Translations under genes and position numbers: made by a program | Assembly: GCA_020627825.1 (NCBI GenBank) | Contig: JAHDGD010000003.1 | Coordinates: 1-64,000, forward strand | DNA from: Saprospiraceae bacterium | GTDB lineage: Bacteria > Bacteroidota > Bacteroidia > Chitinophagales > Saprospiraceae | Direction: 5' to 3' | Length of the DNA stretch: 64,000 nucleotides | Shown here: piece after piece, positions 1 to 64,000 of the stretch | How the letters are laid out: every line of letters starts with the position of its first letter | Numbering within the stretch: position 1 is the first letter of the stretch | The notes under the pieces: model-generated | Database searches by the model: none | What the model was told of the DNA's origin: nothing | The model's input: the letters and a program-made list of their open reading frames with translations, nothing else

Positions 1-753
1 TTAAAATACTAAAAAGCGCAATGCAACATATTCTTGAAAAATATCTCGGTATGCATCACTTTCAATTGTTTCGGATGACATCTCTTCATCGAATAAAGCA
101 TATACCCGAAGCATAGGCTCACTCAATAAAAGCGTTCGCGTAGCCGTTGCATTAGCAGAAGTAGATTCAATATTGATTTCTTCAGGAATATTATCAAAAT
201 CAAAATCCCAAGATTGTGGTATGATGTTGTTATCGTTCATACGTAATTCACGCATAGTCTGATCCGCAAGTTGAAAGCTTCTTCCTGCATCGGCTGCTTC
301 AGACATTTTCGGCAGTATCCGTTGGATAGCATCAATCAAAGTAGCTTGATCAGCATATCTTGTTTTATTGAATATAACTGTTGAATCTCCTACTAAAATA
401 GGGCCCACTACTGCTGGATTCAGTCGAATATTAAAATCACTTCCTTGACCAGCCTTATAATACACGGGCACTTGAGCAAAGTTGGTATTTCCTGAACAGA
501 TTAATCCGTCCACATTTATCGTCACACTATCTGGCAAAACCCCACTAGATTCTATCTTATGCTTCCCTTTGTCAAGCTTAAAAGAAGTGAACATTTTTTC
601 TTGATCAATAGGTAGGGTGTCACCATCGATAACAAGTGCTTTTCCTTCGAATTCTGAATTAAATACCCAAGCTTTTACCTGTCGATCAAAAGAACAAGAA
701 GTGATGTGTAAGAAGAAGAGACTCGTAAATAAGAGGAGGTAGAAATTTTTCAT
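1..753 (-). CDS. Putative lipoprotein of unknown function
   Basis: I do not recognise the family. The chosen ATG at 753 opens a typical lipoprotein signal: Met-Lys, a Leu/Phe-rich core and an I-T-S-C lipobox about 20 residues in. An upstream in-frame ATG at 792 would put a polar stretch in front of the signal, so I reject it. The mature part (about 230 residues) is predicted soluble, with an N-terminal beta-rich segment and a more helical acidic second half. The stop codon lies exactly at the window edge, so the gene is complete. It stands alone: the next gene downstream on this strand is outside the window, and the fatty-acid operon ends about 180 bp upstream with its own terminator. An envelope location is inferred from the lipobox; no role can be stated. 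Confidence 0.7.
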   Translation of the reverse strand: MKNFYLLLFTSLFFLHITSCSFDRQVKAWVFNSEFEGKALVIDGDTLPIDQEKMFTSFKLDKGKHKIESSGVLPDSVTINVDGLICSGNTNFAQVPVYYKAGQGSDFNIRLNPAVVGPILVGDSTVIFNKTRYADQATLIDAIQRILPKMSEAADAGRSFQLADQTMRELRMNDNNIIPQSWDFDFDNIPEEINIESTSANATATRTLLLSEPMLRVYALFDEEMSSETIESDAYRDIFQEYVALRFLVF

Positions 754-880
754 AAGTTTTGTTTTGTTAATTGAAAATAGACATCTATTCATGGTATGAG
801 GGGGAAATATCTGAATAGAAGTTGTATACCTAGATTCAAGATACTATAAATCAATGGATAATGCAAAAGAGGTAATAAAA

Positions 881-907
881 AAGGGATAGCGCTATGCACT
901 ATCCCTT
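881..907 (-). terminator. Rho-independent terminator of the beta-oxidation operon
   Basis: A 12-bp stem (one mismatch) with a 3-nt loop: AAGGGATAGCGC, TAT, GCACTATCCCTT. On the minus strand it is followed by a T-rich run (A-run on the plus strand at 876-882). It lies 24 bp past the thiolase stop, as expected for the end of the operon. Confidence 0.8.
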
Positions 908-930
908 CTCCTATAAGGATGTATTGTTTG

Positions 931-2094
931 TTATAATTTTTCAATAATTCCAGCGATCCCTTGACCTCCTCCGACACAGGCCGTCACCATTCCATATTTC
1001 CCGCCTGTTCTCTCCAAATCATCGATCAACTGAGTCGTTAATTTTGCTCCTGTACATCCCAGCGGATGACCAAGTGCAATGGCTCCACCGTTGATGTTCA
1101 CTTTACTAGGATCAAGACCTGCTGTACGAATTACTGCCAATGCCTGACTTGCAAAAGCTTCATTTAACTCAATAAGATCAATATCACTCAAGCTTAATCC
1201 AGCTCTTGAAAGTGCCTTAGGTATCGCAGCACAAGGGCCAATCCCCATATATAATGGATCAACACCTCCTACTGAACATGTAACCAAACGAGCGATTGGC
1301 TCTAGATTTAGCTCCTTTACCATTTTCTCACTTGCAACAAGTGTGAAGGCTGCACCATCCGATGTTTGAGATGAGTTTCCTGCTGTTACACTGCCACCTT
1401 GTGCAAATACAGCTCTTAGTTTACCCAATACTTCTTTCGAAGTATCGGCACGAACTCCCTCATCTTGTTTCATTGTGAAGGTTTTTTCTTTGCGTTGTCC
1501 ATTTTCCACCCACACTTCTGTTACATCAACAGGAACGATAGACTTATCGAAGTAACCATTTGCTAATGCATTGGCTGCTTTCTGATGTGAATTATAAGCA
1601 AATTCATCTTGATCTTCTCTAGACACTTCATATTTATTTGCCACTGCCTCTGCAGTCAACCCCATACCAATTAAGTAATTCGGTTGAGCAACAGCTGTTT
1701 CATAACTAGGTGCTAACTTATATCCTGTCATTGGAATCATAGACATACTCTCTGCACCTCCTGCAATGTACATATCTCCCATTCCCGCTGCGATTTTACC
1801 TGCAGCAATACTAATGGTTTCAAGTCCCGAGGCACAATATCGATTAACGGTCATACCTGGAACAACTTTACCGAGTGCTCTTGCCGAAATGTGACGTCCC
1901 ATTTGTAGGCCTTGCTCTCCTTCAGGGTTCGCACATCCCACAATAACATCATCTATCATTTCAGGAGCAACTTGTGGTGTTTGTTCCATCATGTATTCAA
2001 TCACTTTGACTGCTAAGTCATCGCTTCTATAATTCTTAAATGATCCTTTTTTTGCTTTACCAACTGCGGATCTATATGCTTTTACTATATACAT
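931..2094 (-). CDS. Acetyl-CoA C-acyltransferase (3-ketoacyl-CoA thiolase, FadA-type)
   Basis: Thiolase for the last step of fatty-acid beta-oxidation: CoA-dependent cleavage of 3-ketoacyl-CoA to acetyl-CoA and a shortened acyl-CoA in the cytoplasm. All family landmarks are visible: the nucleophilic Cys87 in NRYCASG, NEAFASQ, the His in GGAIALGHPLGCTGA, and the C-terminal catalytic Cys in CVGGGQG. Its length (387 aa) is typical for thiolases. It lies 12 bp downstream of the dehydrogenase/hydratase gene on the same strand, and the pair supplies three activities of the spiral. A biosynthetic acetoacetyl-CoA thiolase is an alternative, but the partner gene favours degradation. Confidence 0.95.
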   Translation of the reverse strand: MYIVKAYRSAVGKAKKGSFKNYRSDDLAVKVIEYMMEQTPQVAPEMIDDVIVGCANPEGEQGLQMGRHISARALGKVVPGMTVNRYCASGLETISIAAGKIAAGMGDMYIAGGAESMSMIPMTGYKLAPSYETAVAQPNYLIGMGLTAEAVANKYEVSREDQDEFAYNSHQKAANALANGYFDKSIVPVDVTEVWVENGQRKEKTFTMKQDEGVRADTSKEVLGKLRAVFAQGGSVTAGNSSQTSDGAAFTLVASEKMVKELNLEPIARLVTCSVGGVDPLYMGIGPCAAIPKALSRAGLSLSDIDLIELNEAFASQALAVIRTAGLDPSKVNINGGAIALGHPLGCTGAKLTTQLIDDLERTGGKYGMVTACVGGGQGIAGIIEKL

Positions 2095-2106
2095 GTTCTT
2101 TATTTT

Positions 2107-4494
2107 TTAATTTCTAAGTGGTTTATTCTTTTCAAGCATATGCTGGATTCTTTCCAGTGTTTTCTGCTCTCCACAAAGACTGATAAATGCTTCTCTTTCG
2201 ATATCCAATAAATATTGCTCACTTACTTTTTGTTCTCCTGTAAGATCTCCTCCACATAGAACATAAGCAATTTTTTGAGCGATCTTTATATCATGCTCTG
2301 AAGCGTATTTTCCTAATTTCAAACTATGTGCAGCTGCATAAAGCGCTGCCATTCCACCTCGACCAAGAACAGTGATATCCTCTCTCATAACAGGTGCCAC
2401 ATACCCCGAAGCTAAATGTAAGACCTCTTTTTTCGCCTCATAAATGTTTAATGATGCATTCGTTACAATACGATCTCGACCTTCGATTAAGTATCCTTTA
2501 TCGTATGCTTCTGTACCACTTGTTGCTACAGCAGCCATTGCAATTGTTCTAAACTTGTCAATCAACGTTGGAATTTTCACATCACCATCAAAGTACGAAT
2601 CACTTGCTCGTAAAGCAAATTCTTTCGTTCCGCCACCTCCTGGAATCAATCCTACTCCTACTTCTACCAAACCTATGTACGACTCAGCTCCTACTACTGC
2701 AGCATCACAATGCATCAATGTCTCACATCCTCCTCCGAATACATATCCTTGAGTTGCAACCACAACTGGTTTCGAAGAATACCGGCATTTCATTGTTGTA
2801 TCTTGAAATAATTTGACGGCCATATTCAATTGATCCCATTGTTGCTGGAATGCCATCATCCCAATCAACATTAGATTTGCCCCAACAGAAAAATTCTTTC
2901 CATTATTTCCGATCACCAAACCTGTCCAGTCTCCATCTTCTGTGATTTGAATGGCTTGTTGAACACCCCTTAAAACGCCTTCTCCTATGGAATTCATTTT
3001 GGAAGTAAACTCCAAACATAATACACCATCGCCTATGTCATGTAATGAAACTTCGTCATTACTAAACACAACAGATGTTGCCCGATACGCATCAAGTACA
3101 ATCGCTTCTTCCGAGCCAGGAATGACTTCATATGATTCAGAATCTTGGTTGTAATACAGTCGCTTTCCACCTTCCATCTTGTAAAAAGCATTATGTCCAT
3201 TAGCAATCATCTTCTCAACCCAATCTGAAATTTCATACCCTTCTGCCTTTGCTAACTCTGCACCTTCCTTTACACCAATCACATCCCAGTATTCAAAAGG
3301 TCCAAGATCCCATGCAAATCCTGCTTTCAATGCATCATCTACTGGATAAATATGATCCGAAATTTCAGGTACACGCTGAGATACATAAGCAAACAATGCC
3401 AATGAACTTTTACGAACGAGTGCTCCACCTTTATCTTCTGAATTGAATACCGCTTTGAATCGATTTTTTAAATCATCGATTTGCTTTGCTAATTTCAAAG
3501 AAGGAAGATCAGGTCTTGCTGTAGCCTCATGTTCCTTTGTTTCAAGATTCAAGCCCAATATGATCGAACGTCCCTTTTCGTCTCTTTGACCTGTTTTGTG
3601 ATAAAATCCTTTCTTTGTTTTATCTCCTAGGAAATTATTTTCTACCAAATAATTAAAGTATTCTGGCATTTTCACGTCAGCCACCATCTTATCATGAGGA
3701 GCATTTTGCTTAAGCCCCTTCATCACTTTATCGATTACATCGTTTCCTACCAAGTCCGCTAAACGGAAAGTACCCGTTTTGGGGCGACCAACGGGAGGAC
3801 CCGTAATTTTATCCACTTCAGAAATGGTCATACCAAGTTCTTCTGTTAATTCAAGGATCTTTGCCATTCCATATACACCAATACGGTTTGCAATAAAGCC
3901 TGGAGTATCTTTACACAATACAGTCTGTTTACCAAGTACCACACTTCCAAAATTCATTAAGAAGTCTACGACACCTTGATCTGTATCAGCGGTCGGTATG
4001 ATTTCTAATAGTCTTAAGTAACGTGGTGGATTGAAAAAGTGTGTTCCAAGAAAGTGTTTTCTGAAATCCTCACTTCTTCCTTCAGCCATCATATGAATAG
4101 GAATACCCGAGGTATTACTACTCACAATTGTTCCTGGCTTACGTATAGCATCGACTTTTTCGAACAAGGACTGCTTGATGTCAAGACGCTCAATAATCAC
4201 TTCAATAATCCAGTCACAATCTGCAATTTTATCTAAATCATCATCAAAATTCCCTACAGTGATACGACTTGCATATCTTTTAACATAAAGAGGAGCTGGC
4301 TTTGCTTTTAAAGCAGCTTTTAATGCACCGTTACCAATTGCATTCCGTTGTGCTGCTGGTGCATCTTTGTCGACTCCTTTCGGGACAATGTCAAGCATAA
4401 GAACTTTCATTCCTACGTTTGCCAAGTGACAAGCAATGCCCGTACCCATTACACCTGAACCCAGTACGGCTACTTTACTTATTTTTCTACTCAT
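2107..4494 (-). CDS. 3-hydroxyacyl-CoA dehydrogenase / enoyl-CoA hydratase bifunctional protein
   Basis: Bifunctional beta-oxidation enzyme of 795 aa. The N-terminus is the NAD-binding dehydrogenase: GSGVMG at residues 12-17, and HFFNPPRYLRLLEIIP, the family signature around the catalytic His. A second dehydrogenase C-terminal domain follows. The last third (about residues 480-690) is a crotonase fold with an oxyanion-hole segment VFGGGCE and a GGGGTKEF motif. This order (dehydrogenase first, hydratase last) is reversed relative to E. coli FadB and is the usual Bacteroidota arrangement. It is co-transcribed with the thiolase downstream and divergent from the nitronate-monooxygenase-like gene. 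The ATG at 4494 is the natural start, directly before the Rossmann strand. Confidence 0.93.
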   Translation of the reverse strand: MSRKISKVAVLGSGVMGTGIACHLANVGMKVLMLDIVPKGVDKDAPAAQRNAIGNGALKAALKAKPAPLYVKRYASRITVGNFDDDLDKIADCDWIIEVIIERLDIKQSLFEKVDAIRKPGTIVSSNTSGIPIHMMAEGRSEDFRKHFLGTHFFNPPRYLRLLEIIPTADTDQGVVDFLMNFGSVVLGKQTVLCKDTPGFIANRIGVYGMAKILELTEELGMTISEVDKITGPPVGRPKTGTFRLADLVGNDVIDKVMKGLKQNAPHDKMVADVKMPEYFNYLVENNFLGDKTKKGFYHKTGQRDEKGRSIILGLNLETKEHEATARPDLPSLKLAKQIDDLKNRFKAVFNSEDKGGALVRKSSLALFAYVSQRVPEISDHIYPVDDALKAGFAWDLGPFEYWDVIGVKEGAELAKAEGYEISDWVEKMIANGHNAFYKMEGGKRLYYNQDSESYEVIPGSEEAIVLDAYRATSVVFSNDEVSLHDIGDGVLCLEFTSKMNSIGEGVLRGVQQAIQITEDGDWTGLVIGNNGKNFSVGANLMLIGMMAFQQQWDQLNMAVKLFQDTTMKCRYSSKPVVVATQGYVFGGGCETLMHCDAAVVGAESYIGLVEVGVGLIPGGGGTKEFALRASDSYFDGDVKIPTLIDKFRTIAMAAVATSGTEAYDKGYLIEGRDRIVTNASLNIYEAKKEVLHLASGYVAPVMREDITVLGRGGMAALYAAAHSLKLGKYASEHDIKIAQKIAYVLCGGDLTGEQKVSEQYLLDIEREAFISLCGEQKTLERIQHMLEKNKPLRN

Positions 4495-4571
4495 ATTATT
4501 GTGTTGAATTATTTTCGGACTATCCGTTTAATTGTTGAATTTTATGGAATAAATATAAAAACAAAATTAGG

Positions 4572-4616
4572 GAAAATTAAGTTTTTTTGACTTTAAGTCA
4601 AAAAATTATATTTTTA
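4572..4616. promoter_or_regulatory. Candidate divergent promoter pair sharing a palindrome
   Basis: The palindrome TTTTTTGACTTtAAGTCAAAAA (4583-4605) places a TTG (-33 type) on each strand. Nineteen bases from each TTG lies a near match to TAnnTTTG: TATTTTTA at 4609-4616 on plus, and TAATTTTC at 4579-4572 on minus. The two promoters would drive the nitronate-monooxygenase-like gene and the beta-oxidation operon. The palindrome is also a plausible operator. The -7 boxes each miss the last base, so this is a candidate. Confidence 0.4.
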
Positions 4617-4736
4617 AGCTAAATTGTATTTTAAAAGCTTATTATGAATATGAAACCAACACCAAATAAAAAGGTTCGTATTCCATTAATTTCATAAAAC
4701 AGGCTTTTTAAAGAAATAACGTAAAATAGGACAAAA

Positions 4737-5684
4737 ATGGCAAAAGCGACATTAACGGATTTACTTGACATACAATATCCCATTATTATGGCTCCCATGT
4801 TTCTTGTATCCAATACAGCTATGGTTAAAGAAGCTCTAGACGCTGGAATAACGGGTTGTATTCCAGCATTGAATTATCGAACCATTCCGGAATTAAGAGA
4901 TGCCATAAGAGAGATCAAGGCACATTCTAACAAACCTTTTGGAATAAACCTAATCGTTAATAAGTCCAATATTTACTATGAAAAACAACTAGAGGCTTGT
5001 GTGGAGGAAGGTGTTGACTACTTCATAACCTCTTTGGGGTCACCCAAAAAAACCATAGAAAGAGCAAAAACGAAAGGTATTAAAGTATTCTGTGATGTCG
5101 TTAATGTAGAAATGGCCAAAAAATGCGAAGGCCTAGGAGCTGATGGAATCATTGCTGTAAATTCCGAGGCAGGTGGACACAGTGGAAAAATAGAAGGCAA
5201 GACCCTGATACCTATGATCAATGAAGCGGTGAACATCCCTGTAATTTCTGCTGGAGGCGTCGCCACTTATGAGCAATTTCAAGAGCGGATGTCATGGGGC
5301 GCAGCAGGTTGTAGCGTGGGGACCATCTTTATTGCTTCAGACGAAGCACCCGTTTCTCAAGGATACAAACAGGCATGTGTTGACTATGGAGCGAAAGACA
5401 TTATTCACACGACGAAACTTTCAGGTACTCCGTGTACAGTTATCAATACACCTTATGTCCAAAAAGTAGGAACAAAACAAAACTTACTTGAACGTCTTAT
5501 GCATACCAATAAATTTTTCAAGAAATATATCAAGATGTTTATTAGTTGGCAAGGAATAGGAAGCCTTAAAAAAGCAGCGTTCAACACAACGTATAAAACC
5601 GTATGGTGTGCTGGACCTACTATTGAAGATGTTCATGCAATTCGTCCAGTTAAAGAAATTGTTCGATCTTTAACAACTGCTTAA
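4737..5684 (+). CDS. Nitronate monooxygenase / FabK-type FMN-dependent oxidoreductase
   Basis: TIM-barrel flavoenzyme of the 2-nitropropane dioxygenase / nitronate monooxygenase superfamily (315 aa). It opens with LDIQYPIIMAPM, the conserved first strand. Residues around 140-155 carry NSEAGGHSGK, containing the His expected near the flavin, and ISAGGVAT is the phosphate-binding strand. Known members oxidise alkyl nitronates with FMN, while FabK relatives reduce enoyl-ACP; sequence alone does not separate these. It sits divergent from the beta-oxidation operon, which may hint at acyl-chain metabolism. Its stop overlaps the convergent OstA-like gene by 4 bp. Confidence 0.88.
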   Translation: MAKATLTDLLDIQYPIIMAPMFLVSNTAMVKEALDAGITGCIPALNYRTIPELRDAIREIKAHSNKPFGINLIVNKSNIYYEKQLEACVEEGVDYFITSLGSPKKTIERAKTKGIKVFCDVVNVEMAKKCEGLGADGIIAVNSEAGGHSGKIEGKTLIPMINEAVNIPVISAGGVATYEQFQERMSWGAAGCSVGTIFIASDEAPVSQGYKQACVDYGAKDIIHTTKLSGTPCTVINTPYVQKVGTKQNLLERLMHTNKFFKKYIKMFISWQGIGSLKKAAFNTTYKTVWCAGPTIEDVHAIRPVKEIVRSLTTA

Positions 5685-7675
5685 TTTTTTCTTGGTCTTT
5701 TTCCTTTTTGTAAAGGTGGTTTATCCTTCGATTCCATTATCTTTTCATCTTCTTTTTCCAAAGAGGGATTATCTGTTTCCGTTGAATCAGGCACTTCATC
5801 GTTTTCAATTTCGCCAATACCTTTCAACATTAAACTAAGTTGTTCCTTGGAGCTTGGCCTTCTCTTCTCTTGCCAACCATATCCTGTTAATCTTAAAGAA
5901 GAATGATTCGTAGTCATAGGATACATATTCGATGTAGGCTCTGTTTTAAAATTGATATGATCCAGTTGCTCTTTGAATATAAAAGTCATTGCACTACATA
6001 CCGTTTTATTGACCCCTATGTAGGCATTATTCTCATCTAGTAAATAATAGATGGATTGTGCATTCCCATCCACTGTCATGCTATCAATTTTCCCACCTGT
6101 GAAAAAAGTCTCTGTTCGCTTACCAGCGATTTGATTATAAAAAATCTCATCAGGTGAGTTCATGATAAAGCTCCTAGGAAATAGATGGACTTCATCAATG
6201 GTGGATGAATCAAAATACATCACGATCGTGTCCCCTGTAAATTGGCTGGTATCGCTCCACATAATAGGGTTAACATATAAGGTGAGAATCGAATCACTCG
6301 TATTATACGATAAAGAATCACATGCAGCTTGAAAATCATTGCTGTAAATTTTTACGCCATGGTACCCTGAAAGATAATCGGTCGTGTCAATATGTATAGT
6401 AGTTACTTCCGTAGAATCTTCAGCATAGCTTATCAACGTATCGGCTGTAATTACTTGAAAACTGTACAATGTATCAGCTGATATAAACAAACTATCTTGT
6501 TCATCAATTCGACTTCTGAGTAAGGCCTTTCCTTTTTTATTATACGCTTTGTTATATGCCCCCTCCCCTTGATCAAATTCAAGAAATTCCGAGTCTATTC
6601 GTATGCCATTTGTTGTATCTTGAAAGATTACATTTCCTGTAGCAATACCCCTCGAATCTTCAGAATCGATGTTATCTGCCATTAACTGACTTGTTGCGTC
6701 GTTCACACTTGTTCTTCCTTCACTACTGAACTCTTTCGTTTCCTTGTTATAAAAAATGACATCGGAGCTTAATTCTTGTTTTCCATCTCGTACATATCCA
6801 TTACCTTTCACCGTAACTTCACCCGTTTCTTCGTTGTATCGAATATAGTCTCCTTCTGCATAGGTTGTTTCCCCATTATAAATAGCATCTCCTATCAATT
6901 CGACCTCGTTCTTTATCCCATCAACTTTGATTTCGATTGCTATGGCAGTATCCGTTTTTCCTTCGTAACGAGGATTTTCTTGAAACAGACCTTGTTCTTC
7001 ATCCATAAGAAAATATCCTGCTTCGCAATAGATTTTTGCGGAATCCATCAGAATATGTGTGGGACCTTGAAAAATTGTTTTGTTCAGCTCTGTATTGTAG
7101 AGCAAAGTATCTGCATATAATTCAAATTCTTCGTCTTTCACACTGACTTGTTTCGAAAAGATAGCTAAGTTTTCTCGTGTCCTGAACTCTCCTCTCCTAC
7201 TCTTTAGCTCTACTGATTTATTCTTTAAAATGGCTTTATCAGTGTAATAGGCAATGTCTACTCGATCGTTGTAGTGTATATAATCTGAAAATAAAACCTG
7301 ATCTTTATTCTTGATATAAACAGAACCATAGATATCAGCTTCTTCCGTTTCAAGATCATACACCATACTATCGGCATAAACTTCGAGACTATCGGTTTTA
7401 ATCATACTCACATCGCCCCACGCTTTCAAGAATTGGTCATTTAATCGTGCGGTATCGCAATAAAAATAACTGGAGTCTTTGATGATTTGCACGCTGCCTT
7501 CAAGAAATCGATCGAAATCATTGCCTACTTTAATCGTACGTTGTAAATCAGCATAGATGACCCGTACCTTCTCTCCTTGAGTGGTATCTTGTTCGACTGT
7601 TTTTGGGTTTGGGGTTTGCCCCAAAGCGACTCCACAGGCGAGGAGAATCCATATGATGCTGTATATTAATTTCAT
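5681..7675 (-). CDS. OstA-like (LptA/LptD N-terminal-like) periplasmic protein
   Basis: 664 aa with an N-terminal signal peptide (about 20 residues, ending V-A-L-G-Q). The body is a long series of short beta strands with recurring 'DTL.YN..T', 'GDA.Y' and 'G.V.I.D' units, typical of the OstA/LptA beta-jellyroll that carries lipopolysaccharide across the periplasm in the Lpt bridge. The C-terminus is Lys/Glu/Pro-rich and probably disordered. There is no clear LptD barrel, so the most likely role is an Lpt-associated periplasmic protein, as in the OstA-like family of Bacteroidota. Its start overlaps the FAD-oxidoreductase stop by 4 bp (ATGA), so the two are translationally coupled. Confidence 0.82.
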   Translation of the reverse strand: MKLIYSIIWILLACGVALGQTPNPKTVEQDTTQGEKVRVIYADLQRTIKVGNDFDRFLEGSVQIIKDSSYFYCDTARLNDQFLKAWGDVSMIKTDSLEVYADSMVYDLETEEADIYGSVYIKNKDQVLFSDYIHYNDRVDIAYYTDKAILKNKSVELKSRRGEFRTRENLAIFSKQVSVKDEEFELYADTLLYNTELNKTIFQGPTHILMDSAKIYCEAGYFLMDEEQGLFQENPRYEGKTDTAIAIEIKVDGIKNEVELIGDAIYNGETTYAEGDYIRYNEETGEVTVKGNGYVRDGKQELSSDVIFYNKETKEFSSEGRTSVNDATSQLMADNIDSEDSRGIATGNVIFQDTTNGIRIDSEFLEFDQGEGAYNKAYNKKGKALLRSRIDEQDSLFISADTLYSFQVITADTLISYAEDSTEVTTIHIDTTDYLSGYHGVKIYSNDFQAACDSLSYNTSDSILTLYVNPIMWSDTSQFTGDTIVMYFDSSTIDEVHLFPRSFIMNSPDEIFYNQIAGKRTETFFTGGKIDSMTVDGNAQSIYYLLDENNAYIGVNKTVCSAMTFIFKEQLDHINFKTEPTSNMYPMTTNHSSLRLTGYGWQEKRRPSSKEQLSLMLKGIGEIENDEVPDSTETDNPSLEKEDEKIMESKDKPPLQKGKRPRKN

Positions 7676-8781
7676 TCTATGTGCAGTTCAGCAAGTCGTT
7701 TTCCAACAAGTGTTCCTATTGCAACACCCATGCCAGATAAACGCAAACCAAACGAAATTTTATCACTTCTTTTACTTATTAACGGTTTTTTAGCAGCTCC
7801 CGTTGCAATAATTCCACTCCACCAATGTTCAATTTCAGCTTCTGGAGCGATATGTTGTGCTAAAAAGGTTGTGAGGTATTGTTGGATTTCATCGGTATTT
7901 CCATAGGCTGCAGTATTTTCTTGCGTTGAAATGTGGCGCGCGCCCCCGAGTAAAATTCGATCATGAATCGCCCTAAAATAAACATACCCTTTATTAAAAT
8001 GATAACAAGAATCCAATGGGTTAATAGCTAAAGGCTTTGTAATTAACACTTGATTTCGAGCAGGTTTTATGTCGAGATCTGGTAGCAGATTCTCTGTAAA
8101 AGCATTGGTACACAATAACAGTTGCTTCGTTTTGATCGGAATATGCAAAGAAGAGTTCAAGTTTACAAAATCGGTGTGTTCTTCAAAAGATTTTAATTCG
8201 GTTGCACACAAAAATTCTACTCCTAGTTTTTGGGCTAAGGCCCAAAGGCTATGAATAGCATGAGCAGGGTGAAGGGCACCTTCGTACCTATTTTTTATTG
8301 CTTTGGGGTAAAAGTGTGGCAAGGAATTCTCTATGACCTTAAAGGTAAGACCACCCGTAATGTCATGTAACGCATCATTCCAAAAAGCCATTTGGGCGTA
8401 AGCCTCATCAAATTGAACTTTCGAATCATACACCTCAACACCTCCACAGCTATTATATTGCATATGTCCATCATTAACTAATGACCGCAACGTAAGAAGG
8501 CCATCATATCGCATCCGTACTGTATCCAATATTTCTTGATCTGACATATGCGTACGATCGTCTTCCAATTCACTGATAGAACCAAAACAAGCAAAGCCAG
8601 CATTTTTTGTACTAGCTCCATATGGAAGTACGCCTCTTTCCATAATGACCACACGTTTTCTGGGATAAGTCATCTTAAGGTGAATGGCTGCAGAAAGGCC
8701 TGTAAAACCACTTCCGATTATAGTAAAGTCTATGGGTTCATCGAACCTGTTCATTTCCCAGTAACTAAAGACTGTATTCAT
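7672..8781 (-). CDS. FAD-dependent oxidoreductase (DAO family)
   Basis: 369-aa glycine/D-amino-acid-oxidase-type flavoprotein. The N-terminal ADP-binding Rossmann motif is IIGSGFTGLSAAIHL followed by the acidic strand end VVIMERG, so FAD binding is well supported. A C-terminal SGMGVAIGT-like segment (about 345-358) is the second flavin-contact motif of the family. Related proteins oxidise amines or amino acids; the substrate here is unknown. It is the first gene of a two-gene unit with the OstA-like gene (4-bp overlap), with no obvious functional link. One copy of the dispersed TTTGGGC palindrome (8229-8246) lies inside this coding sequence. Confidence 0.88.
   Translation of the reverse strand: MNTVFSYWEMNRFDEPIDFTIIGSGFTGLSAAIHLKMTYPRKRVVIMERGVLPYGASTKNAGFACFGSISELEDDRTHMSDQEILDTVRMRYDGLLTLRSLVNDGHMQYNSCGGVEVYDSKVQFDEAYAQMAFWNDALHDITGGLTFKVIENSLPHFYPKAIKNRYEGALHPAHAIHSLWALAQKLGVEFLCATELKSFEEHTDFVNLNSSLHIPIKTKQLLLCTNAFTENLLPDLDIKPARNQVLITKPLAINPLDSCYHFNKGYVYFRAIHDRILLGGARHISTQENTAAYGNTDEIQQYLTTFLAQHIAPEAEIEHWWSGIIATGAAKKPLISKRSDKISFGLRLSGMGVAIGTLVGKRLAELHIE
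8229..8246. repeat. Dispersed TTTGGGC...GCCCAAA palindrome, copy inside a CDS
   Basis: TTTGGGC-TAAG-GCCCAAA: a perfect 7-bp stem with a 4-nt loop, identical in its arms to the intergenic hairpins at 17913, 47604 and 47438. Here it is embedded in the FAD-oxidoreductase reading frame without disrupting it. Confidence 0.6.
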
Positions 8782-8811
8782 CTTTGGTATTTAGAGTTTA
8801 TGCAATCAAAT

Positions 8812-8841
8812 TTGACAACTAAAGCGAAAAGTATACCTTTG
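8812..8841 (+). promoter_or_regulatory. Bacteroidota-type promoter of the DUF4293 gene
   Basis: TTG at 8812-8814, a 19-bp spacer, then TACCTTTG at 8834-8841: a full match to the Bacteroidota primary-sigma consensus TTG/TAnnTTTG with the preferred spacing. The predicted start of transcription is about 12-15 bp ahead of the ATG at 8862. Confidence 0.75.
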
Positions 8842-8861
8842 CTTTTAAATACAAATGTAAC

Positions 8862-9302
8862 ATGATACAAAGAATCCAAAGCATATTTTTATTGTTGTCT
8901 TCTGTTGTGATGGGAATATTATTTACAGTGCCTTTTGCCACAAGTGAAAAAGCAGATACGGCAATGTTTAGTGATAAAATATATAATGTTTACGATCATC
9001 CTGCTCTGATGGTCCTTGTAATTTTAGCAGCTGTAATAGCTTTTGTGAACATTTTCCTTTTCAAAAAAAGAGATTTACAGATTCGTCTGGATTACCTGTA
9101 TATTACGTTAACAGTTGTTCTCATAGCATTAGTATTTTTTCTAATTTTCGGTAGTGGAGAAGTTTCAACCCAGGATATAGGAATTAATGAAAATATAGTG
9201 GGATTGTCATTGCCTATAGTAGGGATAATATGTGCATTTCTTGCGAATAGATTCATCAATAAAGACAAGAAGATCGTTAAAAACATGGATCGCTTAAGAT
9301 GA
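8862..9302 (+). CDS. DUF4293 family four-helix membrane protein
   Basis: 146 aa beginning M-I-Q-R-I-Q-S-I-F-L-L-L, the characteristic start of DUF4293 proteins, which are essentially restricted to Bacteroidota. Four hydrophobic segments can be seen (about 5-25, 48-67, 80-99, 112-130), with a basic C-terminus. The function of the family is unknown. It has its own strong promoter and is not part of an obvious operon. Confidence 0.88.
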   Translation: MIQRIQSIFLLLSSVVMGILFTVPFATSEKADTAMFSDKIYNVYDHPALMVLVILAAVIAFVNIFLFKKRDLQIRLDYLYITLTVVLIALVFFLIFGSGEVSTQDIGINENIVGLSLPIVGIICAFLANRFINKDKKIVKNMDRLR

Positions 9303-9472
9303 TTTTTTCATTTAAAAGCCATTGAATTTCAATATGTTCGATATATTCAGTAATTTGTGGAAATAATACTATTTAACGTGAATAATGGTATAAAAGGCAT
9401 GCTGATTATAGATCTCATACATCATGTCTTCATTTAAATACAAGCATTTTTGCTTTACTAATAACACAGTTT

Positions 9473-10120
9473 ATGATCATATTTGGAACCCGTGGGGTGA
9501 AATTCAAAATCGATGAAGGGCATTTCATGTGTCCTCAATGTGCCGCAGAAAGACCTTACAAGCACAAGAAAGTAAGAAGATTCTTTACCTTATATTTTAT
9601 ACCCTTAATTCCATTGGATAGTTTAGGGGATTTTGTAGAATGCCAACAATGTAAAGGAACATTCGTATCGCGCGTACTTGATTATAAACCAAGTATGGGT
9701 GAAAATCAATTTCAAAGCGAATACGAAAAAGCAATGCGTCATTGTATGATTATGATGATGTTAGCAGATGGCGAGATTGATGAAAATGAAATGGAAATGG
9801 TATTGAACATCATTAATAAATTTGGTCATAATGATATTACAATGCAAGAACTTGAGGATCTTGTTGAAGTTGTTGAGCATCAGAATGAACCAATCCAAAA
9901 ATACTTAAGTAGAATAACTCCCTCACTAAATGAACATGGCAAGGAAATAATCATCAAATGTGCCATTGCTGTGGCGTCTTCTGATGGCCATGTAGATGAT
10001 AGTGAAATTGCCTTAATTCATGAAATGGCAGATACCATGGAAATGTCGAAATATCACATTAAAGGCTTGTTATCCGAGATGTCAGGAAATGATAGAAAAC
10101 ACACGTTTTCTGACAACTAA
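9473..10120 (+). CDS. Zinc-ribbon plus TerB-like domain protein
   Basis: 215 aa. The N-terminus carries a two-pair zinc ribbon, CPQC (about residues 18-21) and CQQC (about 58-61), separated by a hydrophobic FTLYFIPLIPLDS segment. This is a common Bacteroidota architecture in which the segment may touch the membrane. Residues from about 85 on form an all-helical TerB-like domain with the MLADGEIDENE and ASSDGHVDDSE repeats, the acidic metal-binding loops of tellurite-resistance TerB relatives. The role is unknown; members are thought to sense or bind metal. A second TerB-like gene is at 46.4 kb. Confidence 0.82.
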   Translation: MIIFGTRGVKFKIDEGHFMCPQCAAERPYKHKKVRRFFTLYFIPLIPLDSLGDFVECQQCKGTFVSRVLDYKPSMGENQFQSEYEKAMRHCMIMMMLADGEIDENEMEMVLNIINKFGHNDITMQELEDLVEVVEHQNEPIQKYLSRITPSLNEHGKEIIIKCAIAVASSDGHVDDSEIALIHEMADTMEMSKYHIKGLLSEMSGNDRKHTFSDN

Positions 10121-10322
10121 GCCAGCATTGTGTATAGGATTATATCGTGTTTTTAAATGAACATCTATAAAACCAAAATGTAGTATATCAACGACTAAGA
10201 AACTTTTATATTAATGATAAGAGTTGGTTTTAAACTAATGCAACGTTATATTTTTTTTGTTCATAAAATAACGCAAGAAATCCAATACATGAAGAAAGGC
10301 ATAGAAGAGCCCTTTCAACAAA

Positions 10323-10356
10323 AAAGCGTGTGTGATGCTTGCATCATACACGCTTT
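10323..10356. terminator. Bidirectional terminator between convergent genes
   Basis: A 15-bp stem (one G/T wobble) with a 4-nt CTTG loop, AAAGCGTGTGTGATG / CATCATACACGCTTT. It is flanked by an A-run on one side and a T-rich run on the other, so it can end transcription of both the TerB gene and the CotH gene. The rest of 10121-10411 shows no gene. Confidence 0.8.
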
Positions 10357-10411
10357 GATTTTAATATAAAAGCTCTCTTGAATTTATCGAACCTATTCTA
10401 GTCAAATGGTA

Positions 10412-12949
10412 TTATTTCTTTATAATCCTTCTTGTTAGTACACCTTCTTTAGTTGTCAATTTCACAAGATACATGCCTGCTGGTAAAAATTCATTTACAT
10501 GCACACTCCAGTGATACTTCCTTCCGCTCACTTGTCCTTCAATAGAAAAGTCTTGTACTCTTTGACCATTCATATCGAGTAATTCCAAGGAAATGGTATT
10601 CGCTTCATTGAACTCAGCAATTATTGACAATTCACTTGTAGTAACCGTAGGATATACGGTCCATTCCGTGTTTAATTCCTTCTCAAATATACCAGAAACT
10701 GTTCCATAAACTGCAATAATAGTGTCTGCACTTTCCAGATAAATCTCAACATCTGACAATGTTGAATCTGGACTTATAACTGTACCATTTACCGTTTTCC
10801 AAAATAAGAATGGTTGATCTGGATTTTTTTCTTTAGCCTCTAAAAGGTTAGGCATTAATCCAAAATATTCACCTGTCCATGGAAAGTTTTCAATATCTAG
10901 TGTATTGCATTCTATTTCACCTGCTCCAGCAGGCTCCACATCCAGTGTAATTTCGTAAGGACCATCAACGTTATAGCAATTCAGCATGCCTTGTGTAAGA
11001 AAATTACAACGATCATCGATAAATGTTCTCATATCTTCAACATTATCCATCCATTCTTGCATACTTCCTCCCCAGCGTGCAATTTGGCGAGGCATCTCTG
11101 GTTCTATAATAGCAATCATACTATCAAACGTTGCATGCATATTTTCACACGAAAAAACTGTATTGATTAAGTCTGCTTGTCTGGAATAATAAAGTTGTCG
11201 AAATTGATCATTCTCATCAATCATTTTGAGAAATAATTTTTCATGTTGACCTACTCCACCACCATTAAAGAAGTCATCCATATATTCACCAATCTCCACG
11301 ATATCGCAAGGATCAGCATCTGGATCCGTATTCGGCACACCGGAATAGTTGATATAATAGTCGAATGTAGCATCATTATCCCATAAAATATATCCCCATT
11401 TTTTGTGATCTCCTTCTGGATCAAGTCCTCTCCACCAACCAGTATTATAATTCAACCAATCCGAGGCAACAGTATTCAAGTTAACAAGCATATAATCAAT
11501 TAAAGATTGCACTTGTAACTGTGAACGAACAGAATCATAATTAGACTGAATCGACATATCTTCTTCTAAAATAAAATCTCGTAATTCTTCCCACGCTTGA
11601 AAAGCCTCTGTCCCACCGTATTCAGCCCATGTACCTCCCCAAGTTGCTAAATATTGCAGATTAAATTTATCTTGATCATAGTACTCTTTTGTATAATCAT
11701 GATCCACTGGTCTTTCACGTAAGCCATATAAGCCCCAGTATTGACCATCCAAAAATAATACAACGCGTTCTACTGCTCTTACATCGAGCTTCATTCCTCC
11801 TTGTTGAGCTAAGGTGTGAACATATTCATCACGTATATGACAAGAGCCTTCATGATTAAAATCTCCATTAGCTGGATAATTATCATCTCCCGATGCACGA
11901 AACATTAATCGTTGGTGATTATCTCTGTCTGAATAATTAAATAAAGGCGCATTAATGTCTTTACTATATCCCATCTCATCACGCGTAATCCAATCCAAAC
12001 TTCTATGTGGTAATATCCATGAATCTTGTCCATGACGATTTAACTCACCATATGAACCATCAACATACTCACCATCAACGAAATATTCTACAGTTCCATG
12101 AGGCCTTAATTCTCCTTGTCCATTTGCTAAAGCTTGAATATCATCTGCAGCAACAGAGAATACTGGTACAGTAAAACTTTCATTAATAAAATAGGTGTTA
12201 AAAACTATTTTACCTGGCAAAATAGCTGGATTACTTGAAAATGCTTTGGCTTTTACAACCATGGTCTGATCTACAGAAATTGAATCTCCTTCCATATAAA
12301 TGGGATCAGCGACAGTAGGCTCACTTCCATCTACAGTATAATGAATGGTAACATCTTCTTGAGTAGTTGAAAATCCAACATTAAAAGGTGCATCATAGAA
12401 TCCTGCAGTTATATTCGTTTCTACTGGTTCCGTATATCCTTCATACATGAATGCACTATTGTTATCATAATTTATAGTAGGTATAACAGAAACCATCCAT
12501 TCATCTGCACCATCTTCCATTCTAGCTCTTGAATGACCTAATTTTGTTAATTCCATCGGTATAGCATTCAACACAATAGTGTCTGGGTTAGCAATGGTTA
12601 AGACTTCATTTCCTTTGGTTTGTGTTAATTTAAAATTGGTATGATTATCTCCGCCAATTAGATCTCTACCTGAACACCAAAAAATCATGTGTTCACCTGC
12701 ATTTAAAATCAGGTCTTCAGTGATTTCCCATTTTGCTGGTTTAGCTACTTTATCAGAAAGGAACCAACCTTTTAAGTTAACAGGATTATCACTTGTGTTA
12801 TATAATTCAATCCAATCTTCGTATTTTCCAAAGTCGTCTAAGAAATCATTTAGATTGGATGCTGAATATTCGTTGATAACAACTTGACCTTCCAAAGAAA
12901 ATAAAAAGGATAGTAGTAGTATAGTTGGAATTAGTTTTTGAATATACAT
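10412..12949 (-). CDS. Secreted lamin-tail / CotH-kinase protein with T9SS sorting domain
   Basis: Large secreted protein (845 aa from the chosen ATG at 12949, which gives a clean signal peptide ending L-E-G-Q; the ATG at 13006 would add 19 non-signal residues). Domains in order: a lamin-tail domain (VVINEYSASN..DWIELYN), a chitobiase-type beta-sandwich (IHYTVDGSEPT), a CotH-like kinase domain (about 300-650, with the conserved RERPVDHDYTKEYY and LWDNDATFDYY segments), and a C-terminal T9SS type A domain ending in GMYLVKL..RRIIKK. CotH proteins phosphorylate secreted proteins; here the target is unknown. Export through T9SS and surface anchoring or release are inferred from the tail. Confidence 0.9.
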   Translation of the reverse strand: MYIQKLIPTILLLSFLFSLEGQVVINEYSASNLNDFLDDFGKYEDWIELYNTSDNPVNLKGWFLSDKVAKPAKWEITEDLILNAGEHMIFWCSGRDLIGGDNHTNFKLTQTKGNEVLTIANPDTIVLNAIPMELTKLGHSRARMEDGADEWMVSVIPTINYDNNSAFMYEGYTEPVETNITAGFYDAPFNVGFSTTQEDVTIHYTVDGSEPTVADPIYMEGDSISVDQTMVVKAKAFSSNPAILPGKIVFNTYFINESFTVPVFSVAADDIQALANGQGELRPHGTVEYFVDGEYVDGSYGELNRHGQDSWILPHRSLDWITRDEMGYSKDINAPLFNYSDRDNHQRLMFRASGDDNYPANGDFNHEGSCHIRDEYVHTLAQQGGMKLDVRAVERVVLFLDGQYWGLYGLRERPVDHDYTKEYYDQDKFNLQYLATWGGTWAEYGGTEAFQAWEELRDFILEEDMSIQSNYDSVRSQLQVQSLIDYMLVNLNTVASDWLNYNTGWWRGLDPEGDHKKWGYILWDNDATFDYYINYSGVPNTDPDADPCDIVEIGEYMDDFFNGGGVGQHEKLFLKMIDENDQFRQLYYSRQADLINTVFSCENMHATFDSMIAIIEPEMPRQIARWGGSMQEWMDNVEDMRTFIDDRCNFLTQGMLNCYNVDGPYEITLDVEPAGAGEIECNTLDIENFPWTGEYFGLMPNLLEAKEKNPDQPFLFWKTVNGTVISPDSTLSDVEIYLESADTIIAVYGTVSGIFEKELNTEWTVYPTVTTSELSIIAEFNEANTISLELLDMNGQRVQDFSIEGQVSGRKYHWSVHVNEFLPAGMYLVKLTTKEGVLTRRIIKK

Positions 12950-13163
12950 AGAGTAATATTTTATAAGATTGAAACTCAAGATAATTAATTTATTGGGTAA
13001 ATTCATGATGATAGAATCAACCCAAACGACAATTTGAATAGAAATGTATTAAGATTATTTCAACCATACGTTCGGAAGACAAAACTAAAATTTCGATTTG
13101 TATCTACGATTGAACTTTCATCATCAATGCAATGCCTGATTGATAAAGCAGGAATATATTAGG

Positions 13164-13411
13164 CTGAGTTCGGGATTAATTGCGAAAGCAAAAATCAAAG
13201 AAAATGTTATATTCAAGGCGTTTTGTTGAAAATGTGACAATCCACATTGAAACAAAACAACGCAGAAGAAAGTAGAATTCTTTGCTTTCTCTTAGAATGT
13301 ATGGAATAAAGTTTGATGATCAGGAACAGACAGCATTCAACAAATAAATAATTCATTGACAATCAAACACATAGAATATAATCAATTGCGAGCTAGTAAT
13401 CCCGAACTCAG
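13164..13411. mobile_element. Possible 248-bp MITE or insertion-sequence remnant
   Basis: Perfect 15-bp terminal inverted repeats, CTGAGTTCGGGATTA (13164-13178) and TAATCCCGAACTCAG (13397-13411), enclose a non-coding interior. The interior has its own hairpin: TTTTGTT/AACAAAA and AATGTG/CACATT around 13219-13258. It lies in a 714-bp gap with no gene. A target duplication is not evident, so an old insertion or internal deletion derivative of an IS is the best reading. The remainder of 12950-13662 holds only AT-rich sequence and a weak -7-like CAAAACTA at 13080-13087 for the CotH gene. Confidence 0.5.
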
Positions 13412-13662
13412 GTTAAAAAGCTATATAGGGCAGCTATGTATTTTCTTGGGTTTTGATTACCATATCATATAAATAAGCTAAAAGAAATTCCAATTTGATT
13501 TCTATTTGTCGAACAATAGTATGATGTACTTTTTATCCATTAAAACTTATAATGTAAGTAATACATTCAATCTACAGTTAGTTAAATTTCACTTACAATT
13601 CTGTACTATTTGTACTCCAAAATGCAAATAATATTAAATAATTGTAAAAAGAGAAAAACTAA

Positions 13663-13697
13663 AAAAGCGTCTTCAATATAAAATTGAAAACGCTTTT
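13663..13697 (-). terminator. Terminator of the exb operon
   Basis: AAAAGCGTCTTCAAT, a 5-nt loop, then ATTGAAAACGCTTTT: a 15-bp stem with a single mismatch, followed on the minus strand by a T-run. It lies 29 bp beyond the last ExbD stop. Confidence 0.8.
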
Positions 13698-13726
13698 ATC
13701 TAAATAAAAATCTTTAAGGGGATTAT

Positions 13727-14194
13727 TTATTTCTTTCCTGGTTTAGCAGAGTAATTAACTTTTAATTGATTTGCTTTACGCAATTCTGTCTTTACATCTG
13801 AAATGATACCCATAGTAGTTTCACCATCAACTTTCAATGATGTGATTACAGCTGGACGTTCTTTTTCATTTAGTCCAAGCTTATGTTCTTCAATAAATTT
13901 TGGAATATCTTCCATTTCAGCAAATTTATCTCCGAGCTGGATTCTAGGAGAAGTTCCATACTTAGCTTGATACTTCTTAACAGGTTTACCTATAAAAATG
14001 AAGTTCACTAAAGATTTCTTCTCTAGTTTTGTTAATTCTGTCGCTTCAGGAGTATTTACTTGTAGCTTAAGTTCTGAATCTCTTAATTTAGTAACAACCA
14101 TAAAAAAGAACAAAAGCATGAAAATAATGTCGGGTAAAGAAGCCGTTGAAATTGCTGGACTTGCTTTTCCTCTCTTTTTCGCAAACATTGCCAT
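13727..14194 (-). CDS. exbD: ExbD/TolR family biopolymer transport protein (second copy)
   Basis: 155 aa with the family layout: a short cytoplasmic N-terminus, one membrane helix (about 25-44, IIFMLLFFFMVVTKL) preceded by the conserved Asp (SLPDIIFML) needed for proton movement, then a periplasmic domain. ExbD couples the proton gradient through ExbB to TonB-dependent outer-membrane transport. It is the last gene of exbB-(4TM)-exbD-exbD, 13 bp after the first ExbD. Two dissimilar ExbD copies in a row are common in Bacteroidota and may form a heteromer. Confidence 0.92.
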   Translation of the reverse strand: MAMFAKKRGKASPAISTASLPDIIFMLLFFFMVVTKLRDSELKLQVNTPEATELTKLEKKSLVNFIFIGKPVKKYQAKYGTSPRIQLGDKFAEMEDIPKFIEEHKLGLNEKERPAVITSLKVDGETTMGIISDVKTELRKANQLKVNYSAKPGKK

Positions 14195-14207
14195 ATCTGT
14201 TCCTTTT

Positions 14208-14750
14208 TTATTCGTTAGCTAAATCAGTAGGTTCTGCTTCAGATATTACGAGCGGAATTTCCGAACGTATTTCTTTCTGCTGATCCTTTGTAATATATTC
14301 GAATCCTTTCCCGAATTTGATACGAGAAGCCTCGTCTCTTAATTCGTTGTAAGCTGCTTTCAACTCATTATATACTTCAATGTAAGTTTTGAATTCAGTA
14401 CCTCTATCATTTTTCAAAGAAATGATCGCTTTTTTAGGCGATTCCGCCATAGTAGGATCATTATTCGGATTCATGATAAAGTTCTTTGCATCTTCTCTTA
14501 ATTTATCAATTTCTAGAGGTTGTTTTCTCACTAGAAGTTGGTTATTGGAATTTACAAGTACTGAAAATACATTTCGCTCATTCAATTTCATTTCAGGAGG
14601 TGGTTCATCCGACCAAGGTGGAAGTTTAACCAATACTCCTTTATCCTCAGAAATTGTTGTAGTTACGAGGAAGAATATAAGTAATAAGAAGGCAATGTCT
14701 GCCATCGAACCGGCATTTATTTCCGGAGCTGATCTTGTCTTTCTTGCCAT
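14208..14750 (-). CDS. exbD: ExbD/TolR family biopolymer transport protein (first copy)
   Basis: 180 aa. A membrane helix with the key Asp (INAGSMADIAFLLLIFFLVTT) lies at residues 10-32, followed by a longer periplasmic region that includes PPPEMKLNERNVFSVLVN, a TolR/ExbD signature. It differs from the downstream copy mainly by this longer periplasmic domain. It follows the four-helix gene by 8 bp and precedes the second ExbD by 13 bp. Its partner is the ExbB homologue at the head of the operon. Confidence 0.92.
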   Translation of the reverse strand: MARKTRSAPEINAGSMADIAFLLLIFFLVTTTISEDKGVLVKLPPWSDEPPPEMKLNERNVFSVLVNSNNQLLVRKQPLEIDKLREDAKNFIMNPNNDPTMAESPKKAIISLKNDRGTEFKTYIEVYNELKAAYNELRDEASRIKFGKGFEYITKDQQKEIRSEIPLVISEAEPTDLANE

Positions 14751-14758
14751 ACTTTTAT

Positions 14759-15229
14759 TTATTTAAATGCATTTCTTACTTCTGCAAGCAATACGGTAAC
14801 AAAAGCTATCCCTAACAATGCAAGAGTAGAAACTATTCCAGCATTGATTAATTTACTTACTGTACCTTGAATATCATATTCTTCAAGAAGATTTGAAACT
14901 GTAGTTGTATTTTTATCTTCAATAGCAGAAAATAAAATAAAACCAAGTATAAGCAAAACAGCTGCTCCTATTACAAACTTGAGTGCACCCTTTGGGTTAA
15001 CAATCAATCCATAAATTCCTCCTAATAGAATTACAATTACAGCCAAAATGACTAGAAATGTTCCGATACCTACTGTGCTTGTAAATTGATCTACTGCGTA
15101 TAGGGCTGGAAAATCATCTGATGCAATACCATCAGCACCATTAATATTCAAAATGAAAATAATAGCTGAAATAATAAACCCAATAACGAAAGCAATCGTC
15201 GTACCTCTACGTACTAAAAAATTATACAT
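14759..15229 (-). CDS. Four-helix membrane protein of the exb operon, unknown
   Basis: 156 aa with four predicted membrane helices (about 9-28, 54-75, 82-104, 130-152) and almost no soluble domain. I do not recognise a named family. It is sandwiched between exbB (18 bp) and the first exbD (8 bp) in one transcription unit, as is usual in Bacteroidota gene clusters of this kind, so a structural or accessory role in the ExbB/ExbD motor is inferred. Confidence 0.72.
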   Translation of the reverse strand: MYNFLVRRGTTIAFVIGFIISAIIFILNINGADGIASDDFPALYAVDQFTSTVGIGTFLVILAVIVILLGGIYGLIVNPKGALKFVIGAAVLLILGFILFSAIEDKNTTTVSNLLEEYDIQGTVSKLINAGIVSTLALLGIAFVTVLLAEVRNAFK

Positions 15230-15247
15230 ATAATTTGGGTTTAAATA

Positions 15248-15976
15248 TTATTTAAAAACTCTATTTCTTCTTAAAACATCGATTATTGCAAGAGAAGACT
15301 CCTCCATTCTATTTGTAATAGAATCAATTTTTGCAACGATATAGTTGTAAAAGATTTGAAGAATAATCGCAACAATTAGACCGAATACTGTAGTCAATAA
15401 GGCCACTTTAATACCACCTGCAACAACTGACGGAGATAAGTCTCCTGCTGCTTGGATATCATTAAAGGCGCCAATCATACCGATTACCGTACCCATGAAT
15501 CCTAACATCGGTGCAATGGCGATAAAAAGAGAGATCCATACGAGTCCTTTTTCTAAAAGCCCCATTTGAACCGAACCATTTGATATTATTGCTTTTTCTA
15601 CAGCAGCAGGACCATCACCAATATTTTTTAATCCCTCGTGAATAACACTTGCTGTAGGACCAGGAGTTGATTTTGCAACTTCTATAGCTCCAGTTACATC
15701 ACCGTCTGCTAATCGATCATCAATCTTACCTAATAACTTGTCAGTGTTTGTGGTCGCTATGTTCAAAGTAATGATACGCTCGATACATAAAGCTAAACCT
15801 ATGATCAAACAAACCAATACTAATGTCATGAACTCCCATCCACCATCAATAAAGTTCTTTTTCAAAACTTGCAACACTCCATCATTCGATTCCGAAGCTT
15901 CTTGTGCAAAAATACTAGTTGCTCCTCCGAAAGAAACAAGCATAAAAACTACTAAACGTAGAAAATTTTTCCTCAT
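15248..15976 (-). CDS. exbB: MotA/TolQ/ExbB proton channel family protein
   Basis: 242 aa. A signal-like N-terminal helix (to about residue 25) is followed by three helices of the ExbB/TolQ fold (about 50-70, 145-170, 190-215). The conserved GLLEKGLVWISLFIAIAPMLGFMGTVIGMI segment (described, not aligned) is the diagnostic proton-channel region. The protein forms the inner-membrane pentamer surrounding ExbD helices. It is first in the operon; a CAAAGTTA (-7 type on minus) lies about 77 bp upstream. Confidence 0.94.
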   Translation of the reverse strand: MRKNFLRLVVFMLVSFGGATSIFAQEASESNDGVLQVLKKNFIDGGWEFMTLVLVCLIIGLALCIERIITLNIATTNTDKLLGKIDDRLADGDVTGAIEVAKSTPGPTASVIHEGLKNIGDGPAAVEKAIISNGSVQMGLLEKGLVWISLFIAIAPMLGFMGTVIGMIGAFNDIQAAGDLSPSVVAGGIKVALLTTVFGLIVAIILQIFYNYIVAKIDSITNRMEESSLAIIDVLRRNRVFK

Positions 15977-16052
15977 AATATTGAAGATTTTGTTGGTTTA
16001 CTAATTTGTGAACTAAGATTAGACGCTAAAATTATGAAAATATACAGAAGTA

Positions 16053-16079
16053 CAAAGTTATACTAGGTAAATTTTTCAA
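16053..16079 (-). promoter_or_regulatory. Candidate promoter of the exb operon
   Basis: On the minus strand TAACTTTG (16060-16053) is a full TAnnTTTG match. A TTG lies 16 bp upstream (16079-16077), slightly closer than usual. The rest of the 16005-16352 gap is AT-rich with no gene or further signal that I can support. Confidence 0.45.
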
Positions 16080-16352
16080 TAGGCTCTTCTTCACTTACTA
16101 CACATTAAATAGGTTTATTCCGTACTATTAAAAACGGATTCTAAGAACACTTTTGCACTTATATTGTCCAGTGTAAACATGTTAAAATACTGACTATCAT
16201 TTTTTTTGTTATTAAAGATTTTTATAATATAAAATTCTTTTTATACACCTCAAAAGCCAAATAAATGATGCGTCTAACGAATTTTAAGCTCGATTTTTTT
16301 TTTGACTTCTTTTAGAAAGATGATATTCAAGACACTTTTGGCGGAAGCCTAA

Positions 16353-16979
16353 TTATTTTCTTCCGAAATCTGCAGGAATTTCCCCCCATTCTTTTGTTTC
16401 CCATTTTAAGATAGGATTTGAATAAGAATTTTCATGTAGCCATTTCTCCCCACGTATGATCAATTCAAATAAATGTTGATTCTTAGACGACTGCTTGAGC
16501 TTTGTATTGCATTTTTTCTTTCGCACCCACCCGATCGCAATTTTTGAATCACTATAAATCGGTAATGCGGGTTGTTTTAATTGTTTCAAAAAAGCAAGAC
16601 CATGAACTAAAGCTAAAAACTCTCCTACATTATTGGTTCCTTCTTGAAATGGCCCCATATGAAACAATTGTTTACCATCACTTGTACGAACACCTTGATA
16701 TTCCATCAATCCAGGGTTTCCGCTACAAGCCGCATCTACTGACAGAGAGGGATTTACGATATGGCCTACAATTCGATTCGATTTCGGTTTTAGTTTTGCT
16801 GGTTTTTTAAATCGATCTGGAGACGATCGAAATGCTTCTTGAGCCTCAGCAACTGTAGAAAAGGCTCGATATCTTGCATTTGGGAAGCCTGTAATCTGAG
16901 CTTTTGCATCTGCCCAATTATCATATATTCCCGGATGTGCCCCTACCCATACCACATACCATTTTCTTTTACTTGCCAT
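16353..16979 (-). CDS. rnhA: Ribonuclease H1 with N-terminal viroplasmin/hybrid-binding domain
   Basis: Degrades the RNA strand of RNA:DNA hybrids (R-loops, primers). Residues 1-50 form the viroplasmin-type hybrid-binding domain (KWYVVWVGAHPGIYDNWADAK). The catalytic domain shows the Asp in SVDAACSGNPG, Glu in NNVGEFLAL, Asp in IYSDSKIA, and a final Asp in the C-terminal IPADFGRK, giving the full DEDD set. I chose ATG 16979 because the viroplasmin fold begins there; ATG 16997 adds six residues with no match. It is divergent from tatD. A -7-type element lies only 4 bp upstream, so the mRNA may be nearly leaderless. Confidence 0.92.
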   Translation of the reverse strand: MASKRKWYVVWVGAHPGIYDNWADAKAQITGFPNARYRAFSTVAEAQEAFRSSPDRFKKPAKLKPKSNRIVGHIVNPSLSVDAACSGNPGLMEYQGVRTSDGKQLFHMGPFQEGTNNVGEFLALVHGLAFLKQLKQPALPIYSDSKIAIGWVRKKKCNTKLKQSSKNQHLFELIIRGEKWLHENSYSNPILKWETKEWGEIPADFGRK

Positions 16980-16983
16980 AATA

Positions 16984-16991
16984 CAAATGTA
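16984..16991 (-). promoter_or_regulatory. -7 promoter element of the RNase H gene
   Basis: TACATTTG on the minus strand is a perfect TAnnTTTG. It ends 4 bp before the ATG, implying a very short or absent leader. No convincing TTG lies 19 bp upstream. Confidence 0.4.
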
Positions 16992-17035
16992 GTTCAATCT
17001 AGAAATACTTTCATGTAAAAATCGAAAATGCTTTC

Positions 17036-17043
17036 TACCTTTG
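17036..17043 (+). promoter_or_regulatory. -7 promoter element of tatD
   Basis: TACCTTTG, identical to the -7 box of the DUF4293 promoter. It ends 6 bp before ATG 17050, so the message is leaderless if 17050 is used, or has a very short leader if ATG 17059 is used. Confidence 0.45.
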
Positions 17044-17049
17044 CGGTCT

Positions 17050-17826
17050 ATGAAGGAAATGAATTTTATCGATACACACGCTCACATTTATCTAGACGAA
17101 TTTAAAGAAGATCTACAGGAAATGATGGCATTGACCAAATCACAAGGCGTTCAAAAAGTACTTATGCCCAATATTGATAAGAGTTCGATCGATCAAATGC
17201 ACACACTAGAACAAGCTTTTCCTGATCAAGCTTATGCTATGATGGGCTTACACCCTTGTTATGTAAAAGAAGATTACAAAGAACAATTGGCGCATATTGA
17301 AAAATGGTTACATGAAAGAGCGTACAAAGGAATTGGCGAAATAGGCATCGATATGTATTGGGACACCTCTACAAAAGACATACAAATTGACGCATTTAAA
17401 ACGCAATGTTCCTGGGCACGATCCATGAAATTACCCGTTTCTATTCATTCTAGAGATGCTCTTGACCTGACAATTCCTATTATAGAAGAAATGCAAGATG
17501 GTCATTTAAGCGGTGTTTTTCATTGTTTTAATGGGACGGTGGAACAAGGTAAAAGAATCATTGATGCTGGTTTTTACTTGGGAATAGGAGGCGTAGTAAC
17601 CTTTAAAAAAGCTGGTGTAGATCGCACTGTTTCCGCTTTACCGTTGACATCAATAGTTCTTGAAACAGATGCCCCCTATTTAGCTCCTACACCATATAGG
17701 GGAAAGCGCAACAAACCACATTATATCCCTATAATAGCAGAAAAAATAGCAGATGCAAAAGAGATTATGTTATCGGAAGTTGCTCAAGTCACTACTGAAA
17801 ATGCCCAACGCATATTCAATGTGTAA
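17050..17826 (+). CDS. tatD: TatD family metal-dependent hydrolase (deoxyribonuclease)
   Basis: 258 aa, TIM-barrel metal enzyme of the TatD family with 3'-5' DNase activity in known members. All metal and catalytic motifs are present: the N-terminal HAH (FIDTHAHIY), the Glu in GEIGID, HSRDA, HCFNG and the late Asp in LETDAPYLAP. I prefer ATG 17050; a TTG at 17041 would lie inside the promoter -7 box, and ATG 17059 (M-N-F-I-D-T-H) is a real alternative. It is divergent from RNase H, grouping two nucleic-acid enzymes. Confidence 0.92.
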   Translation: MKEMNFIDTHAHIYLDEFKEDLQEMMALTKSQGVQKVLMPNIDKSSIDQMHTLEQAFPDQAYAMMGLHPCYVKEDYKEQLAHIEKWLHERAYKGIGEIGIDMYWDTSTKDIQIDAFKTQCSWARSMKLPVSIHSRDALDLTIPIIEEMQDGHLSGVFHCFNGTVEQGKRIIDAGFYLGIGGVVTFKKAGVDRTVSALPLTSIVLETDAPYLAPTPYRGKRNKPHYIPIIAEKIADAKEIMLSEVAQVTTENAQRIFNV

Positions 17827-17910
17827 ATCTCGGAAAATGAAGAAATACCATTTAAAACCGATAATCTTCAGAGGTAGTATAATTTAAAGTGGATAATGAA
17901 ATGAAAAAGA

Positions 17911-17934
17911 TTTTTGGGCTTAAAGCCCAAAAAA
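17911..17934. terminator. Hairpin terminator between tatD and tRNA-Ser
   Basis: TTTTTGGGC-TTAAA-GCCCAAAAA: a perfect stem with T-runs on both strands, so it can stop tatD (plus) and the tRNA (minus) transcripts. Its arms are those of the dispersed palindrome seen elsewhere in the window. Confidence 0.75.
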
Positions 17935-17978
17935 GTAAAGGAATAGCCTTAGTACTTTGAAATTTAATCAGCTGTAAA

Positions 17979-18069
17979 TGGCGGAGAGTGAGGGATTCGA
18001 ACCCTCGATACGCTTTTGACGTATACACACTTTCCAGGCGTGCGCCTTCGACCACTCGGCCAACTCTCC
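17979..18069 (-). tRNA. tRNA-Ser (anticodon GGA)
   Basis: Class II tRNA with a long variable arm. On the minus strand the acceptor stem is GGAGAGT pairing with ACTCTCC, discriminator G, and CCA appears encoded (17981-17979). The anticodon arm is CACGC-CTGGAAA-GTGTG, giving GGA, which reads UCC/UCU. The T arm GAGGG-TTCGAAT-CCCTC is perfect. The variable arm includes a stem around TATACG/CGTATC. No integrase or att-like duplication is seen next to it. Confidence 0.95.
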
Positions 18070-18165
18070 GTGAAGCCACAAAACTAATTTTTTATTTCAG
18101 TTTTTTACAACACAAGCTTTAAAATAAAACATGGAAAAAACAGCTTTGCTATGAGGACTTGATCT

Positions 18166-18729
18166 TTATTTTTTCAGCCTCTTAAATTTCATTTTGTAAT
18201 CTGCTGAAACATTGCCTTTTTTAATAGCATCAAGTTTGCGTTGCATCATTCGTTTCTTAAGAGGTTTCAATTTTTCAGTAAACAAAATCCCTTCGATATG
18301 ATCGTATTCATGTTGTATAACTCGAGCATTTGTCCCGTCGAATTCTTCTATGTGCTCTTTAAAATTCTCGTCTTGATATCTAATTTTCACTTTGGCTTGT
18401 CGCGAAACATCACCTCTCAAAAATGGAATGGACAAACACCCTTCTTCATATTCCCAAAAATCACCTTCTTCTTCTAGGATTTCAGCATTAATAAAAACTT
18501 TTTTTATTCCTTTATCCTCTTCTCCTTCGTCCATCACTTGAATGGTGTCAACTAAAAATAACCTTATAGATTGACCAATTTGTGGAGCTGCTAGACCAAC
18601 TCCGCTCGCGTTATACATAGTTTCCCACATATTAGCAATTAGGTCCTGAAGTCCTTCATGATTCTTATCGATTTCTATCGCTACTTTTTTTAATACGGGT
18701 TGACCGTATGCATAAACTGGTAATATCAT
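18166..18729 (-). CDS. def: Peptide deformylase
   Basis: 187 aa. Removes the N-formyl group from nascent proteins. All three motifs are intact: GVGLAAPQIG, EGCLSIP (metal Cys) and QHEYDHIEG (two metal His and the catalytic Glu). The C-terminus is basic. It follows ruvX by 7 bp in a two-gene unit, a frequent Bacteroidota arrangement. Confidence 0.96.
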   Translation of the reverse strand: MILPVYAYGQPVLKKVAIEIDKNHEGLQDLIANMWETMYNASGVGLAAPQIGQSIRLFLVDTIQVMDEGEEDKGIKKVFINAEILEEEGDFWEYEEGCLSIPFLRGDVSRQAKVKIRYQDENFKEHIEEFDGTNARVIQHEYDHIEGILFTEKLKPLKKRMMQRKLDAIKKGNVSADYKMKFKRLKK

Positions 18730-18736
18730 ATTCTTT

Positions 18737-19144
18737 TTAATAATTCATGTGCCTTCTTAAAAGCACAACAGCACTCATTTTATCCAGCTCTCCTTTTGTA
18801 TGCCTTTTCTTCTTTTTGGTATGGGCTTCCGCCAAAAGGCTCTTGGCTTCAACAGAGCTGTAACTTTCATCAATTTTAGAAATACGTATTGAGTTGAATT
18901 GTTTTGTAAAAGCTTCTAAAAAAGCATCAATTTCGCTGCAAAGATACGTCTTCTTTCCATCATGATGTATAGGATATCCTATAAGAAGTTCTTCAACTTT
19001 TTCTTGCTGAACATATGAACTTATGAATGACAGAAGTTGAGGGGTTTCAAGAAAAGTAAGCGGACTAGCAATAATTTGTAGCTCATCAGTTACAGCAACC
19101 CCACTTCTTTTTTGTCCATAATCTATACAGATAATCCTTGCCAA
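18737..19144 (-). CDS. ruvX: RuvX/YqgF family nuclease
   Basis: 135 aa RNase-H-fold protein of the YqgF family, implicated in Holliday-junction resolution and in processing of pre-16S rRNA. The catalytic Asp lies in CIDYGQKRSGVAVTD; DESYSSVEA and LDKMSAVVLL are the remaining acidic motifs, and IGYP ends a core strand. Length and motif order are typical. It is first in the ruvX-def unit. Confidence 0.93.
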   Translation of the reverse strand: MARIICIDYGQKRSGVAVTDELQIIASPLTFLETPQLLSFISSYVQQEKVEELLIGYPIHHDGKKTYLCSEIDAFLEAFTKQFNSIRISKIDESYSSVEAKSLLAEAHTKKKKRHTKGELDKMSAVVLLRRHMNY

Positions 19145-19207
19145 AATTTTAGTCTTTATGAAATTGATTTTATTTTTATCGTGTTACAACATCAAAAGAA
19201 CACATAA

Positions 19208-19705
19208 ATGCTTGAAAAATTCACTAAAAAGTCAGTAAGTTCTCCTATGTGGACAATTTACTTTCTGAAGGTAATGCTAATTGTTCCTGTTGCCTATCTT
19301 TGCTTTGTGTATTTACCTGTCCATTATTCCAAATTTATAAGTGAATTGGGCATGAATTTCTATCTTTCTAAAATCATAAATTTTACTTTGTTCTGGAGCC
19401 TAGGTTTAAGGAGTTTTTTTAAATATTTTTATTATACTTTTGAAGACCTACCATCATCTTGGAATCAGGGAGTTGAAGTAGATTTTATAAAGAAAGAATT
19501 GAAAATTGATGATGTAATGTATTCATTTCATGAAATTTATAGAATTATTGCACATCCATACGAATCTGGAATTTTCCCAACATATTATAAAATTTGGCTT
19601 GAATTAGAAAAAGGGGAAAAAATCAAAATGCTATCACTCAAAGAAGCAGATGGGTATACCTATATTTTAAAGGGTTTCCATGATGCAGGTGTTCCTGTAA
19701 ATTAA
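19208..19705 (+). CDS. Unknown two-helix membrane protein, tandem paralogue A
   Basis: 165 aa. Two predicted membrane helices at about 17-40 and 55-75, then a soluble C-terminal half with SSWNQ, F.EI..II, YYKIWL and K.LSLK motifs. These motifs recur in the next gene at the same positions, so the two arose by duplication (about a third of residues identical by eye). The C-terminal half resembles a PH-like membrane-associated fold in its beta pattern, but I cannot name a family. ATG 19208 opens the conserved xLxKxxxKKS start. Confidence 0.65.
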   Translation: MLEKFTKKSVSSPMWTIYFLKVMLIVPVAYLCFVYLPVHYSKFISELGMNFYLSKIINFTLFWSLGLRSFFKYFYYTFEDLPSSWNQGVEVDFIKKELKIDDVMYSFHEIYRIIAHPYESGIFPTYYKIWLELEKGEKIKMLSLKEADGYTYILKGFHDAGVPVN

Positions 19706-19853
19706 TATTAAGCATCTATAGGATATCGCATCAGAACCTTCAAAATGTACTAAATAATACTAAAAGCCTCACTGTGTTATTAGTATTTTAAAGAAATTAG
19801 TAGAAAAAAGAGAACATACAACTTTCTTAAAACTCAACCAAAAATTAAAAAAC

Positions 19854-20342
19854 TTGAAAGAAACAATCACTAAAAAGTCTGAAAATAAGACCATGTGGCT
19901 AATCTTTTTGTCTAGATTAATATTTTCATTAATCGCAATCGTAGCAATCATATTTATTTTAGGTCCTTTTTTAGCCAAGCTTCTTATGATGATCGGAATA
20001 CCAACATCCATCACATTCAACGCTCTGACACTTATCATTTTGACAATTGCCCTATTTCGATTCTCAAGTCAATTGAATGATGATATGCCTTCATTATGGA
20101 ATCAAATGGTTGAATTTAATTTTGAAGAAAAGAAATTAAGAATCAATGATCGATTACATCACTTTAATGAGATTCAAAAAATTATAGCCAATGAATATGA
20201 TTCTGATCTATTTTCATCATACTATAAAATATGGCTTATTGATAAAAATGGTAAAAAAACAAAAGTCCTTTCTTTGAAAAACCCGAATGAATATAGTAGG
20301 ATATTAAGAGCATTAAAAGAAGAAGGTCTTCTGATTAATTAA
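19854..20342 (+). CDS. Unknown two-helix membrane protein, tandem paralogue B (TTG start)
   Basis: 162 aa, homologous over its length to the preceding gene: two helices (about 14-38 and 48-68), then WNQMVEF, F.EIQKIIA, YYKIWL and K.LSLK. There is no ATG in frame near the start. The codon aligned with the ATG of paralogue A is AAC, and the next codon (TTG, the Leu of the shared start) is the only plausible initiator. The gene may therefore be weakly translated or use TTG. The body is intact, so I do not call it a pseudogene. Confidence 0.6.
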   Translation: MKETITKKSENKTMWLIFLSRLIFSLIAIVAIIFILGPFLAKLLMMIGIPTSITFNALTLIILTIALFRFSSQLNDDMPSLWNQMVEFNFEEKKLRINDRLHHFNEIQKIIANEYDSDLFSSYYKIWLIDKNGKKTKVLSLKNPNEYSRILRALKEEGLLIN

Positions 20343-20346
20343 AAAA

Positions 20347-20829
20347 TCATTCCGCTACACCAAAATAATCCCAGTCAAGACCTGGAGGTTGTAAATATTT
20401 CTCTTTTAATTCTTTGACGTTATTTTCACGTCTTTTTATGTTACGAAGTAAGCAACTCCTTCCTACAGCACGACTAAATTTCACCATGTCTGCTTTTGTG
20501 ATTTTTTGCCCACCGTGTTCCAATACAAATTTTCCTCCAAGATTCCGTACATCTCCAGGAATTAGTTTTAAGTTCTTTTTGATATCATATTCATCAGGGA
20601 TTAAAAGCTCTATTCTTGGCATTGCTTTATCTTCATAGGTTTTCAGTAAGTTACCTACTTTAACCCCTACATTCATATTCATCACAACAATGTAAAAAAT
20701 TGCATCGTCACCGGTACGAACATAATCTCTTTCTGTATTGATAAGCATGAGAAAATCAAGACGTAGTGATTCCTCTATTTTAGGTGTATAACCAGTTTCT
20801 TTTATAGTGAGTCCTAAAACATATTTCAT
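20347..20829 (-). CDS. Hypothetical protein, end of a long operon
   Basis: 160 aa, no signal or membrane helix, mixed alpha/beta composition with a basic C-terminal half. I recognise no family or motif. It starts 3 bp after the lipoprotein gene stop and ends the 20.3-41.9 kb minus-strand run, facing paralogue B tail to tail (4-bp gap). Tight coupling to the lipoprotein argues that it is a real gene. Confidence 0.55.
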   Translation of the reverse strand: MKYVLGLTIKETGYTPKIEESLRLDFLMLINTERDYVRTGDDAIFYIVVMNMNVGVKVGNLLKTYEDKAMPRIELLIPDEYDIKKNLKLIPGDVRNLGGKFVLEHGGQKITKADMVKFSRAVGRSCLLRNIKRRENNVKELKEKYLQPPGLDWDYFGVAE

Positions 20830-20832
20830 GGC

Positions 20833-21393
20833 CTACATTTTGTCCATGATCTCTTCCAATCTAGTTGCTAGAGCATCAATTTCTGTACGGAAAGATTCCT
20901 GAGTGGAACATTCTTTGAAAAAAGGATCGTTTTGTTTTTTAGCCATTGCAACAATGATTTTTCGATCACCCGTTGATTCAAAGTCATCAATAAACTTTTT
21001 TTGTTCTTCAAGAATCTGTTCACATGTCAACCCTTTATTCGGCGAAGAATCGATGATTTCTTTTGTCGCCTCCATTTTCATCTGTGCTTCTTTTTGCTTT
21101 TGTTCCTCGCTTTTTCCTTCAAGTTTAACATCTACTTTATTTTCCACTTTTGCTTCTTCTGCTACTTCTTCCTTTTTTGATTCGATGATCATTTTCTTTG
21201 CTAATTCATTCTGATCTATAAGCTCATCCATTTTCACTTCCACCTCAATCTCATCGTTAGCTGCATTTTCAATACTTTCCTCAATTTGAGACAAATCAAT
21301 ATCTTCAACTTTTTCAGGTGTTGTAGATGTAGAATCGGATTTACATCCAAAAGCAATAAAAACAAGTGCAATACATAATAGGCGAATAGACAT
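20833..21393 (-). CDS. Glu/Lys-rich lipoprotein, unknown
   Basis: 186 aa from ATG 21393, which opens a clean lipoprotein signal with F-G-C lipobox (residue 17). The longer start at 21426 would overlap the upstream permease gene and add a second hydrophobic stretch, so it is less likely. The mature region is acidic and Lys-rich with strong coiled-coil character (about 45-120), then a helical tail ending in LEEIMDKM. Function unknown. It follows the ABC permease by 10 bp, so an accessory role to that transporter is possible. Confidence 0.62.
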   Translation of the reverse strand: MSIRLLCIALVFIAFGCKSDSTSTTPEKVEDIDLSQIEESIENAANDEIEVEVKMDELIDQNELAKKMIIESKKEEVAEEAKVENKVDVKLEGKSEEQKQKEAQMKMEATKEIIDSSPNKGLTCEQILEEQKKFIDDFESTGDRKIIVAMAKKQNDPFFKECSTQESFRTEIDALATRLEEIMDKM

Positions 21394-21403
21394 ACAAAAG
21401 AAT

Positions 21404-22939
21404 TTAACGATTATAAATAAGATCACCAGGCGTTTTCAAAAGGATCTTTTTGATCGAGACAAATGATATATAACTTGAAAATAGTAAAATAATCAGCATG
21501 GTCAGAAAGATTCTATAATCAAATAAATCGATAACTGCTATTTTACTAAATCCTATTTCAAATGCCTTTATGATGAAACTGAAAAGATATCCTATAATAA
21601 TTGAAATTATAATGAATAGAATAATAATCTTGATGTACACAGAAATTAAGAACTTATTGTTCAATCCAAAAGCTTTCAACGTACCCAAATTATTTTTGAT
21701 TCCTTCAAGGTGAGTGGTTAATAAACTATTGATATAAAATACAATGGAAAGAATACTAAATGCTAAAAGAATGATGGCAATAAGACCTGTCAATCGACTT
21801 ACAAGTGCGAAGTTTTCTTTTGCTTCAACTTGATCCATACTGATTTCCATACCAAATCTAGGATCCGCTTTTAAAAATTCATTAAACCCACGAACTAAAT
21901 CCAACTTTTGAAAATTAAAAGCAAGGTGATGTGGATTATCTAAGTTCGAATAATCTCCTACATTACATTCCGATTTATATTGAACACGTGGACTCTTCAT
22001 AATCCCTGCTTTATCAATTGCAGGAGGAAACTTCCTAATTTCTTCGAATTCTAGAAAATCGAACAATGTAACAGTGAATTTATCTAAGATATTATCATCG
22101 TTCATTTTCACTTCTTCAAATTCAATATCAGCAAGTTCATATGCCGAAAAGAATTCTTTAAGTTTCTGTTCCGTTTCTTCTTTGGCTTGGCCTTTTTTAA
22201 ATTTACCAACCATTGTAATACGATTGACTGGATTCAATTGAACGAATCCCGTTTCATCGAAGCTCTTATTTAACAAATTAGAATAATGGGAAGACATTAA
22301 CATGTTACAGAGGTTTGGCATTTCTTTTACCACAGCAACAACCTCTGGGAAAAAGATAAACTCTCCAGCTACCATTGCAACTTTATCCAACGGTTTACGA
22401 ACATCATACCCAAGGTATTCAATTAATGCTTGCTCTTTTACAATAATGCCACATAATGGAAAATCGAATTCTTCGCCTTCTCTATACGTATATCCTTGCA
22501 CTACATTATTGGATTTGAGAACCTCTTTCATAAGATCTTCACCAATTCCAGCCGTTCTGGTTTTCAGTGTGTAAATCTCATTATCTTCAAAATTGATATA
22601 CTGTCGATGATCAATTTTATATTCTGTTATGTTCTTAAGATTGAAAGAGTCTCTTTTCGTTTTTTCCTCAAAAAAAAGTTGAAGCTTATTAACCTTATCT
22701 TTATAATGCGTAGCAATAGGTAGATTTACCCAATTGGTAAAGGGGTTATCCATTCTTTCTTTTAAGTATTTTATACCACCTACAGCATATCCCAATGCAC
22801 TTATTGTCAATGCGAGAATTAAGGAAAGTGCAATGATGGATCTCCTTGATTTTCCAGTCAGGTCATTGAACTCATTACTGAAAAATAACTTTTCGAAGTC
22901 ATTGTTTACACCAAACAACTTGTATAGTAATTGCTTCAT
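21404..22939 (-). CDS. ABC transporter permease, FtsX/MacB-like
   Basis: 511 aa. One N-terminal membrane helix (about 33-55), a large extracytoplasmic domain (about 60-380), then three helices (about 387-410, 433-458, 475-497): the FtsX/LolC/MacB topology. Such permeases with a LolD-type ATPase transmit force across the inner membrane to periplasmic partners or lift lipoproteins rather than pumping solutes. The ATPase gene ends 1 bp upstream. The downstream lipoprotein and upstream VWA, barrel and adhesin genes suggest a role in envelope assembly or signalling. Confidence 0.85.
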   Translation of the reverse strand: MKQLLYKLFGVNNDFEKLFFSNEFNDLTGKSRRSIIALSLILALTISALGYAVGGIKYLKERMDNPFTNWVNLPIATHYKDKVNKLQLFFEEKTKRDSFNLKNITEYKIDHRQYINFEDNEIYTLKTRTAGIGEDLMKEVLKSNNVVQGYTYREGEEFDFPLCGIIVKEQALIEYLGYDVRKPLDKVAMVAGEFIFFPEVVAVVKEMPNLCNMLMSSHYSNLLNKSFDETGFVQLNPVNRITMVGKFKKGQAKEETEQKLKEFFSAYELADIEFEEVKMNDDNILDKFTVTLFDFLEFEEIRKFPPAIDKAGIMKSPRVQYKSECNVGDYSNLDNPHHLAFNFQKLDLVRGFNEFLKADPRFGMEISMDQVEAKENFALVSRLTGLIAIILLAFSILSIVFYINSLLTTHLEGIKNNLGTLKAFGLNNKFLISVYIKIIILFIIISIIIGYLFSFIIKAFEIGFSKIAVIDLFDYRIFLTMLIILLFSSYISFVSIKKILLKTPGDLIYNR

Positions 22940-22940
22940 A

Positions 22941-23768
22941 TTATTTGGTTAAAACTTGATTAATGAAATCATGTGGAGCATCTATTTGTTGGCCTTCTAT
23001 ATTCTTCCAAGTGTGATCAGCTTGGCGCACAAGATAATGCTTGTCCTCTATCCTTCCTACCGGATCAGTGATGGCATCACGTCTTGATAGTAATAAAATA
23101 ATATCTGCAAAATTCAATGCAAGTGGAATATCATGGGAAACAATCAATCCAGACCCCTGAAGATCTTCCAATATTTCTTTTAAAGTGGACATTAATCGAT
23201 GTGATGTATTTTTATCAAGATTCCCTGTTGGTTCGTCCCCAAATAATACACCGAAGTCACTTGCTATAGCTCTTACAAATGCTAAGCGTTGTCTTTGTCC
23301 TCCTGATAATTCGTAAATATTTCGATCAAAAAGAGATCGATCCAAATTCAATTTATCCATAAAGTGCATCACGCGTTCCTTAGAATCTTCAATTTTCTTC
23401 CCTTCCAATAACATTCTAACTGCCATATTCTCACCTGCAGTGAAATTCGGCATTAAATTGGTATTTTGAAAAATAAAACTAAAATGTTTTCTTCGAAATT
23501 GAGAAATGAAATCATTATCACGATTCCATATATCCCCAATATTATCATTCGTCTCTTGATTGGAAAAAATGATCTGGCATTCGTCTGCATTCTTGATGGT
23601 ATTATTCATCAATCCAAGAGTTTCAATAAGTGTACTTTTCCCTATTCCTGAAACTCCTAGTACAAAAACTAATTTTCCTTTTGGTATGTCTAAATCTTCA
23701 ATGTGCAGTACAGTTTGTCCATTACTGTATGCACATTCAAGATTTTTTATCTTAAAGACTGAATTCAC
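22941..23768 (-). CDS. ABC transporter ATP-binding protein, LolD/MacB-like
   Basis: 275 aa. Walker A GVSGIGKST (about 38-46), Q-loop in FSFIFQNTNL, signature LSGGQRQR, Walker B VLFGDEPTGNLD and the H-switch His in IVSHD are all intact. EPTGNLD is typical of the MacB/LolD/FtsE subgroup. The extra about 40 C-terminal residues after the core are unusual for the subgroup. It pairs with the permease gene 1 bp downstream. Confidence 0.92.
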   Translation of the reverse strand: MNSVFKIKNLECAYSNGQTVLHIEDLDIPKGKLVFVLGVSGIGKSTLIETLGLMNNTIKNADECQIIFSNQETNDNIGDIWNRDNDFISQFRRKHFSFIFQNTNLMPNFTAGENMAVRMLLEGKKIEDSKERVMHFMDKLNLDRSLFDRNIYELSGGQRQRLAFVRAIASDFGVLFGDEPTGNLDKNTSHRLMSTLKEILEDLQGSGLIVSHDIPLALNFADIILLLSRRDAITDPVGRIEDKHYLVRQADHTWKNIEGQQIDAPHDFINQVLTK

Positions 23769-23796
23769 TTAGTTGGTTTTTGGTCAAATATAAGAT

Positions 23797-26307
23797 TTAG
23801 AAGGTGTATTCTACTGGTACCCAGAAATAAACATTATTGGAAGTAGGATAACAAAATTCATATTTCTTCCCTAAGTCTTTTATTCTTTCCAGTTCTCTAG
23901 TCTTTTCTAGAAGCTCTTCAATTAGCTTAGCTAATTTATCATCAGGCATTTTCTTTTCGCTTCGAATATCTCCTATTTGAAAATCCATTCGATTACCGAA
24001 CTCAAGCCCTTCTTTCTTTACACCCTGCATCCTAGCAGCCAATTCTGCACTTGAAAACTTCTCTACTTCTTTTTTGGATAAATCATCATTACCTGTGAAT
24101 TGTTTTAGTAGTTCTGTAAATGTCGACATCAATGCCTCTCTTTGCTTATCAGGAGAACTATCATATGCAGAGGCTAAACGCTTTAAGTTGTCTATATAAC
24201 TCACCAAATCTTCATATGGCATAAATAGTACGTAAGAAAGTGAATTATTATCTGCTTTGCCCGGTTTTTTAGCTACATAAATTTCTTTGTACAAGTGATA
24301 TTTTTCATGTACAATTTTCTTTAAATCTTCTTCATCATATCCATTGCCTTTTTTTGCCTTATTTAACAATCGATATACCTCTCGAGCAATTGCTGGCGAC
24401 CATGTTCCAGTAGATTGATCCATTGCATTTCCACTCTCCGTCAAGCTGCTCATTTCATTACGGAATTGATCCACTTGTTGATAAATCTTTTCTACTGATT
24501 CTTCAATATACTTTTCTACATCAGAACCTTTGATCTTATTCTCAAAAGGCGCTTTAATTAATCGACCAAACGAAGGCCCATTTTCAACATTTAAGTCATT
24601 CCCATCTAGTAAATCAGCCATTGAAGGGTTCGCTACAGCAAATCCAGGGAAATACTCCTTCAACTGAACGTAATCTCTATGCTGTCGTTGTGCTGATTCT
24701 AGCATCATAGTTCTTAGTAACTTGTTATATGAAGCAGACTCTCTCGTTCTATAGCTTCTACACTGAATAGATACCATGTGCATATCAAGCTTATCTAAGA
24801 AATTCAATATATCATCACGTTCTACAAGTGTCTCATCTTTCGTTTCTTCAGCTTCGACACTTCTTACAATATTATTTTTGTAATCTCCATAATTACCAAT
24901 TGCTATAATAATATTCGATTCAGAAGTCGAAAAGCCAGCTTTTTTAAGCGTTTGTAATAAACCATAACGAGCTGAAGTCCAGTCGTCAGAATCTTTCCAT
25001 GTATCGAATTGTAATTGATCTACGAAGTTGATCACTTTTGCACGATCTTGTGTCAATTCTTGAATCTCAAATAATTTTCCTACTTCCTTTTCCGGTGTAT
25101 CACGATATACGGATGCTCCGTACTTGATTTTCACATTATCAGGAATATTATTTTCTAGGTTCGCCATTGCATTCATGATGGCTTGCTTATAATCATACAT
25201 TGATCTTGTTCCTTCGATCATGAACATAACATTAATAAACTCTCTTTTCTTATTATTCTCCTCAACATCAGCAGTTATGGTAGCCCATTTTACCTCATCT
25301 ATTTCACTTTGCACAAGATCCATCATAGATTGCGTATTAACTTCCGCAATCGCTCCTGTTCTATAATACTTCTCTGTATTATCGATCATTGGGAATCGAA
25401 CAACTTCACCTCTCAATCGTTTTCCATCACTTGCTAATTCAGCAGGATTTCTAGTGACAGGATCATTATTCCATAATACTTTATCTTCGATTATTTTACC
25501 AGAATTATAATATGCATTTGCACTACCTGGATCCATAAATCCTACAACACGCTTCGATTTATCATTTTTACGCTCATTGAACGCATCATCTTCGAAGTTT
25601 GGCTCAAGTGCAATTCTTGTATTCCATTTGGAAGCTTTCGCTTCTCTTACCCATCCTACTAAAGTCGTACTAATACTTCCACTAGGGCAACGACTATCTT
25701 TTCCTATAAGAAGACGACCATTCTCTCTTTTATAAACAAAGTAAAATTCGTAAATCGTTTTATTCCCTATCGTTTTGGAACCATTCGGAGAGGTGTATAT
25801 TTTCACAAGCTCTTTGTTATCGGAATTGATAACATTTGCCATATCCTTTACTTTATTAAGTAAGAATACTTTTCTATGAATAAGAGATCTTGGATCAATC
25901 AAGCTATTGTTCCATAAGAGTAGTTTGTCTTTTTTAATCCAACCCACATCGTGCTTCAAACTTTTTATTCCAAACTTTCCATCTCTTCTAGCTTTAACTA
26001 CTTTTACCCATTCCTTGTTACTATCGACGACATAAAACCAATCCCCAAAGTTTACGGTACTTTGCTCTCCTGATTTTGCATCGGGTTTAGTATAGGCTTT
26101 GTTATTATCTCGATCACTAATTACAATCCATGGATCATCACTTGATCTTTTATGCTTTGAAGTAAGAAATTCATTTAATTGATCTACATACTCATCATCA
26201 AAGTAATCCAGAGGACTTTCGTAAGCGATAGGTTTCCCTTCTATTCGCTGAGAATAGCTGACAGATAAAAAAGTAAAAAATGCTAGGGTCAATAATATTA
26301 TTCTCAT
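23797..26307 (-). CDS. VWA and SH3-like domain protein, TssR-like
   Basis: 836 aa from ATG 26307, which gives a signal peptide ending S-V-S-Y-S-Q. Residues about 45-115 and 160-230 look like SH3-type beta domains (DWFYVVD..KEWVKVVKA; GWIKKDKLLLWNNSL). The middle holds a von Willebrand A-like domain beginning NVMFMIEGTRSMYD; its metal site is EGTRS instead of DxSxS, so metal binding may be lost. The C-terminus is coiled-coil-rich. The layout and the GW..K.KLLLW element resemble TssR of the Bacteroidota type VI secretion system (T6SSiii). That assignment is from memory of the family and not certain. There are no other T6SS genes beside it. Confidence 0.6.
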   Translation of the reverse strand: MRIILLTLAFFTFLSVSYSQRIEGKPIAYESPLDYFDDEYVDQLNEFLTSKHKRSSDDPWIVISDRDNNKAYTKPDAKSGEQSTVNFGDWFYVVDSNKEWVKVVKARRDGKFGIKSLKHDVGWIKKDKLLLWNNSLIDPRSLIHRKVFLLNKVKDMANVINSDNKELVKIYTSPNGSKTIGNKTIYEFYFVYKRENGRLLIGKDSRCPSGSISTTLVGWVREAKASKWNTRIALEPNFEDDAFNERKNDKSKRVVGFMDPGSANAYYNSGKIIEDKVLWNNDPVTRNPAELASDGKRLRGEVVRFPMIDNTEKYYRTGAIAEVNTQSMMDLVQSEIDEVKWATITADVEENNKKREFINVMFMIEGTRSMYDYKQAIMNAMANLENNIPDNVKIKYGASVYRDTPEKEVGKLFEIQELTQDRAKVINFVDQLQFDTWKDSDDWTSARYGLLQTLKKAGFSTSESNIIIAIGNYGDYKNNIVRSVEAEETKDETLVERDDILNFLDKLDMHMVSIQCRSYRTRESASYNKLLRTMMLESAQRQHRDYVQLKEYFPGFAVANPSMADLLDGNDLNVENGPSFGRLIKAPFENKIKGSDVEKYIEESVEKIYQQVDQFRNEMSSLTESGNAMDQSTGTWSPAIAREVYRLLNKAKKGNGYDEEDLKKIVHEKYHLYKEIYVAKKPGKADNNSLSYVLFMPYEDLVSYIDNLKRLASAYDSSPDKQREALMSTFTELLKQFTGNDDLSKKEVEKFSSAELAARMQGVKKEGLEFGNRMDFQIGDIRSEKKMPDDKLAKLIEELLEKTRELERIKDLGKKYEFCYPTSNNVYFWVPVEYTF

Positions 26308-26400
26308 TTGTATCTCTTTTAGTTCCATAAATTTGGGCAATTTTCTATCGAATGTAAAGTTTTACCCACATTTAATTCTGATTCTGTATTATTTTTATCA

Positions 26401-27915
26401 TTATAACTTAAATACAAGACCTATTCTAGCCCCATATCTTAATACTCCGATGTCTTTGAAATTTTGCTGTAACACACTTGGATTTTCTGCACCTGAAATA
26501 TCAGGTAGACCTGAAAGTTCAACACGCTCTCCTAAATGATTCGTCTCGTTTTGGAAATAAGGTAAGAAATTATAACTTACGTTAAGTCCAGCTTCAAGTG
26601 CCATATTGAAATTAAATTTGTAATGAAATAATGGAGTAACTTGAACAGCTGCACTGAATTTATTGCCTGTTTCTACTAATTCTTCATTAAAATCACTTTG
26701 TCCGAAATAGTCTTCTATAACATTTCCATTATCAAATTGATCTAAAACATATAATTCAAATCCTTCTGAAAAATTCGATCGATCTTCAGGAAATTGAACG
26801 AATGCTAATTCCCCAGTATAACGACCTGAAGAACTTATGGAATAGATTGGTACAGCTGCAACATCCAAAAAGATATCGTAATTATAGCTTTCCACAAGTC
26901 TCAGGCTTACGCCCAAAGGAATATAAATATCTATAACTTGTAATCTTTCACTCAATGTATTGACTTCCTCGAATAATATGGTACGAACAGTTGGAAAATC
27001 TTCTTCTGTAAATGTTCCTGTTGGAGTAAAACCTGCACCACCAATTTCAGCACGAATACCTGCTGCTGAACTAAATGACCCTCCGCCTGTAAATTCGTTC
27101 AGATTTGTCCTGAAATTATTAAAATTCAAGGAAAGTCCAGCCAATATATAAATGCTTTTCTTATTGTTGATACTTCGTCTAAAAACAGCATCAATACCAT
27201 ATGAGTTATAGCTTACAGGGATATTACCATCAAACCCTACTGCTAAATCGGATGTTGTTTTCGAAATATTACCAAGATGAAAATTTAGATCAGTTGAAAT
27301 CATCGTTGCAGATTCAACTTTAACTTTTGTAGCTTCACCTTTAATGCTGATGATAGATGGAGCAGATAAATCATATTCTGGTACCTCAATTACCATTTTC
27401 AGATTAATCGTTCGTCCATTATTTGGGTAATTAACAAACTTATTGTCTTTATCTAAACCATTAAACATGATCTTTTCAAATGATACAGTGACTTGATAAA
27501 ATCCACTTGAATCATAGGCAATTTCATCAAGATAAACTTCATTCAATTCAAACTTTACTCCTGTCCCTTGCATGTATTCATACACTTTATCGGCATAGGT
27601 TCCATAATTGATGTTTTGAGCATCTTTTTTAGCTAAATCATCGAATACTTCAGCAGATCCTGAAAAAATGCTGATAAAATCAGAATATGCATCATCTGAA
27701 AATTGCATATTATCATCTAGAAAGGATGCTACTTTTGCATACTTGTTCATGATATTTGTAGCCGATGCCATTATTTCATCTTTCTGTTCATCGGTGATAT
27801 CTGCTTTGATGTAAGACCCATCTTGGTATATTTTTATTTGGGCTTGACCCAAAAAACCTATGAGTAAAAAGAACATCAAAAAGAGCGGTTTAGTGTAGTG
27901 CATGTAAAATTTCAT
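26401..27915 (-). CDS. Outer-membrane beta-barrel-like protein, unknown
   Basis: 504 aa with a signal peptide (ending F-L-G-Q-A-Q). Residues 25-190 form a helical/mixed domain. From about 190 to the end there are alternating amphipathic strands (LNFHLGNIS, SIYILAGLSLNFNNF, IYIPLGVSLRL, LEAGLNVSYNF, GARIGLVFKL). The final Phe-x-Leu matches the outer-membrane insertion signal, so a C-terminal barrel is likely. It sits 12 bp after the small lipoprotein gene. Their N-terminal regions share a pattern (a predicted helix, then strand blocks around 'Y.Y..T..'), so they may interact. ATG 27903 is an alternative start. Confidence 0.7.
   Translation of the reverse strand: MKFYMHYTKPLFLMFFLLIGFLGQAQIKIYQDGSYIKADITDEQKDEIMASATNIMNKYAKVASFLDDNMQFSDDAYSDFISIFSGSAEVFDDLAKKDAQNINYGTYADKVYEYMQGTGVKFELNEVYLDEIAYDSSGFYQVTVSFEKIMFNGLDKDNKFVNYPNNGRTINLKMVIEVPEYDLSAPSIISIKGEATKVKVESATMISTDLNFHLGNISKTTSDLAVGFDGNIPVSYNSYGIDAVFRRSINNKKSIYILAGLSLNFNNFRTNLNEFTGGGSFSSAAGIRAEIGGAGFTPTGTFTEEDFPTVRTILFEEVNTLSERLQVIDIYIPLGVSLRLVESYNYDIFLDVAAVPIYSISSSGRYTGELAFVQFPEDRSNFSEGFELYVLDQFDNGNVIEDYFGQSDFNEELVETGNKFSAAVQVTPLFHYKFNFNMALEAGLNVSYNFLPYFQNETNHLGERVELSGLPDISGAENPSVLQQNFKDIGVLRYGARIGLVFKL
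27837..27853. repeat. Palindrome TTTGGG...CCCAAA, copy inside a CDS
   Basis: TTTGGG-CTTGA-CCCAAA within the signal-peptide codons of the barrel gene; a shortened relative of the dispersed TTTGGGC palindrome. Confidence 0.4.
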
Positions 27916-27927
27916 CTTATGGTTTTT

Positions 27928-28530
27928 TTATTTTTGTGGAAGAATAGAAACGATATCAGCTGACTGATTCTTTATAGAAATTCGGAAAGTGATAACGATA
28001 GGGTATTCTATAGCTTCATCATAATAAAGTACTTGATTGTTTTTATTTAGTATATTGTAATTTCTTTTTATGGTTTCATAGGTGTAATAAAAATTGTAAT
28101 CATCTTCTTCAGCATCGTCTACCTTAGGATCAAATTGAGCGCCAGTTCCTGCAAAAAAAGTATTAATGTCAGGCGTATCAAACTCTGTTACAACTCCTTT
28201 TCGATTCATAAAGGAAGAAACAATGTCCGCATAGTAATCTGCTTCAATTAACTGTTGGTCTCCTTGTGGATAGAGTTGTATATCATTAAGGACCCGAGCA
28301 CCTGATTCAAATAAATTCTTAAAATCCCAAACAGATTGATCGGTAACTACTCCACTTGTGTCCGTTAAAGAAGCTAATGTTATGTATTGCAAGTAAGATT
28401 CGTATAAAATTCGCTTATTAGCAGCTTCATACTTTTTTACATTTTGCATATATAGCATTTCTCGCTTATCTGTACTCATGGTTGAAGTACTGCGTGTAGT
28501 TGAACAAGAAATGAATAAATACATCATCAT
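27928..28530 (-). CDS. Small lipoprotein, unknown
   Basis: 200 aa from the first ATG, which leaves only eight residues before the lipobox Cys (L-F-I-S-C), too short for a signal. Reading upstream in frame gives R-K-L-S-I-L before the Met run, so translation probably starts at CTG 28551, giving M-R-K-L-S-I-L-M-M-M-Y-L-F-I-S-C, a normal lipoprotein signal. The mature protein is mixed, with an acidic segment (VDDAEEDDYNFYY). Family unknown. It lies between the giant adhesin gene and the barrel gene in the same run. Confidence 0.65.
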   Translation of the reverse strand: MMMYLFISCSTTRSTSTMSTDKREMLYMQNVKKYEAANKRILYESYLQYITLASLTDTSGVVTDQSVWDFKNLFESGARVLNDIQLYPQGDQQLIEADYYADIVSSFMNRKGVVTEFDTPDINTFFAGTGAQFDPKVDDAEEDDYNFYYTYETIKRNYNILNKNNQVLYYDEAIEYPIVITFRISIKNQSADIVSILPQK

Positions 28531-28556
28531 AAGTATACTTAGTTTTCTCAGAATCT

Positions 28557-31500
28557 CTATTGCTTTAATAATTTTATTAATTCTTGATTTCCATCCTCAT
28601 CTGAAATCTGCATTAAATACAGACCAGTCGCTTGATGGTCTAACCTAAGGGTAAAGGTCTGTTCAATCTCTTCTTTCTCAAATTGTCTTTCCATTACAAA
28701 TTGACCAGTCGTGTTGTATATTCTAAGTCGATAAAAACCCAATACATCTCCTTTTAGCTTTATATTAACCAAACCTGTAGCAGGGTTAGGAAATACTGTA
28801 TATTGAGTCCCTTCCTCTGGATTAACACCAAGCCCAGGAGGCTCTGTTGCATTAAAATATATTTCCGATACGCATTCTGTTACATCACAATAATTCACTT
28901 GTATCGATAATATATCATCTGTTTCCAATGGAGATCCTTTGATATAAAACCGATCCGTTTCACCTTCAATAGGCTGCCCATTTAGCATCCATTGATAACA
29001 GTAATTTTCATCATCACCAGTAAATGCATACAAGTCGCCAGGCCATCTTATAATTGAATCTATTGAAGGAGAACTTGCATCTAAAACATTTAATAAGATT
29101 TCATCACTGTTAGAACAAGTTAATAGATCACCACCAATTATGGTGTCTTTTTCTTGTTCAAGAAGAACACTTATGGTTGAATTCCCAGGAATATCTGGCG
29201 AAACATCCAATAGTACTTGAGATTTCCCTTCGATTGTGTGAAGTGTAGTAAATTCTTCAGGAGTAACCGTAAACGCACTTCGAAGAGCATCCAAGTTCAT
29301 ACGCATTTGAAAATCAAATTCATTTTTACATACATCAAAGTCATCTTCAAGATTTTCTAAATTGGTATTCGGATCTTCATAAATGAGAATTTGTTTTGGG
29401 TTTAAACCCAAACAAGTTGTATCAACACTAAAGCCTTGTGCAGAAGCATCTTTTTCAAAGATAAAAGCTGTTATGAAGTATTCTGTATTTGTCTCTAAAT
29501 TCGGACTGCTATTTACATCAAAAGTAAATACTGAACTATTCGAAGGAGCTTCACTATAGACTAAACTAGATTCTGTATACTGCTGAGTAGATTGATTAAA
29601 TACAGCAAAAACAATACGTTGGCCTTCAAAAATATCAGGCTCAGGGGTCAAGGTAAACTGAAATTCATCAGACGAACAAATGTATTGATCACCATTAAAA
29701 CTAATATTCTGTTCTTCAGCAATAGGCTGAAAAGAAACGCATGTTTCACATTGACCAGCTACAGATATGATTTCTGAATTCTCTTCATCACATCCTTCAT
29801 CCACTATAGTGAATGTGGTTGCCTCTCCATTCTCAAATATATCAGATTGGAAAGGGTTTTGTGTGACTGCCTCGCCATTAACAGAAACCATACCAGTACC
29901 ACCATTAAATAGGATGTCATATTGTACTTCAAAATTTTCATTATCCAAACATATAGTATCTACAACAAAAGTTAATTCTTCTAGAAATTCTACTTGAAAT
30001 GACGTATCAATTCCATCATTTTCACAACCTGTAGGAATGTCATTTATGTTCTCCGTACTTTTATATCCAACTAAATCAATAAATGTTACATCAACTACGG
30101 ATGGTAAATTCAATGGTGATGGCAGTTGAATGGTATCGCTTGCGCCATTAAAGATTTTGACATATGGATTTCCATCTAACTCATAATTCAAAACAAAATC
30201 ATCGGAATTAGATGGTATATCAAATTCAAAAGATAACTTTTCACCAAAACAAGCTTCTTTATCTAAAATAAAGTCATTAAAACTAGGTATCTGCTGGACA
30301 TTGGCATTTCTAACACCAGAAGTTCTTATACAGGCATTACTATAATTCACAAAGAATTGATATGGATAATTACCTGGTTCTTGAAACTCTACAATAATAG
30401 AATCAAGAAATTCTTCATCCGTCTTAAAAAATGTTTCTTTTATAATAAATTGAAGCCCAGTAACACCTGTTTGGATCTCATTCAATTCAATTAACTCATC
30501 TATATCAATACCGTCAATAATGAAATGCCCATCAATTGGTACAGTTGCAGTTTCACCTGGAATAGGATTGGCAACTAAAGCACTGCACGCTCCGGCGCAA
30601 AAGTTGTCTTGAACAGGAAAACTAATACTACAAGAACCATTTGCTGCAACATCCATGTTAACACAACTCCCCTCTGAACTACATCCACAATCATCAACTA
30701 CAACTAAACAAACATCAAAAAATCCTTCATCCATGAACTGATAGGAAAACAAATCATCTTCAGTGAATGTAGATTCAATAAATTCTCCATCTACGTACCA
30801 ATCGAATCTAAATATTGGACAATCTGTATCGCTAGAAGGATCAACCACTGAAAATTCAGCAGTAGAAAGTGCTTCAATAATTTCCACGTCAGTACTTATA
30901 CCTGCAACAGGAATTGTTTTGATATCTAATTCAATCAAATCGATTCCTTGACATCCATTCTCATCTTCGACAACAACACTGTAATTTGGTATATTAGGAT
31001 TTGCTTGTATTATAATCATAGATTCTTCTGATCCTGTATTCCAATTGTAAGAGACAAAAGATTCAGTCGTAGAAAGCGTAACCTCTGAATCTTCACAATA
31101 AGAAGATGCATCGCCTACAATTTGAGGAATAGGTAATGGATTAACCACTATTTCTATATTTTCTACAATTTCACAACCCACACTATTACTTATAATAGCA
31201 GTATATAATGTAGTTTGAGTAGGGCTTACTTCAACTAAAGCGTCATTTTGGACATCTTGTAATTCTTCATTTATCCACGTAATCGTTCCTGAAAAACCTT
31301 CTGCGATTAACGATATTGTTTGGCCTAAACATATTTGATTATCAGGATCGTTAGATGTTATAGTACCTTCTACATCTGAAAGAACAATCTCTTGTGTTTG
31401 AACAGTTTGACAACCCGTATCATTATCAATTACTGTCAAAATATAGGAACCTTCATAAGAAGCATCAACTGAATTCAATTCAATTGTTTCATTCATAAAA

Positions 31501-34145
31501 ATGCCTACTGGAGTTTCCCATGAAAAACTAAAATTCCCATCTCCTAAGTCTGTTGTTAATGTAAAATCATCTCCTTCACAGACTAGATCACTACTTACGG
31601 GCAATTTTATGATAGAAAAATCTAAATCTTGATTTACTTGTAGCGTAATACTCGCACTCATATAATCAGATGGTGTGCTGCAAAAATCATCTGAAATAGC
31701 TACAACCTTATACACTCCAAGTTCAGGATTCTCAATAAGAAGTGTATTTGAATTAGTAACTATTCCTTGAATAGGATCTCCACCATTGAATGTGTAGCTT
31801 GCCATTATAGTACCTTCTCCTTCCAAAAAGAATTCAATAGGGTCCGAATTTGTGGCATCACATGTTTCTTGGATAATATCAGTTACTGGAAACGTCACAC
31901 CCGGTATGCTTTTCTGTTCTATGAAAGTAGCTCCTGTTCCGACGCAGCTATTGAAATCAGTTACCATTACAGAATAATTTCCGCCAGCTGTAATATCAAG
32001 AGTTTCATTCATTGAATTATCGTTCCAGACATATTCTTGGTATTCCTGCTCAACCGACAAGGTCAATGTACTGCCTTCACAAATTTGTCCATTCTGAGGT
32101 AATACATTGGGATTTGGCAATTCAAAAATTACAAGCATAACAACTGTTCTACTGGCACTTTTACATTCTGTTATTGGGTCAAAAGTTTCAACGAAATAAG
32201 AATAGGTACCAGGATTGGTCTCCAAAGGAGTATAACTAAGTGTATTTTCACCATTCACTAATATATCACCTCCAGCTGCTTGACCGTACCAATTTGCAGA
32301 AAAACCTGTTTCAACACTGACACTAAGTGTTGGGTTTGGCTCACCAAAACATACTTGCCCATCAAAGGCTTGAAAAGGTGGTGATATTACTGGACATTCA
32401 CAATTTGGTGCTTCTATCTCGATTGTGTTAACACAATTATCTCCTGAAGTTATAGTTATTGTTACATTCTGTTCGGCTGGTATTTGTGTGATCATAGATC
32501 CACTTATATCCACGATTCCATGAGAAGAAGTAATATTGTCTGCATTCGTTGAGAAACTTATAGAGTATGAAAGAAGATCCGAAGAACATGACAATGAAAT
32601 AATGGAAAATTCAGCTAAGTCATTTACTTCTAGATCAATAGTTGTTGAATTCGAACAGTTGTCATCATCTGTATAGGTGAAGGTAATAGTATGTGTACCT
32701 ATACCTGCTATGACTGGATCAAATGTTCCGCTATTATCAGTAATTCCATTACCTGAAAATTCTCCCATTGGTCCCATGGGTGAACCTGAAAGTTGAACTG
32801 GATCATCATTTATACAGAATGAACCGGGGTCTGAAATACTCACAACTGGCAATTCCAAAACCTGAACATCAATAGAAGCAAAATCAGAACATCCGTTTTC
32901 ATCTTCATAAGTATATGTTATTGTATGAATGCCTACCCCTGCTACTGATGGATCAAATGTTCCATTTGCAGTATTTGTAATTCCATTTCCATCAAAAAGA
33001 CCACCAACAGGTGAACCTAACAAGTTTTCAGGAGATCCATCTATACAATAAGGCCCTGCTTCATTCAAAATTACCTCAGGTAATGAATTTACAGTAATGG
33101 TAACATCAGCAGTTGATTGGCATCCATTACTATCTGTAACTGTAACCGTATAAGTTGTTGTTGATCCAGGATTTACTGTTTTTACAGCTCCTGAACCCAA
33201 ACCATTATCCCATTCATAATCCGCTCCTCCAGATGCTGTCAAGACCACTTCATCATCCTTACAAATGACTCCATCATTATCTATATTTCCTGATGATTCA
33301 ACAAGACTTATATTAGCATTTGGTAAGGCATTTACAGTAAAAGTTTGAAGACAACATGCTTCGCTTTCACAACCTGTGTTATCAGTAAAATAGTCAAAAT
33401 AATAATCGAAACTACCAGGAGAATCTGTATCCATCGGGATAATCAATTCATTTGTAGGGCTAGTTTCTGTAAACTGAATTCCATCAATACTGTACACTAT
33501 GGTATATGGGGCAACACCTTCCAATATTGAAAATTTCAATTCAGCATCTTCTCCGAGACACACTGAAGGGCTGGAAATTTCCATAACACCACTTAATTCT
33601 TCAAAAACATTTATTGTAATTTGTTCAGAAGCTGAACACCCGGATCCAGGAGCAAATGTATAAGTAATTACATGACTACCTGGTCCTGCAAGAGAAGGAA
33701 CAAATAAACCTTGATTGGGATCTTCAATCCCAGGTCCTGAAAATTCGCCCCCCATAGGAGATGCATCTAAATTCGTTTCTTCATCATTTAAACAAAAAGG
33801 TCCAGCGGGAGGAAAATCAATAATAATCTCCTCTATCATAAAAACTTCTGAATACAAAACTGAGCCATCATTTTGAACTCCAACAGCAACCGTAATATCA
33901 GGAGTATTCCCGAGTGTCAAGGTCAACGAAGGTCCCATTGCAGTACCGTTATCTTGACCGTCATTCCATTCCCAATAATTTGCTTCAGGATCACAAACCG
34001 CAGTAAATTGCACATCATTTCCAGGACATAGTAAGCCCTCAACTACAATATCTGCACATTGCGCCATAACATTGGTACTTACCAAATGCCCTATTAAAAT
34101 AATTGACAGCAGTCTGATTAAAGTATTCAGCATTGTTCTATTCAT
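28557..34145 (-). CDS. Giant secreted adhesin-like protein with T9SS sorting domain
   Basis: 1862 aa. A signal peptide is followed by many 70-90-residue Ig/PKD-like beta units rich in paired Cys, Asp and Thr/Ser (recurring 'CS..TITVTDSNGC', 'G.GTHTITYTY.D..GCS'). The C-terminus is a T9SS type A domain (YTVFPNPATG..GLYLMQISDEDGN). SprB-like adhesins for gliding or attachment have this build; surface export by T9SS is inferred. It starts 14 bp after the 2591-aa paralogue. A block at about 30300-30645 is nearly the same in both. A palindrome copy is at 29395-29412. Confidence 0.85.
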   Translation of the reverse strand: MNRTMLNTLIRLLSIILIGHLVSTNVMAQCADIVVEGLLCPGNDVQFTAVCDPEANYWEWNDGQDNGTAMGPSLTLTLGNTPDITVAVGVQNDGSVLYSEVFMIEEIIIDFPPAGPFCLNDEETNLDASPMGGEFSGPGIEDPNQGLFVPSLAGPGSHVITYTFAPGSGCSASEQITINVFEELSGVMEISSPSVCLGEDAELKFSILEGVAPYTIVYSIDGIQFTETSPTNELIIPMDTDSPGSFDYYFDYFTDNTGCESEACCLQTFTVNALPNANISLVESSGNIDNDGVICKDDEVVLTASGGADYEWDNGLGSGAVKTVNPGSTTTYTVTVTDSNGCQSTADVTITVNSLPEVILNEAGPYCIDGSPENLLGSPVGGLFDGNGITNTANGTFDPSVAGVGIHTITYTYEDENGCSDFASIDVQVLELPVVSISDPGSFCINDDPVQLSGSPMGPMGEFSGNGITDNSGTFDPVIAGIGTHTITFTYTDDDNCSNSTTIDLEVNDLAEFSIISLSCSSDLLSYSISFSTNADNITSSHGIVDISGSMITQIPAEQNVTITITSGDNCVNTIEIEAPNCECPVISPPFQAFDGQVCFGEPNPTLSVSVETGFSANWYGQAAGGDILVNGENTLSYTPLETNPGTYSYFVETFDPITECKSASRTVVMLVIFELPNPNVLPQNGQICEGSTLTLSVEQEYQEYVWNDNSMNETLDITAGGNYSVMVTDFNSCVGTGATFIEQKSIPGVTFPVTDIIQETCDATNSDPIEFFLEGEGTIMASYTFNGGDPIQGIVTNSNTLLIENPELGVYKVVAISDDFCSTPSDYMSASITLQVNQDLDFSIIKLPVSSDLVCEGDDFTLTTDLGDGNFSFSWETPVGIFMNETIELNSVDASYEGSYILTVIDNDTGCQTVQTQEIVLSDVEGTITSNDPDNQICLGQTISLIAEGFSGTITWINEELQDVQNDALVEVSPTQTTLYTAIISNSVGCEIVENIEIVVNPLPIPQIVGDASSYCEDSEVTLSTTESFVSYNWNTGSEESMIIIQANPNIPNYSVVVEDENGCQGIDLIELDIKTIPVAGISTDVEIIEALSTAEFSVVDPSSDTDCPIFRFDWYVDGEFIESTFTEDDLFSYQFMDEGFFDVCLVVVDDCGCSSEGSCVNMDVAANGSCSISFPVQDNFCAGACSALVANPIPGETATVPIDGHFIIDGIDIDELIELNEIQTGVTGLQFIIKETFFKTDEEFLDSIIVEFQEPGNYPYQFFVNYSNACIRTSGVRNANVQQIPSFNDFILDKEACFGEKLSFEFDIPSNSDDFVLNYELDGNPYVKIFNGASDTIQLPSPLNLPSVVDVTFIDLVGYKSTENINDIPTGCENDGIDTSFQVEFLEELTFVVDTICLDNENFEVQYDILFNGGTGMVSVNGEAVTQNPFQSDIFENGEATTFTIVDEGCDEENSEIISVAGQCETCVSFQPIAEEQNISFNGDQYICSSDEFQFTLTPEPDIFEGQRIVFAVFNQSTQQYTESSLVYSEAPSNSSVFTFDVNSSPNLETNTEYFITAFIFEKDASAQGFSVDTTCLGLNPKQILIYEDPNTNLENLEDDFDVCKNEFDFQMRMNLDALRSAFTVTPEEFTTLHTIEGKSQVLLDVSPDIPGNSTISVLLEQEKDTIIGGDLLTCSNSDEILLNVLDASSPSIDSIIRWPGDLYAFTGDDENYCYQWMLNGQPIEGETDRFYIKGSPLETDDILSIQVNYCDVTECVSEIYFNATEPPGLGVNPEEGTQYTVFPNPATGLVNIKLKGDVLGFYRLRIYNTTGQFVMERQFEKEEIEQTFTLRLDHQATGLYLMQISDEDGNQELIKLLKQ
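29395..29412. repeat. Perfect 18-bp palindrome TTTGGGTTTAAACCCAAA inside a CDS
   Basis: TTTGGGTTTAAACCCAAA, an uninterrupted inverted repeat in the giant adhesin frame, resembling the dispersed palindrome family. Confidence 0.45.
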
Positions 34146-34159
34146 AAAAGAAAAGTCCT

Positions 34160-37100
34160 TTATTGTTTAATTACTTTTATTATTTCATTTTCCCCGTTTT
34201 CATTGAAAACCTTCAAAATGTATAATCCCGCAGAAAAATCATGAAGAGAAACTTGTTCTTTATGATTAACATTCTCTTTAATAAAGGATTTACTTGAAAT
34301 GAATTCGCCAGTTGTGTTATAGACCATAACGACAAATTCTCCTTCTTCAGAACCATTTAACTCCAGCGTAAACTGTCCATCGTTAGGGTTAGGATACAAT
34401 AAATATTCTATCTCTTTATCAGGAGTGACTAATTGTGGAGGACCGAAAGAATTGAAATAGATTCTTGATGTACATAAGGTCTCATCACAATCCCAAACAT
34501 CAATCCATAATATTTCACCATCCTCAAGTGGTTCACCTGCAATGTAAAATCTAGTGTCTTCACCAGCAATTATATCTTCATCTATACCCCATTGATAACA
34601 ATATTCTTCTGAATCACCCGTATAGGCATACAAGTACCCTGGCCATTGAATGATGCTATCTTTTGGAGGTGAAAATCCATCGTGGATTGTCAATACAAGA
34701 TCATCTTGATTTACACAATTGAACAATCCTTCAGAATTGTTGTAAACTGCAGTTTGCTGTAAGGTAAGTAAAAGTTGATTCGATGTTAAAGTATCAAAAC
34801 TGATTAATGCAATTGTATCCCCTTCAATATAAAATACATTTGTATTTTCTTCATCTGAAGAAAAGAATTCGTTAATTGTAACATTATCTATGTCAAAAGA
34901 AACTTGAAAGTCAAATTCATTACTACATATAATATCATCTTCTAAATTATTCAACTCTGTATCTGGTTCTGCAAGAAATGAAATAGGTTGATTCGATAAA
35001 CCATTACAGGTCGAGTCAGCCAAAAACACACCACCTTGTTCAGGAAAAATATAAGCTGACACAAAATAGGTCTCACCAGCCACAAATTCAGATGCGTCAT
35101 CTATTGTAAAAGAGAAAGATGTAGGGTTTGTTACATCTGCAATTTCTGTTAATATGATGTTGTTTTCTTTATATAGCACATTTGACGCTTCCTGTACAAC
35201 ATAGATTACATTCGCACCTGAAGGTAAATTTAATTCAGCTGGTTCTCCATTGGACTGTAATAATTCCAATTTTATCGTATCACTTTCGCAAGCAAAGCGA
35301 GTAATATCAACATCTAAGTCAATTTCTTGAGCTAACTCAGTAAATGAGATACAAGTCAAACATTCTGTATTTGCTTGTAAAATAATTGGAGGATAATCAT
35401 CTTCACAGCCTTCATCAACTATATTGAAAAAAGTAACTGAACCACTAGGAACTGGTGGATCAGACACAAATGTGTCAACTCCCATTAAATCTTGATCGTT
35501 AATCGAATACATACCTGTTCCACCACTTAATTCTATTTCGTATGTAACCTCTGTTAAATCAGTATTACATGAATCTGTCAATGCATAAGAAATTGAATCT
35601 AAGAAATAAATTTTGAATGGATCTTCATCAAATTCAGTTGAACATCCAGATGGAAACCCAGTTTGATCAACTGGATTATAATTTACAATAATATTAAATT
35701 GAACCTCTACAGAGTCTGCCATATTAGAAGGCGGATTTATTTCAATAAAATTATTACTTCCGAAAAAGTCTTTCGTCTGATTAACCCCATCAATTGTATA
35801 GTTTAATTGAAAATCCTCTTGTCCATCTGGTAATTCAAATTCAATTCTTGGTTTTTCTCCGAAACATGCTTCGGTATCAATAATAATTTCTTCGAATGTT
35901 GGAATAGTTTGAACTCTTGCAGATCGTACACCAGAAGTTCTTATACATGCGTTACTATAATTTACGAAGAATTGGTATGGATAATTACCAGGTTCCGAAA
36001 ATTCAACAATAATAGAATCTAAAAAAACTGCATCTGTCTTAAAAAAAGTATCTTTAACAGTAAATTCAAGACCAGAAACTCCTGTTATAGGTGCACCCAA
36101 AGTAATTCCATTATTTATTTCAATTCCGTCTATAATAAAATGTCCATCAATAGGTACAGTTGCTGTTTCTCCTGGAATAGGATTCGCAACTAACGCACTG
36201 CACTCTCCTGCACAGAAGTTTTCTTGTGCAGGAAAACTAATACTGCACGATCCATTAGGAGCTACATCCATTGTAATACACGCAGCTTCTGACAAACATC
36301 CACAATCATCTAGAATAAACAAACAAACATCAAAGAATCCTTCATCTGAAAATGTATAATTAAAAATTTGAGGTTCCTGATATGTTTCGATTCCTATACC
36401 TTCCACAAACCATTGATATTCTACAATAGGACAATCTGGATCACTAGTTGGTTGGACAACACTAAATTCTACTTCGGTTAATGCTTCTACTATCTCAACT
36501 GGTGTGCTTATACCTGTTTCAGGTCTCATTTTAACATCAATCATAACTTCATCAGAACCAATACATCCATTTTCATCAACCACTTCTACACTAAAAACTG
36601 TTTCATCGATATCCGCATCGAATGTTAATGTTGATTCTTCTGATCCATCATTCCATTCATATGAGACATATGATTCAGTAGTTGACAAAGTAACCTCAGC
36701 ATCTTCACAATAAGGATTGGCAGTCTCTATTACTGGCGTAGGCAGTGGATTCACTATAATTTCAATACTTACTTCAATTTCGCACCCAAAATTATTACTC
36801 AAAATGGCTTCATATACTGTAGTTTCGGTTGGGCTAACTGTTACCAATGCATCGTTTTGCACATCTTCGAGTTCTTCATTCAGCCAGGTTACATCTCCTG
36901 AGAATCCCTCGGCAATTAAGTTTATAGATGAACCTATACACACTTCATTATCTGCATTACTTGAACTTACAGAACCTTCAACAACTGATAAAACAATTTC
37001 TTGAGAGACTGTAGATTCACACCCCGTATCTTCATTTGTTACAGTACACGTATAGGTACCTTCATTTGCTGAACTTGCATCATTAAATGTAATTTCATCA

Positions 37101-40100
37101 GTGTTAAATGTTCCTAAAGGTGTTTCCCATAGATATGTGTAGTTACCAGCTTCTATGTCAACAGATAATGTAAAACTTTCTCCATTACATACAAGATCTG
37201 CTGCAATAGGTGTCTTCACAATTGTAAACGATGGGGATTCTAGTTCAACAACCTCAATAGAATTACTCGTATAGCCATCATCTGTACTACAATTATTCGT
37301 TGTATTGGTAATGGAAACGACCTCATATACACCAGGTGCAGGATCTACTATGGTAAGTATATTTCCAGAAATATTTTCAGTTATGACATTTCCTCCATCA
37401 ATCGTGTACCCTACTTCAAATGGACCAGATCCTGAAATTTGGAACGTAATATCAGGTACATCTAATCCTTCACAATACGTTACTTCTTCATCAATCACTG
37501 GATCTATCACCTCTGGTAGATCAATAACTGTAACGGTCACTTGATCTGCTTCAGAACAACCATTATCGTCTGTAACAATAACTCCATAATTACCAGCTTC
37601 TGTGACTTCAAGTGTTGCATTTGTAGAATTATCTGTCCACAAATACTCAGCATAAAGTTCAGTTAAACCAAGTGTTAAGGTCCCATTTGCACATATTTCA
37701 CCTCCTTCAGGTGTAATTTGAGGCTCTGGTAAGGCATTAATAATAAATACCAATGTATCTGAGTCGCCTTGACAATCACTAACGGGGTCATAAGAAAATA
37801 CAACATAATTATAGATACCTGGATCAGTAAATGTTGGTACATATGTTAATGTATTTTCTCCCATTGGTAAAGGTGTTGAGCTGCCCTCTAAGTACCAATT
37901 CGCTGATAATCCATTTTCAACTGTTACTGATAATACAGGATTGTTATCTCCAAAACAAATTGCAACTGGATTCATGTCTGGCATGGGCTTTGCTATTTCT
38001 TCACATTCACAATCTTCAGCAATAACACTTTGAGTAAATACACAGTTGTCAATAGAAGTAATTGTTACTATTACATCTTGGTTAGCTGGTATATTTTGGA
38101 TTTCATTTCCAACAACAGTTCCGAAATCAGATAAAACTGTTGATGCATTTGAATTGAATATTATTGTATAAGTTAATAAGTCTTCAGAGCACACTTGGTC
38201 AACAACACTAAATTCTGCTAATGGATTAATTTCTATATCAATCGTTGTAGAATTCTCACAATTATTTCCATCCAAGAATGTATAAGTTACAGTTGCTGTA
38301 CCTACACCAACTACAGATGGATCAAATGCACCAGCTGAATTGGTAATTCCATCACCAGTAAATATTCCACCTGAAGGATCACCCATCAATTGTGTAGCTG
38401 GATCTGTTACACAAAATTCTCCAGGGTCTGTTATGCTGACATCTGGTAAATCATTAACAACGATATCGATCATATCATCGTTTTCACATCCATTCTCATC
38501 AATATAAGTATAAGTAATCGTGGTGGTTCCTACACCAGCAATAGTAGGGTCAAAAGTCCCTGATGACGAATTCGTTATACCATCTCCACTGAATGTACCA
38601 CCTGATGGAAGTCCTGTCAAATCAACAGGATCAGCATCTACACAAAAAGGACCTGCAGCTGCTAAGTTAACAGAAGGTAATGCATATATTTCAAATTCAA
38701 TTTCTAGTCTTGGGATACTAACGCATCCACTCACAGGATCAACAGTTTCTACATAATAAGTATATTCGCCCACAGCAGTAACGTCCGGGGTAAGCGTATT
38801 TACCATACTTATTGGTGTTCCATCCGAAGGCTCTTCAAGATACCAATTTACATTTAATCCACTAGGCACTGAAACAGATAATTCTGGGTTTTGCGAACCA
38901 AAACAAGCATCTTGGTCTGTGCTAGTATTTGTAGCTCCTTCAATATCAGGACATAAGCAATTTGGAGCAACTACAAGAGTTGAAACAATACAGTTTTCCG
39001 AAGATGTTGCTGTGATTGTTACATTATTCATGGTATCTATTCCTACCACCATATTTCCTGAAACAGTACCAAAGTCGCTTGTTACGGTTCCATTTGAGGT
39101 AAATGGAACACTGTAAGTTGATAAATCTGCTGAACACATTACCCCTTCTGTATCAATATCAAGCGTTGGTAAATCATTAACTGTAATGGTTGTCTCCGCT
39201 GTGGATTCACATCCCTCGGAATCGGTTACCGTAACAATATAGGTTGTAGTAGAACTCGGTGAAATAGCTTGAACAGGATTTGTCCCCAATCCCTCATTCC
39301 ATTCATACATTACTCCTCCACTTGCTGTTAAAACTACGTCATCTTCATTACATATAATACCATCATTTGATGATGCTCCAGACGTTTCAGCAACATCAAT
39401 CATTGCATCTGGTAATGGATTGATCACAATAGCAACTTCCGCAGTTCCTGTACACATAGATGCCATATCAGTAACTGTCAAAGCATACGTACCTTCATCA
39501 GATTCCATTGCATTCATTACAGTTACTAACTCCGTTGTTGATACTTGACTACCATCCAATTCCCAGTCATAAGAATAATCACCTGTTGCACCTGGCAAAC
39601 CAGTTATAGATAAAATAAACGTTTCATCTTCACAAAACTCTGTCTGCTGTGGAGATACCATGATCATAGGCATAGGAGATAAATTTTCCACAACTGTAAT
39701 ACTACTACTCATATATCCTCCAGCAGTCGAACAAGCGTCCATATCGGTAATAGAAGTAATAACATATACTCCTGGACCTGGATCAGCGAGCGTAAAAGGA
39801 CTCGTCACATTTGTTACAACTGTTGGATTAATACCATCCACTGTGTATGTTACTGAAAAAGGTGATGCACCGCTTATTTCAAATGTAACATCCGGACCTG
39901 TATCTGCTGAACAATATTCTAATGTCTCATTTGCAGCAGGCATAGTCACCTCTGGAGCATCGTTTTGAACAACCGTAATGCTATTGCTCATATAACTAGG
40001 ATCTGTCATACAGCCATTTGCATCTAGTATAGACGTTACTATATACTCTCCAGCAGCAGCATCAAAAATGGTTATAGGACTTGAAACACCAGAAAGTGAA

Positions 40101-41935
40101 ATTGGTGCGCCATCAAATGTATAGGTTACATCAAAAGGACCAGTTCCACTTAAAGCAAATACAATATCAGGAAGGTCATCTCCTTCACAATAATTCTCAG
40201 TAATATCTGAATTTGGGATTGTAACTTCTGGATTATCAAAAATACTTACTATACCGTCATCAGCTAATGAAGCAATACATCCTTCAGCTGTAGTAGCTTC
40301 TACTGTATAAGTTGTTTCACTAGCAGGTGCAGAAATTGTAATTTCAAGTGGATTTTCACCTGAACTTGTAACTGGAGACCCAACATCTATGCCTCCTTCT
40401 TGTACTTGATAAGAAACACCCGATTCACTATTAGCAATTTGAATAACAGCATCTGTTTCACCTGCACAAATATCAACTCCATTCACATCTAATGTAATAT
40501 CTGGAAGCGGATTTTCTATTACTGTAATGCTATTACTCATATAACCTGCACCTGTTACACATCCATTAACATCTGCTATGGAAGTAATTACATATTCACC
40601 AGGAGCAGCTCCTACGATTGTAAAAGGACTCATCGTATTATTTACTGTTGTAGGACTACTTCCATCAATCGTATATACAATTGAGAAAGGTGAACTACCA
40701 CTGAATTCAAAACTTATATCTGGAGCTGTTTCTCCTTCACAATATTCTTCTGTAATATCCATTGAGGGTACGGTAACATCAGGAGCTGAAAACTCAACAA
40801 CTGTTATACTATTACTCATAAAACCAGGAGGAGTTGTACAACCATTCATATCAGTTACATCCGTTATAACGTATTCTCCTGGACCTGCACCTGCAATTAC
40901 AAAAGGACTAATTGCATTCGTAACGGTAGTTGAACTACCCCCATCTATTGTATACGTTACAGAATAAGGAGATGAGCCGCTTAATTCAAAACTTATATCA
41001 GGTGCATCATTTCCAACACAATACTCTTCTGTCTCGTTCGTCGTTGGCATTGTTACATCTGGTAATTCATGAACTGTAACAGTTAGTGTTAGTTCATCTG
41101 CAGCATAAGTAGTGATACAACCGTTTTCATCTTCAATCTGTGTTATTTCATATTCGAATATTCCAGCCACATTTGTAGGTACATCTAAATCCTCCTCATT
41201 GTTATTTCCAGGAGAACTATCTAGTGTTTGGACGGGACCATCATTAATCGTATAACTAAATAAATATGGATTATTGCCATCTGCACCTGTGAACGTTATA
41301 GTGGGTTGCGGATCGTTTAAACAAACTTCAGAATCATCCACACTGAAAGATGCTGTTGGTGAATTATACAAACTAACAATACCTGTATCCGTTAAGGTGT
41401 CAACACATCCTTCAGGTGTTGTCGCTTCTACAAAATAAGTAGTTTGCATTGCAGGTGTATTAAATGATATAATTAAAGGATCCTCACCTGTACTCGTAAC
41501 TGGTGATTCAAATGGCACATCATTTGCTATTAATTGGTAGGAAACTCCACTTTCAGAATTAGAAATTTCAACTTGAGCCATTCCTCCAGGACAAGCATCA
41601 GGAGCATCCACAGCAAGTCCATCATTAGGCAATGGATTAACCGTATAATTTTCTGTGTGAGATGTTGAACCATCTCCAGCATCGCCAACAGAAATGGTAA
41701 TGTCTGCTGACATGGTCAGGGTTAATGTTTCTCCAGTAAAGGTGGTTACTCCCCCGCCTGTGTCGTATTCCCAATCTGTCGTTGTGTTTCCACAGGTTGC
41801 TGTAAATGTTATTTCATCGCCTTCGCAAAAAGGCCCATCAGGCATGATGTCGGTGCATTGTCCTGAAACTGATTGGCTAACTAGTAGGTAAAAGCAGATA
41901 GCTAGAAAAGATAGACGTTGTAGATTCTTTCCCAT
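34160..41935 (-). CDS. Giant secreted repeat adhesin-like protein with T9SS sorting domain
   Basis: 2591 aa, first gene of the long minus-strand run. A signal peptide (ending S-V-S-G-Q) precedes many Ig/PKD-like units. At least five copies of an about 90-residue repeat, each with a single Cys early (EEYC, ENYC, LEYC) and an 'NGC' or 'DAC' later followed by 'Y/FMSNSITV', occupy about residues 291-770 and one later site. A T9SS type A domain closes the protein (YLLYPNPNDGQ..GLYILKVFNENGE). It is paralogous to the next gene. Likely a filamentous surface adhesin; the ligand is unknown. Confidence 0.86.
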   Translation of the reverse strand: MGKNLQRLSFLAICFYLLVSQSVSGQCTDIMPDGPFCEGDEITFTATCGNTTTDWEYDTGGGVTTFTGETLTLTMSADITISVGDAGDGSTSHTENYTVNPLPNDGLAVDAPDACPGGMAQVEISNSESGVSYQLIANDVPFESPVTSTGEDPLIISFNTPAMQTTYFVEATTPEGCVDTLTDTGIVSLYNSPTASFSVDDSEVCLNDPQPTITFTGADGNNPYLFSYTINDGPVQTLDSSPGNNNEEDLDVPTNVAGIFEYEITQIEDENGCITTYAADELTLTVTVHELPDVTMPTTNETEEYCVGNDAPDISFELSGSSPYSVTYTIDGGSSTTVTNAISPFVIAGAGPGEYVITDVTDMNGCTTPPGFMSNSITVVEFSAPDVTVPSMDITEEYCEGETAPDISFEFSGSSPFSIVYTIDGSSPTTVNNTMSPFTIVGAAPGEYVITSIADVNGCVTGAGYMSNSITVIENPLPDITLDVNGVDICAGETDAVIQIANSESGVSYQVQEGGIDVGSPVTSSGENPLEITISAPASETTYTVEATTAEGCIASLADDGIVSIFDNPEVTIPNSDITENYCEGDDLPDIVFALSGTGPFDVTYTFDGAPISLSGVSSPITIFDAAAGEYIVTSILDANGCMTDPSYMSNSITVVQNDAPEVTMPAANETLEYCSADTGPDVTFEISGASPFSVTYTVDGINPTVVTNVTSPFTLADPGPGVYVITSITDMDACSTAGGYMSSSITVVENLSPMPMIMVSPQQTEFCEDETFILSITGLPGATGDYSYDWELDGSQVSTTELVTVMNAMESDEGTYALTVTDMASMCTGTAEVAIVINPLPDAMIDVAETSGASSNDGIICNEDDVVLTASGGVMYEWNEGLGTNPVQAISPSSTTTYIVTVTDSEGCESTAETTITVNDLPTLDIDTEGVMCSADLSTYSVPFTSNGTVTSDFGTVSGNMVVGIDTMNNVTITATSSENCIVSTLVVAPNCLCPDIEGATNTSTDQDACFGSQNPELSVSVPSGLNVNWYLEEPSDGTPISMVNTLTPDVTAVGEYTYYVETVDPVSGCVSIPRLEIEFEIYALPSVNLAAAGPFCVDADPVDLTGLPSGGTFSGDGITNSSSGTFDPTIAGVGTTTITYTYIDENGCENDDMIDIVVNDLPDVSITDPGEFCVTDPATQLMGDPSGGIFTGDGITNSAGAFDPSVVGVGTATVTYTFLDGNNCENSTTIDIEINPLAEFSVVDQVCSEDLLTYTIIFNSNASTVLSDFGTVVGNEIQNIPANQDVIVTITSIDNCVFTQSVIAEDCECEEIAKPMPDMNPVAICFGDNNPVLSVTVENGLSANWYLEGSSTPLPMGENTLTYVPTFTDPGIYNYVVFSYDPVSDCQGDSDTLVFIINALPEPQITPEGGEICANGTLTLGLTELYAEYLWTDNSTNATLEVTEAGNYGVIVTDDNGCSEADQVTVTVIDLPEVIDPVIDEEVTYCEGLDVPDITFQISGSGPFEVGYTIDGGNVITENISGNILTIVDPAPGVYEVVSITNTTNNCSTDDGYTSNSIEVVELESPSFTIVKTPIAADLVCNGESFTLSVDIEAGNYTYLWETPLGTFNTDEITFNDASSANEGTYTCTVTNEDTGCESTVSQEIVLSVVEGSVSSSNADNEVCIGSSINLIAEGFSGDVTWLNEELEDVQNDALVTVSPTETTVYEAILSNNFGCEIEVSIEIIVNPLPTPVIETANPYCEDAEVTLSTTESYVSYEWNDGSEESTLTFDADIDETVFSVEVVDENGCIGSDEVMIDVKMRPETGISTPVEIVEALTEVEFSVVQPTSDPDCPIVEYQWFVEGIGIETYQEPQIFNYTFSDEGFFDVCLFILDDCGCLSEAACITMDVAPNGSCSISFPAQENFCAGECSALVANPIPGETATVPIDGHFIIDGIEINNGITLGAPITGVSGLEFTVKDTFFKTDAVFLDSIIVEFSEPGNYPYQFFVNYSNACIRTSGVRSARVQTIPTFEEIIIDTEACFGEKPRIEFELPDGQEDFQLNYTIDGVNQTKDFFGSNNFIEINPPSNMADSVEVQFNIIVNYNPVDQTGFPSGCSTEFDEDPFKIYFLDSISYALTDSCNTDLTEVTYEIELSGGTGMYSINDQDLMGVDTFVSDPPVPSGSVTFFNIVDEGCEDDYPPIILQANTECLTCISFTELAQEIDLDVDITRFACESDTIKLELLQSNGEPAELNLPSGANVIYVVQEASNVLYKENNIILTEIADVTNPTSFSFTIDDASEFVAGETYFVSAYIFPEQGGVFLADSTCNGLSNQPISFLAEPDTELNNLEDDIICSNEFDFQVSFDIDNVTINEFFSSDEENTNVFYIEGDTIALISFDTLTSNQLLLTLQQTAVYNNSEGLFNCVNQDDLVLTIHDGFSPPKDSIIQWPGYLYAYTGDSEEYCYQWGIDEDIIAGEDTRFYIAGEPLEDGEILWIDVWDCDETLCTSRIYFNSFGPPQLVTPDKEIEYLLYPNPNDGQFTLELNGSEEGEFVVMVYNTTGEFISSKSFIKENVNHKEQVSLHDFSAGLYILKVFNENGENEIIKVIKQ
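39680..41065 (-). repeat. About 90-residue protein repeats in the giant adhesin
   Basis: Four copies, in two tandem pairs (about 40514-41065 and 39680-40230) separated by a different domain; a fifth, more diverged copy lies near 37230-37530. Each encodes a Cys early, 'SP.S/D..YTIDG', 'PG.Y/EYVIT' and 'GYMSNSITV'. Confidence 0.7.
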
Positions 41936-42145
41936 TTCAATTATTTTTTGGTTAGTATAAGGTTCTTTAGGGTTTTATATCATTTAAATTCTAAATCGTA
42001 GTCTAAATTCTTTTTACAATACGTGTTTACTCCTTAGAAAATTTCGAAATATCTCAATCTACTCCTCTATTTTATAGGTCGTACTCACCTATTTGTAATT
42101 CGAATGTATTTCCGACAATTTAAAAATTAAATGGTCTTGTAGATT

Positions 42146-44011
42146 CTATTCGAATCCAAATTTTATATCAAATAATGTCATTACATTGTCTTTGTACTTT
42201 ACTGCAAGTCGATCATCCGATGCAAATGTTGTATTACATGTACCTCCATTTTCCAATGCAACTTGTTCTGTTGAAGACATAGGCTCAACAATCAATGTAT
42301 AGGTCTTGCCTGCCTGTAAAATGACTCCAAAATCACCAAACTCTATTGTACTAGGGCCAGGTAATATTTGGACATTATTAATTTTTCTTGTGATGCTTCC
42401 ATCAGCCGCTTTTAGTGTTACTTTCGCCAACGCGACCTTTTGACCATATATCCTTGCATTCATCAATTCCATTCTAACTTTTGGATTCAACGTAATTTCC
42501 GTAACTCCTGAATGGAATTCAGCTTCACTATCCGGACATCTTTGTGATGAACGCAAACCAGATCTTGATGCATCCATAGCAAAAAATTCTGTAGTCGGTG
42601 CAGTTGTTTTAGTTGCACTTGAAGTTTCCGTTTTAGTAACAACTTCTTTAACTGGTTCTGGCTTTGGTTTCGGTTTTTCTTCTACCGTAATCACTTTCGA
42701 TTCACATAAAGCTGATCCTCCATTTACACATAATTTCAATGTGTATTTACCTGCCTTGTCAAATGTTTTACTAAACCGCCTGTTCGTCAGATTCGATTTC
42801 ACTCCGTTTATAAACCATTCTCTTGACTCGACTGCTTCTGCAGGATATGTTTCATCTCTAATCTCTATTGGCTTCCCTACTAAAGTCTTAGAAGCAGAAC
42901 TGATAGAAACTTTTGATACTGTTGGTTTTTTTACCTCTTCTTTTTTAGGTTCTTCTTTCTTTGGTTCTTCTTTCTTTACAACAACAGGAGCAATAACTGG
43001 CTTTTTTCCTTCTTTTACTGTTATTGTTTTTGTTTTGCATTTACTACTATAATTTAAGCATAATTTTACATTATAAGTACCTGCTTTCAAATACGAATAT
43101 TTCACACCTCCTCTTCTCACAGACATTGTGTTTCCATCCCCCCAATCCCACACTTGATTCTTCACAGCCTCTGCAGGTACACTCATATCTTTAAATGATA
43201 TGGTCTCTCCTTCTTCTACAATCGTTTTAGATACGGAAAAATCCACTCTTTCAACTTCTACTTTTTTAGGAGCAGGTTTAGGTACGCTTGCTTGTTGGGT
43301 CGTAGAACTAGTATAGTTTGTTGTAGATTTAGAAGCCGTTGAGGTTGTTTTTGATTGAGTGGCTGGCTTAGAATTATATGAAGTTGAAGATGAGGGCTTG
43401 GAATAACTAGATTGTGCCGCTGGCTCTGGATCAGTTGATGCATATACATCTTCATTTGTCATGACATCTTCAGCATCCATTTCTGTCATTTCTTCCACTT
43501 CTTCCATAGGCTCCACTTCTTCTTCAGCAAAAGGTGTGCTCATATCTGTTTGGTCAGAAAAGTAAATACCTTTACTTACATTCGTATTATCGTTATATTT
43601 TAATATAACAATAGAAGGCCCTACTTCTTCAGAGTAAAAAGTAACTTCTCTTTCATTTGATGGAAGTTCTTCTCCATCAACGTACCATCTTCTTTTTCCA
43701 GAAGGTTCTTTTGCAAATTGACTAATATCTTTAAGATAAATGGTGTCGAAAATATCAACATGAAGGACATGTTCTTTATTTGCTCTATCTTCTTTATAAA
43801 CATCCATAGATACATCTAGTCCGAGACGATCTTTTTTCGGCAATTGCATGGTATTTACCGTAAAATTTATAACATCGGGTCCATCGAAAGCATCAGCTAA
43901 ATTGATGTCTTTTTTATCACTTTTACAAGAGCTTACAGAAAGAATTGCGAACAGACATAATAGAGCTATAGGATTCTTAATTTTCCAATCAAGTTGTTGA
44001 ATCATTATCAT
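42146..44011 (-). CDS. PKD-domain lipoprotein, twin A
   Basis: 621 aa. Lipoprotein signal with S-V-S-S-C lipobox at about residue 29. Order: an N-terminal domain (about 35-150), a Ser/Thr/Lys linker, one PKD domain (about 255-325, WDWGDGNTMS), a Lys/Glu hinge (KKEEPKKEE repeats, about 345-365), a second PKD-like domain with a variant WFING motif, then a conserved C-terminal domain (about 475-621) with NNVQILPGPSTIEFGDF. The same layout and C-terminal domain are in the upstream gene, so the two are duplicates. PKD domains usually bind proteins or sugars; an envelope sensor or scaffold role is a guess. Confidence 0.75.
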   Translation of the reverse strand: MIMIQQLDWKIKNPIALLCLFAILSVSSCKSDKKDINLADAFDGPDVINFTVNTMQLPKKDRLGLDVSMDVYKEDRANKEHVLHVDIFDTIYLKDISQFAKEPSGKRRWYVDGEELPSNEREVTFYSEEVGPSIVILKYNDNTNVSKGIYFSDQTDMSTPFAEEEVEPMEEVEEMTEMDAEDVMTNEDVYASTDPEPAAQSSYSKPSSSTSYNSKPATQSKTTSTASKSTTNYTSSTTQQASVPKPAPKKVEVERVDFSVSKTIVEEGETISFKDMSVPAEAVKNQVWDWGDGNTMSVRRGGVKYSYLKAGTYNVKLCLNYSSKCKTKTITVKEGKKPVIAPVVVKKEEPKKEEPKKEEVKKPTVSKVSISSASKTLVGKPIEIRDETYPAEAVESREWFINGVKSNLTNRRFSKTFDKAGKYTLKLCVNGGSALCESKVITVEEKPKPKPEPVKEVVTKTETSSATKTTAPTTEFFAMDASRSGLRSSQRCPDSEAEFHSGVTEITLNPKVRMELMNARIYGQKVALAKVTLKAADGSITRKINNVQILPGPSTIEFGDFGVILQAGKTYTLIVEPMSSTEQVALENGGTCNTTFASDDRLAVKYKDNVMTLFDIKFGFE

Positions 44012-44180
44012 TTGGTTTTTTGTTGTAATATCAAATGCTAATATAGATTTTTAATTCATAAAGGCATAATAAAATAAAGGAATTAACGGAGGAAATTGTA
44101 TTTTCATAAATGTTCTTTTTCTTTCAAATAAATAAGCTACATGTCTACAATTTAGAGTACAGTAAACACCATAATAATTT

Positions 44181-44196
44181 TGGGCGAAAGCCCAAT
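44181..44196 (-). terminator. GAAA-loop hairpin terminator
   Basis: TTGGGC-GAAA-GCCCAA, an intergenic member of the TTTGGGC palindrome family, 67 bp past the stop of the upstream PKD lipoprotein gene. There is a T-stretch on the minus strand. Confidence 0.55.
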
Positions 44197-44263
44197 TCCC
44201 CTTTTATCCTCTAAGAATTTAAATGCTTGGCGCTATGAATGGAGCAATAACTTTCGAAACGAA

Positions 44264-45988
44264 TTATAAGCAATACTTAATGTCATACATTACAAAAGCT
44301 TTTCCTTGATAATCGACTGTCATATCATCATTTGAATAAATCGGCACTTTACAAGCCGAAGCACTTTCCAAGCCAATACGCTCCCCTTTGAAGCTCTTAG
44401 GTTTTAGTAAAATACTATATGATTTACCTTTTTCCAAAGTAAATGCCAGATCAGCAAATTCTACGGTTGAATAACCCGGCAATACTTGAACATTCTTAAT
44501 TCGCCCGATCTCTACAAACTTATCATCCAACAAAAAGACATCCATATACCCATCGTTTTCCCCATAAATTTCAGCATTTTGCAATTCCAAAGTTTTATGT
44601 GGAACAATATTTATAATGGCATTTCCATAGTGGTAATTCTTATCCGTAGTACATTTATACTTGCTTTTCAAACCAGCTTTACCGTACGTTTGACACATAA
44701 ATCCTTTCGAAGTCTTAGGAGGAATAGGAATGTATTCAATAACTGGTAAACGCTCTTCAGGAACTACAACTTCCTCTTCTGCAACTACCTCTTCGACCAC
44801 CTGTTGTTGATACACATTAATGGTTTTACTCATGCATAAATCTGCTTTTTTATTCAAACACATTTTGATGGTATACGTCCCAGGAGAATCAAAAATATAG
44901 TTGATGGTACGTTGGTGGAAAAATTGCTTTTCTCCATCAATAAACCAAGACCTTGATCGAATAGCTTCATCAGGAAACGATTGATCTTTCATTCTTACTG
45001 GCAATCCTGCCTGCATCTCATTCGGCATGTCAAAGCTCACATTCTGCAACACGACTTCGGCAGCAGAGTTACTTTCTGTCGACTTTGTTTCGATAGTAGA
45101 AACTGATGTGATCTCGCTAGAGGTCTGATTGTATACGTTCTGATTCCTTTGTCTTGTGGATGGCGCTGATTCTGTGGTTTTCGGTCCACTAAAATTGGCT
45201 TCCGCCAAAAGTTCATCTTCTTTTTCTTCGATTAAATTTTCCGCAATGATGCTAGGCGCTTGTGCCTCATTCGAAACAATAATTCTTTTTCGTTTGCAAT
45301 TATTTGTCATGTTAACACATAACTTCACCTCATATACACCTATTTTATCATACGAATATTTCACTTTTTTACCTTTGGTAGGGATAACCGTACCATCTCC
45401 AAAATCCCATAGTCTATTCGTAATTTCATTTTCTGTTTCGGAAATATCCTCTAACACAATGGCTTCCCATTTAGCGGGTTTCGGGTTACTAATTGCAAAG
45501 TCAAATACTTTAAAATATCCAATATCTCCTGTCGTCCCTAAATCATTAGTTGAAGTATTCTCCGAAGAACTATCATCTAATACGCGAATAAACTTTGTCA
45601 CACTTCCTAAAGAACCGTTTTTTAAACTAACTCTATAAATTCCAGGTGTATCAAAACTATAATCAAAGCTTTCTTTATTCTGTGCAATTACTTTTTGAGT
45701 CTGAAAAGATTCACTATCCAAATACCATTCACTCTCCTCTTTCAATTCTGGAACTGTAATATCTTCAAAGTGTATAGTTGAGCCGACTGTCGTAAAGTAT
45801 ATTTTATCCGGATCATTTTTGTACAAAGAAAGTTCCTTTTCACCATAATCTAGGCCTAAAGATTCAAATTCCTGGCCATTAATCAGGTAGTCAACTTGAT
45901 CAGATGAATCGGTGTGTGATTCAGAATTCGAACATGATGTGAAGGCGATGATTGCCGTTAAAAAAAGGATAATGTTGTACCGTTTCAA
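44264..45988 (-). CDS. PKD-domain lipoprotein, twin B
   Basis: 574 aa. Signal with F-T-S-C lipobox (residue 19). An N-terminal domain is followed by a PKD domain (LWDFGDGTVIPT), a low-complexity Ser/Thr/Asn linker, a second PKD-like domain (SWFIDGEK) and the same C-terminal domain as twin A (IKNVQVLPGYSTVEFADL). Gene order and domain order show a tandem duplication. It has an additional Val/Glu-rich hinge (VVEEVVAEEEVVV). Function unknown; outer-membrane or periplasmic anchoring by the lipid is inferred. Confidence 0.75.
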   Translation of the reverse strand: MKRYNIILFLTAIIAFTSCSNSESHTDSSDQVDYLINGQEFESLGLDYGEKELSLYKNDPDKIYFTTVGSTIHFEDITVPELKEESEWYLDSESFQTQKVIAQNKESFDYSFDTPGIYRVSLKNGSLGSVTKFIRVLDDSSSENTSTNDLGTTGDIGYFKVFDFAISNPKPAKWEAIVLEDISETENEITNRLWDFGDGTVIPTKGKKVKYSYDKIGVYEVKLCVNMTNNCKRKRIIVSNEAQAPSIIAENLIEEKEDELLAEANFSGPKTTESAPSTRQRNQNVYNQTSSEITSVSTIETKSTESNSAAEVVLQNVSFDMPNEMQAGLPVRMKDQSFPDEAIRSRSWFIDGEKQFFHQRTINYIFDSPGTYTIKMCLNKKADLCMSKTINVYQQQVVEEVVAEEEVVVPEERLPVIEYIPIPPKTSKGFMCQTYGKAGLKSKYKCTTDKNYHYGNAIINIVPHKTLELQNAEIYGENDGYMDVFLLDDKFVEIGRIKNVQVLPGYSTVEFADLAFTLEKGKSYSILLKPKSFKGERIGLESASACKVPIYSNDDMTVDYQGKAFVMYDIKYCL

Positions 45989-46396
45989 TTTAAATTTATT
46001 TAATAAGGGGTTTAAGGGATGAAGATACGGAGTTTTTGAATAGGAGTCAACAGCTGCCTGTCGGAATTGTAATTATTTTTACAAAAACTTAAGTCAAATA
46101 CAAAGTCACTTTGCTCATTAGATTTCGCATGCTTCCATACATAGATTTTATATATCGACTTAAAATCCAAATTTACATCAAGATTCCATGCTGAATCTAT
46201 GCAATAAAATTTTGCTTTTAACCGAATTAGGTATCGTATGCCTACAAGGAAAAATGGAATTTTCAAAACAATAAAATGAGTTAAATTTTACTGTAAATGG
46301 AGTTTTAAAGGTACGTTTATTTTCAATCAAGTCAAACAAAATTGAATAATTTGCTATTTTTGATTGTAAATATTGAACCTCAAAATACACTAGATT
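45989..46396. promoter_or_regulatory. 408-bp divergent intergenic region with a -7 element
   Basis: Non-coding stretch between divergent genes. TATTTTTG at 46355-46362 is a perfect TAnnTTTG for the plus-strand TerB-like gene, without a clear TTG 19 bp upstream. Short minus-strand reading frames here lack start signals and family similarity, and I regard them as chance. Nothing else is visible. Confidence 0.4.
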
Positions 46397-47374
46397 ATGG
46401 ATTTTGCATACGAAGAAATTTCGAAATATGTATTGGACTACCAAATAGACGGAAACCGAGTAGTTGTTGAATTTCAAAATGAAGCAGGAGAAGTATTTGA
46501 CTCATCTGCTATCATAAAAAGATCAAATACTCTGACATCACAAGTACAACGAAAAGTAGGTCGTATGGCGAAAGCACAAGCGAGAAGACATGCAAGCAGA
46601 ATGGTTCGATCTGCATTAGGTGGGGGCATGCTAGGAAGAATCGGTTCTTCTGTTGCAAGATCTTCTATTTCAAATTCTATGAAATCTGCTGAACCAAGCA
46701 ATCATAATGAAACGGATATTAATGATGCTATTGCGAAAGCTTTCAGAAGAGTTTCGCGAAATTTCGGTGTGAAAAGTTCTAGTGAACGCGTTAGTGGTCG
46801 AGAAAGAAGAGTAAGACAAACTGATAGAAGAGGACGAAATGAAGAAAGAGCATTGTCAAGACATGAAGAACTAAGTTTTCAAGATTATCTTGCAAAACAT
46901 CCCATTCAAAATTTATTTGAACAAGATGTATTATCAAGACTGCTTGTTTCAGTTGCACAAGCCGACGGCAGAATAAGTGAGGATGAGCGAAACTTCATAA
47001 TGGAAGCTTTACCAAAAAAACTAGGATCTATTCAAGATATTGCTGCGAGGGGTGAGATTTCATCAGTAGAAGCTGAGGAATTATCTTCCGAGTCTAAAAA
47101 AAGCATCCTCTTATTGGCTTATGCGGTTGCGTTAGTTGATTTTGATCTAGCACCTTCGGAATCGAGAAAACTTAATGAATTTGGTTCATTATTTGGTTTT
47201 TCGCATGAGGAAATGTCGAGCATTGCGACATTAGCTAAATACGAAACAATGACAAGTGTCATGGATCCATTGATGGCAAAAAACGAACTATATGATGCTG
47301 CAGAAGGAATTGGCTTAACACAATCTGAGGCGGAACGTATGTTGATTCAATTCAAAAAGTCAGTATCTTATTAA
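46397..47374 (+). CDS. TerB-like protein with Arg-rich linker
   Basis: 325 aa. An N-terminal beta-rich segment (1-35) leads into an about 110-residue Arg/Ser-rich, Gly-containing linker (RRHASRMVRSALGGGMLGR; GRERRVRQTDRRGRNEER). The C-terminal half (about 165-320) is helical with VAQADGRISEDE and VALVDFDLAPSE, the two acidic loops of TerB-like domains. The basic linker suggests binding to nucleic acid or anionic membrane. It is followed by a perfect terminator. Its relation to the minus-strand operon downstream is unknown. Confidence 0.7.
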   Translation: MDFAYEEISKYVLDYQIDGNRVVVEFQNEAGEVFDSSAIIKRSNTLTSQVQRKVGRMAKAQARRHASRMVRSALGGGMLGRIGSSVARSSISNSMKSAEPSNHNETDINDAIAKAFRRVSRNFGVKSSSERVSGRERRVRQTDRRGRNEERALSRHEELSFQDYLAKHPIQNLFEQDVLSRLLVSVAQADGRISEDERNFIMEALPKKLGSIQDIAARGEISSVEAEELSSESKKSILLLAYAVALVDFDLAPSESRKLNEFGSLFGFSHEEMSSIATLAKYETMTSVMDPLMAKNELYDAAEGIGLTQSEAERMLIQFKKSVSY

Positions 47375-47434
47375 GCTGCCTTTAAGATTTCTTGTTTTTT
47401 ACTATTGCTTTATGATATACTATTTGAGTAGATA

Positions 47435-47458
47435 TTTTTTGGGCTCGAGCCCAAAAAA
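47435..47458 (+). terminator. Perfect 24-bp palindromic terminator
   Basis: TTTTTTGGGCTCGAGCCCAAAAAA, fully self-complementary, 61 bp after the TerB-like stop codon. The T-runs permit function on either strand. Confidence 0.7.
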
Positions 47459-47602
47459 GCCTTAGAAATGGGCATTTAACCTGACCGCGGATTATAACAA
47501 AACACTCGGTTTAATATAATGTGATCTATTAATAACTCTTTGACAACAAAAAAAATCATCAAATGAATATAAACAGGTACAGCTAGTCTAAGTTCCAGTT
47601 TT

Positions 47603-47623
47603 TTTTGGGCTTAAAGCCCAAAA
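47603..47623 (-). terminator. Terminator of the Ub-like operon
   Basis: TTTTGGGC-TTAAA-GCCCAAAA, 9 bp past the K+ channel stop codon. It marks the end of the seven-gene unit. Confidence 0.75.
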
Positions 47624-47631
47624 TTAAAAGT

Positions 47632-48543
47632 CTAGCTGTTATCCAATTGCGGTTCATGAGCATGTTCCAATCCTCCTCCACAATGTGGGCAAATATGACG
47701 ATGAGTTTCTTCTGGATCTTCTCCTCTATTCTTTCTGTCTTTTTCTTTTTGATCTTTTATCGCTTGAACAAAAGATCCCGATAAAATACCAGTAGGCAAA
47801 GCAACCAGGCCTATTCCTAAAAGTGCAATAACGCCTGCAAGCATCTTTCCCATAGGAGTAACGGGATAAACATCACCATAACCCACTGTTGTGAGGGTGG
47901 CAATGGCCCACCACATCGAAGAATAGATATTTGGAAATTGTTCCGGTTGTTGATCATGTTCTACGGTAAAGATGATGGCAGAAGACAAGACTAATAATAT
48001 ACCAGTAATAAATATCGTAATGAATAGCTTTTCTTTTTCTTCACGAATCACGTCACCTATCATCTGCATAGAACTATTGTAACGATTCAACTTAAAGATT
48101 CTCAATAATCTCATAAGTCTTAAGACTCTAATGAAGCGTAAATCAAGCATTCCCGTTTCTGATGTTCCACCACCTAAATGCTGTGTATAAATTAATATTC
48201 CAAGCTCCAAATAGAATGGCAAAATCGCTAGAAAATCGATAATAGCCATAGGTGAAGTAATATATTTCACCACCGCTTGCCATCTATTCAAATGTGGGTA
48301 TTCTAAACTTGCTGTGTAAATTCTTGCGAGATATTCTAATGTAAAAATGACGACCGCAATAATCTCAAAATTTAAAAAGATCGAATGATATTCTTTGGAC
48401 AATATTGCATCAGATTCTAGAATTACAGCTACTATACTAGCTAAGATTAAAATCATAATTCCAGTGCTCAAATAAGCATTTGCTTGGGAATCTGCTTGAT
48501 TATCGTCGTCTATAAGTCGGAATACTCGTTGTCTGAAGGTCAT
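47632..48543 (-). CDS. Voltage-gated-type K+ channel with C-terminal zinc ribbon
   Basis: 303 aa, six-helix channel. S1 about 24-44, S2 about 58-76, S4 a series of Arg spaced every third residue (RFIRVLRLMRLLRIF, 136-150), pore loop with filter TVGYGD (219-224), S6 about 233-258. The C-terminus ends with CPHC (285-288), HRH and HAH, a possible zinc knuckle not usual for this family. It lies 12 bp after the VWA/FHA gene, last in the operon. K+ flux as the output of the module, or an independent passenger, cannot be decided from sequence. Confidence 0.9.
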   Translation of the reverse strand: MTFRQRVFRLIDDDNQADSQANAYLSTGIMILILASIVAVILESDAILSKEYHSIFLNFEIIAVVIFTLEYLARIYTASLEYPHLNRWQAVVKYITSPMAIIDFLAILPFYLELGILIYTQHLGGGTSETGMLDLRFIRVLRLMRLLRIFKLNRYNSSMQMIGDVIREEKEKLFITIFITGILLVLSSAIIFTVEHDQQPEQFPNIYSSMWWAIATLTTVGYGDVYPVTPMGKMLAGVIALLGIGLVALPTGILSGSFVQAIKDQKEKDRKNRGEDPEETHRHICPHCGGGLEHAHEPQLDNS

Positions 48544-48555
48544 AGGGTATTTATT

Positions 48556-50895
48556 TTAACGTTCTTTATACTGCATTTTAGAATTTGAATATCTACCAAG
48601 TTGAATGATGTCATCGTTATTTAATTCAACTTTTTGGTTTTCAGGAATGATTACACCATTAAGAAGAGTTTCATAGAGTGCGATAATGTGTACTCTACCA
48701 TTCTCCAGAATGAGCATAGCATGTTTATCTTCCACATGTTCATCATTCCATTTTATAAACACATAACATTTAGCACTTCTTCCTATAAATACTTCCATTC
48801 CATTCTTCAACCATTTACTTATTGGCTTGACCATGCCATTATATTCTTGTGGAGAAAGATAAATCAATTCGAAATTTTCAAGAGAGGCAATAACTTTTAC
48901 GATAAGAGCACCTAGAATACCTCCTAATAATATGAAGCTAAGAAGCTTCGCTAATTCATCATTGGGAACTAACTCTAAAATTCCAAAATAAACACAATAA
49001 GCAACGATGCATGAGATCACTCCTCCAAGAATTCCTTTTTTCCACTCTATTGTAGAATATATCGATAAAATTATTCCAAAAAGGATGCCATACACTGTCC
49101 AGTTTATTAACCCGCTAAAGAAAACACTATATTGAACATTTCCTAAAAGTGTATATTGTAAAAAGAATCCACTGCCAAAGACTAAAAATGAGATGATAAC
49201 ACCTATGAACACCCTCAAGCTTACTCGAAGTGGTGAAAATTTTCGTGTACTACCTAACTCTTCAGCAACCGTAATCGCTCCTATTAAAGCAGTTCCCAGC
49301 AAGCCACCTTGAAAAGTTTGTTCTAAAAAAACGGACGTATTTTGCGCTATACTGGTAATGTTATTGAAAGCTGCAGTGGGATCTAGACTTGATTCATCAA
49401 AAAATGATTTTACATATTCGTTTAAACCATTCAATTTTGAAATTCGGAATAAACCACTATACAAGATCCAACCTATAAGTCCACCTAAAGAGCCGTACCA
49501 CAGCCAATTGTATATTTTAGAATTACCTTTTTGCGAGAAGAAGGCTGTTTGTGTTTCTTCTCCACCTTTTCCAGGACAAGGGTCTTGAAACTCCATACAA
49601 GATGGAAAATTGGGGCAATATCCTAGAGCATCCCATGTTTCAAGTGTCGTTATTTGATTGCATTTCACAACGACCTTATCACCCTCTTGAATAATATCTT
49701 GTGTTATGGGGTCCCGTTTTATTTTGTTTGCTTCAGGTACATATTTTACAACATGTTTCTTCAAGAATTCCCTTCTTTTAAAAAATGGAAGTAGGTAAAT
49801 AAGTAAGAATAGAGTACCGAATACCAATAATAAGCCGATTAATAATAACAAAAACCAGTTCATTCGATCCTCTTTCAAAACCCCTATATAAACAGGTTCA
49901 ATTGAGGCTCCTATTTTATATTCCTTTTGATCGTATTGTACACCAAAGTCTTTAGATTTCCATTGTAACAGAAGATTTCTTAATTCCCCTCTATATTCAT
50001 TACAAGAAGGTTTCGTATGGAAAACATAATCGTTATTGTACTCTGCTAATTGATCAACCAAAATTTTCGTAATACTACTCGGATCAGATGTAAAATAATG
50101 TTGATCTTCAAGAGCTTCCGTTAAAGACGGTAATTCTTTTAGAAAAGTAGAATCTACTCCATTCCCTATACCATAGGTTAAAATCATTAATTCATTTGTA
50201 ATATCTGCTACTCGTATTGCTTTATATACATCTTTGGATGTTGGTCTTTTCTTGTTATTTAGGCTATAGTAAGGATTTCTGAGGTTATCGTTTTTTCCAT
50301 CTGAAAGCAAAATCAAGATTTGTTTCCCTTCTTCTTCGGATAATTCTTCCACTTTATCAATCATCGCTCTGAATAAGTCGGTATCTTTTCCACCTCCTTC
50401 AGGTGTTGGATATTTACTCAATTCCTCATCTATATTAAATTTATTGATTTTAACGGAAGGAAAGATATCATCATGAAAAGCGGCAAGTTCGAATTTGGAG
50501 CCAACAGGTAGTGAAATCTGATTGATTACATCTTTTATGGTTTGTTTCGATTTACCAAGTCTATCATTTATTTTCATTGATCCACTGTAATCCAATAAAA
50601 ACAAAATGTTGATTTTAGTTTCTATATATCCTTCAGGAGGTGAAGCATTAAATCCAGTGATAGCTAATCTACATTCACCAAGGTCTTTCCCTGGGACTTG
50701 ATCAATAAACTTTATGGTATTTGCATTTATATTCGTATTCGGACCAGGAGGAGCACTTACATAAATATCAAGTATATTAAGCGAATCATCTTGACTGATT
50801 CGAGTAATCTTAATACTATCTTGAGCAGTGAGAATTGGAACAGATAGGAAAAATATAAAAAATGTGAAAAAATATCGTTGAAGGTATAATCTCAT
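48556..50895 (-). CDS. VWA / RING-like / multi-pass membrane / FHA protein (candidate E3 or receptor)
   Basis: 779 aa. A signal peptide (1-24) precedes a periplasmic VWA domain with an intact MIDAS (DYSGS at 102-106, Thr172, Asp199). After a helix (346-371) a cytoplasmic segment at 391-440 reads DPITQDII..GDKVVVKCNQ..ETWDALGYCPNFPSC, matching the spacing of prokaryotic RING/U-box treble clefs but with the first Cys pair replaced by D-P-I-T. Further helices follow (about 463-482, 528-545, 559-585, 590-612, 620-642, 650-672). The C-terminus is an FHA domain (696-775, IGRSAKCYV, H..V...HA). Topology puts RING-like and FHA parts inside. It is 1 bp from the JAB gene. The natural candidate for the missing E3. 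Confidence 0.82.
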   Translation of the reverse strand: MRLYLQRYFFTFFIFFLSVPILTAQDSIKITRISQDDSLNILDIYVSAPPGPNTNINANTIKFIDQVPGKDLGECRLAITGFNASPPEGYIETKINILFLLDYSGSMKINDRLGKSKQTIKDVINQISLPVGSKFELAAFHDDIFPSVKINKFNIDEELSKYPTPEGGGKDTDLFRAMIDKVEELSEEEGKQILILLSDGKNDNLRNPYYSLNNKKRPTSKDVYKAIRVADITNELMILTYGIGNGVDSTFLKELPSLTEALEDQHYFTSDPSSITKILVDQLAEYNNDYVFHTKPSCNEYRGELRNLLLQWKSKDFGVQYDQKEYKIGASIEPVYIGVLKEDRMNWFLLLLIGLLLVFGTLFLLIYLLPFFKRREFLKKHVVKYVPEANKIKRDPITQDIIQEGDKVVVKCNQITTLETWDALGYCPNFPSCMEFQDPCPGKGGEETQTAFFSQKGNSKIYNWLWYGSLGGLIGWILYSGLFRISKLNGLNEYVKSFFDESSLDPTAAFNNITSIAQNTSVFLEQTFQGGLLGTALIGAITVAEELGSTRKFSPLRVSLRVFIGVIISFLVFGSGFFLQYTLLGNVQYSVFFSGLINWTVYGILFGIILSIYSTIEWKKGILGGVISCIVAYCVYFGILELVPNDELAKLLSFILLGGILGALIVKVIASLENFELIYLSPQEYNGMVKPISKWLKNGMEVFIGRSAKCYVFIKWNDEHVEDKHAMLILENGRVHIIALYETLLNGVIIPENQKVELNNDDIIQLGRYSNSKMQYKER

Positions 50896-50896
50896 T

Positions 50897-52975
50897 TTAA
50901 TTTAAATTAGAATTCTCAATATCAACCCACTGGAACCATCCTACTCCTTCTTTTCTATCTGTAGAATTATTCATTCTTCCTGAAGATTGTCTTGTAAAAA
51001 TTGACATATCTAGTCCTTTTGTTAAACTATCAATTTCCATAGCAACTTGATAATCAGAAGGAAAGTGTCGTTGTACGGATAAATCACTTGTAGATAAAAA
51101 CAAACCATGGCCAGGGTGGGTATGGAACCAACCTATAACTTCTAGATCTGGATTTTTATCCTGAGCATCACCTAGTTCATCTACAATTGTTTTTGTACCT
51201 ATTTCTATTTTAAATACATCATTGTATTCAGGAACAAATGGCACAAATTTTTCTACAAGTACTTGTAAAGCATCCTGATGATCAGAAAACCTTCCCATCA
51301 TAAAACCTCCCACCTCTGGTATAGCACCTTGCAATTCGTTTTGAATACCATCACTGGAACTTTCCGCAAGAAAAGCGTCCAAATCACCAATAAATTCAGG
51401 AGTTAAGTATACATTTTGAATTTTGGAATCAAGCCAAATATGTGAAAGATTTAGATTAACTGTTTTGTTAGCATTAACCAACTTTACAAAGTCAGCATAA
51501 GGTATTGGTTTACCAGCTACTTTTTTCTTCGTAATCTTTATTTTTCTAGAGGACAAACCTGTGCTTCTTGCAACTGATGATTTTGGTGTCAATTCTGAAG
51601 CTTTTCGTAATGCTGTTTTTTGTCCAATCACAATTTTTCCTTTCTTTTCACTATTCGATGTTGGGACAGAATCGTTTGTTGTCAATTTCCCAGGTTTAGT
51701 ATCCATTGATTGTTCAGCAGTTACTTTATTTTGGGCCATTTTTTGCTGAATTTTTTTCTTATTCTCCGCTTGACGTTTTTCTTTATTGCGTTTGTTAAGA
51801 AAGGCAAATACACCTAGACTTACCAATAGAAAGCTAAGGGCATAGATCAATAATTTTGTATTGCTTTTTTTCTGCGCTTTATTTTCTAACAATGCCGCTG
51901 TTTTATATACTTCCAATCCTTGTGCGTTGACAATATTCAATTCATTGAATGCTCCTTTAATTCTATTTTCATTCAGTAATCCTGCACTTAGTTCCACAGC
52001 TGAATCTCTGGTAAAAGCAGGTATATTTATTGTATTGAGCAGATTCATTTCTTCTTCTCCTACCTTTTTCAGGTTTAGCTGCAAAGGCATTTCAGTATTT
52101 GCAACCTTGATAATTGAAATGTCATCCTTATGAATAATCGACAAGTTGTATAACTTAAAATCTTCTTCTTCAGGCTCATCTTTGTAAAGACTATCTACAA
52201 TAGCTTTCACATCCTCTACTAATTTCTCATTATCTAGTTCATCAATATCATCAGAATCTGATCCTCTAGCATCAACTAACTTCGATTCATCAAGTTTTTT
52301 TTGCTCTTTTTCAAGCATCTCTCTCGCTTCAATAACAGTTTCTGCTTTATTGGCTAGTTTTACATATCGATTAGCCTTTGGTAATTCTCCATATGTTGTC
52401 AGAAACTCTTCAACTTCGGATTTGCTTTCTGTATCTACTTCTCGCCATATTTTCCCGATGTCACTTGAAGAAAGTTCTTCTAACTTATCAGACGGAGTAA
52501 CGATCCTAAAAGACTGTGTAAACTGCCCTTTACCCCCTTTGTACGTAAAAGGAATATTTAGCTTGACATCTCCTTTACCCTCAATTTCAAAATAAATTTC
52601 ACGAATATAATTTTCGATAGGTTTTAAAGAAACTACTTTTGTTTTCTGATTTATGGCAGCTTTTGCTTTCGAGTCAAATTTAATTTCTTCTGTATCAAAC
52701 GAAATTTCAGGTTGTCCTTCCATCTCATACCATAAGAAGTTACTCATATGGAGAATAAAACTATTTACATCAGATTCCACTTCAACTTCTCCGCCATTTC
52801 CATCGAAAGAAACAGTGGGTTTACCAGGAAGATTATGTTTAAGTTCTACAGAAAACTGACCTACTTTTTTAGTCCCATCTAGAATTTTAATCTTTTGTTG
52901 AGCATGAGATACACTACAAAAAATAAGAAAGATTGACACATAAAAAGCTCTTACAATTGGTTTCGGAGGTTTCAT
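50897..52975 (-). CDS. Membrane-anchored JAB/JAMM isopeptidase-like protein
   Basis: 692 aa. A signal peptide (ending S-H-A-Q), a periplasmic beta-rich and helical region (27-370), one membrane helix (about 375-393), then a basic cytoplasmic segment and a C-terminal JAB domain (about 515-685). The JAMM zinc site is complete: Glu554 (PEVGG), His618, His620, Ser628, Asp631 (HTHPGHGLFLSTSD). JAB enzymes cleave Ub-like chains or mature Ub-like precursors. Between helix and JAB lie two copies of the shared motif (KIVIGQK 447-453; KIKITKKK 478-485). Neighbours: E2 3 bp upstream, VWA/FHA 1 bp downstream. Anchoring the isopeptidase in the membrane is unusual. Confidence 0.88.
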   Translation of the reverse strand: MKPPKPIVRAFYVSIFLIFCSVSHAQQKIKILDGTKKVGQFSVELKHNLPGKPTVSFDGNGGEVEVESDVNSFILHMSNFLWYEMEGQPEISFDTEEIKFDSKAKAAINQKTKVVSLKPIENYIREIYFEIEGKGDVKLNIPFTYKGGKGQFTQSFRIVTPSDKLEELSSSDIGKIWREVDTESKSEVEEFLTTYGELPKANRYVKLANKAETVIEAREMLEKEQKKLDESKLVDARGSDSDDIDELDNEKLVEDVKAIVDSLYKDEPEEEDFKLYNLSIIHKDDISIIKVANTEMPLQLNLKKVGEEEMNLLNTINIPAFTRDSAVELSAGLLNENRIKGAFNELNIVNAQGLEVYKTAALLENKAQKKSNTKLLIYALSFLLVSLGVFAFLNKRNKEKRQAENKKKIQQKMAQNKVTAEQSMDTKPGKLTTNDSVPTSNSEKKGKIVIGQKTALRKASELTPKSSVARSTGLSSRKIKITKKKVAGKPIPYADFVKLVNANKTVNLNLSHIWLDSKIQNVYLTPEFIGDLDAFLAESSSDGIQNELQGAIPEVGGFMMGRFSDHQDALQVLVEKFVPFVPEYNDVFKIEIGTKTIVDELGDAQDKNPDLEVIGWFHTHPGHGLFLSTSDLSVQRHFPSDYQVAMEIDSLTKGLDMSIFTRQSSGRMNNSTDRKEGVGWFQWVDIENSNLN

Positions 52976-52978
52976 TGT

Positions 52979-53779
52979 TTACTTTTTATTTATGACAATT
53001 TTTTTGGGGCCTGCTTTAATTTTTTTCAAAATACTGATCCTCTTTTTTCCATCTGACGGGGTCGTATCATCGGAATCATCAGAAGAAATTTCATCTGGAG
53101 GAGGTTTTTGCTCCATATTGAGTTCAACCTTTTGAACAGTTTTTTCTTCTGCCTCCATTTTAGGTAAAACTGCGTTGTCAATTTCGGAAACGATGCCTTC
53201 AGGTTCACCACCTTTTATAAGTGGTGTATTATCAATAACTATATCTTTATATTTATTTACTATCCCATTGGGTTCAGCATAAGCCATTACCCACTTAGCA
53301 GAATGAATATCTTCTGGAAAAGGAGGAGTGTTTTCAGCATGATATTGCTTATACTGAAGAATTTCACCAATTCTTATAATCAAAAGATATAGATCAAATC
53401 CAAGACCAAAACCTTTTGTATTTCCACAAATTCGTCCTTTGTATTTTCCATCTGACTTGATATTCGGATGCCATACATTAGTTTGCATGTATAATTCAGG
53501 AGCTTCTATTGGATATCGAGGAGGGAAAGTTATTCTTGCTGTATGTTTAAAGCCGTAAACAGGTGTTTGATCATTATTTATAGCAGTAATACTTCTAAAC
53601 AAAAAATGGACATGATATACACATGGAATCTTCAATGGACTTCTTGTTTCTATGACCTCCCATTCTATAACATCACTATCTAATTCGAACATAGACAAGT
53701 GATCTTTTGCTAACCTTTTATAGAAAGGATTCTTTTTAAATAAACCACTGTTAAAATCGTAAGTAGGTTTCTTGTTCAT
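52979..53779 (-). CDS. E2 ubiquitin-conjugating-enzyme-like protein
   Basis: 266 aa. The UBC fold is recognisable at about 15-175: FPPRYPIEAP (E2 'PxxYP..pP'), HPNI (104-107, the HPN triad that forms the oxyanion hole in eukaryotic E2s) and candidate catalytic Cys118 in RICGN, placed 14 residues after His104. This is the arrangement of a true conjugating E2. The C-terminal about 75 residues are charged and disordered, ending KKIVINKK, the motif shared with other proteins of the region. It lies between the Ub-like (22 bp) and JAB (3 bp) genes. Confidence 0.88.
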   Translation of the reverse strand: MNKKPTYDFNSGLFKKNPFYKRLAKDHLSMFELDSDVIEWEVIETRSPLKIPCVYHVHFLFRSITAINNDQTPVYGFKHTARITFPPRYPIEAPELYMQTNVWHPNIKSDGKYKGRICGNTKGFGLGFDLYLLIIRIGEILQYKQYHAENTPPFPEDIHSAKWVMAYAEPNGIVNKYKDIVIDNTPLIKGGEPEGIVSEIDNAVLPKMEAEEKTVQKVELNMEQKPPPDEISSDDSDDTTPSDGKKRISILKKIKAGPKKIVINKK

Positions 53780-53801
53780 ATGTGAAAATTTAGGCTAGTT
53801 T

Positions 53802-54086
53802 TTACTCTTTTCCTGGTACAAGTCTAGGTGCTAGGTATAATGTATCTCCATCTTGAATTTGTAAATCAAATAAAGTTTTTGTATCCCCTATTGATACATT
53901 TTTCCTTTTAAATATTAAGTCATAAACATAAGGCTGTCCTTCAGGATCTACTCTAGGAGCTACTTCAGCACTTAATAATTCGTCTTTAATTTCTTTACCT
54001 GTAGAATAAATTGGTAATTCTACTTCAATCTCGTCGCCGCTTGGCATAACTCGAATGATAATCGCAATAACTTCTGAATTCGACAT
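53802..54086 (-). CDS. YukD-like ubiquitin-fold protein (candidate modifier)
   Basis: 94 aa, beta-grasp pattern: strand IAIIIRV, strand EIEVELP, helix KEIKDELLSA, strands YDLIFKR and TLYLAPR, with the turn QIQDGDTL typical of Ub-like folds. The best family likeness is YukD/EsaB, which occurs with E1/E2 in some bacteria. The C-terminus is P-R-L-V-P-G-K-E: a single Gly92 followed by two residues, no Gly-Gly. The JAB might trim Lys-Glu to expose Gly92, or the protein may not be conjugated. It sits between E1 (24 bp) and E2 (22 bp). Confidence 0.8.
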   Translation of the reverse strand: MSNSEVIAIIIRVMPSGDEIEVELPIYSTGKEIKDELLSAEVAPRVDPEGQPYVYDLIFKRKNVSIGDTKTLFDLQIQDGDTLYLAPRLVPGKE

Positions 54087-54110
54087 TTGTATTATTTATT
54101 GGTTTTTATT

Positions 54111-55319
54111 CTAAAATGTTAAATAAGGTTCATCTTTCGTACATTCTACAAAGAAGATATCCTTTTCAGTCTCTACAGTCAAAATCTGTAAAGGTGGCAC
54201 TCCACAAGCTTTCAAACTCACTTTCCCATCTTCGAAATCCTCGCTAATGTAATCAACATATTTCGTAATTCCTAGTACTTCCCCTATTTCTTCTTGATAT
54301 TCTGCTTGGGCAACTTCACTAAAATGAGGTTCAGGAATAAGAACTTTATGAGATTTATCCGTACTCATTGACGTAACCTCCGTGATGATTTTGTAATTCA
54401 AACTTATGGAAATCTGCTCAGCTTTTAGCTGTTTTTTTATTTTTTTAATGGCATCTTCCACTGTGTCTTCATGAGTCAAATTTTTCATACGTATTATCTC
54501 ATCTTTTTGCAATGCATAATGACTTTCGCATTCATCTTTTAATGGAGGAGAAGCAAAATTCACAATCCAATTATTCATCCCATCGTATGTAAACTGTTCA
54601 CCCATCATGGATTTATCCTCATAATTATGAATAATCTTTAAAGCTTCTTGAACTTGCATTGCCGCTATAATGGAAGACGATATAGGTGTTGTAGGCACTC
54701 TACCTGCTGAACTATTCCTTTGCGCAACATCAGCACAACCTAATTTGGTACGAATATTTGCCCAGTCTGTATCCGTCAAAGCACATTCGTAACAAGAAAC
54801 CTCATTTTTGTAAACATTCAATTGACCCGACATATTCAAAATCGCTCCATCAATCCATACTTTGCCTGTCTTATAAGCATAACGGTTTATAAATAATCGA
54901 GCTATCCGATTATCCAAACATCCTATTATCACATCCATTCTGTCGAAAACACCAAGTCCTACATCAATCATAATATCACCATTAACAGCTTGAACGTTAA
55001 TATTGGGATTCATCTCTTTTATTCTTTCTGCTGCTATAAGACTTTTAAACTTGTCTCTTTTTATATCCTTTTCTCTGAAAAGAACTGATCTGCATAGATT
55101 AGCATATTCAATTGTATCAAAATCAACAATAAAAATATTCCCCACATTCATCAAGGCTAAATTCTTAAGTACTTCATTTCCCAATGCCCCAGCACCTACT
55201 ACCATTACTTTGGCATTTGCCACTTTGTCTGCATCCCACCAAGACATTAATCTAAACGTATCGTCCCAGTGTTCTCCCTTCTTACTGATATTCTGAAGAT
55301 TCAATTTTTTCTTTGCCAT
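54111..55319 (-). CDS. E1-like activating enzyme (ThiF/UBA superfamily)
   Basis: 402 aa. An ATP-binding Rossmann fold with VVGAGALGN (GxGxxG at 42-47), the acidic DFD (66-68), N74 and R77 (YANLCR), and CLDNRIAR (134-141), all adenylation residues. CYEC (176-179) would be half of a zinc site, with C264 possibly completing it. GCADVA (Cys195) aligns with the catalytic Cys loop of UBA3/UBA2-type E1s and is followed by VPTTPISSSII..QVQEAL, the typical E1 helix. A C-terminal region (about 285-402) could be an E2-recruiting domain. It would adenylate the Ub-like protein and pass it to the E2. Confidence 0.9.
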   Translation of the reverse strand: MAKKKLNLQNISKKGEHWDDTFRLMSWWDADKVANAKVMVVGAGALGNEVLKNLALMNVGNIFIVDFDTIEYANLCRSVLFREKDIKRDKFKSLIAAERIKEMNPNINVQAVNGDIMIDVGLGVFDRMDVIIGCLDNRIARLFINRYAYKTGKVWIDGAILNMSGQLNVYKNEVSCYECALTDTDWANIRTKLGCADVAQRNSSAGRVPTTPISSSIIAAMQVQEALKIIHNYEDKSMMGEQFTYDGMNNWIVNFASPPLKDECESHYALQKDEIIRMKNLTHEDTVEDAIKKIKKQLKAEQISISLNYKIITEVTSMSTDKSHKVLIPEPHFSEVAQAEYQEEIGEVLGITKYVDYISEDFEDGKVSLKACGVPPLQILTVETEKDIFFVECTKDEPYLTF

Positions 55320-55321
55320 GT

Positions 55322-57307
55322 CTATTTTTTCTTAATCACAATTTTAGGTTTCTTGACAATCTTAGCTTTTGGAGGAGCTGATTCTGTTTTTTCTTTGGGC
55401 TTTGAGCCCAAAACTATCTTTGCTTTTGGTTTTATGGAAACTTTAGGTTTTTTAGGTGCTGGCTCTTCAGGCGGTGCGGAAATCTCTTCCTTCTTTTTTG
55501 CTTTGATTTTGGTTTTAATCACGCGCTTTGGCTTAGGAGCTTCTTCTTGCTGACCTGATTCATCATCACCTTCTCCTTCCAACAGTCTTTTTATCGCCTC
55601 ATCTTCTTCATCCAATGCGGGTTCCATCTCACTAACTTGTTCTTTCTGAACATCATTTTTTGGGGCTTGACCCCCACTATTATCAGACGAATCACTTATC
55701 CCTAGAATTGCAAGTGCTTCTTTTCGAGCATCATCATCTGCCTCTGATCCGCTAGATTTAACATTGATTTTCAAGTCTCGTTTCACCTTCTTTTTCAGGC
55801 TCATCTTTTTCCTTGTCCCATCACTTGCTTTATACTCTACTGGACCATAAGTTTCGATCAACTTATCTATAAAATCCAGACCAAGCTCATATTGCTCATG
55901 TTGAGCACGCGCCCAACTTTCCGTAATCATATCTACATCAATAGTTGCAAACATAGCTTTATACTGAGCTTTTGAAAGAACGGAACGCATCTCAACACCA
56001 TCTATATAATGAGAAATTGCTGCATCAGCTAACTGGATAAATTTAACTTTTAATATGTTGCTATTTTTTATCCACTTCTTTATATCATCCCACTCATCGA
56101 ATAATGAAGCATCATTTATTGACAATTTTTTTCGATCCATGGCCAATATGGTTGGAATCTGCATAACCAATTCACCTAACTGATCCATTGTTATGGCTAA
56201 TATATCGATTGCTTTCTTCCGATCCACGTTTACTGCTTTCAGTTTACGCCCATTGTCATTAATCAGGTGTGGAATAATCCGTTTAAACAATGATTTATTG
56301 TATTCCGACAGATTCGCATAATCCGTTTTTGCCATCGCTAGGCTGTCACCGCCTTCTGCAGCATTCAATAAAGAATCTACACTTTTCGAACCGCTTTTCT
56401 TCAGCCCTCTTGCAACAGCTTTAGATTTCTGACCAGTAGCTCTGAAATAATGAGCTTTTGTAATGGTTTTGTCTTTATGATTTCGCTTCCATTCCAGCCA
56501 AGTTCTAGACATCAACAATTGCAATTTTCTCAACTGATCGCTATCTTGCAGCAACATAAGCATGAGCTCTTTTCCAAGATCATCAGCTACTACACTTTTC
56601 ACCAATTTAGAAGGTGCGTTTATTGCAAGACTTAATCCATTATTATCTAAGAATTTCAGTTTATGCATTCCCATATTCAAAGCCTTGTGAAACTTTGGAT
56701 CTTCTCTGAGTTTTGGAGACTTAAAATCATCGCGATCAAATGCAGTTACAAAAAACAACGGCAATAGTTTTTCTGAGTATGCACGATAAATCAGCCTAAA
56801 GAACTTGTGTCTCTGACGAGGATCAACATCCATATCAAAAACGTCAATCATATCATCTATAGCAATAAGAATGTTGATTTCTCTATCGCCTATAATACGT
56901 TCAATAACCCTTACTAAACCGTAATCATTTTTCATTAGTTGTTGATAAACTTCTTCCTCCATACTGGGAATAATTTTATCACTAATTTTATTAACCGGAT
57001 TTACGATGGCTTTTGCAAGCGCTAAAACAGGATTTGTATCAGGCATCATAAAAACACATCGCCAACTACTCCCATTGTACCCATCAAAAGGTTTCTGTCG
57101 TAAATTTGGAATAAGGCCTGCACGGATAAGAGAAGTTTTACCCATTTTGGGTTCGCCTATTATACTAATAAGTTTACGTTGACGGATCTTAAGTTTGAGG
57201 GTTGAAATATCTTTTTCTCTGCCGAAAAACAAATTGTCTTCATCCTCTAAATAAGGACGATAGAACCCATTTTCAAAACCAGGATATGGATTAACTATTT
57301 TCAGCAT
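55322..57307 (-). CDS. nSTAND1-type STAND ATPase with lysine-rich tail
   Basis: 661 aa, first gene of the operon. Begins NPYPGFENG..YLEDEDNLFFGREKDI, the diagnostic start of nSTAND1 NTPases. Walker A is GEPKMGKTS (51-59) and Walker B is LIAIDDMID (147-155). The middle is helical. From about 515 the sequence is charged and disordered; 588-661 is Lys/Pro-rich with several copies of the shared motif and ends PKIVIKKK. There are no TPR, WD or effector domains, so the tail replaces the usual sensor or effector. STAND proteins act as ligand-triggered switches; a regulator of the pathway is inferred. Confidence 0.85.
   Translation of the reverse strand: MLKIVNPYPGFENGFYRPYLEDEDNLFFGREKDISTLKLKIRQRKLISIIGEPKMGKTSLIRAGLIPNLRQKPFDGYNGSSWRCVFMMPDTNPVLALAKAIVNPVNKISDKIIPSMEEEVYQQLMKNDYGLVRVIERIIGDREINILIAIDDMIDVFDMDVDPRQRHKFFRLIYRAYSEKLLPLFFVTAFDRDDFKSPKLREDPKFHKALNMGMHKLKFLDNNGLSLAINAPSKLVKSVVADDLGKELMLMLLQDSDQLRKLQLLMSRTWLEWKRNHKDKTITKAHYFRATGQKSKAVARGLKKSGSKSVDSLLNAAEGGDSLAMAKTDYANLSEYNKSLFKRIIPHLINDNGRKLKAVNVDRKKAIDILAITMDQLGELVMQIPTILAMDRKKLSINDASLFDEWDDIKKWIKNSNILKVKFIQLADAAISHYIDGVEMRSVLSKAQYKAMFATIDVDMITESWARAQHEQYELGLDFIDKLIETYGPVEYKASDGTRKKMSLKKKVKRDLKINVKSSGSEADDDARKEALAILGISDSSDNSGGQAPKNDVQKEQVSEMEPALDEEDEAIKRLLEGEGDDESGQQEEAPKPKRVIKTKIKAKKKEEISAPPEEPAPKKPKVSIKPKAKIVLGSKPKEKTESAPPKAKIVKKPKIVIKKK
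55394..55412. repeat. TTTGGGC...GCCCAAA palindrome inside the STAND gene
   Basis: TTTGGGC-TTTGA-GCCCAAA within the lysine-rich tail codons. The same arms as the intergenic terminators; a possible attenuator near the 3' end of the first operon gene. Confidence 0.55.
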
Positions 57308-57568
57308 AAAAAGTGGTCAATTTTCGCTTTTCAAAAGCAAAATTTTTTCAATAAATCTCAATCATTCCATCTATTCGAACACTTAAATGCGCGCCTATAA
57401 ACCGATTTAATCAAGCTTTATTTAAAATTTGGGGTTTAATAATTTAGCTTTTAATGATTGCCAAAATAAATATATATTTACAAAAATCATGCTTTTACCC
57501 TAAAAAATCATTAAAAGAAAGTTGTCGAAATTTATTTTCAGGAACTTTCATATTTTGACAGCAAGCTT
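57308..57568. promoter_or_regulatory. Divergent intergenic region between Ub-like and eCIS-side operons
   Basis: 261 bp separating two outward-facing operons. No perfect TAnnTTTG element is visible on either strand; TATTTTG at 57551-57557 is one base short of the consensus and lies 12 bp before the M23 ATG. A short GCTTTT-C-AAAAGC hairpin lies at about 57325-57338. Both promoters must lie here, so shared control is likely. Confidence 0.35.
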
Positions 57569-58966
57569 ATGAGTAGACCAAAGATTGTCATAAAATCAAA
57601 AGACACACCACAGGATCCTCCACCTAGAACTCCTGTAAAAAAAGAACCCATTCCTGCACCAAAAACAGCACCAAAATCAAAACAACAACCTACACCTTCA
57701 CAAGATGAAAAGATTCCTTACAAACCTATAAATAAAAAGAAGGTTATAGCTTGGAGTGCTGGGGGACTATTCCTTGTTTTACTTGGTGCAGCAGCTGTAT
57801 ATTATTTCTTTTTCATGAAAGATTCTACGATAGAAAAGGAAGAGCTTTCAACGGAAGCAATTGTTTCAGAAAAAAGCACGAATTACGAAGCCGAATATGA
57901 AGATTTTGAAAAAGACATATTAAGCAAATCAACAACAATTCGTTCCTTATTAAATGAAATAGGAATTGCAGGAGCAGATATTTCCGAAGTTGATTCGAAA
58001 CTGAAGGCACTTAACCTAGGAAGACTTAGAAAAGGAGACAAATTCACAGTGTTTTATGAAGAAGAACCACAGATGATAATCCTAGAACCAAAAACGACTC
58101 CTTATCATAAATATGTTATTAATTGTTCGAATCTGGAGGTAGAGAAAGTTGCCAAAAATCGTGAAATTCGAGTAAATGAAATGGCTGCGATAGTTGAAGT
58201 AAACCTAGGGGTTACGTTCATCAACAATAATCTGAATTTAAAACTTATTTCAAAATTGGAGGAGATTTTTCAATATAGTCTTGACTTCTTTGAAATAGAC
58301 GATGGTGATCGATTTAAGATCTTATACGAAACGGAGTATTTGGATGGCAAACCAAATGAGGTATTAGGGATTACTTCAGCATTTATAAAAGAAGGCAACA
58401 AATCCTATTTTGCATTTAGAAGAAAAGAAGGGAATAAAGTGCAATATTACAATGAATATGGCGAATCGTTAAAAAAGTCGTTCTTACAATCACCTATAAA
58501 GTACGGAGGTGTAATTTCATCAGGATTTGGGTTGCGGGTGCACCCAAAGTCAGGGCACACCAAGATGCATCTGGGAACAGATTATGCCGCACCAGAAGGG
58601 ACACCTATTGTAGCCGTTGCAGATGGCGTAGTCACTGGAAGGGCATTTGCAGGGGCTAGTGGAAACTTTGTAAAGCTAAAACACGACGATCAATTTGAAA
58701 CACAATATCTTCATATGCAAAAATTTGAACCTTCTGTTACTATGGGTACGAGAGTGAGGCAAGGAGATGTAATAGGATATGTAGGAAGTACAGGATCATC
58801 AACTGGACCACATGTTTGTTTTAGATTTAAGAAAAACGGAGAACAAGTAAATCCAGCCAATCATAATTCAGGAACTTCAGGTAGAATAAGCCCTATTGAA
58901 ATTGAAGCATATAAAACAGAAATTTCACCACTTCAAACAGCAATCAAAAAAGTAGAATACTTTTAA
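57569..58966 (+). CDS. Membrane-anchored M23 peptidase-family protein
   Basis: 465 aa. Cytoplasmic N-terminus (1-58) opening with the shared motif PKIVIKSK, a membrane helix (59-82), then periplasmic OapA/LysM-like regions (about 120-265) and a C-terminal LytM domain. Zinc residues: His334, Asp338 (HLGTD), His415 in TGPHVCF, with Cys417 replacing the second His of HxH, a change common in Bacteroidota M23 proteins. It probably cleaves peptidoglycan cross-links, or binds them if inactive. First gene of the plus operon; its cytoplasmic tail carries the motif found in the Ub-like operon. Confidence 0.88.
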   Translation: MSRPKIVIKSKDTPQDPPPRTPVKKEPIPAPKTAPKSKQQPTPSQDEKIPYKPINKKKVIAWSAGGLFLVLLGAAAVYYFFFMKDSTIEKEELSTEAIVSEKSTNYEAEYEDFEKDILSKSTTIRSLLNEIGIAGADISEVDSKLKALNLGRLRKGDKFTVFYEEEPQMIILEPKTTPYHKYVINCSNLEVEKVAKNREIRVNEMAAIVEVNLGVTFINNNLNLKLISKLEEIFQYSLDFFEIDDGDRFKILYETEYLDGKPNEVLGITSAFIKEGNKSYFAFRRKEGNKVQYYNEYGESLKKSFLQSPIKYGGVISSGFGLRVHPKSGHTKMHLGTDYAAPEGTPIVAVADGVVTGRAFAGASGNFVKLKHDDQFETQYLHMQKFEPSVTMGTRVRQGDVIGYVGSTGSSTGPHVCFRFKKNGEQVNPANHNSGTSGRISPIEIEAYKTEISPLQTAIKKVEYF

Positions 58967-59036
58967 TCAAGTAATCTATAGATGTTCAAGATTATTTGTT
59001 AAAAGAACTGGATTACAAATTTTATTTTTAAATTTA

Positions 59037-59067
59037 TTGACAATAGCAATTAATTGCAGTATCTTGG
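59037..59067 (+). promoter_or_regulatory. Candidate promoter within the plus-strand operon
   Basis: TTG (59037-59039), 20-bp spacer, TATCTTGG (59060-59067), one mismatch from TAnnTTTG. It would give a leader of about 40 bp for the secreted-protein gene in the 147-bp gap. Confidence 0.4.
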
Positions 59068-59113
59068 GCTTGATTAAAACCCCACATCTTTAATCATTAA
59101 ATAATTAACCATA

Positions 59114-60697
59114 TTGAGAATAGCGCGACATATCATTAAATTTGCTGCTCTAGGGGCATTTCTATGTCTCTTTATATCTCCTCTTAAAGCTGAAGTTTTA
59201 TTGGACATTAAGTCTTTTAAATTAGCAAAAAAATATCCTGCAGAGTTTCAATTTAATTTAAAACAAGGAGACAATTTTATCATGAGCTTCAGTAAGGTAA
59301 GTGGAAACCTTGATCCTTCACAAGTGAAGATTGAAGTAATTGATCTAAACAATGTAGAGGAAGAAGTACTTGGTGATTTTAGAATACCTACCGGAAATGT
59401 TCGAATACCATCAGATGGGATTTATGTTGTTCGTTTCACTTATTTAGGTCGTGACTTAAGTCTTCAAGGAAGAAGATTTGGGAATTTTTCATTTCGTGCA
59501 GAATCTTTACAAACCGAAGAACTAAAACCTGGTGAATTCAGAAACATCATGCAAGTCACTAGCATAGCAATTGACAATGATATAGACAATGCGATGAAAC
59601 TAGTACTTGATTTGAAAGAAGGTGATCGAGTTTCTTTTTCATCTGCTGACCCAAAAGCTTCCATCGTAAAAGTCAATCTTCAGCAACTGGGTCGAACTGC
59701 TTTTGTGAATAGCTTAACGAATGAAATCGCAACTCGTGACATGAAATTAACGGTCACTCTTTATTTAGCTGACAATGACGAAGCATTTAATATCTACAAT
59801 TTAAATGTCAATGAGTTATTAAAAAACGATGACCTTTTATTTACTGACCTAGGCATAGGAATCGAACGGCAACAAAACAACATAATGGGAGGTGGTGACT
59901 TGTACAGCACAACAGTTCCTAGTTCAAGCGAAGAAACACAAAGCAATGAACCTGATCCATATGCTGCAATGATAGAACAAATGCAAGCTCAGGCAGAGGC
60001 AGGAAGTCAAAGTTATCAAGCAATGTTGGAGCAGATGCAAAATGATAATAGTTTGTCAGATGAGTATCAAGCTAAATTACTTGAAATACTATTGGAAAGC
60101 ACAAAAGAAAAAGAGTATGTTGAAGTATATGCGGCGGGAGGAACAGATATTGAAGTGGATTTAGGTCCCGAAGGGAACCTATTCAAAAAAAATAAAAATG
60201 CAACAAAAGAAAGTAGACATTGTGAAGAGCTTAGCATACGACCTGGTGTTTACAACAAATGGTTTTATTGGATAGGTGTAGGTGAAAATGCTGGAGAAAC
60301 ATTTGTATTAGAAAGCGAAAAATTCAGCAAGTTAAATGGTGGAAGGAAAGAATTAATTCAAGCTAAAGCCGAATATTATTATTTCATGGGTGACCCTCAA
60401 AATCCGAGAGTAAATCCTCCATTTCCAAATTTGAGAAACTATCCGAAATATTTCACAGAAGATGTTGAATTTGCAATAGTAGACCTTCAAAATAAAGACA
60501 AATTTTTAAGGGGAATACCATATCGCAAAGTGAATATTTCAAGAGCAGAATATATAAAAGTTGATAGTGGATGGACCATTACTCCTCCCAATCCTGATAC
60601 ACTATATTATGTGTGCTTTCACAATAACAATGAAAGAACTCCTATAAAGTTGGTCTTCAAATATTTTACAATTGATATTGAAAAGTCTTTACGATGA
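59114..60697 (+). CDS. Secreted protein of unknown function, eCIS-side operon
   Basis: 527 aa with a signal peptide (cleavage after P-L-K-A-E region). No in-frame ATG is possible before an upstream stop, so TTG 59114 is the start. The first 250 residues are beta-rich and resemble paired carbohydrate- or protein-binding sandwiches. A Gln/Ser-rich segment (about 275-330) with 'MIEQMQAQAEAGSQSYQAMLEQM' character (short repeats) follows; the last 200 residues are beta-rich with an isolated Cys pair (HCEEL, YVCFH). No named family. It overlaps the next gene by 4 bp, so the two are coupled. Confidence 0.7.
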   Translation: MRIARHIIKFAALGAFLCLFISPLKAEVLLDIKSFKLAKKYPAEFQFNLKQGDNFIMSFSKVSGNLDPSQVKIEVIDLNNVEEEVLGDFRIPTGNVRIPSDGIYVVRFTYLGRDLSLQGRRFGNFSFRAESLQTEELKPGEFRNIMQVTSIAIDNDIDNAMKLVLDLKEGDRVSFSSADPKASIVKVNLQQLGRTAFVNSLTNEIATRDMKLTVTLYLADNDEAFNIYNLNVNELLKNDDLLFTDLGIGIERQQNNIMGGGDLYSTTVPSSSEETQSNEPDPYAAMIEQMQAQAEAGSQSYQAMLEQMQNDNSLSDEYQAKLLEILLESTKEKEYVEVYAAGGTDIEVDLGPEGNLFKKNKNATKESRHCEELSIRPGVYNKWFYWIGVGENAGETFVLESEKFSKLNGGRKELIQAKAEYYYFMGDPQNPRVNPPFPNLRNYPKYFTEDVEFAIVDLQNKDKFLRGIPYRKVNISRAEYIKVDSGWTITPPNPDTLYYVCFHNNNERTPIKLVFKYFTIDIEKSLR

Positions 60698-62361
60698 AAC
60701 GCAATTACAAAGTCCTCATATTCCTTTTCTCTTTTTTAATATGTAATCTGTATTATGTAGAAGTTGATGCCGCTCATCCTGTTCTTGAACGACTATCAAA
60801 AAGATATTTTAAGAAAAATAAATTAAAGAAATTAGGTAAGCGAGCTCAACGAGCTGCGATGGATATAGATTTAGAAGAATACTCCATAAAATTCCAACAC
60901 GATATTATAGGTATGGAACCTTCATGGATGATAGAAGAAGGATATTATGCGGAACACTATTTTAATTTACTGTCAACATTAGTTGTCGGTGAATATGATA
61001 TAAATCCATTAACAGGCTATCCAAGAAACAGTTCTGCAATGAACATGCATCTTACGAAAACAGCCAGGGATAAAAATGCAAAGCAAAACTACAATATCAT
61101 TCAATCAGCAGATTTTAACAATTCAAGGATTAATTTCCTGTTGCATCTCACCTATTCTGATGACTTTGGTCAGAATAAGAGTTTAATAAGGAATAGTTTA
61201 TTAAATGAAGCAGAGGTTTTCAACAATCTTACGGATAGTTTATCTAATTACTTCACACGACTTACAAAAGATTATAAAATTGCAAAAGAACGTACTGGAC
61301 TTTATGTGCAATTTGATTTTGGAGATAAGAAAAACCTTAAAAGTTATATTGCCTGGTTAAAAAAAGTACACGATCAATTAGACGAAGAGCAAAAATTATA
61401 TGTTGTTGTCCCTGCAAATATTAAAAGAGGATATGCCTATTCATATGATGAAATAACACAATTGCTTGAATTTGCAGATAAAATTGTAATCGATGCAACA
61501 AACTTTGACAAGTACCAAAAGAAAGTACCTGTACCTCCTACTAACTTCAGTCCTAAATCTGATTACAGCATATTTGGTACATTAAAACAGTATTTGATAA
61601 GCCCTGAAATGATTGATAAACTGCAACATGCTCAGGCGGGAGAATATATACGGAGTAATAAAATAGCTGAGAGACGAGCAAGGTTTGCAGTCATGTTACC
61701 ATACTTTGGATTAGAGTACCAGATTGACAAAAAGAAGAATCAAATGCGAAAGGTAGGTCCTCTAACACTTGAAAATTTCTATAGCTATGAATTAGGAAAA
61801 TCAGGTAGCTTAAAATATAGCACGAAAGTATTTAGTAAAAACGATAGCATTTTTGCTATGCTTAACATGCCGGTAGAAGGGACTAATTTTGAAAAACATT
61901 TTTTTGTTGATGATGGATTTACGCTACAGAATAAATATTTTTATTTAAAAGATACATTGGGTATTGACAATGTAGCGCTTAATAGTATATCTTACTACAA
62001 GACAAAAGACCGCATTAAGCCGATGTGGGCCGTATTAGCTTTGACATATGGCAAAGAAAGGGAAAAAATGGGATGGATCATTGCATCATTTTTGATGGGA
62101 TTCATACCGATAGGTTTTGTATTCTCGATATATCGCAATTGGGAAGTAAGAAACGCTCTTGCAAAGTATGGTAATATATTTACAAGGTTTAATTTATTTT
62201 TTGTCTTGTTTTTATTTTTATTTCTAACAGCTGCTAATGTAGTTCCAAGAAAGACGGTTGCATTAGTAATTGCGGTTATAATATTAGGAGCATTTTTTAT
62301 CTATATACTGATTAAGAAGATATTGATGCGATCTAAGAAGTATGTTAATATCGTAAAGTAA
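60694..62361 (+). CDS. GH18-fold membrane protein with substituted catalytic motif
   Basis: 555 aa. Signal peptide; a glycoside-hydrolase-18-like barrel at about 85-455 (YFNLLSTLVVGEYDI, LYVVVPANI, FAVMLPYFG, IKPMWAVLAL match GH18 strands). The DGxDxDxE catalytic segment is replaced by TGLYVQFD (201-208), so the Asp residues are lost and the Glu is Asp: inactive or different activity. Three membrane helices (about 460-480, 500-515, 521-540) end the protein. A peptidoglycan- or chitin-like glycan-binding anchor for the machine is a reasonable guess. Upstream overlap of 4 bp, downstream gap of 7 bp. Confidence 0.72.
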   Translation: MKRNYKVLIFLFSFLICNLYYVEVDAAHPVLERLSKRYFKKNKLKKLGKRAQRAAMDIDLEEYSIKFQHDIIGMEPSWMIEEGYYAEHYFNLLSTLVVGEYDINPLTGYPRNSSAMNMHLTKTARDKNAKQNYNIIQSADFNNSRINFLLHLTYSDDFGQNKSLIRNSLLNEAEVFNNLTDSLSNYFTRLTKDYKIAKERTGLYVQFDFGDKKNLKSYIAWLKKVHDQLDEEQKLYVVVPANIKRGYAYSYDEITQLLEFADKIVIDATNFDKYQKKVPVPPTNFSPKSDYSIFGTLKQYLISPEMIDKLQHAQAGEYIRSNKIAERRARFAVMLPYFGLEYQIDKKKNQMRKVGPLTLENFYSYELGKSGSLKYSTKVFSKNDSIFAMLNMPVEGTNFEKHFFVDDGFTLQNKYFYLKDTLGIDNVALNSISYYKTKDRIKPMWAVLALTYGKEREKMGWIIASFLMGFIPIGFVFSIYRNWEVRNALAKYGNIFTRFNLFFVLFLFLFLTAANVVPRKTVALVIAVIILGAFFIYILIKKILMRSKKYVNIVK

Positions 62362-62368
62362 GTTTGTT

Positions 62369-62662
62369 ATGAAAAGAATGTTTAGAGCAATAATACCGCG
62401 TATAATACCAGAGTTAATCCTGTTATTCACTAGGTTATTGCCATTAGCTTGTTTAATTTCGGTTATTTTCATAGTAGGAACAGACGCCGCTTATCAAATA
62501 CGAAGTGAATTCAAGTTGATATTATATGGTGTATTACTCAGTTTAGCTGGGTTATACCTATTAAGAATCACAAGTTATGTTATATGGAGAGTTATTACTG
62601 GTATAGGTAGAATAATTCCAGATATATACTTTGACGAAACAAAAAATAATAAAGCAGCATAA
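62369..62662 (+). CDS. Small two-helix membrane protein, unknown
   Basis: 97 aa. A basic N-terminus (MKRMFRAIIPRII) then two hydrophobic segments (about 17-40 and 49-75). No family recognised. Placed between the GH18-fold gene and the Pvc16 gene with 7- and 3-bp gaps, so it is part of the operon; a membrane partner or adaptor is inferred from the context only. Confidence 0.65.
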   Translation: MKRMFRAIIPRIIPELILLFTRLLPLACLISVIFIVGTDAAYQIRSEFKLILYGVLLSLAGLYLLRITSYVIWRVITGIGRIIPDIYFDETKNNKAA

Positions 62663-62665
62663 GAT

Positions 62666-63184
62666 ATGATACACGAAGTTATACCCATTATAGCTGATGA
62701 GCTAAATGATTATTTGGAATCTAAATTTGATACAAGCGATGAGCCTGTATTATTATCAAACATTGTTAATCAAGATGGAACATTAGCAATACGAGAAGAA
62801 AATAAAGTTATCGTATCCTTGATCAACATAGAACGAGATGGGTCAAATCTTTATGGTGGAGGTGGTATGACTGCAGGAGATTTACCAATTCATGTAAATC
62901 TTTATGTATTATTCTCGGCATATTTTACTAATTATTTTGAGTCCCTCAAGTTCATTTCAGGAGTAATTGGCTTTTTTCAAAGCAATCCAAGCTTTATGAT
63001 TGATGGAAATAATATATTAGCCGAGATGCATAATATCGATATAAGAGACATGAGTAATATTTGGACAGGATTTGGTGCTAAGTATATTCCATGTGTATTA
63101 TTTAGATTCAGAACAATCAATATGGATGATGATAGAATCAATGATGAAATACCCCCTGTTTCAGGTTCTGTAATCGACCAATAA
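62666..63184 (+). CDS. Pvc16/DUF4255 family protein (contractile injection system)
   Basis: 172 aa. Opens M-I-H-E-V-I-P-I-I-A-D-E-L-N-D-Y-L, then LLSNIVNQDG, VIVSLINIERD, LPIHVNLYVLFSAYF, LKFISGVIGFFQSNP and LSN-like IRDMSNIWTGFGAKYIPCVLFRFR, a clear match to DUF4255. Pvc16-type proteins cap the inner tube at the sheath terminus of eCIS particles. It indicates that a tail-sheath and tube gene set should lie past 64 kb. Its Pvc16 fold spans the full length. Confidence 0.92.
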   Translation: MIHEVIPIIADELNDYLESKFDTSDEPVLLSNIVNQDGTLAIREENKVIVSLINIERDGSNLYGGGGMTAGDLPIHVNLYVLFSAYFTNYFESLKFISGVIGFFQSNPSFMIDGNNILAEMHNIDIRDMSNIWTGFGAKYIPCVLFRFRTINMDDDRINDEIPPVSGSVIDQ

Positions 63185-63209
63185 TAAAACAAAACGAGAA
63201 AACAATTAG

Positions 63210-64000
63210 ATGCAATCACGTATTGATATCGGTTTCAACTGGGATAAATTATTATCTGTCCAATGCCATCACGAATATTACACAGATGGAAAAGGAAAGG
63301 ACTTTGAATTCATTCCAACGAATAAAACTTCAGTAATTTTTAAAAATTTTAAAACTTTTTTTAAGCCTGTCGATAATGGCTTTATCATTTTCTGCGACAA
63401 CAAGCAATTCTCCCGTATTCATTCGCTTAAGAAGGTATCAGATCAGAAATTAACCTTCTTAATTAAGAACAAAAATAACCTCTTAGCGAACTATACTGAC
63501 TTAAATTTTAACCATTTTGATGAAGTTTTTTACTTCACTAACTTGACAATTAAGAAAAATAAAAATAAATTGCTATTACATGCGGAAGAGTACATGAAGG
63601 ATCAAGAAAAAATTAGAATCTTCAGTCCATTCCAAGTGTTAAAGTTCAATGAAATAGCGAAAGGTAATAAACTGATAGACCAACGAGGAAAAGTTGTAAA
63701 AAGAGAATATTGGTATGAAGAAAGATTTGACTTACATGTTGTAAAACTAAGAAGTCTTTCTGAGGGAAAATATACATTCGTAAATGGCAAGAATTCTTTA
63801 GAATTTTATGTTATGGATTATATAAAAGAACCAGTATGGGGAATACTTGATGTATTTCTTTATGACTTACCAAAAACTGGTGACTTTATTACAAAGGATG
63901 GATTAACTCCTGTTCAGTATGATATACATTTTCAATCAAGATCAACATATTGGAAATATTTTATTATAGGACAGAATAAAGAACTAAAGCTATCCTTAGA
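63210..64000 (+). CDS. Unknown protein of the eCIS cluster, truncated at window edge
   Basis: Starts ATG 63210 (M-Q-S-R-I-D-I-G-F-N-W) and stays open to the last base (263 codons seen), so the C-terminus is outside. No signal or membrane helix visible. It is beta-rich; NGFIIFCDNKQFSRI and IVTH-like strands are visible. Similar position-specific genes follow Pvc16 in Bacteroidota eCIS clusters, but I have no family name. Follows Pvc16 by 25 bp, same strand. Confidence 0.7.
   Translation, partial: MQSRIDIGFNWDKLLSVQCHHEYYTDGKGKDFEFIPTNKTSVIFKNFKTFFKPVDNGFIIFCDNKQFSRIHSLKKVSDQKLTFLIKNKNNLLANYTDLNFNHFDEVFYFTNLTIKKNKNKLLLHAEEYMKDQEKIRIFSPFQVLKFNEIAKGNKLIDQRGKVVKREYWYEERFDLHVVKLRSLSEGKYTFVNGKNSLEFYVMDYIKEPVWGILDVFLYDLPKTGDFITKDGLTPVQYDIHFQSRSTYWKYFIIGQNKELKLSL

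What the first reader, a model, noticed from the sequence alone, without database searches (positions are those of the whole stretch)
23797..26307. TssR-like VWA protein away from T6SS genes, with a non-canonical metal site
The layout resembles TssR of Bacteroidota T6SSiii, but no Tss genes lie nearby, and the MIDAS start is EGTRS instead of DxSxS. Either TssR was recruited by another surface system or the resemblance is distant.
Basis: inference. Interest (0 to 1): 0.5.

Follow-up and report, generated by a model that had tools for sequence, protein, structure and literature searches.

The report
TssR without T6SS, beside ABC transporter
A protein described so far only as part of a bacterial injection weapon (the type VI secretion system of Bacteroidota) sits here, and in many relatives in which no such weapon was found, inside a different cell-envelope operon with an ATP-driven membrane machine and an outer-membrane barrel, which gives a lead on where that weapon part came from.

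Summary
The ORF (minus strand, 23797-26307) is a true TssR-family protein: three TssR Pfam domains above cut-off, the fourth below it, with an integrin-like VWA fold. It lies in a tight operon: giant T9SS-tailed Ig/PKD proteins, lipoprotein, outer-membrane barrel, TssR, ABC ATPase, MacB-like FtsX permease, lipoprotein. In 363 genomes of the host family, 31 of 35 TssR genomes and 31 of 32 permease genomes share both, adjacent on one strand in 31 of 31; TssC occurs in only 14 of the 35. In the other 21 neither TssC nor TssN was found. The T6SSiii membrane-complex paper states that no homologues were detected outside T6SS loci (PMC10781749). The window's own genome does have a T6SSiii, on another contig and without TssR, plus an eCIS cluster beginning at the window's right end. 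'EGTRS' is a clade trait, and 0 of 21 T6SS-type TssRs keep D-x-S/T-x-S/T. Best reading: periplasmic part of an ATP-driven envelope module, kin to but not filed as T6SSiii TssR. The mechanism is inferred; a tie to contractile injection systems is suggestive only.

The parts
23797..26307 (-). TssR-family protein, 836 aa: signal peptide without lipobox, N-terminal barrel (~51-131), second domain (~156-222), VWA (Pfam 347-479; fold match ~337-653), C-terminal domain (~698-834)
22941..23768 (-). ABC ATPase of LolD/MacB type, 275 aa; Walker A GVSGIGKST, signature LSGGQ, Walker B LFGDEP read from the sequence
21404..22939 (-). FtsX/MacB-like permease, 511 aa: hydrophobic segments about 33-56, 375-409, 425-465, 467-488 (a weaker peak at 186-205), so ~318 aa between first and second TM
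20833..21426 (-). small lipoprotein-like protein (…FIAFGCKS…); its HMM hits the gene after FtsX in 10 of 20 fetched relatives
20347..20829 (-). 160-aa protein at the end of the operon, no Pfam match; same place in G001, G141, G235, G742
26401..27915 (-). 'OMPx': N-terminal domain plus outer-membrane beta-barrel; no Pfam match; directly upstream of TssR in 18 of 20 fetched relatives
27928..28530 (-). small lipoprotein-like protein (…FISCST…), related to the N-terminal part of OMPx
28557..34145 (-). 1862-aa surface protein with Ig-like/PKD-like domains and T9SS C-terminal sorting domain (Por_Secre_tail 9.3e-12)
34160..41935 (-). 2591-aa surface protein with Ig-like domains and T9SS C-terminal sorting domain (1.3e-10)
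42146..45988 (-). two PKD-domain lipoprotein-like genes (42146-44011 and 44264-45988), weaker link to the operon (gaps 210 and 252 bp)

Best explanation
The protein is a periplasmic TssR-family subunit of a conserved envelope module that does not depend on a type VI secretion system. Shown: TssR homology; a tight same-strand operon with an ABC ATPase, a MacB/FtsX-type permease, an outer-membrane barrel, lipoproteins and T9SS-tailed giant proteins; co-occurrence and fixed order of TssR with the ATPase-permease pair across the family, mostly in genomes where no T6SS was found. Inferred: the ABC pair works by mechanotransmission (as MacB, LolCDE and FtsEX do, from general knowledge): ATP hydrolysis in the cytoplasm moves the large periplasmic part of the permease, which pulls or clamps TssR through its barrel/VWA parts, and TssR passes the movement to the outer-membrane barrel and so to the surface proteins (display, release or opening). 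TssR of T6SSiii would be the same periplasmic linker used in a contractile machine.
For: Homology: searches (Pfam; TssR N-barrel in 42 of 42 aligned relatives, VWA 36, M 31, C 28), VWA fold. Operon: gaps -23 to 93 bp over nine genes. Linkage: of 363 family genomes, 35 TssR, 32 FtsX-type, 31 both; FtsX on the same contig and strand 803-2305 bp downstream of TssR in 31 of 31 (Fisher 2e-39, genomes not independent). T6SS independence: 21 of 35 TssR genomes lack TssC and 0 of these 21 has TssN, against 14 of 14 TssR+TssC+ genomes; 19 of the 21 are listed at 90% completeness or more. Gene order TssR-ABC-FtsX in 20 of 20 fetched loci (one with an 83-aa ORF between, one with the ABC in two ORFs, one with FtsX cut by the contig end), OMPx hit upstream in 18 of 20. 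TssR and FtsX distances agree over 35 loci (Mantel r 0.88, 0 of 5000 permutations). Tree: TssRs beside a separate ABC gene form one clade, 33 rows, 100/99; T6SS-type TssRs without ABC form another, 21 rows, 100/100.
Against: TssR is also positively associated with TssC (14 of 32 TssC genomes have TssR; odds ratio 11.5, p 6e-8), and the host genome itself has a T6SSiii without another TssR, so a T6SS role here is not excluded. Genomes are mostly MAGs and related, so counts are not independent. In the large surveys only the top 2-4 candidates per genome were scored. No interaction, transport or force transmission was tested; no complex could be modelled here. 4 of 35 TssR genomes show no FtsX (G016 cut at a contig edge; G554, G596, G653).
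Confidence: 0.6

Rival explanations
1. It is the T6SSiii TssR of this genome, encoded away from the other T6SS genes; the ABC operon is an accessory of the T6SS.
For: T6SSiii on C109 with TssN, TssO, TssP-like and core genes but no TssR; the window ORF is the only TssR-type hit in the genome, the second hit being VWA-only. In G018, G626, G767 and G775 T6SS genes lie on the same contig near the same operon, and a related ABC-FtsX fusion with TssR sits beside T6SS genes in L027, L030, L034, L036, L037 and L038. Split T6SSiii loci are common in PMC10781749 (section read).
Against: The window's clade occurs in 21 family genomes without TssC or TssN. No lipobox-like signal in 35 of 35 rows of this clade against 13 of 21 in the T6SS-type clade. 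PMC10781749 could not identify TssR in 31% of T6SSiii, and 18 of 32 TssC genomes here have no TssR hit, so a T6SSiii without a recognisable TssR is nothing unusual.
Confidence: 0.2
2. The module is the envelope partner (dock, gate or release device) of an extracellular contractile injection system (eCIS), as TssR is for T6SSiii.
For: eCIS structural genes on the same contig, roughly 15-90 kb from TssR, in G000, G141, G235, G591 and G589: 5 of 21 genomes whose flanks were annotated (Pfam checks). Two separate TssR subclades share the order eCIS - eCIS-core effectors/PAAR - ubiquitin-like operon - TssR module.
Against: AlgoCIS particles were seen free in the cytoplasm, never membrane-anchored (PMC8894135, passage).
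Confidence: 0.12
3. TssR-like protein is simply a periplasmic scaffold for displaying the giant adhesins, and the ABC pair is an ordinary lipoprotein or peptide exporter that happens to be co-transcribed.
For: The operon includes T9SS-tailed giants and lipoproteins; ATPase is closest to generic LolD/bacteriocin/MacB-type models, none above its cut-off.
Against: The TssR-permease pairing is conserved in 31 of 31 genomes, fused-ABC relatives included, and their distances covary, more constant than the giant genes.
Confidence: 0.08

Closest known systems
TssR of the Bacteroidota T6SSiii membrane complex TssNQOPR (PMC10781749; Pfam PF17643, PF20780, PF20781, PF20782)
   Same: Same domain order (barrel, second domain, VWA, C-terminal domain), significant profile matches, predicted periplasmic location.
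   Different: Beside ABC/FtsX and an outer-membrane barrel instead of TssP/TssO/Hcp; no lipobox-like signal; separate well-supported clade; 21 of 35 family genomes without TssC/TssN.
MacB / LolCDE / FtsEX mechanotransmission ABC systems
   Same: LolD/MacB-type ATPase and four-TM FtsX-type permease with a large extracytoplasmic part; PDB sequence search gives only a weak FtsX hit (E 0.32).
   Different: No MacA-like adaptor, TolC or Lol carrier recognised in the operon; instead TssR and OMPx. No ATPase model reached its curated cut-off.
TssR with ABC-FtsX fusion beside T6SSiii genes in Chitinophagales-type genomes (L027, L030, L034, L036, L037, L038; found here)
   Same: TssR followed directly by ABC and FtsX, OMPx upstream.
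   Different: ABC and FtsX are one ORF, a TssP-like gene is present, and T6SS genes lie alongside.

Membership tests
TssR protein family (Pfam) | Matches to the TssR domain profiles in order | tested here: met
   three of four domains above cut-off, TssR_M below its cut-off; N-barrel in 42 of 42 relatives
TssR protein family (Pfam) | VWA domain fold | tested here: met
   pLDDT 87.5; Z 18.0, rmsd 4.9, 225 aligned to integrin beta 6om1_F; model residues 332-648
T6SSiii membrane complex component TssR | Lipoprotein signal (SPII) as in B. fragilis TssR (PMC10781749, passage) | tested here: not met
   no lipobox-like motif in 35 of 35 rows of this clade; 13 of 21 in the T6SS-type clade have one, so it is not universal there either (regular expression only)
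T6SSiii membrane complex component TssR | Encoded in a T6SS locus next to TssP/TssO/TssQ | tested here: not met
   window neighbours are OMPx and ABC/FtsX; genome's T6SSiii is on contig C109
T6SSiii membrane complex component TssR | Occurs with the T6SS core in the genome | tested here: inconclusive
   met in this genome but TssC and TssN not found in 21 of 35 TssR genomes of the family
T6SSiii membrane complex component TssR | Binds TssN, TssO, TssP and is needed for T6SS killing | not testable with these tools
   experimental, shown for B. fragilis in PMC10781749 (passages)
MacB/FtsX-type (mechanotransmission) ABC module, for the neighbouring genes | ABC ATPase plus FtsX-domain permease with TM1 - large periplasmic part - three TMs | tested here: met
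   ABC_tran 1.2e-22, FtsX 4e-7 above cut-off; hydropathy
MacB/FtsX-type (mechanotransmission) ABC module, for the neighbouring genes | ATP-driven periplasmic movement | not testable with these tools
   inferred from family knowledge; intact ATPase motifs read

The most novel reading that the evidence does not exclude
The TssR-ABC/FtsX-OMPx module is the older, T6SS-independent envelope machine from which Bacteroidota T6SSiii took its membrane-complex part TssR, and it still serves as an ATP-driven envelope gate or dock shared by contractile injection systems (T6SSiii in some genomes, eCIS in others). Pointers: the series separate ABC (mostly no T6SS) - fused ABC beside T6SS genes - T6SS-type TssR without ABC in the unrooted tree (the midpoint root is for drawing only); an intact D-x-S/T-x-S/T metal motif only in ABC-linked TssRs (5 of 35 and 3 of 14 rows) and in 0 of 21 T6SS-type ones.
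Probability: 0.2. Interest if true: 0.85.

Novelty: new variant of a known kind. Interest (0 to 1): 0.66.

Why it matters
The 2024 study of the Bacteroidota T6SS membrane complex searched for the ancestral system it was taken from and reported no membrane-complex homologues outside T6SS loci, and no independent locus encoding the set (PMC10781749; abstract, section and passages). A TssR family in a fixed ABC-transporter operon of T6SS-negative genomes contradicts the abstract's sentence for this one component (not the statement about the complete set), and names a concrete candidate partner machine. It makes the origin of the complex testable in bacteria without a T6SS, warns that a TssR profile hit alone is not evidence for a T6SS, and gives the first hint that an ATP-driven mechanotransmission transporter may work with TssR.

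Tried and rejected
VipB (PF05943) as T6SS marker: it missed the T6SSiii of this genome (no hit over cut-off), so my first reading 'no T6SS in this genome' was wrong; an alignment of TssC from these loci (A2) and the TssN profile corrected it.

'Non-canonical MIDAS marks a broken or special TssR': rejected.

PKD lipoproteins of the operon as TssP counterparts: profile comparison aligns the two PKD domains (probability 98.8, E 5e-17), but PKD giants also entered the TssP model when it was iterated, so this is not specific; left open.

Solved structures: profile search found no TssR structure, best hit a collagen VI VWA domain at 4.4e-7; Foldseek/VIA speak to residues ~337-653 only, and the barrel and C-terminal parts were barely tested. 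OMPx resembles OmpA-type barrels (8.5e-6, TM by target 0.62) in a model of mean pLDDT 77, not a family assignment.

Records labelled Cloacimonadota and Neomarinimicrobiota (L033, L031) carry TssR; they may be binning errors and no claim about other phyla rests on them.

Literature: searches; no held paper combines 'TssR', 'ABC transporter' and 'type VI secretion'. Only passages and listings were seen apart from the abstract and section 11 of PMC10781749.

Full report
What is there. The ORF lies on the minus strand (ATG 26307, stop 23797). Pfam gives TssR N-barrel 8.4e-15, TssR_VWA 6.3e-12 and TssR_C 6.1e-8 above cut-off, and TssR_M 3.8e-4 below cut-off. An AlphaFold2 model from 42 sequences has mean pLDDT 87.5 and pTM 0.73; its residues ~337-653 match integrin beta I-like domains (best Z 18.0, rmsd 4.9, 225 aligned).

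Operon. Downstream, in the direction of transcription, come an ABC ATPase (LolD/MacB type), a permease with an FtsX domain and the layout TM - ~318 aa - three TMs, a lipoprotein-like protein and a 160-aa protein; upstream an outer-membrane barrel protein (OMPx, no Pfam match), a small lipoprotein-like protein and two giant Ig/PKD proteins with T9SS sorting tails. Gaps over these nine genes run from -23 to 93 bp; two PKD lipoprotein-like genes follow at 210 and 252 bp.

The genome. G000 (4.46 Mb, 297 contigs, listed 96% complete) has a T6SSiii on contig C109: TssN (3.3e-65), TssC (4.3e-227), TssO (9.8e-23) and TssB/D/E/F/G/H/I/K/P-like genes. No TssR was seen there. A TssR profile finds only the window ORF and one VWA-only stretch (8.3e-8) in G000. 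The Pfam VipB model had missed this T6SS, which is why I use TssC alignment A2 and TssN.

Named relatives. A scan of genome contigs gave 28 loci. TssC was found in 16 of 25 genomes examined; the nine without it are G001 (51% complete), G016, G041, G061, G062, G065, G067, G069 and G076. TssN agrees: over cut-off in 14 of 20 of the L-derived genomes, absent from the same six, and for the rest (G016 only a weak hit, 0.02, below cut-off). All 25 had a TssR hit. Gene maps show three arrangements: TssR with separate ABC and FtsX genes; TssR with an ABC-FtsX fusion, mostly beside T6SS genes and a TssP-like gene; and T6SS-type TssR next to TssO/TssP without ABC.

Family survey. Among 363 genomes (80% complete or more) of the host family, which contig lengths and coordinates shared records point to be Saprospiraceae (inference), the TssR profile hits 35, TssC 32 and the FtsX alignment 32. 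TssR and FtsX: 31 both, 4 TssR only, 1 FtsX only (G556, at a contig edge), 327 neither; TssR and TssC: 14, 21, 18, 310; FtsX and TssC: 11, 21, 21, 310. In 31 of 31 genomes FtsX lies on the same contig and strand, 803-2305 bp downstream of TssR. TssN: 0 of the 21 TssR+TssC- genomes, 14 of 14 TssR+TssC+ (one below cut-off), 15 of 18 TssC+TssR-. Nineteen of the 21 are listed at 90% completeness or more. Against my reading: TssR is still positively associated with TssC, the genomes are related, and only the top 2-4 candidates per genome were scored.

Phylum sample. In 392 genomes the TssR profile hits 19 at 1e-10, some over the VWA part only. Of 13 full-length loci outside the family whose 1.5-kb flanks were checked, 12 have a TssP-like gene and no ABC/FtsX hit; one (L085, G116) has ABC and FtsX, confirmed in a 20-kb stretch (L142). 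TssC was not searched in these genomes.

Tree. In 66 TssRs those with separate ABC form one side of a branch (33 rows, 100/99), those without ABC another (21 rows, 100/100); ABC-FtsX fusions (11 rows) lie between. The tree is unrooted. TssR and FtsX distances correlate over 35 loci (Mantel r 0.88, 0 of 5000), as expected for a unit inherited together.

Conserved order. In 20 fetched family loci TssR-ABC-FtsX is contiguous in 20 (an 83-aa ORF intervenes in L131; the ABC is in two ORFs in L137; FtsX is cut by the contig end in L138); OMPx is recognised upstream in 18; the lipoprotein family is recognised after FtsX in 10.

Metal site and signal. In an alignment of 71 TssR rows D-x-S/T-x-S/T is found in 5 of 35 separate-ABC rows, 3 of 14 fused-ABC rows, 0 of 1 (L035) and 0 of 21 T6SS-type rows. 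E is the first residue in 25 of 27 Saprospiraceae rows (Q in two). A lipobox-like motif occurs in 0 of 35, 1 of 14, 0 of 1 and 13 of 21.

Wider neighbourhood. I annotated flanks of 21 genomes (four further fetched loci, L132, L133, L138, L139, were not listed there). eCIS structural genes lie on the same contig in five (G000, G141, G235, G591, G589), T6SS core genes in four (G018, G626, G767, G775; for G018), neither in the other 12 within what was fetched. A ubiquitin-like conjugation operon (E1, Ubl, E2) lies near TssR in seven (G000, G141, G235, G589, G586, G507, G508). This is a lead, not a test: stretches were limited and no whole-genome eCIS search could be run.

How it most likely works. 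Shown: homology, operon, linkage, T6SS-negative genomes. Inferred: ATP hydrolysis by the ABC ATPase moves the periplasmic part of the FtsX-type permease (mechanotransmission, recalled from MacB/Lol/FtsEX), TssR carries this to the outer-membrane barrel and the T9SS-exported surface proteins. What is done there (display, release, opening for a contractile machine) is open.

Known or new. PMC10781749 (abstract, section 11, passages) reports TssR as an essential lipoprotein of the T6SSiii complex, finds no genome with a complete membrane complex lacking other T6SS genes, and its abstract says no membrane-complex homologues were detected outside T6SS loci. The present result concerns one component, TssR, and contradicts only that last sentence. 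I found no held paper on a TssR-ABC link (and listings).

Noticed in passing
window 47632-57307 (minus strand): Ubiquitin-like conjugation operon: ion channel (1.8e-36), VWA+FHA protein, JAB (1.5e-8), E2 (UQ_con 1.8e-8), 94-aa ubiquitin/YukD-like protein, E1/ThiF (5.9e-52), nSTAND ATPase (1.3e-36); E1-Ubl-E2 recur near the TssR module in 7 of 21 annotated genomes.
   Followed up: partly
window 62666-63184 and L020 (G000:C253:64001-83900): An extracellular contractile injection system cluster begins at the right end of the window: Pvc16_N 2.9e-22, sheath, tail tube 5.6e-38, spike, tape measure 1.3e-70.
   Followed up: partly
L052/L053 (G000:C109): Complete-looking T6SSiii without TssR on another contig of the same genome, with several Hcp-like genes and a 1465-aa ORF beside them.
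   Followed up: partly
L017 5650-7194, L037 12300-13844, L038 8137-9588, L041 12687-13952: Second, shorter TssR copies (421-514 aa); the L017 copy has barrel, second and C-terminal domains but no VWA match, beside a full TssR with VWA.
   Followed up: partly
L033 4932-9947 (record titled Cloacimonadota), L031 (Neomarinimicrobiota): TssR genes in records assigned to other phyla; L033 has two TssRs plus ABC and FtsX. May be MAG binning errors.
   Followed up: no
window 13727-15976 (minus strand): ExbB/ExbD (TolQR-type) gene set further downstream of the module; unassigned ORFs of similar sizes (155-261 aa) follow the module in G141, G235 and G742, but they were not compared with these.
   Followed up: no
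window 10412-13006 (minus strand): CotH-kinase/lamin-tail protein with a C-terminal sorting domain hit below cut-off.
   Followed up: no

Follow-up and report, generated by a model that had tools for sequence, protein, structure and literature searches.

The window analysed here, a stretch of 64,000 nucleotides from a Saprospiraceae bacterium, carries a gene for an inner-membrane protein with VWA and FHA domains, upstream of which lie genes for a JAB peptidase, an E2 conjugating enzyme, a YukD-like ubiquitin-like modifier (Ubl), an E1 and an nSTAND1 NTPase (Table 1). Adjacent E1, E2, Ubl and JAB genes with intact key motifs identify this as a Ubl-conjugation operon. The E2 retains the HPN motif and its catalytic cysteine is invariant in the alignment, while the JAMM motif is present in eight of the nine JAB stretches checked. 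The Ubl ends in a glycine followed by 0–4 residues in all 18 copies listed, as expected of a modifier that is trimmed to its C-terminal glycine. An earlier note on this DNA had described an operon with an E1 and an E2 but no separate E3, and this description holds: apart from the segment discussed below, no RING or U-box was recognised in the operon.

Table 1. Features of the window that bear on the analysis.
Feature	Position	Strand	Basis
TssR-like protein (T6SSiii membrane-complex family)	23797..26340	-	Pfam TssR 8.5e-15, TssR_VWA 6.5e-12
VWA/RING-like/FHA inner-membrane protein, 779 aa	48556..50895	-	VWA 96-272 Pfam 2.8e-9, FHA 703-767 Pfam 4.9e-8, TM1 348-366
RING-like segment, residues 391-445 (DPIT ... 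C440)	49561..49725	-	24-member conservation; AlphaFold2 and Foldseek
C412, C427, C433 and C440, probable single remaining zinc site	49576..49662	-	All four in 17/24 members; zinc binding inferred
Membrane-anchored JAB (JAMM) peptidase, probable Ubl processing/removal	50897..52975	-	Pfam JAB 1.5e-8, HTHPGHGLFLSTSD motif
E2 conjugating enzyme, catalytic C118, HPN	52979..53779	-	Pfam UQ_con 1.8e-8; alignment; profile vs UBE2K 1.2e-9
YukD/ubiquitin-like modifier, conserved Gly plus KE at end	53802..54086	-	Pfam YukD 8.6e-7
E1/ThiF activating enzyme	54111..55319	-	Pfam ThiF 5.9e-52
nSTAND1 NTPase, head of operon	55322..57307	-	Pfam nSTAND1 1.3e-36; syntenic in several relatives
Pvc16_N protein, start of contractile injection cluster running past the window	62666..63184	+	Pfam Pvc16_N 2.9e-22

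The VWA/FHA protein comprises a signal peptide, the VWA domain, a first transmembrane helix (TM1), a basic flank (KRREFLKKH), the segment of interest, further helices and a C-terminal FHA domain. With the signal peptide and VWA domain before TM1, the basic flank after it and the FHA domain at the C-terminus, the segment is predicted to be cytoplasmic, as the earlier note had placed it. Residues 391–440 (window positions 49725–49576) read DPIT...GDKVVVKCNQITTLETWDALGYCPNFPSCMEFQDPC, with DPIT at 395–398, GDKVVVKC at 405–412, ETWDALGYCPNFPSC at 419–433 and C440 seven residues past C433. No Ser/Thr kinase domain was detected in the protein with Pfam.

Several features of the locus vary among relatives. 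The JAB domain is encoded by a separate gene of about 205 residues in several genomes, and at loci L013, L015, L016, L026 and L031, upstream of the VWA/FHA gene, the JAB gene is preceded by between one and four additional genes for secreted paralogues of the JAB protein's N-terminal region. In genome G808, one locus holds two E2 genes in tandem (L101:11816–13236), and a different contig carries a further complete locus (L102). In several relatives (L011, L012, L014 and L020), synteny with the VWA/FHA gene extends to the genes for a K+ channel of the voltage-gated type and for a TerB-domain protein (window positions 47632–48543 and 46397–47374). A second, unrelated Ubl/E2/JAB set occurs in other Chitinophagales (L092–L095; E2 match 1e-6 to 1e-7), where no RING was recognised at a glance among the neighbouring genes.

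A basic strand motif, approximately K-[IV]-x-[IV]-x-K (PKIVIKKK, KKIVINKK, RPKIVIKSK), recurs at the termini of otherwise unrelated proteins encoded in the locus, at frequencies above those in shuffled sequences. In the window it is found at the C-termini of the E2 and the nSTAND1 protein and at the N-terminus of an M23 protein (57569–58966); in some relatives it is also found at the C-terminus of the VWA/FHA protein. Observed and expected counts, for relatives that are not independent, are 12/22 against 3.3 (E2), 4/5 against 1.0 (nSTAND), 6/11 against 1.2 (M23) and 5/20 against 1.5 (VWA). The motif is possibly a shared docking tag.

Conservation and predicted fold of the segment

Relatives were gathered by genome searches and a scan of named genomes, with Saprospiraceae and Chitinophagales as sources. 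The 24 aligned segments give the consensus DP[IVLM]T...VV..C....L.[TS]W.....CP.[YF]P.C......C, in which D395, P396, V409 and W421 are invariant, T398 is present in 22 members and position 420 is always Thr or Ser. Conservation in the segment exceeds the protein average, but is also seen at the beginning of TM2 and in the FHA region. Judged by this conservation, the segment is not a chance pattern, and both the position and the motif pieces reported in the earlier note were recovered exactly. Twenty members have C412, C427 and C440 together, and 17 have C433. Four members (L008, L009, L049 and L053) have no cysteine at any of the four positions. C433 is also missing in L029, L031 and L048, and exactly these three carry a histidine at position 414 (C-x-H; p = 9e-4, hypergeometric, with members treated as independent although the three are probably related), suggesting that the Cys-to-His swap is compensating.

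Comparing the segment by eye with the Prok-RING pattern, we take DPIT to stand for C-x2-C and T417-x2-T420-W421 for H-x2-C-W. Both positions supply ligands of RING zinc site 1, so the whole of that site appears to have been lost and replaced by polar residues, DPIT and TxxTW. The absence of the first Cys pair had been noted before; the H-x2-C pair before the tryptophan has gone too. The remaining C412, C427, C433 and C440 probably form a single zinc site in the window protein. Position 397 (I/L/V/M/Y), W421 and P428 presumably lie near the E2-contact positions of eukaryotic RINGs (I383, W408 and P417 of c-Cbl), with W421 about one helical turn from the position of c-Cbl W408. A linchpin Arg/Lys of active RINGs was not recognised in the segment.

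A model of the window segment (99 residues, 24 sequences) calculated using AlphaFold2 without templates has a mean pLDDT of 68, about 79 for the first 50 residues and about 54 for the second half, and shows a hairpin (KVVVK/ITTL) leading into the helix that bears W421. A Foldseek search of 350,542 PDB chains with this model gave RING E3 entries at ranks 1–16, headed by the PA-TM-RING ligase RNF13 (E = 0.067, probability 0.99, TM-score 0.57 by target, r.m.s.d. 2.5 over 62 columns), with LIM and C1 domains further down the list. The segment of L008, which is 27% identical to that of the window and has none of its cysteines, was modelled in the same template-free manner with a core pLDDT of 92–95; its PDB ranks 1–13 are RINGs (E = 0.62), and RING proteins make up many of the named viral matches. 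With members common to both alignments, the models are not completely independent. For neither model did any Foldseek match reach an E value of 0.001 or below, all being above 0.05, and the fold assignment therefore draws on consistency rather than on one strong match. A RING treble clef is predicted in both AlphaFold2 models, and we regard a RING-like fold as highly probable.

None of the 24 members scored above the cut-off of any RING, Prok-RING or U-box profile. The U-box family (PF04564) was absent from the Pfam hits of all 24 up to an E value of 10, and the SP-RING profile matched no member. The best Prok-RING_1 (PF14446) E value was 0.019, in one member and below the curated cut-off; over that cut-off, Prok-RING_1 searches returned neither a canonical counterpart nor another E3, and nothing in the 20 carrier genomes. 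A search for Prok-RING_4 (PF14447), run without a positive control, found no match in the genome. Solved structures searched by sequence, using individual members as well as the profile as queries, yielded no RING. Pfam, NCBIfam and PADLOC, scanned for named RINGs or defence systems, gave no RING call and only partial matches to E1-E2 and to JAB. Across 297 genomes of the phylum, the segment profile was found only in the VWA/FHA family, with no free-standing version. Of the checks proposed in the earlier note, structure prediction returned a RING-like fold with RING E3 domains as the top PDB matches, and the Prok-RING HMM search stayed below cut-off; the Cys and Trp spacing of prokaryotic RINGs that it had read in the segment is a partial fit.

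Relationship to known RING and U-box domains

The segment has the predicted fold of the RING-H2 transmembrane E3s (RNF13, RNF38 and RNF12) that head the PDB matches, and in RNF13 the RING is likewise cytoplasmic and directly follows a transmembrane helix. RING-H2 domains, however, have eight zinc ligands and no significant sequence similarity to the segment, whereas the window copy has four cysteines and four relatives have none, so neither is an eight-ligand two-zinc RING. The U-box label that the earlier note attached beside RING was rejected: U-boxes are absent from the profile matches and from the structural matches listed, and four conserved cysteines persist in the window copy. The DPIT-like start is shared with U-boxes, and the zinc-free state is shared by only the four cysteine-less relatives. 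SP-RINGs, the domains of the PIAS and Nse2/Mms21 SUMO ligases, have lost the first zinc site and kept one of the second kind, which is the ligand pattern suggested for the segment. They nevertheless gave no profile match and no listed structural match. SP-RINGs bind their single zinc at site 2 through C, H, C, C; the window copy has four cysteines, and a C-x-H is seen in the three relatives that have His414 in place of C433.

Another likeness is to prokaryotic RINGs (Pfam Prok-RING_1 and Prok-RING_4), reportedly described by Burroughs, Iyer and Aravind in 2011. These have a GD.VV.C ... W ... C pattern and a Ubl/E1/E2/JAB context, both of which the segment shares, but the segment falls below every cut-off, lacks the first and third ligand pairs and forms part of a VWA/FHA membrane protein. 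Two ligand pairs are missing from some bacterial RINGs, which keep the ligands of the central hairpin and C-terminus (PMC11354881), a pattern much like that of the segment.

Co-occurrence and neighbouring injection systems

In a single sample of the order (399 genomes), the E2 (E < 1e-70) and the VWA/FHA protein (E < 1e-130) occur in an identical set of 18 genomes, the window's own included; weaker E2 matches belong to other Ubl systems, and one genome (G541) has a truncated, divergent copy of the VWA/FHA protein without the E2. Any gene of an operon that is transferred as a unit would be expected to co-occur in this way. Cultured carriers are Portibacter lacus and P. marinus.

The locus also adjoins a contractile injection system, a setting that the earlier note does not mention. 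The Pvc16_N gene opens an eCIS-type cluster, for contractile injection of the extracellular type, on the same contig with sheath, gp19 tubes, CIS_tube, VgrG, gp25, AAA and PAAR genes; the cluster spans window position 62666 to contig position C253:86884 (L108 and L109). TssR is a T6SSiii membrane-complex family (PMC10781749), and the eCIS cluster and TssR-like protein in one window may reflect a membrane-anchored eCIS-type machine. In relatives, the Ubl locus adjoins systems of the eCIS type (G080, G102, G821 and G679, with the Pvc16 end in G087) or of T6SSiii (TssK, TssG, TssD, VgrG, ClpV or TssN in G118, G760 and G795; TssK and TssN in G768 and G772). Of 20 carriers, 18 have at least one of TssN, TssR and Pvc16_N, compared with two of 20 non-carriers (p = 5e-7, uncontrolled for phylogeny), the non-carriers being those that a listing happened to give. 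VipB (PF05943) was discarded as a T6SS marker; it was silent in all 40 genomes, even those with clear TssN, TssD or TssK, and is hence uninformative in this phylum.

That the Ubl genes usually travel with injection machines suggests that some bacteria control these machines by ubiquitin-like tagging, and we consider the chances that this Ubl system controls contractile injection to be about even. The competing explanation, that the Ubl operon serves conjugation in general or against phages and is unrelated to the injection systems beyond lying in the same genomic islands, is plausible but somewhat less probable. To our knowledge, bacterial ubiquitin-like systems are known mainly from phage defence, which favours it, as do loci without a nearby injection-system marker (G608, G636 and some others) and spacings that in some genomes reach about 50 kb. 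Adjacency within about 3–25 kb nevertheless recurs with both eCIS and T6SSiii in distant genera, and the TssK/M23/E1 or M23/Pvc16 gene order is kept. No PADLOC system (2023 library) was recognised, and literature searches pairing contractile injection systems with ubiquitin returned nothing relevant.

A possible E3-like role

Building on the observed conservation, co-occurrence, intact E1/E2/Ubl/JAB motifs and neighbourhood, we favour, with modest confidence, a derived RING that serves as the membrane-anchored E3-like module of the Ubl system and acts on the neighbouring injection machines. Residues of about 391–445 would fold as a derived RING-type treble clef, and the VWA domain would sense the state of the envelope from the extracytoplasmic side. 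On the cytoplasmic face, the RING-like domain would most probably dock the E2 of the operon once this is loaded with the YukD-like Ubl, and promote Ubl transfer to a membrane target, while the JAB protein would trim the Ubl to its C-terminal glycine and later remove it from the target. The most likely targets would belong to the adjacent contractile injection system, as parts of it or as its regulators, for instance a component at the base of the machine.

The E2-docking, E3-like role of the segment itself seems to us rather likelier than its absence. The earlier suggestion of a missing E3 is partly supported: by the RING-like predicted fold, the cytoplasmic side, the lack of another recognised RING or U-box in the operon and the exact co-occurrence with the E2, though not in its U-box label. 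The RING-like domain might instead recruit the E2 or Ubl without activating transfer, the VWA/FHA protein being a scaffold or a substrate modified directly by the E2 without an E3. E3-less bacterial E1/E2 systems do exist (CBASS Cap2, BilABCD), no linchpin residue is recognisable and the conserved basic tail of the E2 could dock alone; even so, the hydrophobic residue at 397, W421 and the proline or hydrophobic residue at 428 are kept even in segments without any zinc ligand. This suggests that a binding face is under selection, which does not separate docking from activation, and we consider recruitment alone unlikely. Less likely still is that the segment is a structural treble clef or knuckle joining TM1 and TM2, alike to RINGs in shape only and with no part in Ubl transfer. 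The Foldseek E values above 0.05, the LIM and C1 domains lower in the list and the lack of a passing RING profile would suit such a knuckle, but two queries of 27% identity, one of them devoid of cysteines, retrieved the same almost exclusively RING list at the top, and every copy of the protein but one, a truncated one, accompanies an E1/Ubl/E2/JAB locus.

If the E3-like reading is correct, the segment would fill the E3-like gap in a bacterial Ubl system, and the RING fold would have persisted in bacteria after every zinc ligand was lost, as happened in eukaryotic U-boxes. Bacterial Ubl systems would also gain a testable physiological role, the control of contractile injection machines. In its fullest form, which we put forward only tentatively, the proposal is that contractile injection systems of both kinds, eCIS and T6SSiii, are regulated through reversible modification with the YukD-like protein by a bacterial ubiquitin ligase of receptor type, which combines an extracytoplasmic VWA domain, a RING poor in or free of zinc and an FHA domain. 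Such a system would be a ubiquitin-style counterpart to the PpkA/Fha/PppA phosphorylation switch of proteobacterial T6SS. PpkA is a transmembrane kinase with an extracellular VWA domain encoded in a T6SS locus (PMC3224232). A transmembrane VWA regulator, an FHA component and a writer and eraser are common to both, but here the writer would be the RING with E1/E2 and the eraser JAB; no homology is claimed, and the likeness to PpkA is one of arrangement only.
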